NCBI GenBank assembly: GCA_002104985.1
Contig: MCGO01000148.1
Coordinates: 1 to 64,000 of the forward strand
DNA length: 64,000 bases
From: Rhizoclosmatium globosum
Lineage: Eukaryota > Chytridiomycota > Chytridiomycetes > Chytridiales > Chytriomycetaceae
Direction: 5' to 3'
A program made the translations under genes and the position numbers. Positions 1 to 64,000 of this stretch are shown one piece after another (position 1 is the stretch's first letter; the number at the start of each line of letters is the position of its first letter). The notes below the pieces were generated by a model. That model worked only from the letters and a program-made list of their open reading frames with translations. It searched no databases and was not told the origin of the DNA.

Positions 1-648
1 AAGTAGTATGTCACAAGACTCTGCCAATCCCCGTTTCTCACATTGACCACACGAGGGTTCCCGGAAGAAGGCGGCATCCTCGCTTTGACTTCTGACAGCT
101 ACTGCAGGATGTCCTTTGGATGGTCGTGATACTGATGACATAAATTATCTGTGCTATTAATGGCGAAACCCTGAAAAAGGATAAATAAAAAACCTTTCCC
201 GCAATAAAGCGAAGTCCTCTATTTGCCTACTTTCTCTTCCAAATATGGCTAAATAGACTTCATTCAAAAGCCGTGCTAGAGCCTGGTTTGCATATGATCG
301 GAACATTCATTGCCGACACCGACACAGCCACATCATATCACCGAATGTGAAAATTTCATGCTGCCGCAAAGGCATTATCGAACGTGCACAATTCGCGAAC
401 TTTCATCTTAAATGCAAAACTGGAACTATTTATGTATCAACTCACTCGTTCTTTGTCTATAACTTCCAAAAAGCTTTCCAAGTCAACTCATTTGTCCCAG
501 GCCATCCAACTCCATTTGCAAGTTCCATGCCAAGAAGCCCCAAGAACGCCCATGGTTCTTGTCCAATGGCTTCAACGCTATCAGTTCAGATAGATTCCCG
601 TCAAGAGACATAACACGCATTTGCAGCACAACGTCATCCAATCCAGAA
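1..648. other. Left flank, no gene recognised
   Basis: No recognisable protein family, RNA gene or repeat. Positions 483-648 on the minus strand stay open in a different frame just downstream of the zinc-cluster gene and read like coding sequence. They may be its last codons, reached by another one-base frame change or an unrecognised intron. The rest (1-480) is AT-rich and looks non-coding. Confidence 0.4.
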
Positions 649-2450
649 TCACCATCTGCTCTCGGTCTTCCCCTCCTCACGCGTCTCCATTTCTTGAACC
701 ATCTCTTTCATGCAGACTAATATCGGAGACATCATTCCAGAATTCGGAGCCTGGATTCTGCCGACACATTCAACCATCTGCTTGATCCGCTTCATCACGC
801 TATCATCACTCCCCAATGGATGTGTAACAGTGACTCTCCACATGGTTTCCATCCGACACTCAACGAACCAAAACACGAGTACAGCTTCAAACAACGAGTA
901 CGCGAGCATAGTCTGTGGAATGAAATACTTTTTCAGTGTTGATGGGATTCTGTCCTTTTCAGGCCCTTCAGTCACGTCGAGAAGGAAAGCGAGGATGCTT
1001 GAGATGGCGTGGGCAGATTCGAGAGATGTGTTTATGGCGGTGATGATTGTATTGACGGCGTCGGGACTTAGGCAGCATGGGCAGTTTGATTTTAGACTTG
1101 ATAGATATAATTTTGGGCGATTTAAGAGGGATTTAGATGCCCAGATGTTTAAGTTCATAGCGGTTATGTATGGTATTTCCATAGGGGGATAGCTGTCAAC
1201 TGAATAATAAAACGGTCATAGTCTGATGACGAAACATGGCACGGATTCTCCATGGCTAATAAATATTTTGATTCGATTGAGGTATATACATTATTTAGTT
1301 GGCGCTGAAGTTCAACACTTGTGTCTGAAGTCATGATTGTTTCAATAGATTCTGGAGCTGTCGAGTGGTGTTTCTTGATATCACAGATCAAGCGATATAC
1401 TTCACAAACGGAGCCAAAGAAAGAAAAACTTGTGAATGCAGGGTATGGCTCTGTGATCTCACTCAATTGATTCAATTTATCGACTGAAATGGGGATTCCG
1501 TAAGTATCTCCTGCAATACTTTGCTCAGTCTTGTACGCATAGAAATAGCTGTAAACAATTCGTCGACGTTCCTCCTTCTCCGCGTCACTAAGCTGAAGAA
1601 CATTCAACCACGGAGAATCATCTGGATCCACATCAAGTTGGAGCGAGAGAATCATTTCCATTCCGAGTCGAAGAAAAGGCCGTCCCAAAACGGGCTGGCC
1701 TTTCCACATTGTAAAGTAATAGATATAGAATAATGCCTGACAAGTTCGGAGTGACGGTTTGTCTGCAACTCGCATGACGGCCTTTCGTGCTCGACGGTAG
1801 TACGATAACACTGTGTCGTCAGATAAAGGTGGTCTCGCATAATGAGCTGCTATTGTACACAGTACGAGACTAAATGTTTCAGGTGTTGGTGATTTTGTAA
1901 ACTGAGTTAAATAGCTCATACTGACCGGAGAGGTGCGGGCTCAGAAAAGAACCCGCTCAGAAAAGCTTTTCCATCAATACATACGAGTATCTGCCTGCTG
2001 CGTTCATCGGTTGTCAAGAAATTCCCAACAAGCAACCAGTCGCCAGAGTTCCCATAAAGATCAGCGTCCAAAATAGAACATGGTTCCGGATCATCGTCGA
2101 CATAAAAGGACTGTCCATTGCACTGAGAATGTGGCTTAAAACCGGGGTTGTTGTTGACAGAGGTTGGATCTTAAATCGGGCAGGCGGACCAATCTCTTCA
2201 TCAACCAAGCTCATTAAGCTTTCGTCCATGGCATTTAAACACTGGTCTAAGATCGATGACGATTGTCTTAAATAGAGTGTTGGAAGCTGAGGATTAGGTT
2301 CAGGTTGTTGAGAGCTGTCAGGATCCTCAGATTCATAGTGGCATTCGTCCCAAGTCCAATATCGACACAGCGTTGACAAGATGGTCGTTTTAAGTTGCAT
2401 TTGCGCCGGGTAGCTCGGCACTTGTTGCATGGTATGGGTCGTCGAGGCAT
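649..2450 (-). CDS. Zn2Cys6 fungal transcription factor
   Basis: Likely nuclear DNA-binding regulator. The first 28 residues hold the zinc cluster (C8-x2-C11-x6-C18-x6-C25-x2-C28 with basic residues between). The sixth Cys (in DECHYE) is read after a one-base frame change at a GGG run (2349-2351). A middle part (about 1190-1919) resembles the fungal-specific transcription factor domain, with helices around LRTCQALFYIYYF and LGMEMILSLQLDVDP. A second frame change falls at a five-base G run on the + strand (1185-1189), after which a roughly 170-residue tail follows. One or two short introns are likely between 1920 and 2040 (GTATGT donor at about 1970, CAG acceptor near 1920). Homopolymer sites suggest sequencing error rather than decay. 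The target genes cannot be inferred. The protein may extend to 483 in another frame. Confidence 0.75.
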
Positions 2451-2708
2451 CCTTCGATCTCTTTGGATGGATTTTTATTGCTTACTCACCAGCTGACCAA
2501 AGAATCCTTTTACAAGAACAAGATGTATCAAAAGGTTATTTATTTAAGGTTTCCAATATAATCTCAATCCATGTCGTGGCCTCGGCATCGACACTGACTG
2601 TACAGTTCGAGCTATATATATCCGTCTCATAAATCCAGTTGTACGGTAACTGCAACTGTAATTCGATGTTCTTACATTTTCATAACTCTGATGATTTATT
2701 TGATTTAA
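2451..2708. promoter_or_regulatory. Divergent intergenic promoter region
   Basis: This 258-bp gap separates the zinc-cluster gene (-) from the F-box/LRR reading frame (+). A TATATATA box lies at 2613-2620, about 90 bp before the + strand ATG at 2709. That spacing suits a core promoter, but no specific regulator site was recognised. Confidence 0.3.
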
Positions 2709-3651
2709 ATGGATTCACTTCCAGTTGAGCTGGCAACACGCATTCTCTGCCACATTGACCTTCCTGAAGTATTCAAGCTACGCAGGCTGAGCAAATCATT
2801 CAACAACCTTCTTGTAACCGAGTACTTTATCACGCAATGGTTCTCCTTCAGCATCAAGGAGCAGCACCCAGGCCCAGTTCCTCCCATTAATCTTCTACTT
2901 TGGCGTACCCGAGCCCTTCAAGCGCATTCTCGCCGCATCGTCAAAGTTGTCGACTCGCCTGGCCTACGCAAAGCCGCCGACAGTCACCGGCGCTCTTGTG
3001 ATCCCCGAATCGCTGTCACTTTTCACACGGCTCGCCGAACTCCGCCTTGCCGCAAACGCATTCGCCGGATCAGTTCCGCTCAGTTGTCTTCCGGGATCCC
3101 TCAGAACCCTGTCGCTCGCTTCAAATAACCTCACGGGTTCAATCGAGCCATTCACCCACCTTTCCTCCCTCAACGAACTCTTGCTCAACGAAAATGGTTT
3201 CTCGGGTCACATTCCATCTTCGGTAGAAACTGGAAGCTGCTTCGAAGGCTGCGTCTTGATGGCAATAACTTGACTGGTCCTATCCCTCCAGAACTCGGAT
3301 CCCTCAAATCACTGTTACTTTGCTCTCTCGCAAAGAATCAATTGAGTGGACCTATTCCATCTTCTATTGGAAACCTGCGCCGGATCATGGTTCTCCGCCT
3401 GAATTCGAATTTACTGACTGGCGAAATCCCAAACGAAATAACGCGATGCACGTACCTTGTTGAGTTATATCTTAACGATAATCGGTTGAGCGGGGGTTAC
3501 CACAAGATATCGCGTGTCTAATTCGTTGGTTCTATTGTACCTCAAGAACAATCGGTTCAAAGGGAGGGAAATACCTGCGTCTGTCATACATAAAAGCTTG
3601 CTCTGGCGGCTGCTGAGAGAGAATGGATTCAATCGTTCCAAAATAAAGTAG
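2709..3651 (+). pseudogene. F-box plus plant-type LRR gene, frameshifted
   Basis: The ATG at 2709 opens an F-box-like start (LPVELATRILCHIDLPEVF, then KLRRLSKSFNNLL), the usual Skp1-binding module of ubiquitin ligases. Leucine-rich repeats of the GxIPxxLxxLxxL type follow from about 2990 to 3640, for example LRTLSLASNNLTGSI, LCSLAKNQLSGPIPSSIGN and LYLKNNRFKG. The repeats lie in three successive reading frames: F-box in frame 3, repeats 1-3 in frame 1, repeats 4-6 in frame 3, and the last repeat shifted again near 3500. No convincing introns explain the shifts, so this is either a decayed gene or one hit by several one-base errors. The 3' end almost abuts the broken Dicer on the other strand. 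F-box proteins with this LRR subtype are unusual. Confidence 0.6.
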
Positions 3652-3718
3652 ATCCAGAAAATGCGAACCCGAAACCAAACCATTCGCCTTCACAACCTTC
3701 CATTCGAGCTTATCATTC

Positions 3719-4602
3719 TCATCTTTGCATGGATCCATCCAACATCCCACGTTCCTTGACCGTCACGATTCGACAGTCTAAACATTTTTGCAGTTCGACT
3801 AATTGAGAGACGGCAACGTCCCGCGTGAGAGTCTTTTGATAGATTGGACTTGCAGTCATTCCAAGGACTTTGGTTTTGGAGAGCCAGGTGGGATGAGTGG
3901 TAGAATTCCGACATGATCAGAGCGTATGGGTGGTTCTTCCATGCGTGATGGCATTCATCGAATATTAGAAGGGAGACGTTGTCTTGTAAGCTCTGAATAT
4001 TGGGGGGAGTTTTTAAAAGAGTCCGCGTTTCAAAGAATACTGATTTACCATGAATCCGTGGCGTAAAGTGTTGAGAAAGATTTGAGGGGTGAAGACGAGG
4101 ACTTGTTTGTGTGACATTTCGACGGCCCAGCCAAGGGCGTCCCAGTATGAGACAGAGGCTGAGTCTTCGCGGGAGTATTCGCCAACAACGAGTTCAGTGG
4201 CTTGCCGTATTTTCTCAGCCTGTTGAGTGACGAGGGAGACTGTGGGAACGCAAAAGATGATTTTCTTTGGTTGACGAGGAAGACGAATCCCAGATATGAC
4301 TGTGAAGCTAGGAAAGGATGTTGGATTGGTTGGTTGTTCAAGAAAAAATACGTACTCCTCTGGCCTCTGATCCTCTGAACCAGTCTCCTCCTTTAAAGCC
4401 AATAAACCCTCTGAATCAATTTGTCGCTGAGTTTCTTTGCCACTTCGTCGCGGTCTATTGGAACTAGTTTTGCCGCCATCTGTTCCATCAACAGAATAGA
4501 AATGAGAGTCTTCCCGCTTCCCGTGTCCAAGAAAGCAATGATATTAGATCGTTGGGCCTCATTGAGCAGTTCAATCTGGTAGGGCCTAGGCTGAGCCGCC
4601 AT
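3719..4602 (-). pseudogene. Broken Dicer fragment, N-terminal helicase only
   Basis: The start (RPYQIELLNEAQRSNIIAF) continues into a Walker A motif (DTGSGKT), then PTVSLVTQQAEKIR, the DECH box (LLIFDECHHAWKNHPYALIM) and the motif III-like VLGMTASP. This order is characteristic of Dicer/RIG-I-type helicases in RNA interference. A typical intron (GTAAAT...TTCAG, about 3995-4050) precedes the DECH exon. Reading frame is lost near a GGG run at about 4412 and again between FYHSS and SKTKVLGMTASP (about 3880-3905), and a stop follows at 3719. Helicase C, PAZ and both RNase III domains are absent, because an LRR gene occupies the following DNA. Family Dicers exceed 1,200 residues. Probably a dead 5' fragment left by rearrangement; a short helicase-only protein is less likely. 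Confidence 0.75.
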
Positions 4603-4638
4603 TTTTTCAAGAGTACAAAAAAGAGAGCGTTCAGTAAG

Positions 4639-7600
4639 ATGACGTCGCAACTCGACTTTCTCTTTGCCCCAGAGCAGCAAACTGACATCGCACATTGTGT
4701 CGGAAAGCGAAGTCAGCAACTCGGCGACGGTCGAGCGCGGCCTGGCGCAAATTGACTTGGCGACGCGGCGACTTGGCGCGACTTCTTCGTCTTCTTTGTT
4801 TCGGCGACTTCTTTCGTCGGTGGCTGCGGCGGCCGCGACTCAGAACGCCGCATTTCTTTTGGCGGCAAAGGGCTTCGACGCGGAAAAGGCCGCCGCTCAG
4901 ATTGGCGCGCTGCTCCGATGTCACTGCCTCTGCTTCAAGTGGCTCTACGAGTACGACACAGGGCGCCCTCTCTACTAGGGACAATGTCGTATCACTCGCT
5001 GATGCACAGGACTTGGACGCCTTTCTGCTAAAGGAGCTGCAGGCCGCCTCCGCCTCCGCAATCGACAATGCGAGACGCGCTGCTCTCAGAGACTGTAGAC
5101 GCAGACAGGACAAGCTGCTCGTGCAAGACTGGCAAGCGAGAAAGAAGCGTCTGTTTGGTGAACTGTCTTCGTCGGCTCAAACCTCAAATGCTACTCCCTT
5201 CAAACTACACAAGTCTTTTTCTTCAACGACTCCGGCTCAGCCATCGCACTCTACCCCTTCCTCGTCTTCCGCTTCTTCGGGGAATGCGGCAGCTGGCTCG
5301 TTTAACCCCTTTCTCATCTACTTCTACCTCAACATCCACGCCTGCTACTGCCATTTCACTCCCAAATGCTAAACAAACACAAAGCATATGCTCAAGCAGT
5401 CTCAACCCTCATCCACTCACCAAACTCTTCCATCCAAGACCCTTTCGCCCTCTTTACAGAAGTATCTCACGTTTGGAACGTGTAAACACGGCCCCTCACT
5501 CTCAGGCTCCCTCTCAACTCTCAAAGTGTTGGCAGCTCTTGAGTTACATGTTTGGCTCTGAGTCTGTGAATGGAATTGTTTCTGACGATGTTGGTTCTAT
5601 TTATCAATTGGTTGGTGGTGTCAATGGTCCTAGCTTGGAGGATGGGGATGAAGTTGTTGCTTTGAGAAGACGTATTGTCGATGGTAAGTGTGCGGAGCGA
5701 GATATGTATTGAGTGACATTTGATGAGAAAACGCGAGCGAAGCGAACAAACTTTGTCACAGTATGTGTTTGAGTGAAGCGAACAGACTCGTCTCACCTTT
5801 CTTTTACCCACATACTAACGAAAACTCAACAACAACAAAATCAAGGTGGCCGTACATTCCTCCAAACCTTGTACTACACCTACATCCAACACCTCCTACA
5901 CGCCTCGCGCGCCGAAATCGGAGGCCTCCCTACACCACACACCTACATTTCAACCTACATCCGCATGAAATACACAAAAAACGCATCCTGGATCGCGTCC
6001 GCGAACCTCGAAGTCCACGGCGGCGAAGCAACCTGGGCACACCTCTTTTACCTCGTCCGATGCGGTCTTGGCACGGAAGGCATTGAATATGTCGAGAAGA
6101 AGGAGGCGTATGTCGGGGCAAAGTTTTCTTTGTGGTACCGCCAGTTCTTGTCTGAGGGTCGACTTGTTGGGAAGGCTCGTGCTGAGGTGTTGGAGGATTG
6201 GAACCAGAATATTAGGCCTTTGTTGGATGCGACTGGTGGTGCGGGTGCGGGTGCGGGTGCGGGATCTAAAGTGGATCCTTTTAAGGTTGCGTTGTACAAG
6301 ATTATGGGGCGTTGTGATATGGCGAGAAAGGCGCTTCCTCAGAGTGTTGCGGAGGTTGTTGCGCCGAGTGTTGAGGATTACTTGTGGATCCAGTTGATGC
6401 TTGTTTCTGAGGAGCTTAAAGCGGAAAGAAGTACCACGGCGTATGCTGGAGACAAGTATGGATTGAAAGACATGGTAAATATCTCTCCCCCCACTTGCAC
6501 CCCATCATCTACACCGACTAACCACCTCCAAAAAAAATATCCAACAGAGCAAAACAATGCAAAAATACGGTCCAACCCACTTCAACAAATCCCCACACGT
6601 CTACTTCCTCGTCCTCCTCCTCTGCGGAGAATTCGAACGCGCCGTCGCCTTCCTCTACACAAGCACACCCACAGACCTGATCTCCGGCGGCCCGAACCTC
6701 GACGCAATCCACTTTGCAATCGCCCTCGCGTCCAAGAACCTCCTCCGCGTTCCCGAGAACCCGCGCGGGTTTGACGGCGGCTCCGTCGCGGACGTTCTTG
6801 TCACGCGGGAGGGGTGCGATTCGGCGTACTTTTGTTTGGGGAAGGTTGTGTATCACTACGCGAAATTGTTTTTCCGGAGTGATCCTGCAGACGCTGTTTG
6901 CTATCTTGCGGTTCTTGGGAACTATGCGGGGGAGGTGCGGGATGGGGAGATGGAGGATGTTGTTGCGGGGAGTGAGCGGGACTATGCGAAGCTTTTGGGA
7001 TGGGTATTTGAAGGAGCTTGTTGTTGAGAGTGTCTCTGGGGGGAAGAGTGTTGGTGTTTTGTTGGGGGAGAGTGTATCTGGACGAGATGTTCGTGTTGCT
7101 GGGGAGATTGAAAAGTTGGGACGCATGTTGAAGATTGGGGGTGGGTTTGAGGAGCTTTGTAAGAGAGTGTTTATCCCTGCTGCGAAGGAACTGGAGGCTA
7201 AGGGGAGAGTTGGGGATGCGGTGAAAGTGTATGATGCTGCACAGGAGTGGGATGTTGTTGTTGGAGTGTTGAGTAAATTGGTTGGTGAGGCGTTTGTTGC
7301 TGGAGTCGCAGCAGCTGGTAGTGGCGGCGCCGTCGGTGGCCTTGCAGGATTATATGGTGTCGCCGCGTCAACGGGTAAACCATCAGCCAGCACCTTGACC
7401 GGCCAAGGCGTCTCCCTCTTTGGAAGTGCAACACCTACCAAATCCACACAACAACAACCATCACAACCAACCGTCATCCCCGTCGTTGCTCAAGCCACAC
7501 AAACCTGGGAAACATATACCCGCCGCGGCCCGTCCATCCTCTCCGCCATTTCTCCTCAAAACCAAAACGCACTTACAACTCTCTTGAACTTACACAAGTT

Positions 7601-7940
7601 CCTCGCGCTGTCTAGTGGAAGCGCGCACGCGGCCGAGGCGTTGGACTTTTTGAAGGCGAATATTAAGCTTGTGCCGACACCGGGTACGAGTGATATGCCT
7701 GCACTTGTGCGCCTTGCGCAGGAGTTTAACGGATTGCCTGCTGTGTTGGCGAAATGTGTTCCGGGGTTGTTGGTTGTGACGATGGAGACTTGTGTGAAGG
7801 TGTATCAGGCGCAACCAGTGCGTCGTGATGAGTGTAAGAAGTGGGGGCGGGCTGTTCTTGTGTATGCTGGAAATATTCAGTACCGAATTCCTAGTGACGT
7901 GTTTGCAAAGTTGAATCGCTTGGAGGTTGGTATGAATTGA
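4639..7940 (+). CDS. NIC96: Nucleoporin NIC96 / NUP93 family
   Basis: Structural scaffold nucleoporin of the inner ring of the nuclear pore complex. Recognisable NIC96 segments are ERGLAQIDLATRRL, LLAAKGFDAEKAAAQIG, QDPFALFTEVSHVWN, a central block (WIASANLEVHGGEATWAHLFYLVRCGLG) and the C-terminal VKVYDAAQEWDVVVGVL...LVGEAF. Two clear introns are 5684-5845 (GTAAGT, branch TACTAAC at 5813-5819) and 6475-6547. Frame changes occur near 4669 (CCCC), 4911, 5240-5370, 5480 and 7010. An essential protein that is otherwise co-linear argues for sequencing errors rather than decay. ATG 4639 is chosen because it gives a natural N-terminus after correction of the CCCC run. It lies only 36 bp from the divergent Dicer ATG. 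Confidence 0.85.
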
Positions 7941-8269
7941 GAAATGTCGTGTGGTTAGGGTGATGTGTGGTGTGATCTGTTGGTGGTCTTGAGGTATATG
8001 GTGGGGGTTTTAATATTCTCGATTGAATAAACCAGATGGAATATCAAATACACGCGATTCATTACTTAAATCCGTACTAAAAATGAGAAAACTTGCCAAA
8101 AGTAAGCGGCAAACCCGTTTCATCCAATACAACACAACGCCAACAACGAAAACAAGAAAAGAAAAAAACAACAAAAGAATATGTAAGTGACAGGGGAGGG
8201 TGTGAGGTAGTTTTAAATATGACGCGGAAAGTTTGATTTTGTGGAAATGCTTTTATGTGTAAACTCATT
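7941..8269. other. Convergent 3' intergenic region
   Basis: Non-coding gap between the convergent ends of NIC96 (+) and TIM50 (-). An AATAAA-like polyadenylation signal for NIC96 lies around 8026. Nothing else was recognised. Confidence 0.4.
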
Positions 8270-10204
8270 TTACTGAGCAGCGGTAGCTGGAGCTGGGGCA
8301 GCAGTACCTGGGGCGCCTGGAGCCTCAGGGTTTCCAGCACCCATCATGTAGTCAAACAGCTTCAACTATAACAAGATGGGGTTTGGAGATTAGATTGATA
8401 GACACAACAACAAAAAAACAACATAACACGTACCTTCTTATCCTTCATAGCCTGCAACTGAGCCATCTGTTCCTCCTCATGCTTCTTCTTGGCTTCCTCC
8501 ATCTGCTTCACCTGCTCCTTCTGCTCCTTCAAGAACATGGCATACTCCTCTTTAGCAGCATGTTCAATCAAGTCAATCAGGTTCGTCCGTTTCAGGGACC
8601 CGCCAGAGACGTTACTGCCCGGCTGAGCAGCTGGTCCCTGTTGCTGTGGGTTACTGATTCCACGGCCAAAGAGGGCGCCGACAAAGTTTCCGACGACGGA
8701 TGAGAGGCTTGACGAGGGTTTCGCGTCGGCGGCGGCGGCGATTTCGTCGGTGGATGTGACGCCGCGTTGTCGGCGGTCGGATTCGGCAAAGTCGGCGCGG
8801 AGTTGCTCTTTTCGGGCGAGCCAGCCGGACCATGGGTCGTTTGGTGTTGTTGAGAGGGATTTGAAGGATTTGAGGAGGGGGCGGAGGTCGTTGAGGTTAA
8901 CGATTGTGGCGAGGAGGGCCATTTCTGTTGTTTGTATTTTTGGAGGGATGAATGGGTTCAGCAAACGATGTTTGGGTTGGGTAAGTTGAAAGATTTACCT
9001 TCAAGGAGCTTCATCAACTTGGACAATTCTTCGTCACCCTCTTCTCCCTTCCATGGCTTCAATTCAATACCGTTTTCGGGTTGGAGTTGGAAGTTCTCTG
9101 GGTCAGTGTCGACGACAATGATCTTGCCGAGGTCTCTGTTGAGGCAGGAGAGATCCTTCACGTGCTTAATTCCCATAAGACGAGTTGAGTCACGGTACAA
9201 GGAGTACATGATGTAATGGTAAGGATCCAAAGTTTCAATGACTGGTTGAGCAACCTATGCACCCAGAATATCCAAGTTAGCCTGATTATCGCAATTTCCC
9301 AGGGATAAATTTAACGCACGTGGTTCAAAGAAGTGGTGAAAATGACGACTTCAAAGTATCTTGAGAGGTACGAAATGAATTGCTTGACACCAGGTCTGGT
9401 GGCAACACGCCAACCATTGTCCTTGTCCCAAACCAAGTGAACCAGCGAATCATTCAATTCCAAACAAAGAGTGTATGGACGCTGGTAAGGCTCTGGAAGA
9501 GGATCTGGGAGAAGTTTGACGGATGGAGGCTCGACAACACTCTTTGCACCCAAGTGCAAGAACTTTCTGACACGGTTGTGGTGTCCAGAGAAACCTGGCT
9601 CCTTATCATCTTCTGTGGCAAGACCTTTATGAATCGCATCGTCAGCACCACTAGTTGGATCATGGATGGGGAAAGACAAGGAAGGGCAAAAACGCAAAAT
9701 AGAAGCGCCTCACTCACCCATGTAGACATAGGCACCGACGAGGGCAGCCACGGCAAGCGCACCAACGCCCTTTGAACCTTTCGCAATTCGCTTTCGTTCC
9801 GCTTCATTGGCCTGTTCCTTCCAGCGACGACGACGCTCTTCCTCCTCGGGCGACACTTCCTCGTCCAAGTCCTCGTCCTTTTCCTTTTCCTTTTCCTTCT
9901 GATTTGGTTGTTGCTGTTGTTGAGTAGAAGAAGCAGAAGCAGACGCAGACGCCGCTTTCTTCGCAGCCTCGGCCTTTGCCTTCTGCGCCGCCAACGCACG
10001 CGCAAACAAATCCATTCCATCGTCGTTTTTGTCTTTGTTGTTGTTGGCGTTGGCGTTGTTGGCGTTCTGGGCCGTAGATGTTGCGGACATGTGACGCACG
10101 GACACGGACACGGACACGGACGCCGCATTCAGAGTTCGTGCGAGATGTGGTGCGGGTGGAATGCCAGAGAGGCGGACGGCCAAACGGGCGGCGCGGGGCA
10201 GCAT
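8270..10204 (-). CDS. TIM50: Mitochondrial import subunit TIM50
   Basis: Receptor subunit of the TIM23 complex in the inner mitochondrial membrane, which passes presequence proteins from TOM to TIM23. Five exons splice cleanly: 10204-9714, 9650-9320, 9254-8999, 8924-8434, 8365-8270, all GT-AG. The N-terminus is an Arg/Ala-rich presequence (MLPRAARLAVRLSG), then a Lys/Glu-rich coiled region and one membrane segment (GALAVAALVGAYVYMG). The FCP1/HAD-like domain runs from LELNDSLVHLVW to VDTDPENFQLQ. As in other TIM50 proteins the DxDx(T/V) phosphatase motif is lost. The C-terminal extension has a long Gln/Glu coiled coil and a Pro/Ala-rich tail. ATG 10204 gives the best presequence; an upstream open frame to 10366 probably holds 5' UTR with an intron (GTGAGT near 10267). 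Confidence 0.95.
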
Positions 10205-10754
10205 TTGTTTGGATTTGGTTGGTTTGGGTCTTTGGTGTTGGAAAAAAGCAAAAGGGTGGTGACTCACTCCAGAGTGATGTGGCCGACAATTCTGTTGCGT
10301 ATTGAAATCTTTGGAGAGACGAACTTGAGCACGATACGCATTTCTTATGGATACTCTTACTAGCAAAATGTATGGAAAACGTTAAAACTATCTGGTATAC
10401 GTCATTACGACGAAATACGACGAAAAAGGACAAGTCAGACTCAAAGTCGCGTCGTTTTAGATTTACAGTGTTTTAAAGGAACAGTTTTCATGTGGGCAAC
10501 CTTCTTTTCAGAGGACTTTTGTTGGTATTCTCCCGTTTCTGATTGGGTTCTTGGTTTGCAGCTGCTACATTGTTTGAGAATATGGCATAATTAAACACCA
10601 AGTATTTAGAATTGAAAAATGGGACCATAAATCACGTATCCGTGTGGCTGTTTGCTATGTGACGCCCTATTGTGCCGATCCGATCGCAAAGACGCCGTTG
10701 AGATGGCCAATCGTTTTTTGATACCCAACGATTTTTGAAAATCTCCTCGTAAGA
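10205..10754. promoter_or_regulatory. Divergent promoter region, TIM50 / unknown gene
   Basis: This gap of about 550 bp lies between TIM50 (-) and the next gene (+). The TIM50 side carries a possible 5' UTR intron. No TATA box or known operator was recognised. The open frames here look like chance. Confidence 0.3.
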
Positions 10755-11570
10755 ATGACGTCGGAAAGAAATCCTCTCGAAATGGAAGCGCCGTTCGCCA
10801 TCTCTCAATCACAAGTTGTTCCAGTTTTCAAGGCGACGGACACTTCCAGACCAAACCCGATCGACACCAACGCCCAAAAAGCCTGCAAAACCGAAACCGC
10901 TTTTGTCGCCCACAAACCATCTCCCCTAACCCCTCCCTCCAGCATCGCCGGTGGCTGCACCCCTCCCCGCCCCCTCCGCCCCTTTCTTTTCCACCCAATC
11001 TTCCTCACACGACAAGTCCAAACCAACCAGATTATTTTTACCGAAACAACCACCCAATACGCCACATCTCCACAAGACTGTTTCCAAAAAAGTCACACTT
11101 CCCTATCCACATCCCTCTCCGCCACAAAAGCACCTCTCGACCGCTTAACCCTCGCCGTCGCCGGCCTGCTCTTCAAACCCACGTCTCCAGCTCCGTATGG
11201 TGGAACAAAGAAGGCTCCCGGATTCCTGAAATTCAAGGGAACCTCTGCATCGGATCTCTTGCGGTTCATGGTGTCTGAGGCTGTCGCACATTACTGGAAG
11301 TTTGGGGATAAGAAAGCGCTAGGTTCGCTTGTTAAAGCGGCGAATCGCGTTTTGGGGATGCAGTATTTGGGGAGGAAGGATTTATTGGATGAAACCATGT
11401 TGAAGGGGATGAAGAAGAGTGGATTGATTCCGTGGGTTGGAGCAGCGCGGATTCCTGTGCATCTGCGACATATCGATGAAGATTGTGTTGGTGGTCAACA
11501 GGGCCAAGTTGGTGAAGGAGGGAAAGGGAAAGCGGGAGAGGTTGAGTTTGTACCTATCCGTTTTAGATAG
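10755..11570 (+). CDS. Hypothetical protein, 271 residues
   Basis: Family not recognised. The single exon starts at ATG 10755 and ends at 11570. Residues 1-130 are Pro/Ser/Thr-rich and probably disordered. Residues 130-220 are mixed helical, with Gly/Lys-rich stretches (PGFLKFKGTSASDLLRFMV, LVKAANRVLGMQYLGRKDLL). The C-terminus has a Gly-rich spacer before VEFVPIRFR. No signal peptide or membrane helix is visible. It shares a divergent promoter with TIM50 and lies 59 bp upstream of the ZZ-finger gene. Codon bias towards C in third positions of the first half resembles the neighbouring NIC96 and TIM50 genes, which supports real coding. Confidence 0.6.
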   Translation: MTSERNPLEMEAPFAISQSQVVPVFKATDTSRPNPIDTNAQKACKTETAFVAHKPSPLTPPSSIAGGCTPPRPLRPFLFHPIFLTRQVQTNQIIFTETTTQYATSPQDCFQKSHTSLSTSLSATKAPLDRLTLAVAGLLFKPTSPAPYGGTKKAPGFLKFKGTSASDLLRFMVSEAVAHYWKFGDKKALGSLVKAANRVLGMQYLGRKDLLDETMLKGMKKSGLIPWVGAARIPVHLRHIDEDCVGGQQGQVGEGGKGKAGEVEFVPIRFR

Positions 11571-11629
11571 CTCTGCTTTCTATATAGACTAATTTATTTA
11601 CTTTCTTGATTTTTGAGATCATTGGAGAA

Positions 11630-13281
11630 ATGGACGAAATCCAACAAGAGTAACTATCCAAACCAGACGAATCCCACACGTTCCTAACAACAACCTCGGA
11701 TGGCGATTGCAGTATAGAACTCCTCAACTCAACCATCGCCGTCCTTCAGAATCAACTGCGGCAAAACGAACTTGATGTCAACCACCTCAAATCGCTCAAA
11801 GAAGAAGCGCTCAAAGATCCAGCCTCCTTCGTTGCTAAGCTTAAAGCAAAAGTGCGAAGATAACCATCTGCTTCATTCGGGATCCTCATGCTGACCCACT
11901 GCAACCTCATAGGCGGTTAGGATCCCAACTCTCCAGAATATCGTGGCTGTCCCAGACGTCGACATAGAGAAATATAAGTCTAAATTAACGGCTGCGGCAG
12001 CTGTTTCATACCCAGGAAATGAAGGTACACTGGTTTTCTTTTTACCTTTGACACTCACAAACTCAACAAACAATCAAAAAGGGTCAGTAACCGATCCCTC
12101 GCAACGACGACGTATGGATTTATTCAAATCGGTTCATTATAGCGTATTTCCACCGATATCTGTGCGTGTTTCTCAATCAATTGATGAGTCTTGTTTCTTT
12201 TACTTTCGTATGAGCCTATATTTACTTACGGCGATTCCTGTTTTGAACAGTCTGGTGCTCCAACGGACTCGAATGAAGCTGCTGTAAGAGACTCGTTTCT
12301 TCGCTGAATTTATTCCTAACCATACAATCATCTCAAACAAAACAAGCCTCAACCAGATGTAGGAACGAATAAACGTTCAATGTGGATGATGTCCGAGAAA
12401 GTAAGCTGTGTTTTTTTACTATGATGCGTGATGGTCGCTGATTGCTTCAAATTGATTTGTAGTTGAAGTTGAAGGAACTGATTGACAAGTATCCATGGAA
12501 CGGCCAGAGTGCGAACGCTCGAGCTGCGTTGTTTGCGGGGGAGCTAAAAACGCGAACTCATGGGCAGGTATTGTGACTCGATATTTTTGGGAACGTCGAG
12601 TTTGGACGTAACTCATTGCTTCAGATTTCGTCAATGTTGCAACGGTTAATGAAGAATGATGATCCGTTGGGACTCAGCTTGTTGGAACATAATTCGTTTG
12701 CTGCGAATATGGATAGGTATTGTCTCAACTCTCAGTCTTGCATTTCTGGTTTCAACTCACAGAATACGTAGAACCTCTGGGTCTGTTTACGCCGAGAACC
12801 ATATCGCCAAAATGGAAGACAGTGATAGCGATGTATCCGATATCGACATCGATCCTGCGTTGAAGAATACAGACGAGTATATGGTAACAGCCCTTTTCAA
12901 AACCTCCGTTAGCTCTAGTCTCTAAAACTGTCTACGCATATCAAAATAGGAACTGATGAAACTCAAAGTGATTGCGAAAATGAGGGCGAAAGAACAAGCT
13001 GGAAGTGTCGATCGAGTGGAAGCTGTTCATCACAGTTACTCGTGTGATTCGTGTCAGATTTCACCAATTGTAGGGATTCGCTGGAAATGTAAAGATTGTC
13101 CGTATGAGACGCAGGTGGATCTTTGTAATGAATGTATTCGGACTGATTTTCAGACTGGTGAGTGGTTTTCTTTTCGTTTAGTGGAACGGGACCCTGATGT
13201 ATTGTTGTAATTATAGAGATTCATAAGCTAGATCATGATTTTGAAAAGATTCTAAGGCCTCAAGAGCCATGGGATGAATAA
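11630..13281 (+). CDS. ZZZ3-like ZZ-type zinc finger protein
   Basis: In animals ZZZ3 is a histone-reader subunit of the ATAC acetyltransferase complex; a chromatin role here is inferred from family. About ten small exons splice in frame: M-DEIQQD then a coiled coil (STIAVLQNQLRQNELDVNHL), IPTLQNIVAVPDVDIEKY (matching the region before the Myb-like part of ZZZ3), a degenerate Myb/SANT helix (LKLKELIDKYPWNGQSANARAALFAGELK), an acidic stretch (DSDSDVSDIDID) and a C-terminal ZZ finger with CDSCQ...CKDC...CNEC and a closing HKLDHDF. The first intron (11651-11713, GTAACT, branch CTAAC, GCAG) removes an in-frame TAA. The other introns have clear GT-AG ends. The gene is complete, with its stop at 13279-13281, 46 bp from the convergent LRR gene. 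Confidence 0.8.
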
Positions 13282-13327
13282 AGCGAAACTACGTAATATA
13301 TTCATCCAGTTCCAAAATTCAAATACA

Positions 13328-13954
13328 TCAGACACCCCAATGGTCAGGCACTTCGAACGAGTAAATCAATTCTGCGTTGTTGTACAGTTCACAGCCATTG
13401 AGGTGTGGCAGTCTTGACAACTCAACAGGAACTTCACCCGTCAACAAGTTTCCATTCAAAAGTAGTTCATTCAGACGAACAAGCTGGCCAAGCTCCCTAG
13501 GAATGTTTCCAACCATAAAACACTCAGCGAGACACAAGCGTTCAAGTTTGGTAAGTTTTCCCAACTCAGCAGGAAAAATCGTTGGTACATCAGGATTAAA
13601 CTTAAGACCCAAGTGCAAGTCCCTGAGATTCTTCAAGTTTCCAAGCTCAGGAGGAATGGGACCCATTACGTTTGAGTCATAAATGCTCAAATCTTCCAAC
13701 AAACTTAGGTTTCCCAGCTCTGGAGGAAGACATCCGTTGAGACCCGTATTTTCCTGTAAAGCCAAGACTCTGAGGAAGCTCAAATTGCCAATCCATGATG
13801 GAATCACACCAGTGAATTGGCAGTAGGAAAGATCAAGTTCTTCAAGTTGAACAAGAGAAGCGATTCCAGCAGGAATCTTACATTGAAACGTAAAGAAATT
13901 CCAATGCAAAATACGTAAACCAGAGTTCAAACAGCCCCCTCCTTGACAATGCAA
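13328..13954 (-). CDS. Leucine-rich repeat protein, 3' exon
   Basis: The main exon encodes about seven plant-type LRRs (GxIPxxLGxLxxLxxL), for example LEELDLSYCQFTGVIPSWIGNLSFL, and ends at TGA 13328-13330. Ligand recognition or adhesion is the usual role of such arrays, but nothing here fixes the partner. No membrane segment lies in the visible part. The 5' side continues upstream through an intron with GTGTATG donor at about 14027 and TAG acceptor near 13970, and a short exon (MTYCYSGC region). The true start was not resolved. It could lie as far upstream as the coiled-coil exon at 16127-16289, but that link is speculative. The gene converges on the ZZ-finger gene. Confidence 0.65.
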   Translation of the reverse strand: MHCQGGGCLNSGLRILHWNFFTFQCKIPAGIASLVQLEELDLSYCQFTGVIPSWIGNLSFLRVLALQENTGLNGCLPPELGNLSLLEDLSIYDSNVMGPIPPELGNLKNLRDLHLGLKFNPDVPTIFPAELGKLTKLERLCLAECFMVGNIPRELGQLVRLNELLLNGNLLTGEVPVELSRLPHLNGCELYNNAELIYSFEVPDHWGV

Positions 13955-16590
13955 AACAGTGTATTATGCCTATTATTTGTGCCAAAAAAATGTATGATAA
14001 CACAGGATAATAACATACACACATCCAGAATAACAGTAAGTCATCTGTAATGCATCATAATGTGTTTGTCATTTGAAACCCCACATTCTTGTCCTTCCAA
14101 ATACACTTGAAACACAAAGTATTCATAGTCGTACAAAATAAAGACATGACGAATATTCTTTCTACACTCTTGTGAATCATTATTCTTGCAAAATGTATTG
14201 TCCACTCAATTCTTCACAGTGGGTGTTGCAGATGATCCAGAAGCTATAACAGGTCTTGCAGATATTCATGTCCCCCTTCTAAGATGTTTTGACAGCTGTG
14301 AATGACTGACAGACTTGGAAATGTTTCAAACTGAGAGCAGAAGCTGTCGGTGTCCATGGGCTTATCATAGATTACATTCTTTGAGTGGATAAAATGTCAA
14401 TAAACTTGTTGCCTTGTGATATATGTCAGTGATAGCAAGACACAGTTAAGCCAATTGCCGAAAGCAGTTAGTACGTAATAAAATGATTGATGTGTGACTT
14501 ACGCTTTTGGAAGTTCTGACACTGGAGCTTGGGTGTTTGACTTAGCACTTGTGTCTTTTTCAAGTCCAATATGGCTTGGGTCTTCCAGTAGTTGCGTTTT
14601 TGGTCTTTGACGTTGACAAATTGCCGTGGCAAATTTGGTGATTCTGACATTGTTGTCAAGGTGTGTTAGGTTGACTGTAGGTATCGACAGATATGGGGTA
14701 ACCTGTGGGTGTTTGGACGGACAACTTGTGTGGCAGGCACTGGAAGTGTTTGTTGTGAAAAAGCAAAGAACTATGATCATGTGTGAAATCCACGGACAGA
14801 CAGGAGTGGTCCGGAATCTCCACGCAACCCTGTCACGCTCACCTTGAAGTGCTAATCACACTTCCAACTATGTACCTCCATCTTGGGAAAGTTAGTCGGT
14901 TCTGTAGTTAAATAGTGAGGGTGCGGACTACCTGTCGACAGATCACTCGGAGAAGATTTCTCTGTCGTAACAGTGGGTTCACCTCAAATCTTTTGCATCT
15001 TAAAATAGTCTTTCAGATCTTTCTCAAACTGATAAGACATTCTGGACAAGTTGTCTTTGTAAGAAAGTGTGAGTTACGTTCATTTCCTTCTTAGGACCAC
15101 ATTGTTCTCCAAAAACACGCTCGAAATCGTTGAAATTGCAGATTAACAGCAGATACAATACTTTGCAAGTTTTGGGCGAAAGACAGCCTCTTAAACTCGA
15201 AAATCGCGCAATTGAGGCAAAACACTTTCCAAAAATTGCGCAATTCTTGCTCCTTATCACACCAACTGCCACCAGCCTACATGCCCAGCAAAGTACAGAG
15301 GATATTGCAGATTGTGTAGCAAGTAAGCAGCGCTAGATCCATCGGATCAAAAATGCGGTGATGTCTTAAGTTTTGTTTGCTCTGATTAACAACAATATAG
15401 GTATGGCAATGCACCTCCTGGTATTGTACCAAACTCTTTTGAGTCGGAAAAGCGTAATCATGCTGTCAAGGGTGGAAACATTGTTCTAACTGGACATTGT
15501 TGGGCTGTTACCCAGAACCTCAACATCTCAACCAACCATTATTTTACCCAACCAAATCAAAGTAAGTGTCACTTAAACAGCTGGCAACATCTCTCTAACA
15601 AAAATTCTCTTTATGCACTTGCCTTCATTGCTTGTTTGGTACGCACATCATCCACGTTTTGAATACTTGTGTTCGATACAAGTCCACCACAACCTGTGCA
15701 ACTAAGTTAAATACATGATTTGGACTTAAAAGCTCCAAGCTCGGAATGATCATTGAAAACAAGGACATCTGCGATTCAAGAGGGAAATTCACTTCCTCTA
15801 ATGATGACATGCTTGTTTGATTTTGACTCTATTTCTTGTTTTAAATCATTAAAAAATGCTTCTATTTGAGTAACTATCTATGTCAATTCCAATGTAATAG
15901 AATCACATAATCACGAACACTGAATAAGCATACCACGCTTGGAATATGCTGAATGTACCATAATGCAATAAATGTCTATGTATGCAACCTGGTCTAGTTC
16001 ATCTATACTGACTGACTTTTAATGCATTAAGTGGTATTCCGTGTATTACAAATGCTCCATCATAACTAGGGCTCAGACTTCCGAGCGTGACAAGCATTAT
16101 TGTGCATTATTTCACATTATTTCACGTTATTTTCCACTATTTTCCAGTTTATTACATATTGGGAGTTTACAGATGATGGTTGTGGTGAGGCTGCTTTGGC
16201 TTTCGGCAAAGGCCTTCTTGAGAGAGGATACTTCGGAGCTGAGATGCTGCAATAGCTTGAAGATTTCATCTGGGTTGGGTATGGATTGCATTGAAAGGTA
16301 ACCAATATGGGAAGGAGGAGGACGACAGGAAAATAGAGACAAATATTTACCAGAGACATAAACCAAAATAATATTATTTTATTTTCAACACAATTAATTA
16401 TTACAACAAACGTTCTAAAACTTGTCAATCACACCCTTTTCAAGGTTCCACTTTGGAGTGTGAATTTCAGATTGATTTCAGGTCCATTTCAAGTTTGTAA
16501 GATCAATTTGAGAATGTGTTTTTGGAATTGACCTGGAATGGGCTCAAAATTCACGTGAAATGCATGTGGAATTGCTCCAAGTTATTTCTC
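13955..16590. other. Gene-poor stretch with exon-like islands
   Basis: Three islands have splice-like ends but no family match. (1) Minus 14520-14650, a 45-residue basic open segment ending at a strong GTAAGT donor (about 14505) with TACTAAC about 25 nt downstream. (2) Plus 15403-15558, open throughout, between an AATATAG acceptor and a GTAAGT donor. (3) Minus 16127-16289, starting MQSIPNPDEIFKLLQHL and predicted coiled coil, with a GTAAAC donor. They may be 5' exons of the LRR gene on the minus strand (1, 3) or remnants. The last 150 bp before the satellite hold no recognisable coding signal. Confidence 0.35.
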
Positions 16591-18654
16591 CAGAATCCAA
16601 ATCCAAATGACTGATTTTGTAGAGACTGATTTGTTTCTGTTGACTAGAGAAAAACGTTTGGATAATTGGCAATGTACGGCCTGTACTTGAAGAGAGTGGC
16701 TCAGCCACTCTGTTCCATCATTGTCCCAAAAGACATTACACCACCAACTCACTCACACTTTCTGGCTTCAACAACACCAAAGCACATGTTGCAAAACTGG
16801 CAGGCGTCTTCATTGATGTTTCCCATGTAACGTGGTAAAAAATGGTTTCAGCCAAAGCAGCTTAGGCACAGTCGATTCTATCCAGAATCCAAATCCAAAT
16901 GACTGATTTTGTAGATACTGATTTGTTTCTGTTGACTAGAGAAAAACGTTTGGATAATTGGCAATGTACGGCCTGTACTTGAAGAGAGTGGCTCAGCCAC
17001 TCTGTTCCATCATTGTCCCAAAAGACATTACACCACCAACTCACTCACACTTTCTGGCTTCAACAACACCAAAGCACATGTTGCAAAACTGGCAGGCGTC
17101 TTCATTGATGTTTCCCCATGTAACGTGGTAAAAAATGGTTTCAGCCAAAAGCAGCTTAGGCACAGTCGATTCTATCCAGAATCCAAATCCAAATGACTGA
17201 TTTTGTAGATACTGATTTGTTTCTGTTGACTAGAGAAAAACGTTTGGATAATTGGCAATGTACGGCCTGTACTTGAAGAGAGTGGCTCAGCCACTCTGTT
17301 CCATCATTGTCCCAAAAGACATTACACCACCAACTCACTCACACTTTCTGGCTTCAACAACACCAAAGCACATGTTGCAAAACTGGCAGGCGTCTTCATT
17401 GATGTTTCCCCATGTAACGTGGTAAAAAATGGTTTCAGCCAAAAGCAGCTTAGGCACAGTCGATTCTATCCAGAATCCAAATCCAAATGACTGATTTTGT
17501 AGAGACTGATTTGTTTCTGTTGATTAGAGAAAAACGTTTGGATAATTGGCAATGTACGGCCTGTACTTGAAGAGAGTGGCTCAGCCACTCTGTTCCATCA
17601 TTGTCCCAAAGACATTACACCACCAACTCACTCACACTTTCTGGCTTCAACAACACCAAAGCACATGTTGCAAAACTGGCAGGCGTCTTCATTGATGTTT
17701 CCCCATGTAACGTGGTAAAAAATGGTTTCAGCCAAAAGCAGCTTAGGCACAGTCGATTCTATCCAGAATCCAAATCCAAATGACTGATTTTGTAGATACT
17801 GATTTGTTTCTGTTGACTAGAGAAAAACGTTTGGATAATTGGCAATGTACGGCCTGTACTTGAAGAGAGTGGCTCAGCCACTCTGTTCCATCATTGTCCC
17901 AAAAGACATTACACCACCAACTCACTCACACTTTCTGGCTTCAACAACACCAAAGCACATGTTGCAAAACTGGCAGGCGTCTTCATTGATGTTTCCCCAT
18001 GTAACGTGGTAAAAAATGGTTTCAGCCAAAAGCAGCTTAGGCACAGTCGATTCTATCCAGAATCCAAATCCAAATGACTGATTTTGTAGAGACTGATTTG
18101 TTTCTGTTGACTAGAGAAAAACGTTTGGATAATTGGCAATGTACGGCCTGTACTTGAAGAGAGTGGCTCAGCCACTCTGTTCCATCATTGTCCCAAAAGA
18201 CATTACACCACCAACTCACTCACACTTTCTGGCTTCAACAACACCAAAGCACATGTTGCAAAACTGGCAGGCGTCTTCATTGATGTTTCCCCATGTAACG
18301 TGGTAAAAAATGGTTTCAGCCAAAAGCAGCTTAGGCACAGTCGATTCTATCCAGAATCCAAATCCAAATGACTGATTTTGTAGAGACTGATTTGTTTCTG
18401 TTGACTAGAGAAAGACGTTTGGATAATTGGCAATGTACGGCCTGTACTTGAAGAGAGTGGCTCAGCCACTCTGTTCCATCATTGTCCCAAAAGACATTAC
18501 ACCACCAACTCACTCACACTTTCTGGCTTCAACAACACCAAAGCACATGTTGCAAAACTGGCAGGCGTCTTCATTGATGTTTCCCCATGTAACGTGGTAA
18601 AAAATGGTTTCAGCCAAAAGCAGCTTAGCACAGTCGATTCTATCCAGAATCCAA
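16591..18654 (+). repeat. 294-bp satellite, array A (7 copies)
   Basis: Head-to-tail tandem copies of a unit of about 294 bp. The landmark GTACGGCCTGTACTT recurs at about 16675, 16968, 17262, 17556, 17849, 18143 and 18437. Copies are nearly identical, differing at a few positions such as GTAGATACT versus GTAGAGACT. Each unit contains a 19-nt near-palindrome AGAGTGGCTCAGCCACTCT (9-bp arms, one-base centre). The array ends inside a unit at 18654, where retroelement DNA begins. Open frames of 60 residues in each unit are repeat artefacts. Function is unknown; satellites of this size can mark heterochromatin or centromeres. Confidence 0.95.
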
Positions 18655-19652
18655 TGTGACCGGGATACCGGCTCGGCCGTCGCCAAGCACGTCAGGTTGT
18701 CCATGTCCGACGTAACGGTACCTAGCACGTAGTCAATAGTATCTCACTCATACATAAAAAAGGAAAACGTCACCTTATCACCGATCCCCTCATCTCGGAT
18801 GCGCCAGTGGAAGTCACCTCCTTCCCACAGTCCGTCCAGTAGGTCCAAGCCCACATTACAGCGAATCCCTGTCGCAAGCCGTCCTGTTCGCATCCGCAGT
18901 CGATCACTGTCCTCGGTCCACATCCACCGAACCCGTCCAGTGATCCCCGGTTGATCGTTGATCAGCTCCCTATTCCCGTAGCGCGGGTCTGGGTAGGTGG
19001 GAAACCATCCAGCTTTGAAACCCGTACTAACCCTCCTGTCCTTACATGCCTGCAGTCATGGTGCCTCCCTTCCATCCCTTACAGGAGGTCAACCCGACGC
19101 TCAGGCTAGACACTACGCTCGAAAGGGGGAGAAACGTACCTAGGCCACCTCGCTCAAGTATGTCGGGTGGCGTCCCGTCCTGTTCCAGACGCCCTCCACC
19201 AACGAAGCCCGTTCGCACGCTGCTTTGTTCACAAGGTAGTTTCTATTTTTACATTTTCCCCCTTCCGGTGCTTTCTCACACAGCCACCGGATAATAAACA
19301 AATAAATAAAGAAAGAATAAAAGAGAAGTCCGCAACCCTCCCTCCGTCAGATCCCCTGACAGTGGGCCCTTTTCCAAAAAACCCCTAGGTACTCCGTTAC
19401 CTAGAGTCTGAAACAGGGAAAGGCTACCGACATGTCCAAACGAAACTAAAAACCAACACAACCAACTCCACCACTCATCCAGCTGCTGAAGAAATGAAAG
19501 GGCTGTTCTCAACTCGCTCCAGGGCGCGAGCCATGAGAACACCTTTCTTGCCATAATTGTATGAGTAGGCGCGTTCGTCCTAGTAGTGCCCTGGTCACTG
19601 GTGGATCCAAAGATCTTGTATTTAATTACCTAAAAGTGGTGTTAGGAAGGGG
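18655..19652 (-). other. 3' non-coding region of the retroelement, LTR candidate
   Basis: This stretch of about 1 kb is C/T-rich on the + strand, follows the last codon of the chromodomain frame (TAG at 19653-19655) and abuts satellite DNA with TGTGACC at 18655. It would be the place of the 3' LTR. The right end of the element (25600-25797) does not look like a second copy, so LTR status is unproven. The small open frames inside are not convincing. Confidence 0.4.
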
Positions 19653-21119
19653 CTACTTGCGGGTAGCCTCATCCTCTTTTTGATTCCTCTTAAGTAATCT
19701 TAAAGCTCTTTGTTCAGCGGCGTCAGTAACTACAGGCGGTTGGATAATCTTTTCTACTGGTTTGGCTTTTGCCTTTCTTTTCTGCTGTTGGACTTCAGTT
19801 GAAGTTGTGTCAATCTCAAGTGGTATTGCTAAGTCACCACTAACTTTCTCAGACATTCGCTCTTTCATCTTTTTGTATTCATTCCATAAAGGCCTATACT
19901 TTCTTTTATTCTGTTCCCAGAAGTCACTTATAACTTCCGAGGGCATATCCTCTTCTCGTTGCCAATGGCGTTCCTTTCGTCCCACATCTCCCAACTGGTG
20001 AGATACTCAAAGGAGGTTGGATTGACAGTCTTTTTAACATCTAAGATTTTATCAATAATTAATTTTGGGTTATCGATGTCTTCTTGACTAAAAGTAGGGT
20101 CAATCTTTGCAAGTAGCCAAGGGCTTGCGCCAGATGCATATTGTTGTTTGTGAGTGGGTCTTCTTGTTAGCTTCTCATCGTCTAACCATTTCTTGTACTC
20201 AGTCTCAAAGTCATCACCTGCTAATTTCATGGCATCTTCTGCACTGTCAACAGGTACTCGCGCTGTAAATGGTCTGAGTCGACTAGCATGCACTGTTCTA
20301 ACAACAATTTGGTTGCCAGGGAATCGTTCAACGACTCTATATTTTGTTTGAGCATCCCCTTCCGCTCGGTCAACAATTCTAACGGTCCAACCCATCGTGG
20401 AATAAACTTCTTTCCAACTTTAAGGCGTTGCGCTTCGGCAGTAAGGGGAACCGCCAACCAGGCACGTTCTCCTACTCTAAATTCATGAGAAGGGTCAACA
20501 GTACTATTTGTTTGGGTTGCATACTTTTCTTGTTCTTTATTAACATTATCTATAATGACAGATCTAGAAGCTTGTAGGCCTCTTACTAATCTCTCAGTAA
20601 ATGATTTGATGTCTTCTGGTGAGGTTTCACCAACCACTGCTACATCATCAAAGTCACTGTCCATCTCGTTCACTAAAGTAATGGGGGTTTCATCATTTGT
20701 GGGTTCAAAGTCATTAATTATGAAAGTTTGGATAGGAGCTTCGTCAAATAAGAAGGATTCACCAACTGTAAAGAATTGAGTGGCTCCATCCCACAAAGGG
20801 ACACCTCTCACTACAACAAAGTCTTTAGTAGTTGCATCAACTAAAGGTATGATGTAGTCCACATATGTTCTAGTGGTAAAGTTATAGGCGCGGTACATAC
20901 AGCGTAAAATACCTGGTGTTCCCAAGAACAGCTGAGGTTCAGGGTTATCTTCAGGGAGACTATCAGGTAAGTTGTTTCCTATTTGTATTAAGTTCTTTCG
21001 GGAGAAGACATTTATTATTCTTTTTGCAGGTTTGTTTTCAAGTACAGTTCTAACTTTGCCATCCGCTGTTGCCGCTCCAATGCGGAAGTTCCCAATTCTT
21101 GGGATATCTGTCCCGTCTT
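19653..21119 (-). CDS. Pol C-terminus: insert, GPY/F module, chromodomain-like end
   Basis: Reading on from the integrase core is a long region without recognised family (about 20600-21119), open apart from a frame change near 21125. The GPY/F-type module comes next (HEFRVGERAWLAVP, then FIPRWVGPLELL), ending with KYRVVERFPGNQIVVR and ASRLRPF (about 20270-20480). The C-terminus has ILDVKKTVNPTSFEYLTSW followed, after a frame change near 19990, by HWQREEDMPSEVISDFWEQ, matching a degenerate chromodomain. Such chromodomains direct integration to heterochromatin, which fits the satellite location. A Lys/Arg/Gln-rich tail closes the protein. Frame changes at about 20400 and 19990 break the gene. 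Confidence 0.7.
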
Positions 21120-22589
21120 CTAATTTAAAAGTATATGGAACTGGGTAGTCTGTTCGTAATCTTGTTTTGGGTGTAAGTTGTGGATGAGGACTATTGCATC
21201 TAAGTTGTATTTTTCAAAGAGTTTCCTCAATACACGCTGTGGGTTATATTCTGTTTGGTATCCATAAAGATGTTTGGATAGTTTACTTTGAATAAACTGT
21301 CGAAAGGATCGGTAGGACGCGATAGCTATTTTAGGGAGTTTTTCCGGAAATGGTTCTTCAACAGTTTCTTGGGAAGTCATAATGAGTGTCTCTGGGGTGG
21401 GGTCAAGAGAAGTTGGTTTTTCAGTAAGGTCTGCCTCACAGTCAGGTAGGACTTTTTCAATGTCAATGGGGTTAATTCCCAGAAGTAAGTCAGAAGGTAA
21501 TCGAGCGTCAAATCCATGGAACATAAAGAATGGTGTTTCTCCTGTAGTACCATGGGCATGAGTTCTATACGCAAATAAAACATAAGGGAGTATGGTTTCC
21601 CAATCATCAAAAGTGTATTTATTAATGTAATGTCTTATTCGCTCTGACAAGTTTTTGATAAGTCGCTCGACCATCCCATTTGCTCTGGGCCAGTAGGGAC
21701 TGGTGAACGTCTTATAAAATCCAAATCTCCTGGAGAGTTGCAACATAAGATTGCTGTTAAAGGGTTCTCCACCGTCAGAATGTAAGTAAACAGGGACGCC
21801 GGTATGGCAGAATACTTTCTCTACTAACGCCTCAGCGACTGTTTTGGCTTTAAGGTCCGGTATTGGGATGGCTTCTGCCCATTTAGTGAAAGAGTCAACA
21901 ACAACCATGATGTATTTGTTACCTGTTTTCTCATCTGGTTTTGGTGGTTGCATAAAGTCAACAAACACTCTTTCCCAAGGGTGTTTTCCAATTGGAATTG
22001 GAAAGACATATCCAGCTTTTTGTCGGAAATCTTTGGCAGTATTACATTCAGGACAAGATTTTATTTCATTTTCTAAATTGTTCTTTACTGTTGGCCACCA
22101 ATAGCGGTCAAGGAGGGGTGTGTAAACTTTCTCAAACCCATAATGTCCAGCAAATAGGTCTGAGTGGAGGAGATCCAGGATTTCTCGTCGCATGTTGTCT
22201 GGTACACATAACGTCACGCGCGCTGGTTGCTTTCGAACTTGTTGTTTTGAGGCGTTATGGATTTTGAAAAGGAGTCCATTGCTGTCAACGATGAGGTCCT
22301 TTGACAATGCAATTAGGTTATCTTTTGTTAAAGTTGTTTCACCCTCCTTTGGTTCAGGTACTGTACCATACTGGCGAAATCTTAAAAGTGGGCCAAAGTG
22401 GGTATCGGCGAGTTGAAGTTCGCGGATTTCCTTAACTGTTTTACCTGAATTCGGTAATGTTATGTTAAGATTTGTTTCAAAGTTATCAATGTTTACATCT
22501 GAACAGAAGGTATAGTATTGAGGATTCTCTTTATTTGTCCATGATGTTCTGTCAATCAAAATCGATTTATCATTTCCGTGGAAAGTTGT
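21120..22589 (-). CDS. Integrase domain of retroelement pol
   Basis: DDE integrase that would insert the cDNA. An HHCC-type zinc-binding segment (LLHSDLFAGHYGFEKV...CPEC) is followed by the core: VFVDFMQPP (first Asp), YLHSDGGEPFNSNLM (second Asp) and YWPRANGMVERLIKNL (Glu). A conserved tail (LPYVLFAYRTHAHGTTGETPFFMFHG) completes it. The frame is open from the end of the EEP domain to 21120 (about 490 codons), the longest intact part of the element. Confidence 0.9.
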   Translation of the reverse strand, partial: TTFHGNDKSILIDRTSWTNKENPQYYTFCSDVNIDNFETNLNITLPNSGKTVKEIRELQLADTHFGPLLRFRQYGTVPEPKEGETTLTKDNLIALSKDLIVDSNGLLFKIHNASKQQVRKQPARVTLCVPDNMRREILDLLHSDLFAGHYGFEKVYTPLLDRYWWPTVKNNLENEIKSCPECNTAKDFRQKAGYVFPIPIGKHPWERVFVDFMQPPKPDEKTGNKYIMVVVDSFTKWAEAIPIPDLKAKTVAEALVEKVFCHTGVPVYLHSDGGEPFNSNLMLQLSRRFGFYKTFTSPYWPRANGMVERLIKNLSERIRHYINKYTFDDWETILPYVLFAYRTHAHGTTGETPFFMFHGFDARLPSDLLLGINPIDIEKVLPDCEADLTEKPTSLDPTPETLIMTSQETVEEPFPEKLPKIAIASYRSFRQFIQSKLSKHLYGYQTEYNPQRVLRKLFEKYNLDAIVLIHNLHPKQDYEQTTQFHILLN

Positions 22590-23410
22590 GTGTAACTGCA
22601 GGGCGACGTGGTCGCTTTCCCATTTTCTTGAGTCGATCCTCACGTCGAAGTGTTTCTTATCAATCCTATTGTCTATAAGTATGTGTCAACTCTCCAAAAA
22701 GGGTATACTTTATTATCATATGCTTTTAAAAGCCAAGTAGAGCCATGAGGTTCTGGGTGTTTTACTCGAAAGCCGTCGTGGAAGTGTTCAGTCATTGATT
22801 TGAACCAAATTTGTTCTTCGGCGCTGATAGTCGAACCGAAACAATCCACCAAGTTTTCTTCGACGGCAAACGGCATCACATCTTTCTCCGAATCTGGGGC
22901 AATGTTTAAGTCGCCCATAAGCAGAACAAAGTGTTTCTTACGTAGGTGTAGGCAGTGTCGTTTTAATTTTCAAGGAAGTTTATTTTAAATAGATGTCTTT
23001 TCTCATCTCTATTCCCACTTGGTGCGTAACAATTGACAATAGCAAAGTCGCCGAGTGTAATGGTAAGGATACGACCCTCCGGGTCAGCCTCGTCCATCGC
23101 ACCATACGAGTGAATCTCGCCTTTCAAGTCCTTTCTCCATAGAGTGGCTACTCCGTAATGTCCCGAAAGGTTGTCGCTTTATAGCGCAACTCCAATTTGG
23201 AAGGGTTTGCATTTGTGAGAGGAGTTTTGTGGACTTGCGTCCCAGTCGCGTCTCTTGAAAACATATGACACTTCCTCCTAACATGTCTAAGTATTGTTCC
23301 ATAATTGTAGCCTCGGTCTGTTCTTCATTTATTTCGGTATTACTCTTCTTCCAAGCGGTGTATGAATTACTAAAACCATTTAGATTCTGAGACGTGAAGT
23401 TCAGACTTGG
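22590..23410 (-). CDS. APE-like EEP endonuclease domain inside pol
   Basis: A domain of about 270 residues sits between RNase H and integrase on the same strand. It shows the motif order of the exonuclease-endonuclease-phosphatase fold: SQNLNGF (metal-site Asn), VICFQETR (catalytic Glu, codon 23252-23254), SGHYGVATLW, EGRILTITLG, VNCYAPSGNRDEKR, GDLNIAPDSE (Asp 22910-22912, Asn 22904-22906) and WESDHVAL (Asp-His at 22608-22613). These match AP endonucleases such as APE1/APE2 and the endonucleases of non-LTR elements. Frame changes occur near 23175, 22960 and 22670. No non-LTR reverse transcriptase accompanies it, and the flanking RNase H and integrase read in the same direction, so it appears to be part of this element's polyprotein. 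Confidence 0.8.
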
Positions 23411-23689
23411 GCATCGCGTTCCTTCGAGTGGTTCGCGGTTTTTCTTATAGGCCTCGAGAGATGGGATCTTTTTATTGACAGCGCGTAGTGGTCGTTCTTC
23501 TTTTGTAGTTTCTTCCCATATTCCTCGCATCGTATCACCAAGTGAGGTAAATTTGTCGATTGTTTGGTTTGCAAGTTTAATAAAAGCAGTTTTATTGTTT
23601 TGAGATAAAGCTTGAACCAATGTTGTTGGTTCTGTCTGAGTACCAACGTTCTCAAATTCTTTTTCTTTTCGTCCTAAATATACTCTTGA

Positions 23690-24085
23690 TAGAGTATCGG
23701 CGACAATTTGCGTGTCGCCGGGGACATGGACCAGTGTCAAGTCGTAATGCGAAAGGGCATAGGCCCATCTTGAGAACCGTCCTGTAAGTGCTCCATTTTT
23801 GAAAAGGCCTTAATAAGGCCGCTATGATCAGTTTCGACAGTCGCCGGTTGGTTGAAGATATATCGATCGAAACATGTTACTGCCCATATCACCGCGAGCC
23901 CTTCGCGATCTGTATTCGAGTAACGTTTTTCGACGTCTGTAAGTGTTCTGGATATAAATGCGACCGGTTTACGGTCAGTTTTCTTGTTTGATTCTCCTTG
24001 AATAAAGAGGGCTCCGCCGAGTCCCGTGCCGGACGCATCGCACTCAATCACTAGTTTATCACCTTCTTTTGGAATTGTCATAAGC
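23690..24085 (-). CDS. RNase H domain of retroelement pol
   Basis: LVIECDASGTGLGGALF, then KPVAFISRTLTDVEKRYSNTDREGLAVIWAV (catalytic Asp and Glu), RYIFNQPATVETDH and, after a frame change near 23740, VHVPGDTQIVADTLSRV. This is the Ty3/Gypsy RNase H, which degrades template RNA during reverse transcription. The tether after ADTLSR leads, through about 90 charged residues, into the EEP domain. Confidence 0.9.
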
Positions 24086-24089
24086 GAAT

Positions 24090-24790
24090 CCTTACAAAGT
24101 TCGCGTATAAGTGTATCGAAGGCGTGTTGACACCAAGGGTCCCAAATAAACTTTACACCGTCTTTTATTAAATTATAAAGAGGTGCTGATATATTAGCAA
24201 AATCTTTAATAAAACGTCGGAAGTATTGCGCGAAACCCTAAGAATCGTTGCATTTTGGGGGACGCTCGTTGGCCGTTCCCAATTTCGTAGGTCCTGCATC
24301 TTACTTGGATCTTTTCTGAGGCCGTCCTCGGAGATTACATGTCCTAAGAAAGGGAGTGAAGTATGGAAGAGTTTACATTTACTTGGTTTCAATTTCAAGT
24401 TGAACTGTTCGAGTCTTCAGCTCTTCTAAATGTTTGAAGTGTTCGTCAACTGAATCACTAAACACTATAATATCATCAACGTAAACGGTAAATACCCATT
24501 TAAAACCCAAAAAGGACTCGATTTGCACGTTGGGATGTTGGGAGTGCGTTAATCAATCCGAAAGGCGTAGCTTAAGTCTTCAGTGATGGGGATTTGTCAA
24601 ACCACCGAGAGTTACCACAATGTGGTCTTTAAGCATTGCTGTCCTTCCTAAACCTTCAAAAAGGGAATCTTCGCACCTTGGTTGATTAATTTTCATGTGG
24701 TGGTAGGTTCTTTCTGTACCAGTCACGATGCCTTCTGCGGAAGGACATTCGCGAAGCTTCGTATCATAGCGTCCTTCGAGCCAGAGAACA
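24090..24790 (-). pseudogene. Reverse transcriptase domain, frameshifted
   Basis: The catalytic YVDD is at 24472-24483 (VFTVYVDDIIVFSDSVDEHFKHLEEL). After a frame change comes the thumb sequence LKLKPSKCKLFHTSLPFLGHVISEDGL, and after another FLGFAQYFRRFIKDFANIS and FIWDPWCQHAFDTL, leading straight into RNase H. Upstream, the fingers/palm part is barely recognisable (TPFGLIN near 24560). Its order and motifs are typical of Ty3/Gypsy RT. With at least three frame changes it cannot yield an enzyme as written. Confidence 0.8.
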
Positions 24791-25797
24791 TTGTCACCAA
24801 AAAGTTCTAGAAATATGGAGTGTGGATCTATTCCCAGATTTCATCGTCGTCAATGTACTTTGCGGCGGTTAGATAATTGAGATGATTCTTCCCGACTTCT
24901 TATCTTTGTTGATAGAGTGTCATGATGAGATTAGAATTTGGTTTCTTTCGCCTATTTTCAGTTGTAGACGTCGAAGATCAACGGTGTTCGGTGGTGATTT
25001 CGTCGATAAAGTATGTGAAATAGATTTTATCAAAAGTTTGGGACTTTGGCTTGTTCGCAGATCACAGTGTTGACCAAATTCGATTCATTCGAGTATTAAG
25101 CTACAACAGTCGTCATCAAATTCTTCGGCGGGCGTCGATAGTCGGTGTTTTGAAGTAAAGTGCGTTTTCTGGATAGTCAGTTTTTTTTTTTTATTCAAGA
25201 ATAATAGGTAAGATGTGAAAGAAAGGGAAAGAAGAAGAGGACTTGGTGTTCTTTCTGCTGGGTCAGGAATATTCCGACCCGTACCCAAAAATTTCATTTG
25301 TCGTTTCTTTTCCTTCACTTCCTGTCAACCAGGCAAGGCTCAAGTGATTCATATTCGTTAAAATAAAAGAGTTTATTTGATTCAGTAAAGTGTAAAAAGG
25401 TATTAGGGTAGTGAGGGGAGTTGGAATAAGCCTGCTCCTTCCATCCTCCAGTCACACAGTCTTTGTTTGTTACACACTGAATCGTTTCGAACGATTTCGA
25501 AGTGTATTGGTGCTGTATTTGTAGTTGTTGTTGTTGTAGTTGCTGGCGATCTCGAATGATAGTCATCTTATTTTGTCAGTTGTCCATTTAGACAACCAGG
25601 AGTTTCATCATTTATAAAGGTAGCGGGAGCCCTTATTAGAGGCGGAGTAAACTTTTTTTCAACGCAGTGCGAGCTAAGCTCAACGCATAAACATCATCTC
25701 GACGGCCCAAAGGCCGGGAGGAATAAAGGACCCAGGCGGATCGACGGACCAATCGTCTCGCTACACTCGCATTTGGTTTGGGCCCCCACTGTGACCG
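24791..25797 (-). other. Degraded 5' part of the retroelement
   Basis: Gag, protease and the RT N-terminus should lie here but no zinc knuckle or aspartic protease motif was seen. A short open segment at 24600-24860 (around NVLWLEGRYDTKLRECPS) and one at 25315-25566 (Gln-rich start, QCVTNKDC) read like former coding sequence without a family match. The last 200 bp before 25797 are non-coding and end in CACTGTGACC against satellite sequence. Confidence 0.4.
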
Positions 25798-28700
25798 CCA
25801 AAAGAACATTACACCACCAAAACTCCACTCCACACTTTTCTGGCTTCAACAACCACCAAAGCACATGTTGGCAAACTGGCAGGCGTCTGTTCAATGATGT
25901 TTCCCCATGTAACGTGGTAAAAAATGGTTTCAGCCAAAGCAGCTTAGGCACAGTCGATTCTATCCAGAATCCAAATCCAAATGACTGATTTTGTAGAACT
26001 GATTTGTTTCTGTTGATAGAGAAAAACGTTTGGATAATTGCAATGTACGGCCTGTACTTGAAGAGAGTGGCTCAGCCACTCTGTTCCATCATTGTCCCAA
26101 AAGACATTACACCACCAACTCACTCACACTTTCTGGCTTCAACAACACCAAAGCACATGTTGCAAAACTGGCAGGCGTCTTCATTGATGTTTCCCCATGT
26201 AACGTGGTAAAAAATGGTTTCAGCCAAAAGCAGCTTAGGCACAGTCGATTCTATCCAGAATCCAAATCCAAATGACTGATTTTGTAGAGACTGATTTGTT
26301 CTGTTGACTAGAGAAAAACGTTTGGATAATTGGCAATGTACGGCCTGTACTTGAAGAGAGTGGCTCAGCCACTCTGTTCCATCATTGTCCCAAAAGACAT
26401 TACACCACCAACTCACTCACACTTTCTGGCTTCAACAACACCAAAGCACATGTTGCAAAACTGGCAGGCGTCTTCATTGATGTTTCCCCATGTAACGTGG
26501 TAAAAAATGGTTTCAGCCAAAAGCAGCTTAGGCACAGTCGATTCTATCCAGAATCCAAATCCAAATGACTGATTTTGTAGAGACTGATTTGTTTCTGTTG
26601 ACTAGAGAAAAACGTTTGGATAATTGGCAATGTACGGCCTGTACTTGAAGAGAGTGGCTCAGCCACTCTGTTCCATCATTGTCCCAAAAGACATTACACC
26701 ACCAACTCACTCACACTTTCTGGCTTCAACAACACCAAAGCACATGTTGCAAAACTGGCAGGCGTCTTCATTGATGTTTCCCCATGTAACGTGGTAAAAA
26801 ATGGTTTCAGCCAAAAGCAGCTTAGGCACAGTCGATTCTATCCAGAATCCAAATCCAAATGACTGATTTTGTAGAGACTGATTGTTTCTGTTGACTAGAG
26901 AAAAACGTTTGGATAATTGGCAATGTACGGCCTGTACTTGAAGAGAGTGGCTCAGCCACTCTGTTCCATCATTGTCCCAAAAGACATTACACCACCAACT
27001 CACTCACACTTTCTGGCTTCAACAACACCAAAGCACATGTTGCAAAACTGGCAGGCGTCTTCATTGATGTTTCCCCATGTACGTGGTAAAAAATGGTTTC
27101 AGCCAAAAGCAGCTTAGGCACAGTCATTCTATCCAGATCCAAATCCAAATGATGATTTTGTAGAGACTGATTGTTTCTGTTGACTAGAGAAAAACGTTTG
27201 GATAATTGGCAATGTACGGCTGTACTTGAAGAGAGTGGCTCAGCCACTCTGTTCCATCATTGTCCAAAAGACATTACACCACCAACTCACTCACACTTTC
27301 TGGCTTCAACAACACCAAAGCACATGTTGCAAAACTGGCAGGCGTCTTCATTGATGTTTCCCCATGTTACGTGGTAAAAAATGGTTTCAGCCAAAAGCAG
27401 CTTAGGCACAGTCAATTCTATCCAGAATCCAAATCCAAATGACTGATTTGTAGAGACTGATTGTTTCTGTTGACTAGAGAAAACGTTTGGATAATTGGCA
27501 ATGTACGGCCTGTACTTGAAGAGAGTGGCTCAGCCACTCTGTTCCATCATTGTCCCAAAAGACATTACACCACCAACTCACTCCACTTTCTGGCTTCAAC
27601 AACACCAAAGCACATGTTGCAAAACTGGCAGGGTCTTCATTGATGTTTCCCATGTACGTGGTAAAAAATGGTTTCAGCCAAAAGCAGCTTAGGCACAGTC
27701 ATTCTATCCAGAATCCAATCCAAATGACTGATTTTGTAGAGACTGATTTGTTTCTGTTGACTAGAGAAAAACGTTTGGATAATTGGCAATGTACGCCTGT
27801 ACTTGAAGAGAGTGGCTCAGCCACTCTGTTCCATCATTGTCCAAAGACATTACACACCAACTCACTCACACTTTCTGGCTTCAACAACACCAAAGCACAT
27901 GTTGCAAAACTGGCAGGCGTCTTCATTGATGTTTCCCATGTTACGTGGTAAAAATGGTTTCAGCCAAAGCAGCTTAGGCACAGTCATTCTATCCAGATCC
28001 AATCCAAATGACTGATTTGTAGAGACTGATTTGTTTCTGTTGATAGAGAAAAACGTTTGGATAATTGGCAATGTAGGCCTGTACTTGAAGAGAGTGGCTC
28101 AGCCACTCTGTTCCATCATTGTCCCAAAAGACATTACACCCCAACTCACTCACATTCTGGCTTCAACAACACCAAAGCACATGTTGCAAACTGCAGGCGT
28201 CTTCATTGATGTTTCCCATGTTACGTGGTAAAAAATGGTTTCAGCCAAAAGCAGCTTAGGCACGTCATTCTATCAGATCAAATCCAAATGACTGATTTTT
28301 GTAGAGACTGATTTGTTTCTGTTGACTAGAGAAAAACGTTTGGATAATTGGCATGTACGGCCTGTACTTGAGAGAGTGGCTCAGCCATCTGTTCCATCAT
28401 TGTCCCAAAAGACATTACACACCAACTCACTCAACTTTCTGGCTTCAACAACACCAAAGCACATGTTGCAAACTGGAGGCGTCTTCATTGATGTTTCCCA
28501 TGTACGTGGTAAAAAATGGTTTCAGCCAAAAGCAGCTTAGGCACAGTCAATTCTATCCAGAATCCAAATCCAATGACTGATTTTGTAGAGACTGATTTGT
28601 TCTGTTGACTAGAGAAAAACGTTTGGATAATTGGCAATGTACGGCCTGTACTTGAAGAGAGTGGCTCAGCCACTCTGTTCCATCATTGTCCCAAAAGACA

Positions 28701-31700
28701 TTACACCAACTCACTCACACTTTCTGGCTTAACAACACCAAAGCACATGTTGCAAACTGGCAGGCGTCTTCATTGATGTTTCCCATGTTACGTGGTAAAA
28801 ATGGTTTCAGCCAAAGCAGCTTAGGCACAGTCATTCTATCCAGAATCCAATCCAAATGACTGATTTTGTAGAGACTGATTTGTTTCTGGTTGACTAGAGA
28901 AAAACGTTTGGATAATTGGCAATGTACGGCCTGTACTTGAAGAGAGTGGCTCAGCCACTCTGTTCCATCATGTCCCAAAAGACATTACACACCAACTCAC
29001 TCACACTTTCTGGCTTCAACAACACCAAAGCAATGTTGCAAAACTGGCAGGCGTCTTCATTGATGTTTCCCATGTTACGTGGTAAAAATGGTTCAGCCAA
29101 AGCAGCTTAGGCACAGTCATTCTATCCAGAATCCAAATCCAAATGACTGATTTTGTAGAGACTGATTTGTTTCTGTTGACTAGAGAAAAACGTTTGGATA
29201 ATTGGCAATGTACGGCCTGTACTTGAAGAGAGTGGCTCAGCCACTCTGTTCCATCATTGTCCCAAAAGACATTACACCACCAACTCACTCACACTTTCTG
29301 GCTTCAACAACACAAAGCACATGTTGCAAAACTGGCAGGCGTCTTCATTGATGTTTCCCATGTTACGTGGTAAAAAATGGTTTCAGCCAAAAGCAGCTTA
29401 GGCACAGTCAATTCTATCCAGAATCCAAATCCAAATGACTGATTTGTAGAGACTGATTTGTTTCTGTTGACTAGAGAAAACGTTTGGATAATTGGCAATG
29501 TACGGCCTGTACTGAAGAGAGTGGCTCAGCCACTCTGTTCCATCATTGTCCAAAAGACATTACACCACCAACTCACTCAACTTTCTGCTTCAACAACCAA
29601 AGCACATGTTGCAAAACTGGCAGGCGTCTTCATTGATGTTTCCCCATGTTACGTGGTAAAAAATGGTTTCAGCCAAAAGCAGCTTAGGCACAGTCAATTC
29701 TATCCAGAATCCAAATCCAAATGACTGATTTTGTAGAGACTGATTTGTTTCTGTTGACTAGAGAAAAACGTTTGGATAATTGGCAATGTACGGCCTGTAC
29801 TTGAAGAGAGTGGCTCAGCCACTCTGTTCCATCATTGTCCCAAAAGACATTACACCACCAACTCACTCACACTTTCTGGCTTCAACAACACCAAAGCACA
29901 TGTTGCAAAACTGGCAGGCGTCTTCATTGATGTTTCCCCATGTTACGTGGTAAAAATGGTTTCAGCCAAAAGCAGCTTAGGCACAGTCAATTCTATCCAG
30001 AATCCAAATCCAAATGACTGATTTTGTAGAGACTGATTTGTTTCTGTTGACTAGAGAAACGTTGGATAATTGGCAATGTACGGCCTGTACTTGAAGAGAG
30101 TGGCTCAGCACTCTGTTCATCATTGTCCCAAAAGACATTACACCACCAACTCACCACTTTCTGGCTTCAACAACACCAAAGCACATGTTGCAAAACTGGC
30201 AGGCGTCTTCATTGATGTTTCCCATGTTACGTGGTAAAAATGGTTTCAGCCAAAAGCAGCTTAGGCACAGTCAATTCTATCCAGAATCCAAATCCAAATG
30301 ACTGATTTTGTAGAGACTGATTGTTTCTGTTGACTAGAGAAAAACGTTTGGATAATTGGCAATGTACGGCCTGTACTTGAAGAGAGTGGCTCAGCCACTC
30401 TGTTCCATCATTGTCCCAAAAGACATTACAACCACCAACTCACTCACACTTTCTGGCTTCACAACACCAAAGCACATGTTGCAAAACTGGCAGGCGTCTT
30501 CATTGATGTTTCCCCATGTTACGTGGTAAAAAATGGTTTCAGCAAAAGCAGCTTAGGCACAGTCATTCTATCCAGAATCCAAATCCAAATGACTGATTTT
30601 GTAGAGACTGGATTTGTTTCTGTTGACTAGAGAAAAACGTTGGATAATTGGCAATGTACGGCCTGTACTTGAAGAGAGGGCTCAGCCACTCTGTTCCATA
30701 TTGTCCCAAAAGACATTACACCACCACTCACTCACACTTCTGGCTCAACAACACCAAAGCACATGTTGCAAAACTGGCAGGCGTCTTCATTGATGTTCCC
30801 CATGTTACGTGGTAAAAAATGGTTTCAGCCAAAAGCCTTAGGCACAGTCATTCTATCCAGAATCCAAATCCAAATGACTGATTTGTAGAGACTGATTTGT
30901 TTCTGTTGACTAGAGAAAACGTTTGGATAATTGGCAATGTACGGCCTGTACTTGAAGAGAGTGGCTCAGCCACTCTGTTCCATCATTGTCCCAAAAGACA
31001 TTACACCACCAACTCACTCACACTTTCTGGCTTCAACAACACCAAAGCACATGTTGCAAAACTGGCAGGCGTCTTCATTGATGTTTCCCATGTTACGTGG
31101 TAAAAAATGGTTTCAGCCAAAAGCAGCTTAGGCACAGTCATTCTATCCAGAATCCAAATCCAAATGACTGATTTTGTAGAGACTGATTTGTTTCTGTTGA
31201 CTAGAGAAAAACGTTTGGATAATTGGCAATGTACGGCCTGTACTTGAAGAGAGTGGCTCAGCCACTCTGTTCCATCATTGTCCCAAAAGACATAACCCAC
31301 AACTCACTCACACTTTCTGGGCTTCAACAACACCAAAGCACATGTTGCAAAACTGGCAGGTCTTCATTGATGTTTCCCATGTTACGTGGTAAAAATGGTT
31401 TCAGCCAAAAGCAGCTTAGGCACAGTCAATTCTATCCAGAATCCAAATCCAAATGACTGATTTTGTAGAGACTGATTTGTTTCTGTTGACTAGAGAAAAC
31501 GTTTGGATAATTGGCAATGTACGGCCTGTACTTGAAGAGAGTGGCTCAGCCACTCGTTCCATCATGTCCCAAAAGACATTACACCACCAACTCACTCACA
31601 CTTTCTGGCTCAACAACACAAAGCACATGTTGCAAAACTGGCAGGCGTCTTCATTGATGTTTCCCCATGTTACGTGGTAAAAAATGGTTCAGCCAAAAGC

Positions 31701-34700
31701 AGCTTAGCACAGTCAATTCTATCCAGAATCCAAATCCAAATGATGATTTGTAGAGACTGATTGTTTCTGTTGACTAGAGAAAACTTTGGATAATTGGCAA
31801 TGTACGGCCTGTACTTGAAGAGAGTGGCTCAGCCACTCTGTTCCATCATTGTCCCAAAAGACATTACACCACCAACTCACTCACACTTTCTGGCTTCAAC
31901 AACACCAAAGCACATGTTGCAAAACTGGCAGGCGTCTTCATTGATGTTCCCCATGTTACGTGGTAAAAAATGGTTTCAGCCAAAAGCAGCTTAGGCACAG
32001 TCAATTCTATCCAGAATCCAAATCCAAATGACTGATTTGTAGAGACTGATTTGTTTCTGTTGACTAGAGAAAACGTTTGGATAATTGGCAATGTACGGCC
32101 TGTACTTGAAGAGAGTGGCTCAGCACTCTGTCCATCATTGTCCCAAAAGACATTACACCACCAACTCACTCACACTTTCTGGCTTCACAACACCAAAGCA
32201 CATGTTGCAAAACTGGCAGGCGTCTTCATTGATGTTTCCCCATGTTACGTGGTAAAAAATGGTTTCAGCCAAAAGCAGCTTAGGCACAGTCATTCTATCC
32301 AGAATCCAAATCCAAATGACTGATTTGTAGAGACTGATTTGTTTCTGTTGACTAGAGAAAAACGTTTGGATAATTGGCAATGTACGGCCTGTACTTGAAG
32401 AGAGTGGCTCAGCCACTCTGTTCCATCATTGTCCCAAAAGACATTACACCACAACTCACTCACACTTTCTGGCTTCAACAACACCAAAGCACATGTTGCA
32501 AAACTGGCAGGCGTCTTCATTGATGTTTCCCCATGTTACGTGGTAAAAAATGGTTTCAGCCAAAAGCGCTTAGGCACAGTCAATTCTATCCAGAATCCAA
32601 ATCCAAATGACTGATTTTGTAGAGATGATTTGTTTCTGTTGACTAGAGAAAAACGTTTGGATAATTGGCAATGTACGGCCTGTACTTGAAGAGAGTGGCT
32701 CAGCCACTCTGTTCCATCATTGTCCCAAAAGACATTACACCACCAACTCACTCACACTTTCTGGCTTCAACAACACCAAAGCACATGTTGCAAAACTGGC
32801 AGGCGTCTTCATTGATGTTTCCCCATGTACGTGGTAAAAAATGGTTTCAGCCAAAAGCAGCTTAGGCACAGTCATTCTATCCAGAATCCAAATCCAAATG
32901 ACTGATTTTGTAGAGACTGATTTGTTTCTGTTGACTAGAGAAAAACGTTTGGATAATTGGCAATGTACGGCCTGTACTTGAAGAGAGTGGCTCAGCCACT
33001 CTGTTCCATCATTGTCCCAAAAAGACATTACACCACCAACTCACTCACACTTTCTGGCTTCAACAACACCAAAGCACATGTTGCAAAACTGGGCAGGCGT
33101 CTTCATTGATGTTTCCCCATGTAAGTGGTAAAAAATGGTTTCAGCCAAAAGCAGCTTAGGCACAGTCGATTCTATCCAGAATCCAAATCCAAATGACTGA
33201 TTTTGTAGAGACTGATTGTTTCTGTTGACTAGAGAAAAACGTTTGGATAATTGGCAATGTACGGCCTGTACTTGAAGAGAGTGGCTCAGCCACTCTGTTC
33301 CATCATTGTCCCAAAAGACATTACACCACCAACTCACTCACACTTTCTGGCTTCAACAACACAAAGCACATGTTGCAAAACTGGCAGGCGTCTTCATTGA
33401 TGTTTCCCCATGTTACGTGGTAAAAAATGGTTTCAGCCAAAAGCAGCTTAGGCACAGTCAATTCTATCCAGAATCCAAATCCAAATGACTGATTTTGTAG
33501 AGACTGATTTGTTTCTGTTGACTAGAGAAAAACGTTTGGATAATTGGCAATGTACGGCCTGTACTTGAAGAGAGTGGCTCAGCCACTCTGTTCCATCATG
33601 TCCCAAAAGACATTACACCACCAACTCACTCACACTTTCTGGCTTCAACAACACCAAAGCACATGTTGCAAAACTGGCAGGCGTCTTCATTGATGTTTCC
33701 CCATGTACGTGGTAAAAAATGGTTTCAGCCAAAAGCAGCTTAGGCACAGTCGATTCTATCCAGAATCCAATCCAAATGACTGATTTTGTAGAGACTGATT
33801 GTTTCTGTTGACTAGAGAAAAACGTTTGGATAATTGGCAATGTACGGCCTGTACTTGAAGAGAGTGGCTCAGCCACTCTGTTCCATCATTGTCCCAAAAG
33901 ACATTACACCACCAACTCACTCACACTTTCTGGCTTCAACAACACCAAAGCACATGTTGCAAAACTGGCAGGCGTCTTCATTGATGTTCCCCATGTTACG
34001 TGGTAAAAAATGGTTTCAGCCAAAAGCAGCTTAGGCACAGTCAATTCTATCCAGAATCCAAATCCAAATGACTGATTTTGTAGAGACTGATTTGTTTCTG
34101 TTGACTAGAGAAAAACGTTTGGATAATTGGCAATGTACGGCCTGTACTTGAAGAGAGTGGCTCAGCCACTCTGTTCCATCATTGTCCCAAAAGACATTAC
34201 ACCACCAACTCACTCACACTTTCTGGCTTCAACAACACCAAAGCACATGTTGCAAAACTGGCAGGCTCTTCATTGATGTTTCCCCATGTACGTGGTAAAA
34301 AATGGTTTCAGCCAAAAGCAGCTTAGGCACAGTCAATTCTATCCAGAATCCAAATCCAAATGACTGATTTTGTAGAGACTGATTTGTTTCTGTTGACTAG
34401 AGAAAAACGTTTGGATAATTGGCAATGTACGGCCTGTACTTGAAGAGAGTGGCTCAGCCACTCTGTTCCATCATTGTCCCAAAAGACATTACACCACCAA
34501 CTCACTCACACTTTCTGGCTTCAACAACACCAAAGCACATGTTGCAAAACTGGCAGGCGTCTTCATTGATGTTTCCCCATGTACGTGGTAAAAAATGGTT
34601 TCAGCCAAAAGCAGCTTAGGCACAGTCATTCTATCCAGAATCCAAATCCAAATGACTGATTTTGTAGAGACTGATTTGTTTCTGTTGACTAGAGAAAAAC

Positions 34701-36063
34701 GTTTGGATAATTGGCAATGTACGGCCTGTACTTGAAGAGAGTGGCTCAGCCACTCTGTTCCATCATTGTCCCAAAAGACATTACACCACCAACTCACTCA
34801 CACTTTCTGGCTTCAACAACACCAAAGCACATGTTGCAAAACTGGCAGGCGTCTTCATTGATGTTTCCCCATGTAAGTGGTAAAAAATGGTTTCAGCCAA
34901 AAGCAGCTTAGGCACAGTCGATTCTATCCAGAATCCAAATCCAAATGACTGATTTTGTAGAGACTGATTTGTTTCTGTTGACTAGAGAAAAACGTTTGGA
35001 TAATTGGCAATGTACGGCCTGTACTTGAAGAGAGTGGCTCAGCCACTCTGTTCCATCATTGTCCCAAAAGACATTACACCACCAACTCACTCACACTTTC
35101 TGGCTTCAACAACACCAAAGCACATGTTGCAAAACTGGCAGGCGTCTTCATTGATGTTTCCCCATGTTACGTGGTAAAAAATGGTTTCAGCCAAAAGCAG
35201 CTTAGGCACAGTCAATTCTATCCAGAATCCAAATCCAAATGACTGATTTTGTAGAGACTGATTTGTTTCTGTTGACTAGAGAAAAACGTTGGATAATTGG
35301 CAATGTACGGCCTGTACTTGAAGAGAGTGGCTCAGCCACTCTGTTCCATCATTGTCCCAAAAGACATTACACCACCAACTCACTCACACTTTCTGGCTTC
35401 AACAACACCAAAGCACATGTTGCAAAACTGGCAGGCGTCTTCATTGATGTTTCCCCATGTAACGTGGTAAAAAATGGTTTCAGCCAAAAGCAGCTTAGGC
35501 ACAGTCAATTCTATCCAGAATCCAATCCAAATGACTGATTTTGTAGAGACTGATTTGTTTCTGTTGACTAGAGAAAAACGTTTGGATAATTGGCAATGTA
35601 CGGCCTGTACTTGAAGAGAGTGGCTCAGCCACTCTGTTCCATCATTGTCCCAAAAGACATTACACCACCAACTCACTCACACTTTCTGGCTTCAACAACA
35701 CCAAAGCACATGTTGCAAAAACTGGCAGGCGTCTTCATTGATGTTTCCCCATGTAATGTGGTAAAAATGGTTTCAGCCAAAAGCAGCTTAGGCACAGTCG
35801 ATTCTATCCAGAATCCAAATCCAAATGACTGATTTTGTAGAGACTGATTTGTTTCTGTTGACTAGAGAAAAACGTTTGGATAATTGGCAATGTACGGCCT
35901 GTACTTGAAGAGAGTGGCTCAGCCACTCTGTTCCATCATTGTCCCAAAAGACATTACACCACCAACTCACTCACACTTTCTGGCTTCAACAACACCAAAG
36001 CACATGTTGCAAAACTGGCAGGCGTCTTCATTGATGTTTCCCCATGTTATGTGGTAAAAAATG
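25798..36063 (+). repeat. 294-bp satellite, array B (about 35 copies)
   Basis: Same unit and orientation as array A. The landmark GTACGGCCTGTACTT recurs about 35 times from about 26047 to 35892. Unit length is about 293-294 bp at both ends but drops to 276-292 bp between about 27.1 and 33 kb because of scattered one-base deletions (for example GATTTGTAG for GATTTTGTAG, TCCAATCC for TCCAAATCC). A secondary variant, CATGTTACGTGG for CATGTAACGTGG, is common in the middle of the array and mixed elsewhere. The array starts within a unit at the retroelement border and stops at 36063. True copy number may differ if the assembly collapsed or expanded the array. Confidence 0.95.
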
Positions 36064-36318
36064 TGGATAATTAATAATGAGGTTTGTCCTTTCCTAAATT
36101 TTTAGGATAAGGAACAAAAACGGGGAAGAATGAGCTATACTTTATTTCAGACAAAAAGTGATTGTCAAAGGATTTTTGCAAGAGAACTGTCCGTAACTTG
36201 TAAGCTTGTCTATCTGGAGTAATATTGACATTTGTTGTACAATCAAAGTGTTGTACTTCCAAGATAAAATGATTGCAAAAATAAACTCAGCCATAATCAG
36301 ATATTCATTGAAGAAAAG

Positions 36319-36877
36319 ATGACATCAACAAGCAACAACTGGTGGATGCATACCCAGCGCCCAAGTCCAGTCCTGAGCGATGGACGCACGACAAAGTAGC
36401 TGAGCTTATCCGATCTGAAGCCGTTTCCGGAAAGGACTACTTAGTTGTGGATGTTCGGCGAACAGACTTTGGCGGAGGCAAGCACCATCCCCTTCAAACA
36501 CACACTCTCATTCACACCACAAACAATCACAAACTAACACACTCTTTCCTGAGCCAGGCACCGTCAAAGGCGCAATCAACGTGCACGCGCAGACCTTCTT
36601 TGATCAGCTTCCGGACTTTGTCGCCAAGTACAAGGACGTGCCGCGTGTCTTCTTCTTTTGCAACTCGTCGTCGCAGTCGCAAACAAAGATTGGACGAGGC
36701 CCGCGCTGTGCAATGTGGTACCAGGACGCCCTGGACGAGAAGCGAATCACAACTTCGAAGGCCCTGATTCTGGCCGCTGGCATCAAGGGTTGGGTGCAGC
36801 AGTACAAGGACGATGCTGCTCTGGTCGATGGATTCGATGAGGACTTTTGGAAGGAAGGTGGAGCATCCGTGATCTGA
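36319..36877 (+). CDS. Rhodanese/arsenate-reductase-like (Cdc25 fold) protein
   Basis: A small rhodanese-fold protein related to yeast Ych1/Arr2 and fission-yeast Ibp1, which act as arsenate reductase or phosphatase. Motifs are YLVVDVRRTDFGGG, then GTVKGAINVHAQTFF, the catalytic Cys in VFFFCNSSSQ and RGPRCAMWYQ. The loop between Cys and RGPR has 11 residues, against five in the usual HCx5R. One intron of about 80 nt (36478-36557) has a GC donor (GCAAGC) and CAG acceptor. ATG 36319 needs a one-base frame correction before LVDAYPAPKSS, where TTG was probably read as TG; otherwise no in-frame ATG exists. The C-terminus (LAAGIKGWVQQYKDD) is the last rhodanese helix. The exact substrate is uncertain. 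Confidence 0.75.
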
Positions 36878-36934
36878 ATCATTAGTCAGATAAAAATGAA
36901 TAAATGAATAAATCGATAAAGTAGTCCAACAGAA

Positions 36935-38306
36935 ATGTCTTCAAATACGCCACAACCACAACCACCTTTTGGCAGCGCAACGGCCTCAACTGAATCCTCG
37001 GGCTCCGCAAAACAGGTTTCGTTGACGTGCACAGGCCACACTCGACCCGTGAACGACCTGTCCTTCTCGTCCTTTGTTGCAACGGGCGACTATTTCCTTC
37101 TTTCTGCCTGCAAGGGTTAGTCAACAGTCCCGTTAGAACACTTAATCTTACCTGTTATACCCATCAAGATTCGGTGCCTATCCTGCGAAAAGGGAGTACT
37201 GGAGACTGGGTCGGCAGCTTCAAAGGTTTGGCTATCTTTTGGAAGTTTTGGTGGAGAAGCAAAGCGATCTACTCACGCGGATACAATCGATCATAGGACA
37301 CAAGGGCGCTGTCTGGGGTACTCGAATCACTCCGAATGCTTCTCTCTCTGTCACTGGAAGTGCTGATTTCACTGCAAAGGTTTGTTGGAACACCTATCAC
37401 TCCTATACCCTGCTTAGCTGATATACTTAGGTGTGGGATAACGTTACTGGCCAACCAATAGTCTCCTTTGAACATCAACATATCGTAAAGACCGTCGATG
37501 TCTCTGGTGCGTCTACCAACACCTTTCTTCCCCCCAGCAAACAACTCCACTTACACTTTTTCCATCAACAGACGACGGCAGATACGTACTCACAGGTGGA
37601 AACGAAAAGAAACTAAAACTCTTTGACCAACGCTCCCCAACATCCTCCACAACCCCCGTCCGTTCCCTCGAAGGCCTCAACAACGACGTAAAAACCTGTC
37701 TCCTCGATACAACCCACGGCCTCGTCTTCAACGGCGACGGCAAAGAAATGCGCGTCTGGGATCTGAGGAAGAGCGCGCAAGTCAGTTCACGGATTTTTGA
37801 ACAGGAGGTGTCGAATTTGAGGTTTTCGTGGGATCGAAAGTATATTATTGCTACTGCTGGGAGACGCGTGTTTTTCTATAATGCTATTACGTGAGTTCCT
37901 TGTTTGTTTGTTTTTTCTTGTTTTGGATGTGTGTGTGCTTTTGTTTTTTTAACACATTGATGCAAGCGCAAGTTTGGAGAAACAATTCGATGTCTCGGTC
38001 GATGCATCTTGCGCCGCGTTACATCCTTCAGAACTTAAATTTGTTGTGGGAGGGACAAAGGACTTATGGGTGCGCGAATACGATTTCCAAACAGGCTCAG
38101 AGCTTGAAGGTAATTTGGGTATCAACTTGTCTGAACTCGATTCACTCAACAACCTCTTGTCAGTCTACAAGGGTCATCACGGTCCAATTCATTGTACTAG
38201 TTTTAGTCCAGACGGTCAATTATATGCCACAGGGAGTGAAGATGGGACTATTCGATTGTGGCAGACTTTTCCTGGAACTACATACGGACTATGGCAAGCC
38301 GCGTGA
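36935..38306 (+). CDS. STRAP: STRAP / UNRIP-type WD40 protein
   Basis: Seven-bladed WD40 protein. In animals STRAP acts with the SMN complex and in translation and TGF-beta signalling; the role in this fungus is inferred only by family. ATG 36935 opens SLTCTGHTRPVNDLSFSS, then GSTGDWVGSFKGHKGAVWGTRI, ADFTAKVWD, HIVKTVDVS, DDGRYVLTGGNEKKLKLFD, GKEMRVWDL and the C-terminal VYKGHHGPIHCTSFSPDGQLYATGSEDGTIRLWQT ending GTTYGLWQAA, very close to the STRAP C-terminus. Introns are clear at 37116-37170, about 37227-37296, 37381-37430, 37508-37571, about 37892-37968 and 38110-38164, the last of which would otherwise add 18 residues. The gene is complete, with no frame change. Confidence 0.9.
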
Positions 38307-38550
38307 TGTTGATAAAAATCGTGATATCTCATCTCAGAGCCACGTTGTTGGACAATATGGTGAAATAAATCTATACTTGTGCTCTCAAATCCCACTCTAG
38401 CTCCCACTTTTCAAAAGCATGAGACGAGATTTATTTGGCGTCAATAAGTAACAATAAGCACAAAGTAGTAGTAGTAAATATCCAAATGAAAAAAAAAGAA
38501 ATGAGATGAAAGAACGGAACAGTCCCCCGGGGAAAAAACAATAAGATAAC

Positions 38551-41500
38551 CTACAACTCGCCCTTCAAAACTCCGTCAATGCAATTATGAATGAACTCCT
38601 TCCTTGAGCTCAAATCCACGGCAAACACCCTTGTCAATTCCTCTCTGACACTCTTTCTAGTGACAGTCATGAGATCAGCGTTGGACAAAATCTGTCGAAT
38701 TTGTGCCAGAATCTGTTCATCGCTTGGCTGGCTACGTGATGTGGATGCAGACATAACACTACCAGCATAGACTACTGGTTGTCCGTAATTGCTTCCTCCA
38801 TACACCGATCCAGGACGAACGGGAACCGCTGCCATTACTGGAGCTCCATAAGCTGATCCACCGTAAACAGATCCAGCCATTTGAGGAATGGCTCCGTAAG
38901 GCATTACACCATAGGCAGACCCATTGGGAGCGATCGCACCATAAACAGATCCTCCACCTACAACAGGGGCACCATATGCTGACGCAACAGGAGCTCCATA
39001 GGCTGACGGAGCTGGAGCACCATAAGCAGATCCAGCATAAAATGCTGGAACTTGGTATCCACCGGCGATAGAGGGGTAGCAGAGCGAGGTGGTGGGTTGG
39101 CTTCAATTTGCTTTTGACGAGCCTCTTCGTAATCAGTCCATTTTTCAAGAGGAATCTCAGCAGGATTGAACTGTAGAAACATAGGATCAGTATTATGAAT
39201 TGGTAGTAAAGAGGTGCGGGGACTTACTGGTTCAGAATCAGCATCAACTTCTTTGGTTTGTCCATCTTCAATAACGACACGAGTGTTACCCCATGAGAAG
39301 TCATCAAAGTGCCAGAAAGCGTATAGCGGAATATATAGACCAGAGAACGGAATACACAGAAGATACTGCGATCGAAAATTAAAACATGTCCCTCAAAAGT
39401 AAGAATCAAGACACTCACCACAACCATCCAACCAATGTGCTGCCACTCCCGCTTCAGCATGAAAATGATGACCTGGAAACCATAAATAGCGGCAATCATC
39501 AAAATAGAGATGAGCGGGAACGAGAACTGGTCAGGACCCAAAGCAGTTGCGGCATACACCAAGTAAACAATATAAGCCAGCGTGGCTGGTTGAACAACGG
39601 TAGCAAACAAGTCAATAAATACAACGAATCTCATATCAAAACAGCAGACTCCACACAAATTGTTGAGGGTGAGGAGTTCCATGAGGTTGTGCACAGTCGA
39701 GTTGATCCAACGACGTCTTTGAGATAAGAGGACAGCAAATTTGGCAGGACCCACGGTTTTACATTTTGCGTCGGGGATAAATGTTGTTCTCATGTGTGGG
39801 AAGTATTTCATCAAGAGTGTCGTGAGGTATCGATCTTCTCCCAAGTACAACAAGTTCTTGAGGTGCAATGTGTCGACTTGGTTTTCAGAATAATCCTGAA
39901 TGATACCAGGAGCAATGAGGAGAGGGATGTTCTTGACGGGAGTTCGGATACGATAAATGGAGAAACATCCAGGCAAACAAGTGACACTTCCAAACAAAGA
40001 TTCGAAAGCTTTAGCCAAGTTGTGGGAGATGTAGTATTCGTAAACCTACTCCAGTCGTCAGCAAACAAATACAGCGTTAAAAGAAAATGCAACAAACCTG
40101 CATAGCGGAAACCCAAGATTCACGCTCATTCGCCAACTTAGTCTCACCACAAAGTCCAATAATCTTAGCGTCTCGAACCATCTGTGCAATCAATCGATTC
40201 AGAGAATCCTTGTACGGTTCAGTATCGGCGTCGACAGAGAAGATGAATTCGTAGAAAGATGGATCGACACCAATAATGTTCTTCATGTGGTGGTATAACT
40301 CAAGTTCAAGAGGGTTCATGGGTTGGTTAAAGTGGACACGAGAGAGAAAGCGCATCAAAATCAACTGAGAGTCTCGCTTTCCACTAATAATACCGTGAGT
40401 TCAACAATCTTTTTTCCAAACGAATCCAGACATACCGGTTTCCTGGTCTCTGTCTCTCACTTGGGCGTCCAACCTTGACAACAACAACATATGGAACAAC
40501 ACGTCCATTCATTTCGTAAAGACCAGAGTAGATCTTTCCCACGTTGTGCTGCTTACTGCCTTCACCCAATGACTCGAACGATTTGGACTCTGGGTCCAAA
40601 GATGGGTCCACACCCAAAATGTCCAGCACAATACGGGGAGTGGGTCGATCGTTTCCAGAACCGATAATCATACCGTCGGCAATAATGAAAAGAAGCTTGT
40701 GCTTGTCCTCGTATTCCATGGATGCCAAAGATTCGATTGTCTTGGCAAGGGAGCTTTCACCCTGGTAAACATGTTTAACACACAAAACCGCAAGAGAAGA
40801 AAACAAACCTCAGTGTAACAGGGAACCAAACAAATAACAAACTTATCATGATCCTCAGGAGTTCTCTTTCCTCCAAACTGCAAGGCAGCCAAGAACTTGA
40901 CACCAATCACAATCACAAGAATGGCAGAAGCAGCCAGCAAGATGTAGTTAGGAACTTGACAACGCAAGTCATTACGATGGTCAATGTTACCGATCCAGAA
41001 CAATCCGTCCATACAAGCCAACACGTCCTTGTGTGTCTGTGGATCCTGCTTTCTCAAATACTCCCAGTCGGAGGTTGAGTCAGCTCCATTCGCACTGTAC
41101 TTGTCAAACAGGTCTTGGATGTACGTTGTTTGTGGGAAAAAGTTTTTGTTCTTGTAGGCGTCAGAGTAAAAGGCGGATACGTCGTACACTCGGTCGTACA
41201 TTGTGATGACCTTGAAGTTGGCTTTGAGGAGGTTCAAAATCGTTCCAGTGTCCCAGACAACAGTTCCTTTAAGGTAGTCGTCCATGGCGGGGAGGTGATC
41301 GGTGAAAGGAGTTTGTCGCCCATGTTGGTACCACTTTCCGGTACGGATATCACCGTTCTGGTTGGGGAAGTAGATGAATCCAGCAGGCTGCTTGTACGCA
41401 GGACAATAAGTTCCCCAGAACTGAGACTTGTCAAACATTTGCGAAATATCTTGACCAAACACTCCGTTCTCCCAGTACCCTTGGTTGGCATTTCCTCCAT

Positions 41501-44500
41501 TTCTCAAATGCGAGTTGTACTCGTCACCTGCAGAATAATAGTGACCGTACATATATACCATTGGGTTTCCATTCAATTGGTTCTTGGCACTGATCTGTCC
41601 AGCGGACAAGACCTTCTGAGTAGGACAGACAATCAATCCAATACCAATGATGAAGAAGAGGATCAACGCGTTCAAGAACGCAATGATGATACACAATGCA
41701 ACCTTTTCTCTCCAAGCCATTCTACGATCCGCAGACTTCATCCCAGCGCAAGACAAGAAAATGGATGGAATCCACCAGGTAAGTCCCCATGTGAAGCAGA
41801 CCCAAACTTTTCGACCAGCCTTGACTTTCTTTCCCGTAGACAATTCACTCTTCTTCTTGCTCAAGAGTTGGTTCTGCAACAGACGACCCTGCTCAGCAGC
41901 ATCGGTTGCATCCATCTTCTTGAGAGGAATCCCTCCGAGACCTCCAAATTCACTCTCGTAGTGAGACTCAACGTCTTCTCCGATACCGCCAATGCCGTAC
42001 TCTGTCTCAGCTCCGTATTCACTCTCAGCACCTCCCATAGCAGCGTGTCTTTCAGCTTCCTCGATTTCGGCGAGAGAGGCTTCAAGGGACCACCAAACTT
42101 GCTCAGACAAGAAAATCTTGGTGGTACCGACTTTGGCGAGGTCGTCAGTGTGTCCATAGCCGCGACACACAGCTTCACACTGGTTCTTGGGGCCACCTTG
42201 GATGGCAGTGTAATCGCCAACCTGAGAAAGGATGACTTGATGGTATCTGGCGAGGAAATCGGCATGCTTATGTGCAGCTGAGTAGAGCAGTGATGTCGCT
42301 TTGCAAAGGGTTGGCAAGCAGAAGGCATTCAACTGGCGTTGAACCACTTGTGCATCAAATCTGTTTGAGTTGGGGTCATCCGACAGCTTGACGTGCAAAA
42401 TAAACCAAGGTTGGGTCTCTGCAAGAGTCTCAAGCACACCTTCCAGCGATGTTCGGAACTATGATGAAAAGGAGTTAAAAAACAATTCCCAAGAATAGAA
42501 TATAAACCTTCTGTCCAACAGTAGAATCCACACCAACAACTTCTCTCTTACCACCCTCCTTTCCACCTCTCTTCAAGCTTGGGAATCGACTCTTTTCCAT
42601 AGCAGCAACAACAGTTCCAGCATCACCCGCGTGCGTCAAAGTAGCCACCATCCTGTCAGAAAAAAGACCCCGCAAAAAGGCCGAAGAAGTACCCGGTTGC
42701 TCCGTGGTTCCACGAATCAACGAAACAAAGTCACTCTGCAAGACATCAGAATTCGCTTCCACAAACAGCTTCGCGTCATATTGCAATGTCGCAACTTCCT
42801 TGGATCCCTCGGCATAGTGAGTAACAGTGAAAGCGTGCTTCGTCTTTTTATCGCCATTTGGAAGAAGGTCAATGTACTTTTGGTATGGAGCAGATCCAGC
42901 CTTTGCCTCAGCTTCTCGAAGCCTTTCCATTAATTTCGAACCTTTTGTGCCGACAGCGCATTCAAGGTCGATGTGAGGAAGGAGTCCAAGGTCTCCATCA
43001 AAGGCTTCAACAAAGAGCTTTCTGTCAACAGGAAGAATAGCCTCTTCACGGAATCCTTCGGCGCGAAGAACGTCGCGAGGAAGAGTAATGACTTGGTCCA
43101 TCATAAACTGCTCGAGCTTTGCATTGGCATAGTTGACAAGAAGGCGGGAGAACCCATGTCCAGCCGGTTCTCCTCCTGGAAGAAGGACGTGAGGAGATAA
43201 AACAGTTCCAGGCAAGTCAACGAGAGCGATAAAGTTTGCCCATTGTGATTCCTCAGTTTCACAGAGAGCATTGTTGATTTGTTCAATGAGGTAACTGTAG
43301 ACGATTGAGTAGAGTGCACGAGCTAAAGCGTCACGCTGCTCAGCGGCAGCCTTCGCATCAAGGAACACTGAGATTTTGTCTTTACGAATCAATTGAGTTT
43401 TGTAAGTGAGGATGGATTCGAGGGTTGATGGATGAACTCCAAGGAGGTCAGCCACCAAAGAAAGTTGATGAGTGTTTTTGATTGAAGCCGGCTCGTCTTT
43501 CTTTTCACCATCACTATCAACGAATGCAATGTTTCCGAGATGAAGGATGGCAGACAAGAGTTGGAAGAGTTGAGTTTGGTGCCGTGGCCCGATTCCAACA
43601 CTCTTTAATGCTTCACGAAGGGTTTCGAGAGTAAGATCGTCTGTAGAAACACGGCGAATCGAAGATGTGTTCAAGTAATGATAATGTGCCGAACTACAAA
43701 TATTTGGTTAGTTATTTCCCATGGAATTGCTCGCTACATTTTACAAACACGCATGTTGCTTCGCAAAAGATCGTTCGCTGTGCTCACAGAACTAATACTC
43801 GGCATAACGGCAACGAGCTCCGCTCGTAGCCTCGCTACGCAATTTGCTCCGCAAAAGATCATTCGCTGCACTCACATTTCCAGTCACACATTTGCTCCGC
43901 AAAAGGTCGTTGGCTGCGCTCACACAACAATTAAATTTCGCCATGACGGCAACGAGCTCCGCTCGTAGCCTCGCTACGCAGTTTGCTCCGCAAAAGGTAG
44001 TTCGCTCCGCTCACATTTCTTTGCTCACAACCGCTTCGCTCACAACCACTTCGCTCATGACCACTTTGCTCATAACCGCTTCGCACACACACTCAACTCT
44101 CCAAGCTGCCATTGAGTCTTCTCATCAGCCGATGCACCTTCGAGCAACAAGTAAAAAACATGAAAGTTGCAACCAGCATCGACCGAGGCACCAGAGACAC
44201 GAGACTTGTCGAGACCAAGATCAATAACCTTGACACCACAAATCTTTGACTTTTTGTGAGAGAATTGGAATTCGTAGTAGGTTCCTGAACAGGAAGCGTT
44301 TGAGTTTGTGGGAGTGGCAGCACGAGTAAAAGCGGCGAGGATGGTGTCGAGTTTGAGGATTGCAGAAACGAGCTTTGACTTTTTGCGTTTTGTCATTGGA
44401 GTTGAAGGGGAAGGTTTGAGGGTGGATATTTCGCAGAGATGGCGGGTGAGTAATCTTCTTGTTTCCGTCTTTCCAGAGTTTGATTCACCGCTGTTTTGTG

Positions 44501-45045
44501 TAGACTGTTAGGAATCCAAGGTAACAAGGAATAGAAGGAATGCAAGGGTTGATGAAAAGGCAAGGCAAGGCAAGGCAAGGGGGGGTGTCATTTAAACAGT
44601 GATATGGCACGTACAGCAGGACAATCGCCTGGTCCTCGGCACTCTTTCGCACGTGTTCCCAGGCGGCGGCAGACACGTCGAGTGCCGAGTGGGAAGGCAG
44701 GGCGGCCGGGCGTTGGAGCAGCGGCGTTGTCTTTGCCCAGAGCGCGTGCGACTTTGCGGCGGCGTCGTTCAAGGACAAGGCCTTTGTCTTGGTTTGCTGC
44801 TTTGGCGCGACGAGAAGCCGCGATCCAACTACGAGCGCCTCGGCCTTGGTTGAAGTTGAACAGTCTTTTGTGCGTTGGACAAGGGCCTCAAGCGAGTGTG
44901 TTCCGTGGATGCCACTGCCACTGCCACTGCCACTCGCACTGGGGCCGAGCGTGCTCTCTAGCGCCGCACTCGACGAGAACGGATTCACTCTCTGCGCCTG
45001 AACCGGCATTGGTGGTGTTGTTGGCATTGGTGGTGGTGCGGCCAT
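38551..45045 (-). CDS. Class V chitin synthase with myosin motor domain
   Basis: Membrane enzyme that polymerises GlcNAc from UDP-GlcNAc into chitin at sites of growth. Order: Pro-rich start (ATG 45045), myosin head (P-loop GESNSGKTE near 44495, [40 protein letters not shown]), cytochrome-b5-like region with membrane helices, then the GT2 core with [52 protein letters not shown] and QRRRW (39707-39721), more helices, a Gly/Tyr/Ala-rich linker and a C-terminal DEK_C domain. Introns include 43694-44097 (404 nt, repeat-filled) and short ones near 44500-44610, 42461-42508, 40760-40806, 40385-40437, 40027-40099, 39366-39417 and 39175-39228. One frame change lies in the linker near 39070. The family is restricted to fungi and relatives. 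Confidence 0.92.
43694..44097 (-). repeat. Repeat-filled intron of the chitin synthase gene
   Basis: This intron (404 nt) is much longer than its neighbours. It contains a duplicated block around CAACGAGCTCCGCTCGTAG (43811 and 43950), with small palindromes (GAGCTCCGCTC, TAGCCTCGCTA). Several copies of GCTCCGCAAAAG are followed by TTCGCT..GCTCAC, and there are about four tandem 15-bp copies of CTTCGCTCACAACCG-type sequence (44031-44098). A related AGCGAAGCGAAC motif occurs in the NIC96 intron at 5729-5745 and 5775-5785. Confidence 0.8.
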
Positions 45046-45445
45046 CAATCCGTTTTGTGTCTTGGACGAGAAAGAAAGAAGCAACAGAAATGAACGAAAA
45101 AGGGGCTCCGCTTTGCTCCTTCGAGAACAAAAGAACCTAATTACAAACCTGAGTTCAATTAATAAGTACATCCCGTCTTCGAGTGTGTCTACATTAATAT
45201 GCATTCACTACTCTCTTTGAACTGGTCTGTCACATTAGAATCCACTCAATATAGGGAATCAAACCCTGTCAGAATGGGTTCGATTTCTTCTTGTTCTGCC
45301 GCTCTGAATATGTAATGGAGGAAGACTAGACCAAGAAGAAGGAAAATGCACAATAACATAATCGATAAACAATGTTTTGCACGCGATCCTGTCCTTTCTT
45401 TTTCTGGAACAGTGACAGCCAATCCAATTGATCACTTGTCCAAAA
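45046..45445. promoter_or_regulatory. Divergent promoter region, chitin synthase / phosphatase
   Basis: This 400-bp gap separates two divergent ATGs. It is AT-rich near the middle (45140-45370). No named regulator site was recognised. Short reading frames in it overlap on both strands and have no family match. Confidence 0.3.
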
Positions 45446-47394
45446 ATGCAGTCCATGCCACCACCGCAACCACCAACACCAACACCAAAGGACATTGCAG
45501 CTGTGTCCCGGACTTCAAAGACCCATCCAATTAACGTATCGTGGCTGTTTCCGCACACGGTCCTGGCTCCATCGCCAGACGGACCTTCTCCTTTGACTTC
45601 ACATCCAGATGGCATCACAGTGGGTTCCCCATCTCCTTGTCCTCATCAAATTCTTCTGAAAGCATTTGGTTTGCAGCCCAGAGACCTCCTCGATCTGCTT
45701 GGAGTCCCGCAGTCCCAATACCCAACTGGCCGCGCTCCTTCCTCGTCTGGTTACATTGGCGGCTTTCCGGTCGCACGCACCATAAAGTAACTATCTCAAT
45801 TTTGTTTAACCTCTTTTATGAAATGCAGTCTCATGTATTCCGTCATTGCTTTGCTTGTCTCTTGACACCCTGAATATGATGCCTCATTTCAAACGCGAAG
45901 TTAACTTCATAATATCATTCGACCCTGATCGTAGCCGTGAAGCTCTACCTCATATAATGCTTATCTATCATAATGGACGCGTGGAAATAATCCTTCTATT
46001 CTATTCCATTCCTTCATCACAATTCTTCAATTCCAACTCTGCGACATATTCTAACTTACATAACCTGTAGCCAACCAAAACCCGTCCATCTTACCTCCTC
46101 CCCAGCTCCACAAGCACGTCCACCACAACAAGCAAACACAACAACCTCAACAGCCCGCACATCCTCCTCAACCTACAAACCCAAAACCCCCTCCCCACAC
46201 CCAACAACCTCCCCCTCCCTCACCCACCTCCTAAAACCCTCAAAATCAGCCCCAACAACCTCAACAACAACCATAACCGCCACATTCACCCCCTCCACAA
46301 CACCATCCACATCCACATCCACAAGCGACCCAACATCAATCCACACAGCCCCAGACCGCACAGAATCCACACACGGCCGTGAAGCCATCGAGACCTTGGA
46401 AGCACTGGGAACCGACACGACAACCGCACCTGACGAAGACCTCGTGAATTCATCAGCGACACCAACGTCGACTTCAGACCCGTACCTCACGCTTCCCAAC
46501 GGCGTCATTGTGCGTGGGAACTTTGGCGCGTATGGCAACGTGGCGTTGAGTAGTTGTCCCGGGAAGAAGGTTCGGCTGGATACAGGTCCTGTGAATGGAC
46601 GTGGTGAGTTTTCGCATCTGTTTTGACAAGTGGGGGTGAAGGAAAACGGGGGTACTAATGTTTTTTCAAAATAGCTGCAATCAACCGAGACTTGGAATCT
46701 GATTTCGCACGGCTGTCGAGTTTGAATATCAAGTGTGTTGTGTGGTATGTTAAGTTCAACGGGGATAAAAAACAAGGGAATTCTAATTGAAGTGGATTTA
46801 CAGTTGTTTAAATGACAGTGAACTCTCATTTTTGGGTGCCCCTTTCCAAGTATATCAAGCGGCAGCTGCAAAGTTTGGAATGCAGATTTTACGGATCCCA
46901 ATTATTGAAGGCAGTTGTCCGGATCGAATTGAGGATGTTGTGGATATTGTTGAGCGGATTGATGGGTGGTTGCGAGGCGGTGTCAATGTGTTGATTCATT
47001 GTCGTGGTGGTGAGTTTTTCTTTTTGCGTTGAAAGGAGTTTTTATTGACTTGTCTGGGATGGGTAGGTGTTGGACGTGCTGGTTTGATTGCGTGTTGTCT
47101 GTTGTTGAGGAAACGGTTTGTGGAGAATGCCGAGAGGGCTATTCAAGTTGTGAGGCTACGACGGGTGAGTTTGGTTTTTTGTTTTTTTATTGGATGATGG
47201 ATGGTTTACATTGGTTTTAGAGTTTGAAGGCCATTGAAACCATGCGACAGGAAGACTTCATTCATGCGTATCAAAAGTATTTGGAAGAGACGAGAGGCAA
47301 TGATGAGGAAGAAGATGGGGAGAACGATTTGCCAACATTTCGAAGTGGTTTGGGGAGCAGTAATGATATATTTGAAGAGTGTGTAGAAGTCTAG
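45446..47394 (+). CDS. CDKN3/KAP-like dual-specificity phosphatase
   Basis: Predicted Cys-dependent protein phosphatase. The core shows the CDKN3 pattern: LSSCPGKKVRLDTGPVNGR, DLESDFARLSSLNIKCVVC, CLNDSELSFLGAP, LRIPIIEGSCPDRIEDVVDIVERI, then the P-loop VLIHCRGG-VGRAGLIACCLLL (HCx5R split by an intron after RGG, 47009-47066). In animals CDKN3 dephosphorylates the T-loop of CDKs; the substrate here is inferred. A 340-residue N-terminal extension comes first: exon 1 (45446-45787, ending VARTI) joins across an intron of about 283 nt (GTAACT...CTGTAG, to about 46070) to a long Ser/Thr/Pro-rich linker. Other introns are about 46606-46674, 46745-46801 and 47164-47220. The C-terminus is acidic (NDEEEDGEND). 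The start is the first ATG of exon 1. Confidence 0.78.
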
Positions 47395-47490
47395 GAAACG
47401 TCTTGTTATTTATTAGCTGCTTATTTATCAAAAGATTCGCTTAACTTATCTTAATGTTCATGAAGAAACCAGGGTGTTCTGGAAAATTCG

Positions 47491-48318
47491 ATGGGGTTGA
47501 GATTCGGCAACTCAAAGAACGGGGAAAACCAACCTCTTTCCTCCTCGAATACTATGTTCATCAACCGCCATGCTCCACCACCACTTCAAGCTTACCCCTA
47601 TACCCCAGTTTATTCCGCAACTACCACGTCGCCTTTGGCTCGAAAGAGAGGGCAGTCATCCTACGATGAACCATCAGCCAAACGCACCCACTGGACAGCC
47701 TCTTCGCCTCCTCGCCAAGTACCGAAACTCCCGCTGAAGTCAAGCCCACGTATCCCGCAGCCAACCACTATCCCTCGAATCTCTCTCAAACGAACACACT
47801 CTGACGAAATCGACTCAACGTTAGAACAGCTATCCCTCACAGACTATCCGCCTCAACCACCCCTGAAACGCACCTGCTCCTCAAAGGAACCTACTTTCAT
47901 AACATCGCAAGCACTCATCCCCTTCTCCTTCCACAAACAGACACCACCTACCCAAACGCCACCTCCATTCCACCACACAGACAACCCCTTCACAATGGAC
48001 GGCGTGGAACAGTGGGTCTACCACACCGCGTCAACACCATCTTCCTCAACAGACGATGACGACGAGGATCGGAGTGATGGTGGAAGTCTCGTGGACCTTG
48101 CAAATGGGTTTGAGAGGCTTGGAACCAAGACGGTGCCTGGAGCTAGAACGCCACCATATGGGCAGGTTGTTTTGTACCGACCCTTTGGAATTGTTGTTGA
48201 GCCTGGGGATGAGAAGGACGAGGAGGAGGTTGAAGTGGGGGTTGTTGGAAAGGGGTGTAAGATTGAGGAGGTTGAGGAGGATGAGGAGGAAGAAGTTGCG
48301 AGTATGGAGTTGGATTAA
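47491..48318 (+). CDS. Hypothetical disordered protein, paralogue 1
   Basis: A protein of 275 residues in one exon, family not recognised. It is low-complexity: Pro/Ser/Thr-rich with basic patches (ARKRGQSS, AKRTHWTASSP), a conserved block LKRTHSDEIDSTLEQLSLTD (residues about 100-119) and a very acidic C-terminus (EEVEEDEEEEVASMELD). Basic patches suggest nuclear entry. The block recurs in the next gene, so the two are probably tandem duplicates. It lies 96 bp downstream of the CDKN3-like phosphatase. Confidence 0.6.
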   Translation: MGLRFGNSKNGENQPLSSSNTMFINRHAPPPLQAYPYTPVYSATTTSPLARKRGQSSYDEPSAKRTHWTASSPPRQVPKLPLKSSPRIPQPTTIPRISLKRTHSDEIDSTLEQLSLTDYPPQPPLKRTCSSKEPTFITSQALIPFSFHKQTPPTQTPPPFHHTDNPFTMDGVEQWVYHTASTPSSSTDDDDEDRSDGGSLVDLANGFERLGTKTVPGARTPPYGQVVLYRPFGIVVEPGDEKDEEEVEVGVVGKGCKIEEVEEDEEEEVASMELD

Positions 48319-48627
48319 GCGTGGGTTTTTAGGGAGTGGATAATTGAGGGGAAGTATTTGTGGAAGTGTGTTTGGGATTGCACAAGAGCGCGTAGTGGTA
48401 TACAACGCGTTTGTTATTTAATGATTTGAATTATATGGCTATAAAGAAAATTAAAGAATTGTTTGTTGGATGGAAAGGTGCCCAAGCGCAGTATCCCACG
48501 CTCCCATTGTTCAAGTTCTTTTTCTGGATGTGTGGCGTCTCCTTGTTCTGAGCGCCTCAAACACAGAAAAGTGTCAGAAACTAATAGAACCACAACCACC
48601 ACCACAACTACCTTGAGCGACACCGAA

Positions 48628-49203
48628 ATGGACTTTGAGACTCCGTTCCTGAACCCTCCACCAATTGATTCCTTCACTGCGGAGCCTCGAGCCCGACACC
48701 CAAACTCGCCTGGTCCTCAACACCGTTCCCGTGCAACTTCAACTGCCGCCCTCCAAATAAACCAACAACCAAACTTTGGATTGATGCGAAAACGCCACGC
48801 TAGCACAGAATCAAACGGCTCATCTACGTACAACTACGACGGAAAACGGGCGAGGAATACAAGCCATAGTCCATACAGCTCTCCATTGGCAGCACGGAAA
48901 ACCAACCTCCTTAAACGAACACGCAGCAAAACTTCTGAAATCGATATTGAACGAGCCTTGCTAGACCTGTCGCTCACTGAACGAAGTCATGGGACTAGTT
49001 CACCGGCTCCGAAACGAACGAGTTGGACAGTACAGAATCCACTGATATTTGCAAAGGATGGGAACTTTGATGGACACTTTAATTTCAACTTTAATGTGAT
49101 TATCGCGACACCGGATCCTGAGCCTGCTGAAGAAAATGTGGAATACACAAGTCATAAGGCGTTGATTCAAGAGGCGTTGAGGAGGTTGGAGGGGATGGAT
49201 TGA
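48628..49203 (+). CDS. Hypothetical disordered protein, paralogue 2
   Basis: A protein of 191 residues from ATG 48628, single exon, family not recognised. The segment LKRTRSKTSEIDIERALLDLSLTE corresponds to the LKRTHSDEID...LSLTD block of the preceding gene. Both also have a K/R-R-(T/A) patch earlier (DGKRARNTSHSP here) and a PxPKRTSW/AKRTHW motif. The C-terminus is different and mildly acidic. The frame is open upstream to about 48463 without an ATG, so a longer protein through an upstream exon is possible. Confidence 0.55.
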   Translation: MDFETPFLNPPPIDSFTAEPRARHPNSPGPQHRSRATSTAALQINQQPNFGLMRKRHASTESNGSSTYNYDGKRARNTSHSPYSSPLAARKTNLLKRTRSKTSEIDIERALLDLSLTERSHGTSSPAPKRTSWTVQNPLIFAKDGNFDGHFNFNFNVIIATPDPEPAEENVEYTSHKALIQEALRRLEGMD

Positions 49204-49359
49204 TTCAACGTATGTCTTACGTGAATGTATATTACTCTTTTCTTCGCTGCTTCTTGCACGTACAAATTAAATACTTCTCCACATTTTCGCCACTGGAAAT
49301 GCCATAAATCGCTGATAAATGGCCACATGTTCAAAAACTCTGATCCAAAAAGCACAAGC

Positions 49360-51164
49360 ATGTTGTCCAAATTCCTGAACAGAAGCTCAGCTCCACCACA
49401 GTCCCCACAGCAACAACGTAGTTCCACAACGACAGCTGGTCCTGTCTTTGTGTCCTTCGATGGAGTCAAGAAGTCGATATTGGTGGATGAGTTCACGACT
49501 GTCTCCCAATTCCTGGTCAAAGCTGAGGACAAGTTCCAGCCAGCAAAAGGATCTCTTTCAAGAGCATTTCATCATGACGGACACAGCCAAGAGGCGGAGC
49601 TGGATCCACAGGATCTTGTACTTCCCTACGTCGTGCGCCCTGGAGCATACATCATAGTCCGTACCGAGAACGATCCGATTCCAGCCGCGATTCCACAACC
49701 ACAACCAGTTTCTGTTCGTAAAAAGCCTCAGCCGGTTGAATCACAATCAGTTCGTACGCCACTATCTGTCACTCAAATCCTAACAAGTCCACCACTTAAT
49801 CGCGGAAACACTCGAATGGACGCACCACTCAGTTCCGTCACTCCAAGACTACGGGCTAATATTTCGTCCCTTGGCGACGATGAGACATTTGTTGCTTTGA
49901 ATAGGGACGCCAAGAAATATGGTGATTTAGACGTTATGCTGTCAATCAATTGCGAAACCATGGAAGAGTCCGCTCTTTGGCTAAAACAGGAACTGGAAGC
50001 ACGTGGTGTCACGGTTTGGGTGTGTACCACTGAGTTGAAGGGTGGCGCAAACTTTAGGGATGATATTTTCCATGCGGTGAAAGGATGTCGAGTTATTATT
50101 CCGTTTATCAATGAGAAGTGGGCAAATTCTGGGGAATGTGATTATGAGGTATGAGTGTTTTCGGTGTATTTCTAAGAACTTAACTCTTAAATTTTAAGTT
50201 TGCACTCGCCATTCGTACAAACTTTATTTCTCACGATTCAGGAAAGACTCATCGCGTTGTGCCAGTGGAAGGAAAAGATGGACGGTCGTATGCAGTTCCT
50301 GGAATCCGTCGTCCCGCATTTTTACCACTCAAATTCCCTGACATTCAATGGACTGCAAAACCCGCCATTGAACAACTGTCTTGCTCAACCAATTTTATTG
50401 TTTGCGACGGGACAAACTTGCTCGACCCTGAATACCAGAATCTGATTCTGCCAAAAATCCTTTACGGCTTGTATAATCTTGGAATTGCTATCACTCTATT
50501 GGAAAGCGATCCTCCCATGATTCCAATGACCAAGCGATCCCTTCAACACACAACGAATCCCATTGAACTTGCCCAACAAGTCATCACTGGAATCCAATAT
50601 CAACTCTCCAACTCACAAGACTTGTTCACCCTCGTCTCAAGGCATCATATTTCCTTCGAAAACACAATGAAGGACTTTGAATTGGAGAGCTTGTACGAGA
50701 ATTACCTCGGATACTCCGCAAACGACAGAAACGGATGCCACACTATTTGGAGCTTGGAGTTCAAAATCAAGAAAATTGTCACGTGGGAGGAAGGCGACGA
50801 TGTTCCGTTTGATGTGAGAGTAACGGGGACGTTGACTGCGAATTTGATGTCACTCTCCGAAAACCCAAACCCGACAAGGGAATCTGATAAAGAATATGCA
50901 CGCCTTAGCCCGTATGTTGATAAACAAGATGCAACAGCGGTGGCTCAATTGTCGGGAACCTTTTTCCGCAGGAGGGGACTTGTTTTGTTGGATGCGGACG
51001 AGATAGTATCACCGCCTGGCTTACTCACGGAGTGCAAATATCGATTGGTACTCCAGCATGATGTTGATGGTACTACCTCAGAGTCTGGGAGACAGGCGCT
51101 TGGGTTGTTTTCGGCGAAAGAAGGGAATGAGAGTGATTTTCCCCCCTGTTTTGCCCATAAATGA
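49360..51164 (+). CDS. TIR-domain protein 1 (divergent copy)
   Basis: Two exons (49360-50148, 50199-51164), about 584 residues. Residues 25-105: beta-grasp-like module (PVFVSFDGVKKSILVDE, FHHDGHSQEAELDPQDLV). Residues 105-175: Ser/Pro linker. From residue 185: TIR domain with LDVMLSINCETMEESALWLKQEL, VTVWVCTTELKGG, GCRVIIPFINEKWANSG and ECDYEFALAI, whose Glu lies where TIR NADases carry their catalytic Glu. The C-terminal 250 residues match the other copies (QQVITGIQYQLSNSQDLFTLV, LECKYRLVLQHD-type strands) but have no known family. The intron (GTATGA...TTTTAAG) follows DYE exactly. The last residues differ from the paralogues after a C6 run at 51140, perhaps a frame change. ATG 49360 aligns with the paralogues; ATG 49327 is in frame upstream. 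Confidence 0.82.
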
Positions 51165-51233
51165 CAAGTTATGTTTATATTAATAATAAGCTTGTTGAGT
51201 GTCCCTTATTCAAGCATTTTTGAGTCCGCACAA

Positions 51234-53077
51234 ATGTTTGCCAAATTGACCGAAACCATCACTGGCAGATCCACTTCGCCTTACACAACGCCCCCGGTGT
51301 CCCCGAAAGCGCCAAACGCGTCAACTATTGAGCGCCCTGCATTTGTCTCCTTCAACGGAAGCAAGAAACCTATATTTGTTGATGAAACTACAACCACCCT
51401 TGATCTCCTCCGACTCACCGAAATCAAGTTCAAGCAGCCTGACGGATCACTTAAGACGGTATTCCTTCATGATGGTCACAGTCAAGAAGCAGAGCTTGAC
51501 GGTGATGACCTAGTGGCTCCTTATATCAGTCCCGGAACTTATTTGGTTGTACGGAATGAGATGGAGAATTCACCAGAGCCTCCGCGAGCGCTTGTTCCCA
51601 ATCCAAATACGTTGAATAATACCGCAAATACTACTCAACGAAATGAACTCGTTTCAGCGCACACAGACATACCAAAACAAAATCACAGCCCACCACCAAC
51701 AGCAAGCACTAACTCTCTAAAGCCATCTTCCACAGCGGAAGACGAGGCTTTCATTGCATTACATCAAGACGCTCTTAAATACGGAAATTTGGACGTGATG
51801 TTATCCATTAACTGTGCGACGATGGAATCTTCGGCCCTTTGGTTAAAGCAGGAACTTGAAGCGAGAGGTGTTTCAGTTTGGGTGTGCACCACTGAATTGA
51901 AGGGCGGAGCTAATTGGCGTGATGATATTTTCCGTGCAGTTAAAGGATGCCGTGTTTTGATTCCATTTATTAACGAGCCGTGGGCTAATTCGGGAGAATG
52001 TGACTATGAGGTATCTTTGAGTGTTTGTGGGTGTAGTTCCTTTAACATGATTTGTAGTTCGCTTTAGCAATTCGTACCAACTTGGTATCGCATGACTCGG
52101 GAAAAACACAGCGCGCGATTGTTGTTAATGGAAAAGATGGATCGTATGCTGTTCCTGGCATCCGTCGTCCCGCATTCTTACCACTCAAGTTCCCTGATAT
52201 TCCGTGGACTGCCAAGCCAGCTGTCGAGCAACTCTCCTGCTCTACCAATTTTATTGTCTGTGACAGCACTACCTTGCTGGATCATAAGTTCCAGGGGTTG
52301 ATCCTCCAGCGTATCCTACATGGGCTTTACAACTTGGGAATTAAAATTACGCCGTTGGCTGATGACTCCCCAATTCTTCCAGTGACCAAAAAGACCGTTC
52401 AACCAATGACGGACCCAGTAAGTCTCGCACAGCAAGTCATTACGGGGATTCAGTACCAGCTGTCCAACGCTCAAGATCTGTTCACCCTTGTATCACGCAA
52501 TGGTGTATCGTACGACAACATGCTGCGAGAATTTGAGATTGACCATTTGTTTGACGATTATCTTGGGTACTCCGGAAACAACAGAAAGGGCTGTTACGCG
52601 ATTTGGAGTCTTGAGTTCAAGATTGTTAAGGAATTGGGTCCTGATTGGAAAGAAGGTGATGACGTTCCATTTGAGGTTCCAATTTCAGGAACTATGATTG
52701 CCCACTTGATGTCTGTTACAAAAAAGAAGGAAGGTGATCCTGAGACGGATGCGGAGTACAGCAGATTGAGTCAGTATGAAGACAAGCAAGATAGTAAAGC
52801 TGTAGCAAAGTTGAAGGGATTCTTTTGCAGACGTCGCGGGTTGGTGTCTCTGGATGAATATGAGTTGGATACTCCTGTTGGGATGATTCGCGAGTGCAAA
52901 TACAGAATTGTGTTACAACACGACGCGGATTCTGCTCTGCCATTGAATAACGAAAAGTTAGAAGGGGATTCTAAGCAAAGAAGTCAGTCTGGGAAAGTTG
53001 CGTTGGGGTTGTTCAGTCCAAAAGTGGGCAACCCTGATGATGAGTGGACGTCAGTGATTCGCCTTGTTGCACAATAG
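51234..53077 (+). CDS. TIR-domain protein 2 (intact)
   Basis: Two exons (51234-52010, 52058-53077), 598 residues. It starts MFAKLTETITGRS. Residues 35-110 are the N-terminal module (FVSFNGSKKPIFVDE, FLHDGHSQEAELDGDDLV), then a Ser/Thr/Asn linker. The TIR domain starts near residue 185 (LDVMLSINCATMESSALWLKQEL; VSVWVCTTELKGGANWRDD; VLIPFINEPWANSG; ECDYEFALAI) and continues to about 340. A C-terminal domain of about 250 residues follows, with EFEIDHLFDDYLGYS, CYAIWSLEFKIV, a charged loop, KGFFCRRRGLVSLDEYEL, CKYRIVLQHDAD and a tail WTSVIRLVAQ. It begins only 70 bp after copy 1. A function in NAD+ cleavage or TIR signalling is inferred. Confidence 0.88.
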
Positions 53078-53280
53078 AGATTTTATAGGATTTTTTTGTG
53101 TATTTGAAATAAACATTGATTAGAGTAATTCAAAGAAACCGAGGTAACCTCCCTCATTTCCTCGTCATCTGCACAAGCTTGATAAGGATGAATTTGCTCT
53201 TCTGCCATTAATCCATGATGGAAATGTCATCTATGACTTGTCATTGGGGCCCTTAAATTTCATAAGTCCGACATTCAAAA

Positions 53281-55132
53281 ATGTTTGCCAAATTGAGCGA
53301 CACTATCGCCGGCAGATCTCGTTCCCGCGACACGAGAGCTCAGTCTCCCTTCACGCCCCCATTATCCCCCAAAACTCAAAATGTGTCAACCATCGAGCGC
53401 ACTGCATTTGTCTCCTTCAACGGAACCAAGAAACCAATTCTTGTAGACGAGACCACAACCACCCTCGACGCCCTCCGACTCACTGAGATCAAATTCAAGC
53501 AACCCGAAGGATCACTCACAACGGCATTTCTCCATGACGGCCACAGCGAGGCAGAGCTGGAGAGTGAAGACTTAATTTTCCCTTATATAACTCCTGGGAT
53601 TTACCTGCTCGTTCAAAACGACAAGGAAAGCAAGTCTCCAAAGACTCCGCAGCTGGTAGTGAGCGATCACGAAGCATTGACACCTCTCCAGAGTGTTGTG
53701 ACTAAAACTCAAGAGACTGAACATGGTTCGACTCTCACTCCCAAGCCGTATCGCCCTGCACAGTCAAGAGCATGAAGTAACTCTCCAAAGCCATCTTTGG
53801 TTGATGACGAGGCTTTCGTCGCATTACATCAGGATGCACTCAAATATGGTAATTTGGATGTCATGCTATCCATCAATTGTGCGACGATGGAAACTTCCGC
53901 GCTTTGGTTGAAGAAGGAGCTTGAAGCTAGAGGCGTCTCTGTTTGGGTGTGTACCACTGAATTGAAGGGTGGGGCCAATTGAAGGGATGATATCTTTCAT
54001 GCTGTTAAGGGATGCCGTGTTTTGATTCCATTTATTAATGAGAAGTGGGCGAATTCGGGGGAGTGTGATTATGAGGTATGAAGTTTTAGTGCCTGATGTC
54101 TTATCTAACACAATCTTAAAGTTCGCACTTGCGATTCGTACAAACTTGGTGTCTCACGACTCTGGAAAAACTCAGCGAGCTATTGTTGTGAATGGAAAGA
54201 ACGGATCATATGCTATCCCAGGAATTCGTCGCCCTGCTTTCTTGCCGCTCAAGTTCCCAGATATTCCATGGACCGCCAAGCCAGCGGTTGAGCAACTCTC
54301 CTGCTCCACCAACTTTATTGTCTGTGACAGTACCACCTTGTTGGATCTGAAATTTCAAGGGTTGGTTCTCCAGCGCATCTTGCATGGACTCTATAGCCTT
54401 GGTATTAAAGTTGATTCATTGCCGGATGATTCCCCACTAGTCCCAGTCCGTGCAACCAATAACGGATCCTGTGAGTCTTGCACAACAAGTCATTACGGGG
54501 ATTCAGTACCAGCTATCCAACGCTCAAGACCTTTTTACTCTTGTTTCGCGTCACGGAGTGTCATATGACAATATGTTGCGTGAATTCGAGGTTGAACACT
54601 TGTTTGATAATTATCTGGGATATTCTGCGAATGACAGAAAAGGATGTTATGCGATTTGGAGTCTTGAGTTCAAAATTGTTAAGGAATTGGGTCCTGATTG
54701 GGAAGAAGGTGGTGTCGTTCCGTCTGAAGTCCCAATATCGGGGACAATGACAGCGCATTTGATGTCAATTAACTAAAAAATAAGGACGGTAATGTAGAGA
54801 CTGAAGCAGAGTATAGCAGATTGAGTCAATATGAAGACCAACAAGAAATTAAGGCTGTAGCTCAGTTAAAAGGAGTGTTCTATAGACGTCGTGGGCTGGT
54901 TTTATTGGATGCCTTTGAGCTGGACACACCAGTTGGAATGATTCGTGAGTGTAAATACCGAATTGTCTTGCAACATGATGCGGATTCTGGCAACTCTTTG
55001 GATAACGAAAAGCCAGCTGGAGAGGAGAAACAAAGAAGTCAGTCCGGAAAAGTTGCGCTGGGTTTGTTCAGTCCAAAAGAAGGAAACCCAAATGACGAAT
55101 GGACTTCCGTAATTCGCCTTGTCGCGCAATAG
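53281..55132 (+). pseudogene. TIR-domain gene 3, pseudogene
   Basis: Same layout and intron (54076-54121) as the other copies but broken in several places. A frame change and stop end the first part after PYRPAQSRA (53775). A TGA replaces the conserved Trp of GGANWRDD (53980-53982). The C-terminal domain is shifted near 54450 (after SPLVPV), and a stop follows LMSIN (54774-54776). At least four lesions, two of them stops outside homopolymers, show decay rather than read error. The N-terminal module and part of the C-terminal domain remain well conserved, so loss was recent. Confidence 0.88.
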
Positions 55133-55235
55133 TTGATTTCGTGTCTCTAAATAAACGTCTTAACTTGAAGTACGAAATCAGATCCAAAAAAAATTATTTT
55201 CCAGGTGACAATTCTTGACAGTTCGCGCCGACACG

Positions 55236-56933
55236 ATGCAGCCAGCCCCGCCCGCCAATCCACTCCCCAAAACAACACAAACAGCGTTTGTCTCATTTGG
55301 AGGAGCCAAGAAACCAATCGTCATAACCGCCACAACAAAAACCTCAGACCTCCTCCGCTTGGCCGAGACGAAATTCGGGCAACCAACCAACACCTTCGTT
55401 TCCGCGTCTCTTCACGACGGACACAGCCAAGAAGCCGAGCTTGATGGTGATGATCTCGTTTCCCCCTTTCTCGCGTCACCAGGAACTTGGATCGTCGTAC
55501 AAAGTGCATCAAAATCCGTCGCGCCTGTAACTAAATCTGGAAAGACGCCGACGGAGCCAAGTGACGCGAAGGGGAAAGCCGCGGGGAATACTAAATCCAG
55601 TATAGAGGAAGACGAGGCTTTTATCGCGTTGAACAAAGATGCTATGAAGTATGGCAACCTTGACGTGATGTTGTCCATCAATTGTGCGACGATGGAAACT
55701 TCCGCGCTTTGGTTAAAGCAGGAACTTGAAGCTAGAGGCGTCTCTGTTTGGGTGTGTACTACGGAATTGAAAGGTGGTGCGAATTGGAGGGACGATATTT
55801 TCCATGCTGTTAAGGGATGCCGTGTTTTGATTCCATTTATTAATGAGAAGTGGGCGAATTCGGGGGAGTGTGATTATGAGGTATGATCTTTGTGATAACA
55901 TATTTTTTTAATCCGGTGCTACAAGTTCGCACTTGCGATTCGTACAAATTTGGTGTCTCACGACTCTGGAAAAACTCAACGTGCTATCGTTGTCAATGGA
56001 AAGAACGGATCATATGCTGTTCCTGGAATCCGTCGTCCCGCATTTTTACCACTCAAGTTCCCAGACATTCCTTGGACAGCCAAGCCAGCTGTCGAGCAGC
56101 TTTCTTGTTCGACCAACTTTATCGTCTGTGACAGTACCACCTTGCTGGACCTTAAATTCCAGGGCTTGGTTCTTCAACGCATCTTGCATGGACTCTACAA
56201 CCTCGGAATTAGAATCAATCCATTGGCTGATGATTCTCCATTGGTGCCAGTTACCAAAAAGACGATGCAACCCGTCACAGACCCTGTGAGTCTCGCCCAA
56301 CAAGTCATTACAGGAATTCAGTACCAGCTGTCCAACGCACAGGACTTGTTCACGCTTGTCTCGCGTCAAGGTGTTGCATATGATAATATGTTGTGTGAGT
56401 TTGAGTTGGAGCACTTGTACGGGAACTATCTAGGGTATTCCACGAATGATAGAAAGGGGTGTAGTGCAATTTGGAGTCTTGAGTTCAAGATTGTAAAGGA
56501 ATTGGGCGTGGATTGGAAAGAAGGTGATACCGTTCCAATTGAGGTGCCCATCACTGGGACGATGACGGCTCATTTGATGTCAATTATGAAGAATAACGAC
56601 GGTGACACTGAGGCTGATGCAGAGTACAGCAGATTGAGTCAATACGAAGACCAAGAGGACATTAAGGCTGTTGCTAAGTTGAAAGGTGTGTTTTATCGAC
56701 GACGTGGGTTGGTTTTGTTGGATGCGTTTGAGTTGGATACTCCTGTTGGGATGATTCGTGAGTGCAAATACAGAATAGTGTTGCAACATGATGCGGATTC
56801 TGGTTCTTCAGTTGATGGAGGAAAAGAGACGCGAAGAAGCCAATCAGGAAGCATGGCACTTGGGTTGTTTAGTCCCAAGGGAGTGAGTGGACCAGACGAA
56901 TGGACGTCTGTAATTCGACTTGTTGCGCAGTGA
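55236..56933 (+). CDS. TIR-domain protein 4 (intact)
   Basis: Two exons (55236-55880, 55926-56933), about 550 residues, shorter linker than copies 1 and 2. N-terminal module: FVSFGGAKKPIVITATTKT, LHDGHSQEAELDGDDLV. TIR: LDVMLSINCATMETSALWLKQEL, VSVWVCTTELKGGANWRDD, ANSGECDYEFALAI with the putative catalytic Glu. The C-terminal domain is as in copy 2 (EFELEHLYGNYLGYS, KGVFYRRRGLVLLDAFEL, CKYRIVLQHDAD, WTSVIRLVAQ). Its TIR block is nearly identical in DNA to that of pseudogene 3, including the first intron bases, which suggests gene conversion. ATG 55236 is the first in-frame ATG. It lies 103 bp after pseudogene 3 and 147 bp before the anoctamin gene. Confidence 0.88.
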
Positions 56934-57080
56934 ACACTTTTAAACTCTTTTCTTCTACTTGTTTATGCCTTTTCTCTAATTGAGTGTTGAATGGATTTTG
57001 GAGTTCGAATTGAAGTTCTGCCGATGTTCTATTTTTTATTGGCGATCTTTCAATGTTGAACCTCTTCTTGAAAAAGAAGT

Positions 57081-60000
57081 ATGAGCGAACCATCAAAGCC
57101 AGTACCACCACCACTCGGACCACCACCACCACAACCGCCTTCAGTGCCAGCAACACCGACATCGCCCACGCGTGCAACACCGCAACGAGGCGCATCGCTG
57201 CCGCCTGGGATCCAGACGAACATCGAGACTGCTGCATCGGCTGTTGCAAAGTTCCGCAGTGTCGCCCTGGCCGCGGCTGCTGCACGAAAGGCATCGATTC
57301 GGGAAGAGTGGGTTCAACTTGTTAAATAAGCTGGTTGTTGAGTTCTAACGAATGAAACAGCGAACCAATCCTCGGCCTTGTAAAAGAAGACCCAACGAAA
57401 CAGAAGCCACTCAGACACACTCAAACCATCTCAGCCGCCGCTGTCGCCACCTCAGGCCGCTCCGCAAAGGCCGATGCGATCCGGGCGAGGACCGTGCGTC
57501 GCGAACGATCGGCAAAGAACTCAGTCGTCCACATTGAGCCATTCGGAATCGGCTCGCGGCCCCAAACACTCTCGCACAAACAAACTGTCATTGGCCCGCG
57601 AATCCTGGACTCAGATCCCCTGCGTCTTTCTGCCACCGTCCATCCATCTCAGTCGTCTGTTCTCGACGCAAAAAATACCCTTCGTTCCCCTTTGAGGCCA
57701 TTGTTAAGCCCAGACAATGACGACCAGGATATTGTCCGGCCCATCGTCCAATCCCCTCAAAAACTAAAGATTGACACGTTGTTGTCCGCACAACCTCAGC
57801 ATTTGGACTCGGTCGTGGAATCCCCTTCTTCATTGAACGATGGCTCGTCTGAATCTGAAAACGCGGCCGCGGATCCGGTTGAAGTTCTCGTCAGTCAAGA
57901 AGATTTAGCTGACATGGATCAAGTAGTCTTGCGCCAGATTTCTCCTCATAGACATGTTAAGTTGTATTATGCAGAAGATATCAAAGCATTTGATCAACTC
58001 CTTGCATGGAGTCAAACATACCCGGAAAAAACAAAAGATCAAGCTTTGGAAGAATTTTGTCCAAAGATGCGATCTGGGGATGCCCTTGTCTCTCTCATCT
58101 ATGGCGTGTCTGAATGGGACTATGTGAGTTTGCACGTTATTCACTGTGTTGATGCTAATCTACAATACACAGGTCCTAACATACAAACATAGTCATACAG
58201 ACCATGAACACTCTGCAGCTATTCGCGATTTGTTTGAAGAAAAGCTGCTGAAACATGGAATCTTTCTTGAAATCGAGCATTCCCAGGATAAGGACCATAC
58301 TTACTTCGTTAAGGTCCTGACACCATTCCATTTTTTGGTTATGGAAGCATACAAGATGGGTCTTCAGTTTCCACTAAAGGTTTGTGCCAAAATAAGCCTA
58401 GATACACTTTAAACCTAACTTCCATAAAGGAACCTATTCACTCCCTCGATGAAGACGCCCACCCTCCAGAGCAAAAACCAGCACTCTTTGGTCTCATCTC
58501 CCCTTACCACCTCAACCTCAACAAACATACAAGTACTCTCGACCCCCACGACCTCTCCTCCTTCGAATTCAAACTCGAAACCCCCACAAACGAGCAAGGA
58601 TATGTCTGGGCGAACGTCAGTGACCAACCATGCCATATTGTCCTCACCCAATTCTTTGAACGTCGATACCGCCTCCTCCTCGCCCACCACGTTATCATGG
58701 CCGTTGACGTGAAAATCAAAACGAGTATGGGTGTTCGTATTGAAGGAATCAATTACTTAATTGCGCATCACGTGTATCATGATTTCTTCCCTGTACATGG
58801 TGTTGATTCTGACTCTTCTGCGGAGAGAAAGTATCAGAAGAATGCGTGGCGTAATGTTACGATTAAGAAGCAGGACGCGAAAAAGAAGGAGGTTGTTCCA
58901 TTGCGAACAAGGTTGTTGAGGGATTGGGTCTATGGACCGCTGTTTGATGTGAAGCCTATTGAACTTGTGCGTGAATATCTTGGGGAAGAGGTGAAGATTT
59001 GAGGCTTGTGGTAATGCATGTAATACTCACTCTATCCCCCTTTAGATTGCCTTCTACTTTATCTATTTAGAGTACTACAACCGATGCTTGATTTACTCGT
59101 CCTTCTTTGGACTTGTCGTATTTATTTACGGAATTGCAGATTACTTTGTGAAGGAAGCATCAGGAGGTGACAGCACAACTTCATCACCTGCAGAGAAACT
59201 TCACCGTCGTAGCGCCGCCGAAGTCGCGTCCAGCGGTAACTCAAGCGACGCCACTGGAGGTGTGCATCAAACCACATTACCACCTGAAAATTGGAAGGTG
59301 TTGTTTGATAATGCGCTTACACCCTGGTTCGCGTTCGTCATGTCGCTTTGGAGTGTCATTTACGTGATTACATGGATGCGTCGATGCAAGTACTATGCAT
59401 TCAAATGGTCTATGCACAATCATGAGCCACCACCGATTCGACGTGTTGAGTTCCGCGCTGTTGGAGTCAAGAAGAGTCCCATCACGAACAAATACGAATT
59501 GTATTACCCGGAAGAATCACGAACGATTCGAAAATTGATTTCAGGTCTTGTGATTCTTGGGTTCTTTGGAATTTCGTGTAGTTCGGTGATTTTACAGATT
59601 CTGCTTATTTTGCATATGGAGGATCAAAGGTACGTTGAGCAGTTGATTGGGTTCTCGGCGGCTATGCTTGCTGTGTTGTTGATTCAGATTTGTCGACGTC
59701 TGTTCCATCCTATTGCGCATATGTTGAACGAGTGGGAGAATTATCGTACTACTGAGGAGTTTGAGCAAGCTCTTGTAACGAAGCAGTTTGCGTTTGAGTT
59801 TGTGAACATCTACTGTCATATTATTTACTTGTAAGAGGATTTTTTTCTCATTGCTGAGCTGTGTCTAACCCCCGTCCCTTTAATAGTGCCTTCATCCATC
59901 CCCAACTCAAACGACCTACACTCTTTGGTTTCGATGTACACACAAAATGCAGTGAAAAGGACGTTTGCTCTGCTGACGTGATTATCGAGCTCCTCGTCAT

Positions 60001-60977
60001 TTTCATCATGGACCAATTCATTGAACGATTTGAAGAGTACGGAATCCCGCAAGTGAAAAAGTTTGGTTGGTTTTTGAAGCGACGGATGGGCGGGCGACGG
60101 AATACTGCTGCTGCTCAACAGCTTTTGACGGAGGAGCATGAGCAAGGGAAACTTGGAAGTGTCTTGACAAATTATGGGACTGGAAAGGGGGATGAAGAGA
60201 TAGGTGCGGGTGCGAAAAGGCCGCAGTATTATCGCGATGCTATTCGGTCAGAGTATGAAGGGCTTTATGGTAACTACAAAACTTTTTTTCGCTCCTGCAG
60301 AAAAGGAAAGTTACTGATGACGTTTATCCAACAGAGGATTACTTCCCAAAAGCTATTCAGTACGGTTATGTTACCATGTTCGTGACAGCATTCCCACTCG
60401 CCCCCATCTTCGCACTCTTCAACAATGTGATTGAAAATCGAATGGACTTGTATAAGTTCCTGAAGCTTCTGAAGCGAGCTCCACCTTTTTTGGGAGCTGG
60501 TATTGGGGTGTGGGAGCCGGTAATTAAAGGAACGTCCATTTTGGCTGTTACGACCAATGGAATGCTTGTCGCCTTTTCAAGTGAATACTTTTTCAAGACT
60601 ATTATTTATCCGTATCCATCTGATCAATGGATGACTGTTCGATTGACGTTTTTGATTATTTGGGTAAGTTCAAGTTAACAGATGAACATATGGTCTGATT
60701 ATGTTTTCCACTTTAGCATCTCGTTATTTTCAGTGCCGCTTTTGTGATTCTTTGGATCATTCCAGATGAACCCAAGATTGTTAAGATTGCTCGTGCGCGT
60801 GAAGAGTATTTGGAGCAACTTATTTTGGATCCAAGCTGTGAAGCTGCAGATGAGGAGTATAACACAAAGTGAGTTTTTTTTTTTTTCTGGGTTGAAGACT
60901 ACATCTGACATCTCTCCAATAGACCGGACCCTGTTGTTTCTGTCTCCAAAAGACATGGGTTTATTTCATCCAACTGA
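57081..60977 (+). CDS. Anoctamin / TMEM16 scramblase or channel
   Basis: Multi-pass membrane protein of the Ca2+-activated lipid scramblase and chloride channel family. Exon 1 is Pro-rich, then Ala-rich (57081-57309), with GTGGGT...ACAG removing 57310-57360. The cytosolic N-terminus has AEDIKAFDQLLAWSQ and GLISPYHLNLNKHTSTLDPHD. Membrane part: LLRDWVYGPLFDVKPIELVREYLGEE-IAFYFIYLEYYNR, NALTPWFAFVMSLWSVIYVITWMRR, ISGLVILGFFGISCSSVIL, KQFAFEFVNIYCHIIYFAF, then YFPKAIQYGYVTMFVTAFPLAPIFALFNNVIENRMDLYKF (acidic residue in the Ca2+-site helix) and WMTVRLTFLIIWHLVIFSAAFVILWIIPDEP. About eight introns of 45-85 nt splice in frame. The gene is complete without frame changes, ending at 60977. Confidence 0.93.
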
Positions 60978-61155
60978 GGACGTTTTATAGATGACCTCAT
61001 TCGTTTTTTTACTTTCCATCATTGTTTGAACGTTTCTGTAATTCGAATATATATAGCAAAGTTCTTTCTGGGGCATATGTGCATTATAACAATTATTTTC
61101 ATTATGCTTTTCTTCTTTCTTTTCTTCTGGGCACATTCAATTTTACAAGCCGAAA

Positions 61156-64000
61156 ATGCATATCAATGAAGTGCAAATGACACTACTTGCATTACTTCCC
61201 GTTGTAACAGCGATTGGTGTGAATCTAGACGCCTCCATCGATTGTATCAAGTTGAATTCAAAATGGCCAGACGTTGATATCAATCAGTGTTTGAGTGGTG
61301 TTGTGTAAGTTCATGATACAGTGCTTTGCCCTTATTTGACTTCACTTCAGCAATCTTACAGACATCAACCTGAAAGACGATTTTCCAAATCATCTTCCTT
61401 CAGGTCTTACCAAGCTGTTAGTAACAAGACTGCGTTTTTTTGCGTCTTGAACTCCTTCCCTGACTTGCTACATTCAATAGGCGTATTCAAAACAATAGAC
61501 TCACAGGCAGCCTGCCAAGCCAGCTCCCCGACGCACTTACTTCTTTGTGAGCTCAAGAAACCCCGTAGCCTTATTTGTTTGACGTCTTTCTGTTGCAGGG
61601 TTGTTGTGGATAACTAACTCACTGGACCAATTCCTGACGTATTACCCACAAGTCTCAACCACTTGTACGCTGAATTCTTGTTGTTAGCATTCTAAATAAT
61701 GTTCTGGTACAGGGATCTCGCCAAAAATCAATTGACTGGATCTATTTCAAACAATGTTCCCACTGCCATCACCTACATGTATGTGTTGAATCAATCGCTT
61801 TTTTTAAACTATGACTGACAGGTCTCTTGCCAACAATCATCTGACGGGATCACTTCCAGAAAATCTGCCTGCTCTCAAACAAATGTAAGTCTCCATTACT
61901 TATTTTTACGAACTATTACATATTCATCTTCTCTCAAAGTGACATTTCGAATAATCGATTTACCGGTCCAGTTCCCAAATCTTGGAATTTCTCAAAGTTT
62001 GATGCTTTGTAAGCATATTTAGCGATATTATTTGACACTAATTCAAAATATAAACAGTAACCTACGAAACAATTTACTGACGGGTTATATTCCTGAATCA
62101 GCCTCTAAGGAAAAACTTGAAGGATTCGCCGGCAATTGTTTTATCAATTCCCAAGAATATGGTCTTGTCTTGAATCCAGGGTGCCCTTCAACTTTAAATT
62201 TGCGTGAGGAGTTAGTCATCATTGTAACCGAAATCGCAACTGCTTTCGATACTGTAGTTGAAAATGAAACTACAAATGGTTTACAAGATGATGTGGACGT
62301 TGTGGAAACTGAAGCCACCACTAGCACCTTTGAAGAAGAAACTCTGAGCTATGAACCTGAAACCGAAATTGCAACGGGAACAATTGAGGATGAGACCACT
62401 TCAGACGCCGAATCAACTGTAGATGAAACAACCACAGACTCGGAATCACTTGATGAGACCACTTCAGACTTGGACTCATCTGATAATACAACCACTGATC
62501 TTGAATCTTCAGATGATCAGACCACTTCAGTATCTTCTGGGGATGAAACAACATTTGACTCGGACACAAGTCTGGAACCCGATTTATCGACAGATTCTGC
62601 ATCCAGTGACGTTACAGAAACAGCTGAACCTTCTCCGAGCAGTGGAGCAGAGACGGTTCTTGACTGGAACGATTTTATCAATACCGAAACGATACCAGAA
62701 TACATTTCTCTCCCTCCCGTTGAGAGTGACGTCGCGCAAGACATTGTAAATTCATTCGGCGATCAGCTCCAAGATACTCAGTATCAGTTGGACTCTGATT
62801 CACTTGTAACATCTTTGGTACAGAAAGATGTCAGCTTACAGCCTGGCTCTCCGACAACGTTTTCAGTTCCTCCAATTCAGAGTGGCACGTCCTCAGATCT
62901 AAACGGAGACGTATTCGTGTTTTCTCTCGAAAGCTTTAATATTACTAATTTGGATATGACAACCTCGCGAAAAGATATCATTACATCGTTTTCGGGGAAT
63001 ATTATGCGAGTATTCATGGCACTTGAATCAGCAATTACCACTGAATGGGTTGCGATGCAATTGGCAAGCGATCGTTCAAATCTGGCTATTTCAATCAACT
63101 CGGAGAGGCAGTTGCTCGCATTGTAATATTGCAATTTCTGGTGAATCTGGAAGACGCGATGGAACCAACGTAAATGGAAAGTTTGTAAACGGAGTTTCGC
63201 CACTGTCACTTCAGCAATCAGTGTCTATTGATACCATAGTGATTGCAACGATCACTTCTGACTCACCTAAAGTCTTGGATGGAACAGTTCCAGCTATCAG
63301 TGACAAGGAATTTGTACAAAATGCGACGGCAATTGTTTTGAATGCTGTGCCTCCTTGTGTTAACTCTTGCCAAAAATTGGCAGGTATCCAAATCGTTTGT
63401 GGTAACTACTGCTCTAATTTTCGGACAGATTCCAAACTTTGCTATATTCAAAAAGAATGCATCAGTGGAAACACTCGATAGAACTTGCCAAAGCGTCACT
63501 CCTTCCGTTCTTGACGATTACAAAAAGTGTGCAAATATGAAAGTTGGATGTGATAGTAGCGTATCTAACAAAACTGCTGTTTTTGTCCAGCTGATTTCTG
63601 ATCTCTGCGATAAGTTTACACAACCAGCGCCTGTTGCAGTAGCCACCAATCAAACCATCGCTTTCTCCTTCAACAAAACAGAAAATGCAACCCTACTATC
63701 ATTTGATTACTCGGTTACAGACATACACAAAAACACTATTGCAGGGACGGATTATCAGATCTTTTCAAAGCGTGACTTGGACTTATTGGAACAGATTCCA
63801 TTCACATTCCCAGATTGTAACCCTGTCACAGTTCACATGAAATACGCTGTATGTGATTCTGCTATTATTGGTACAGAAAAGTGCGATGGGGAGGTGACAG
63901 GGCATTTGAAGACTCAGGAGTTGGACCCCAAAAAGGTTCTTGGAAGCGGGTTTGACGATGAGACCTGTCGTTCAAGTATAATGACGGCAGCTCCTATCAA
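61156..64000 (+). CDS. Secreted LRR protein, partial at right edge
   Basis: ATG 61156 opens a signal peptide (MTLLALLPVVTAIG), a short Cys cap (DCIKLNSKWPDVDINQC) and then about six plant-type LRRs, each on its own exon of about 70 nt: LTDINLKDDFPNHLPSGL, NNRLTGSLPSQL, LTGPIPDVL, LAKNQLTGSISNNV, LANNHLTGSLPENL, ISNNRFTGPVPKSW and LRNNLLTGYIPESA. A Thr/Ser/Asp/Glu-rich stalk follows (62270-62650), then an unassigned Cys-containing extracellular domain running past 64000. Introns after 63000 include 63170-63214 and about 63396-63432. An in-frame TAA interrupts the third LRR exon (about 61613) and a frame change lies near 63110, so the copy may be inactive or carry errors. An extracellular recognition role is inferred. 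The gene continues beyond the window. Confidence 0.72.

Follow-up and report, generated by a model that had tools for sequence, protein, structure and literature searches.

TIR domains occur in fungi (PMC7075850) and have been reported in NLRs of Chytridiomycota (PMC9815663). Fungal immunity is described mostly via HET and NLR genes, according to the available text of PMC10197012. A TIR atlas posted as a preprint in 2026 includes, in its accessible part, almost no fungal TIRs, all of them from Rhizoclosmatium globosum, other reported ones not being included (PMC13142454). Most bacterial TIR NADases are stated to depend on a WxxxE motif (PMC11374754). Our search of the PMC literature, a corpus without supplementary files and most subscription papers, returned no description of the TIR gene array analysed here or of the TIR-barrel family to which it belongs.

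In this study, we analyse a stretch of 64,000 nucleotides of R. globosum contig C55 (the window), which carries four head-to-tail gene copies on the plus strand at positions 49360-56933. The array represents an old tandem family. Our preferred reading, to which we give somewhat less than even weight, is that it was vertically inherited and that its products are intracellular signalling proteins, with a ligand- or partner-gated TIR acting on NAD+ when clustered.

Three of the four copies are readable (copies 1, 2 and 4) and one is dead (copy 3). A preliminary description made from the sequence had proposed four tandem copies of one layout, a tight spacing of 70-203 bp and a dead copy, and the gene models agree with it in all three respects (Table 1). 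The copies share the order N-module, linker, TIR and C-domain, and are separated by gaps of 69, 203 and 103 bp. Copies 1, 2 and 4 are one-intron genes with spliced proteins of 584, 598 and 550 amino acids. Their introns of 50, 47 and 45 bp are all phase 0 and lie immediately 3' of the GAG codon encoding the alpha-C Glu of SGECDYE. The start codon of copy 1 is uncertain, since an in-frame ATG is possible upstream at about 49330. At its C-terminus, copy 1 reads DFPPCFAHK in the window and EWTSVIRLVAE in its allele on contig C112; the other copies end in EWTSVIRLVAQ or EWTSVIRLVAE, a stretch absent from the window allele of copy 1. Exon 1 of copy 3 contains two in-frame stops, present on the window contig and C112 alike. 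Its exon 2 is open on C112, whereas on the window contig its match is split into three overlapping pieces and contains additional stops.

Table 1. Features of the TIR gene array (window coordinates; C112, contig with the second array)
Feature	Position	Strand	Remarks
Copy 1 exon 1	49360..50148	+	N-module, linker, TIR first half; C112 allele compared
Copy 1 exon 2	50199..51164	+	TIR remainder and C-domain; final residues altered in window haplotype
Copy 2 exon 1	51234..52010	+	Orthologue in Rhizoclosmatium sp. JEL0117 (P0001), 99%
Copy 2 exon 2	52058..53077	+	
Copy 3 pseudogene	53281..55132	+	Exon 1 with two stops (both contigs), exon 2 fragmented on window contig
Copy 4 exon 1	55236..55880	+	C112 allele identical to R. 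globosum P0002
Copy 4 N-module	55278..55508	+	Residues 15-91; predicted ubiquitin/RA-like beta-grasp (models, structure matches)
Copy 4 TIR first part	55611..55880	+	Residues 126-215; last codon is the alpha-C Glu, 55878-55880
Copy 4 exon 2	55926..56933	+	Conserved insertion after alpha-C, TIR remainder (to about 56210), helix, C-terminal domain
Copy 4 C-terminal predicted beta-barrel domain	56397..56930	+	Residues 373-550; model and structure matches

In the genome assembly (56,893,611 bases in 420 contigs), contig C112 (954,752 bp) carries another array of four copies at 918318-925880, collinear with the first and missed in the preliminary description. Copy 4 of this array translates exactly into the R. 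globosum protein BCR33DRAFT_711607 (P0002), an identity that bears out the chytrid host. C55 and C112 are collinear at 96-97% over window positions 39199-58428 and at 92% up to 61555. Rpb2-type genes are found at five places in the assembly; judged by their scores and extents, four of these appear to form two pairs and the fifth stands alone. For a portion of the genome, both haplotypes thus seem to be present in the assembly. Since the contigs are collinear and the Rpb2-type genes apparently paired, we read the two arrays as probable alleles of one locus. At the right end of the window (61694-63960, compared with locus L068) identity to C112 drops from 92-97% to 71-74%, which suggests either that the allele is highly divergent there or that the comparison passes over to a paralogue. 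The window furthermore contains two tandem arrays of short units, one of about 35 copies of a 293-bp unit at 25798-36063 (97% matches) and one of 7 copies of a 294-bp unit at 16589-18654 (99% matches). An Rfam scan of the window, the 293-bp array included, returned nothing that reached the gathering score, and ARAGORN found no tRNA in the window.

Membership of the TIR superfamily is confirmed by both profile and fold. The Pfam TIR_2 profile scores 40.3 bits with copy 2 and 42.0 bits with copy 4 against a curated cut-off of 28, and matches six of six alignment members. The fold assigned in the preliminary description is borne out by these profile matches together with structure-based matches; lack of a flavodoxin-like TIR fold had been named, beside a Glu outside the pocket, as a result that would overturn the assignment, and structure prediction finds the fold present. 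The structure used is a model of P0002 from an alignment of 14 rows. A model of P0001 from 8 rows was discarded, as its TIR was poor (block pLDDT 31-76 over residues 171-330). In a Foldseek search with the P0002 model the best TIR row reached E 0.0059 and none fell below 0.001. The top row of this search, RssB (rmsd 28, 433 columns, E 5e-5), was set aside as a composite alignment. Comparing a profile of the TIR alignment with solved structures gave SARM1 as best TIR (E 0.012), and AIMP2 and lysozyme also surface there at E 0.1-1. A match to k-cTRP5 (E about 1e-4), of which no single stretch passes alone, resembles a repeat artefact and was not considered further. PADLOC returned partial TIR matches (best E 1.4e-5), and no NCBIfam model came near its cut-off (best 20.5 bits against 600).

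The S-G-E-C-D-Y-E stretch had been likened to the catalytic site of TIR NADases. This comparison holds for the Glu at alpha-C and fails for the Trp of the WxxxE motif, which is missing. SGEC..E belongs to the invariant stretches of the family and occurs with the alpha-C Glu in 13 of 17 database proteins (P0001-P0009, P0013, P0014, P0016, P0017); among the remaining four, P0010 starts after SGEC..E, the stretch is absent from the gene models of P0011 and P0015, and P0012 reads differently. In all 13 motif proteins the position four before the alpha-C Glu is Glu, not Trp, so that the full WxxxE motif is absent. The FID Asp of SARM1 aligns with Cys in the family profile, and alpha-C is followed by a conserved insertion, about 26 columns long (RTNLISHDSGKT...PGIRRP), that is absent from the kelch-TIR relative P0016. 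In P0002 the alpha-C Glu is residue 215, within a predicted helix (211-221) modelled at pLDDT 57; residues 211-240 of the model have pLDDT 48-65. TLR TIRs possess a similar Glu and are not known to be NADases; the alpha-C Glu alone therefore proves little. With the WxxxE Trp replaced by Glu, the FID Asp by Cys and an insertion after alpha-C, the Glu is retained in an altered setting. NADase activity is plausible.

The replacement of the WxxxE Trp and FID Asp suits a non-enzymatic scaffold, which is a serious alternative that we consider possible, at lower probability than gating of an enzyme. Here TIR-TIR or TIR-partner assembly would serve a conserved pathway outside immunity, such as small-GTPase or polarity signalling via an RA-like N-module, and the Glu would be structural; the invariance of SGEC..E in the family speaks against it. 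The structure predicted for the N-module is a beta-grasp fold that matches the RA domains of RalGDS and RGL1 and RA1 of Afadin, as the scaffold would have it. This RA match is one of many, however, as other beta-grasp folds (ubiquitin, ISG15, TBCE) match at a similar score, and the scaffold has no known partner. The N-module has no Pfam sequence match. Elsewhere in the assembly it is found only on contigs C371 and C392, there too preceding a TIR-like region. These two loci, L020 (C392:8293-11547) and L021 (C371:9717-12971), represent a separate gene with N-module, TIR-like region and an unrelated C-terminal part.

The C-domain is predicted from structure matches as a barrel, possibly an eight-stranded up-and-down one of lipocalin/calycin-like or annelid haemoglobin linker type; families outside those in the structure tables could match as well. 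Its invariant residues include YLG, R.GC..W..EF and CKYR. Its sequence profile found no relative among solved structures. Across the contigs of the assembly the C-domain occurs only in the arrays, apart from one chance row at E 0.4.

Relatives of the array proteins are found in nine genera. Searching with the copy 2 protein yielded 8 proteins and a profile search 12, each scoring only the candidates with most shared words (7,997 and 7,993, respectively). The relatives from the profile search comprise three Rhizoclosmatium proteins and one each from Podochytrium, Chytriomyces, Obelidium, Siphonaria, Physocladia, Entophlyctis, Irineochytrium and Dinochytrium. The twelfth protein, P0012 (E 1.0), resembles a bacterial TIR protein and was rejected as a family member. 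A TIR-only search adds a fragmentary protein of Chytridium lagenaria and short or unnamed TIRs. Outside Rhizoclosmatium there is one database protein per species. Of the three taxa whose taxonomy was looked up, Irineochytrium and Dinochytrium are Chytridiaceae and Entophlyctis belongs to the Chytriomycetaceae, all within the Chytridiales. The annotated proteins P0003-P0009 (seven of seven) are without N-module, for which gene-model errors are possible: P0008 begins inside the TIR, P0005, P0006 and P0011 miss TIR parts, and the P0011 model is fused to a gelsolin-type protein. The Obelidium, Siphonaria and Chytridium proteins start with MG[TAS]GAS, which we take to resemble an N-myristoylation signal. 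A prokaryotic source of the TIR was sought among 68 pattern-matching stretches; five loci show 28-32% identity over part of the TIR, and no close relative was among them.

The copies are old. In a tree of TIR and C-domain (16 rows, 4 with long end branches) all Rhizoclosmatium rows form one clade (support 100/100). Copy 1 branches first; copies 3 and 4 pair with weak support (82/80). Copy 3 of C112, present with exon 2 only, groups with an incomplete protein of R. hyalinum (99/98), and the window's copy 2 is identical to the JEL0117 protein over TIR and C-domain; orthologues of copies 2 and 3 thus exist in other Rhizoclosmatium. Nei-Gojobori counts cover three pairs of alleles and five pairs of different copies, copy 3 being left out. 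Between copies, dS is 1.36-2.75 or beyond correction in the five pairs, and dN rises from the TIR (0.04-0.13) over the C-domain (0.14-0.38) and N-module (0.30-0.50) to the linker (0.95-1.40). The three computable pairs give a TIR dN/dS of 0.02, 0.03 and 0.05. Between alleles, whole-gene dS is 0.075-0.083, and dN/dS is 0.20 in copy 1, 0.06 in copy 2 and 0.17 in copy 4; the corresponding TIR ratios are 0.02, 0.02 and 0. Constraint is not uniform: allelic linker dN/dS amounts to 0.62 in copy 1 and 0.65 in copy 2, and the C-domain value of 0.51 in copy 1 stems partly from the altered end. In copy 4, N-module and linker differ between alleles by 7 nonsynonymous and 0 synonymous changes in 109 codons, numbers too small for a verdict. 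The family is thus an old one in which the TIR is strongly conserved and the N-terminal half less constrained. Copy 3 was lost before the haplotypes split; its two exon-1 stops on both contigs mean that the loss is not new. Allelic dS is uneven by domain (copy 2: TIR 0.149, C-domain 0.013; copy 4: N-module 0, TIR 0.122), and past recombination or gene conversion might account for this.

These numbers bear on the suggestion in the preliminary description that the array undergoes ongoing duplication and turnover, as is typical of recognition genes. Such a fast-evolving recognition or immune receptor family, subject to birth and death, would use N-module and linker as recognition surface, and these are indeed the parts that diverge most between copies; the exclusively nonsynonymous allelic changes in these parts of copy 4, the dead copy and the many TIR-NACHT genes of the same genome also fit. 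Neither recent turnover nor a birth-and-death cluster agrees with between-copy dS above 1.3 or saturated, a lack of low-dS duplicates, whole-gene allelic dN/dS of 0.06-0.20, copy 3 stops shared by both contigs and orthologous copies in other species, and we regard a receptor family of this kind as quite improbable. Because relatives occur in nine genera, with one protein per species outside Rhizoclosmatium, and the TIR is under strong constraint, we prefer a stable switch over an arms-race receptor. A scaffold with a stable cellular role would likewise fit the conservation among genera and the purifying selection that acts on the TIR.

The literature agrees with the view that fungi have few TIR proteins, but the R. 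globosum genome does not: 94 TIR_2 matches at E <= 0.01 were found there, 86 of them over the cut-off (101 candidates scored). Merged within 1 kb they amount to 92 places on 60 contigs. Distinct TIR genes are fewer, by our estimate perhaps half of this number, since eight places belong to the two arrays and further places also come in similar pairs. NACHT matches number 34, and 24 of them are preceded on the same strand by a TIR at a distance of 235-527 bp; some of the matches contain stops. Locus L048 encodes TIR and NACHT in one open frame, L050 a TIR-Sel1 frame (Sel1 just below its cut-off) and L037 a double-TIR frame. An open frame at L045 (C161:7307-10627) combines a PH domain (PH_10, E 3.7e-18) with a TIR, and a near-identical frame is found at L046 (C389:47586-50906). 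The neighbours L037 and L038 (C201:154547-165352) encode a long region without clear Pfam family, followed by two and one TIR domains, respectively. This region possibly consists of helical repeats, a layout loosely like SARM1.

The TIR-NACHT genes could act upstream of the array if its products were self-toxic NADase effectors of cell death or allorecognition, HET-like and fired by an NLR instead of their own sensor. HET, as a remote TIR relative, is described as sufficient for fungal cell death in the available text of PMC10197012. No genetic link from the array to an NLR was found within the window, however, and the confinement of the C-domain to the arrays also argues against an NLR-fired effector, which we consider unlikely.

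For the gated TIR that we prefer, the following course of events can be proposed. The ancestor would have been a protein of TIR and C-terminal beta-barrel, as found in a number of Chytridiales genera. The ubiquitin/RA-like N-module would have joined in the lineage of Rhizoclosmatium, and duplication would have preceded the separation of the sampled species. The barrel may bind a ligand or partner, while the N-module may localise or recruit the protein. Stimulation would lead to self-association of the TIR, clustered TIRs would act on NAD+ via the alpha-C Glu, and the outcome could be a stress or danger switch. A wider version of this proposal, which we put forward as rather doubtful, is a fungal TIR switch throughout the Chytridiales, a counterpart of SARM1 in which a small-molecule-binding barrel gates the SGEC..E TIR with its altered active site. 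Its N-terminal targeting module would be swappable, being myristoylation-like (MGxGAS) in Obelidium, Siphonaria and Chytridium and ubiquitin/RA-like in Rhizoclosmatium. The family is a natural case for asking if a TIR remains a NADase once Glu has replaced the WxxxE Trp. Together with dozens of TIR matches and the TIR-NACHT genes, it makes this saprotroph a tractable model for fungal TIR function.

Compared with known systems, the array represents a new architecture within the known TIR superfamily. The R. globosum TIRs of the atlas come from the same species, and the array genes may be among its hits; the accessible part of the atlas describes no architecture, array or relatives for them (PMC13142454). 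HET is a remote TIR relative in fungi, as far as the available text of PMC4986451 goes, but the array matches TIR_2, and a Pfam scan of copies 2 and 4 up to E 1 gave no HET match. The TIR-NACHT genes of R. globosum share genome, TIR domain and an S..C..E motif with the array. They differ in that copies 2 and 4 have no NACHT match (Pfam up to E 1), in that the NLR-type genes have another end point for their first TIR exon, and in the residues before the Glu, which are SGEC in the array and NC in the TIR-NACHT genes. Plant TIR-NLRs (L6, RUN1, ROQ1, RPP1) are set apart by the lack of an NB-ARC match up to E 1 in copies 2 and 4 of the array, its C-terminal barrel and its old copies. SARM1 has the TIR fold and the alpha-C Glu in common with the array. 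In contrast to SARM1, copies 2 and 4 have no ARM or SAM Pfam match up to E 1, the TIR is central instead of C-terminal, the WxxxE Trp and FID Asp are replaced, and a conserved insertion (measured against P0016) follows alpha-C. The conservation of the array TIR suggests a stable switch similar to SARM1.
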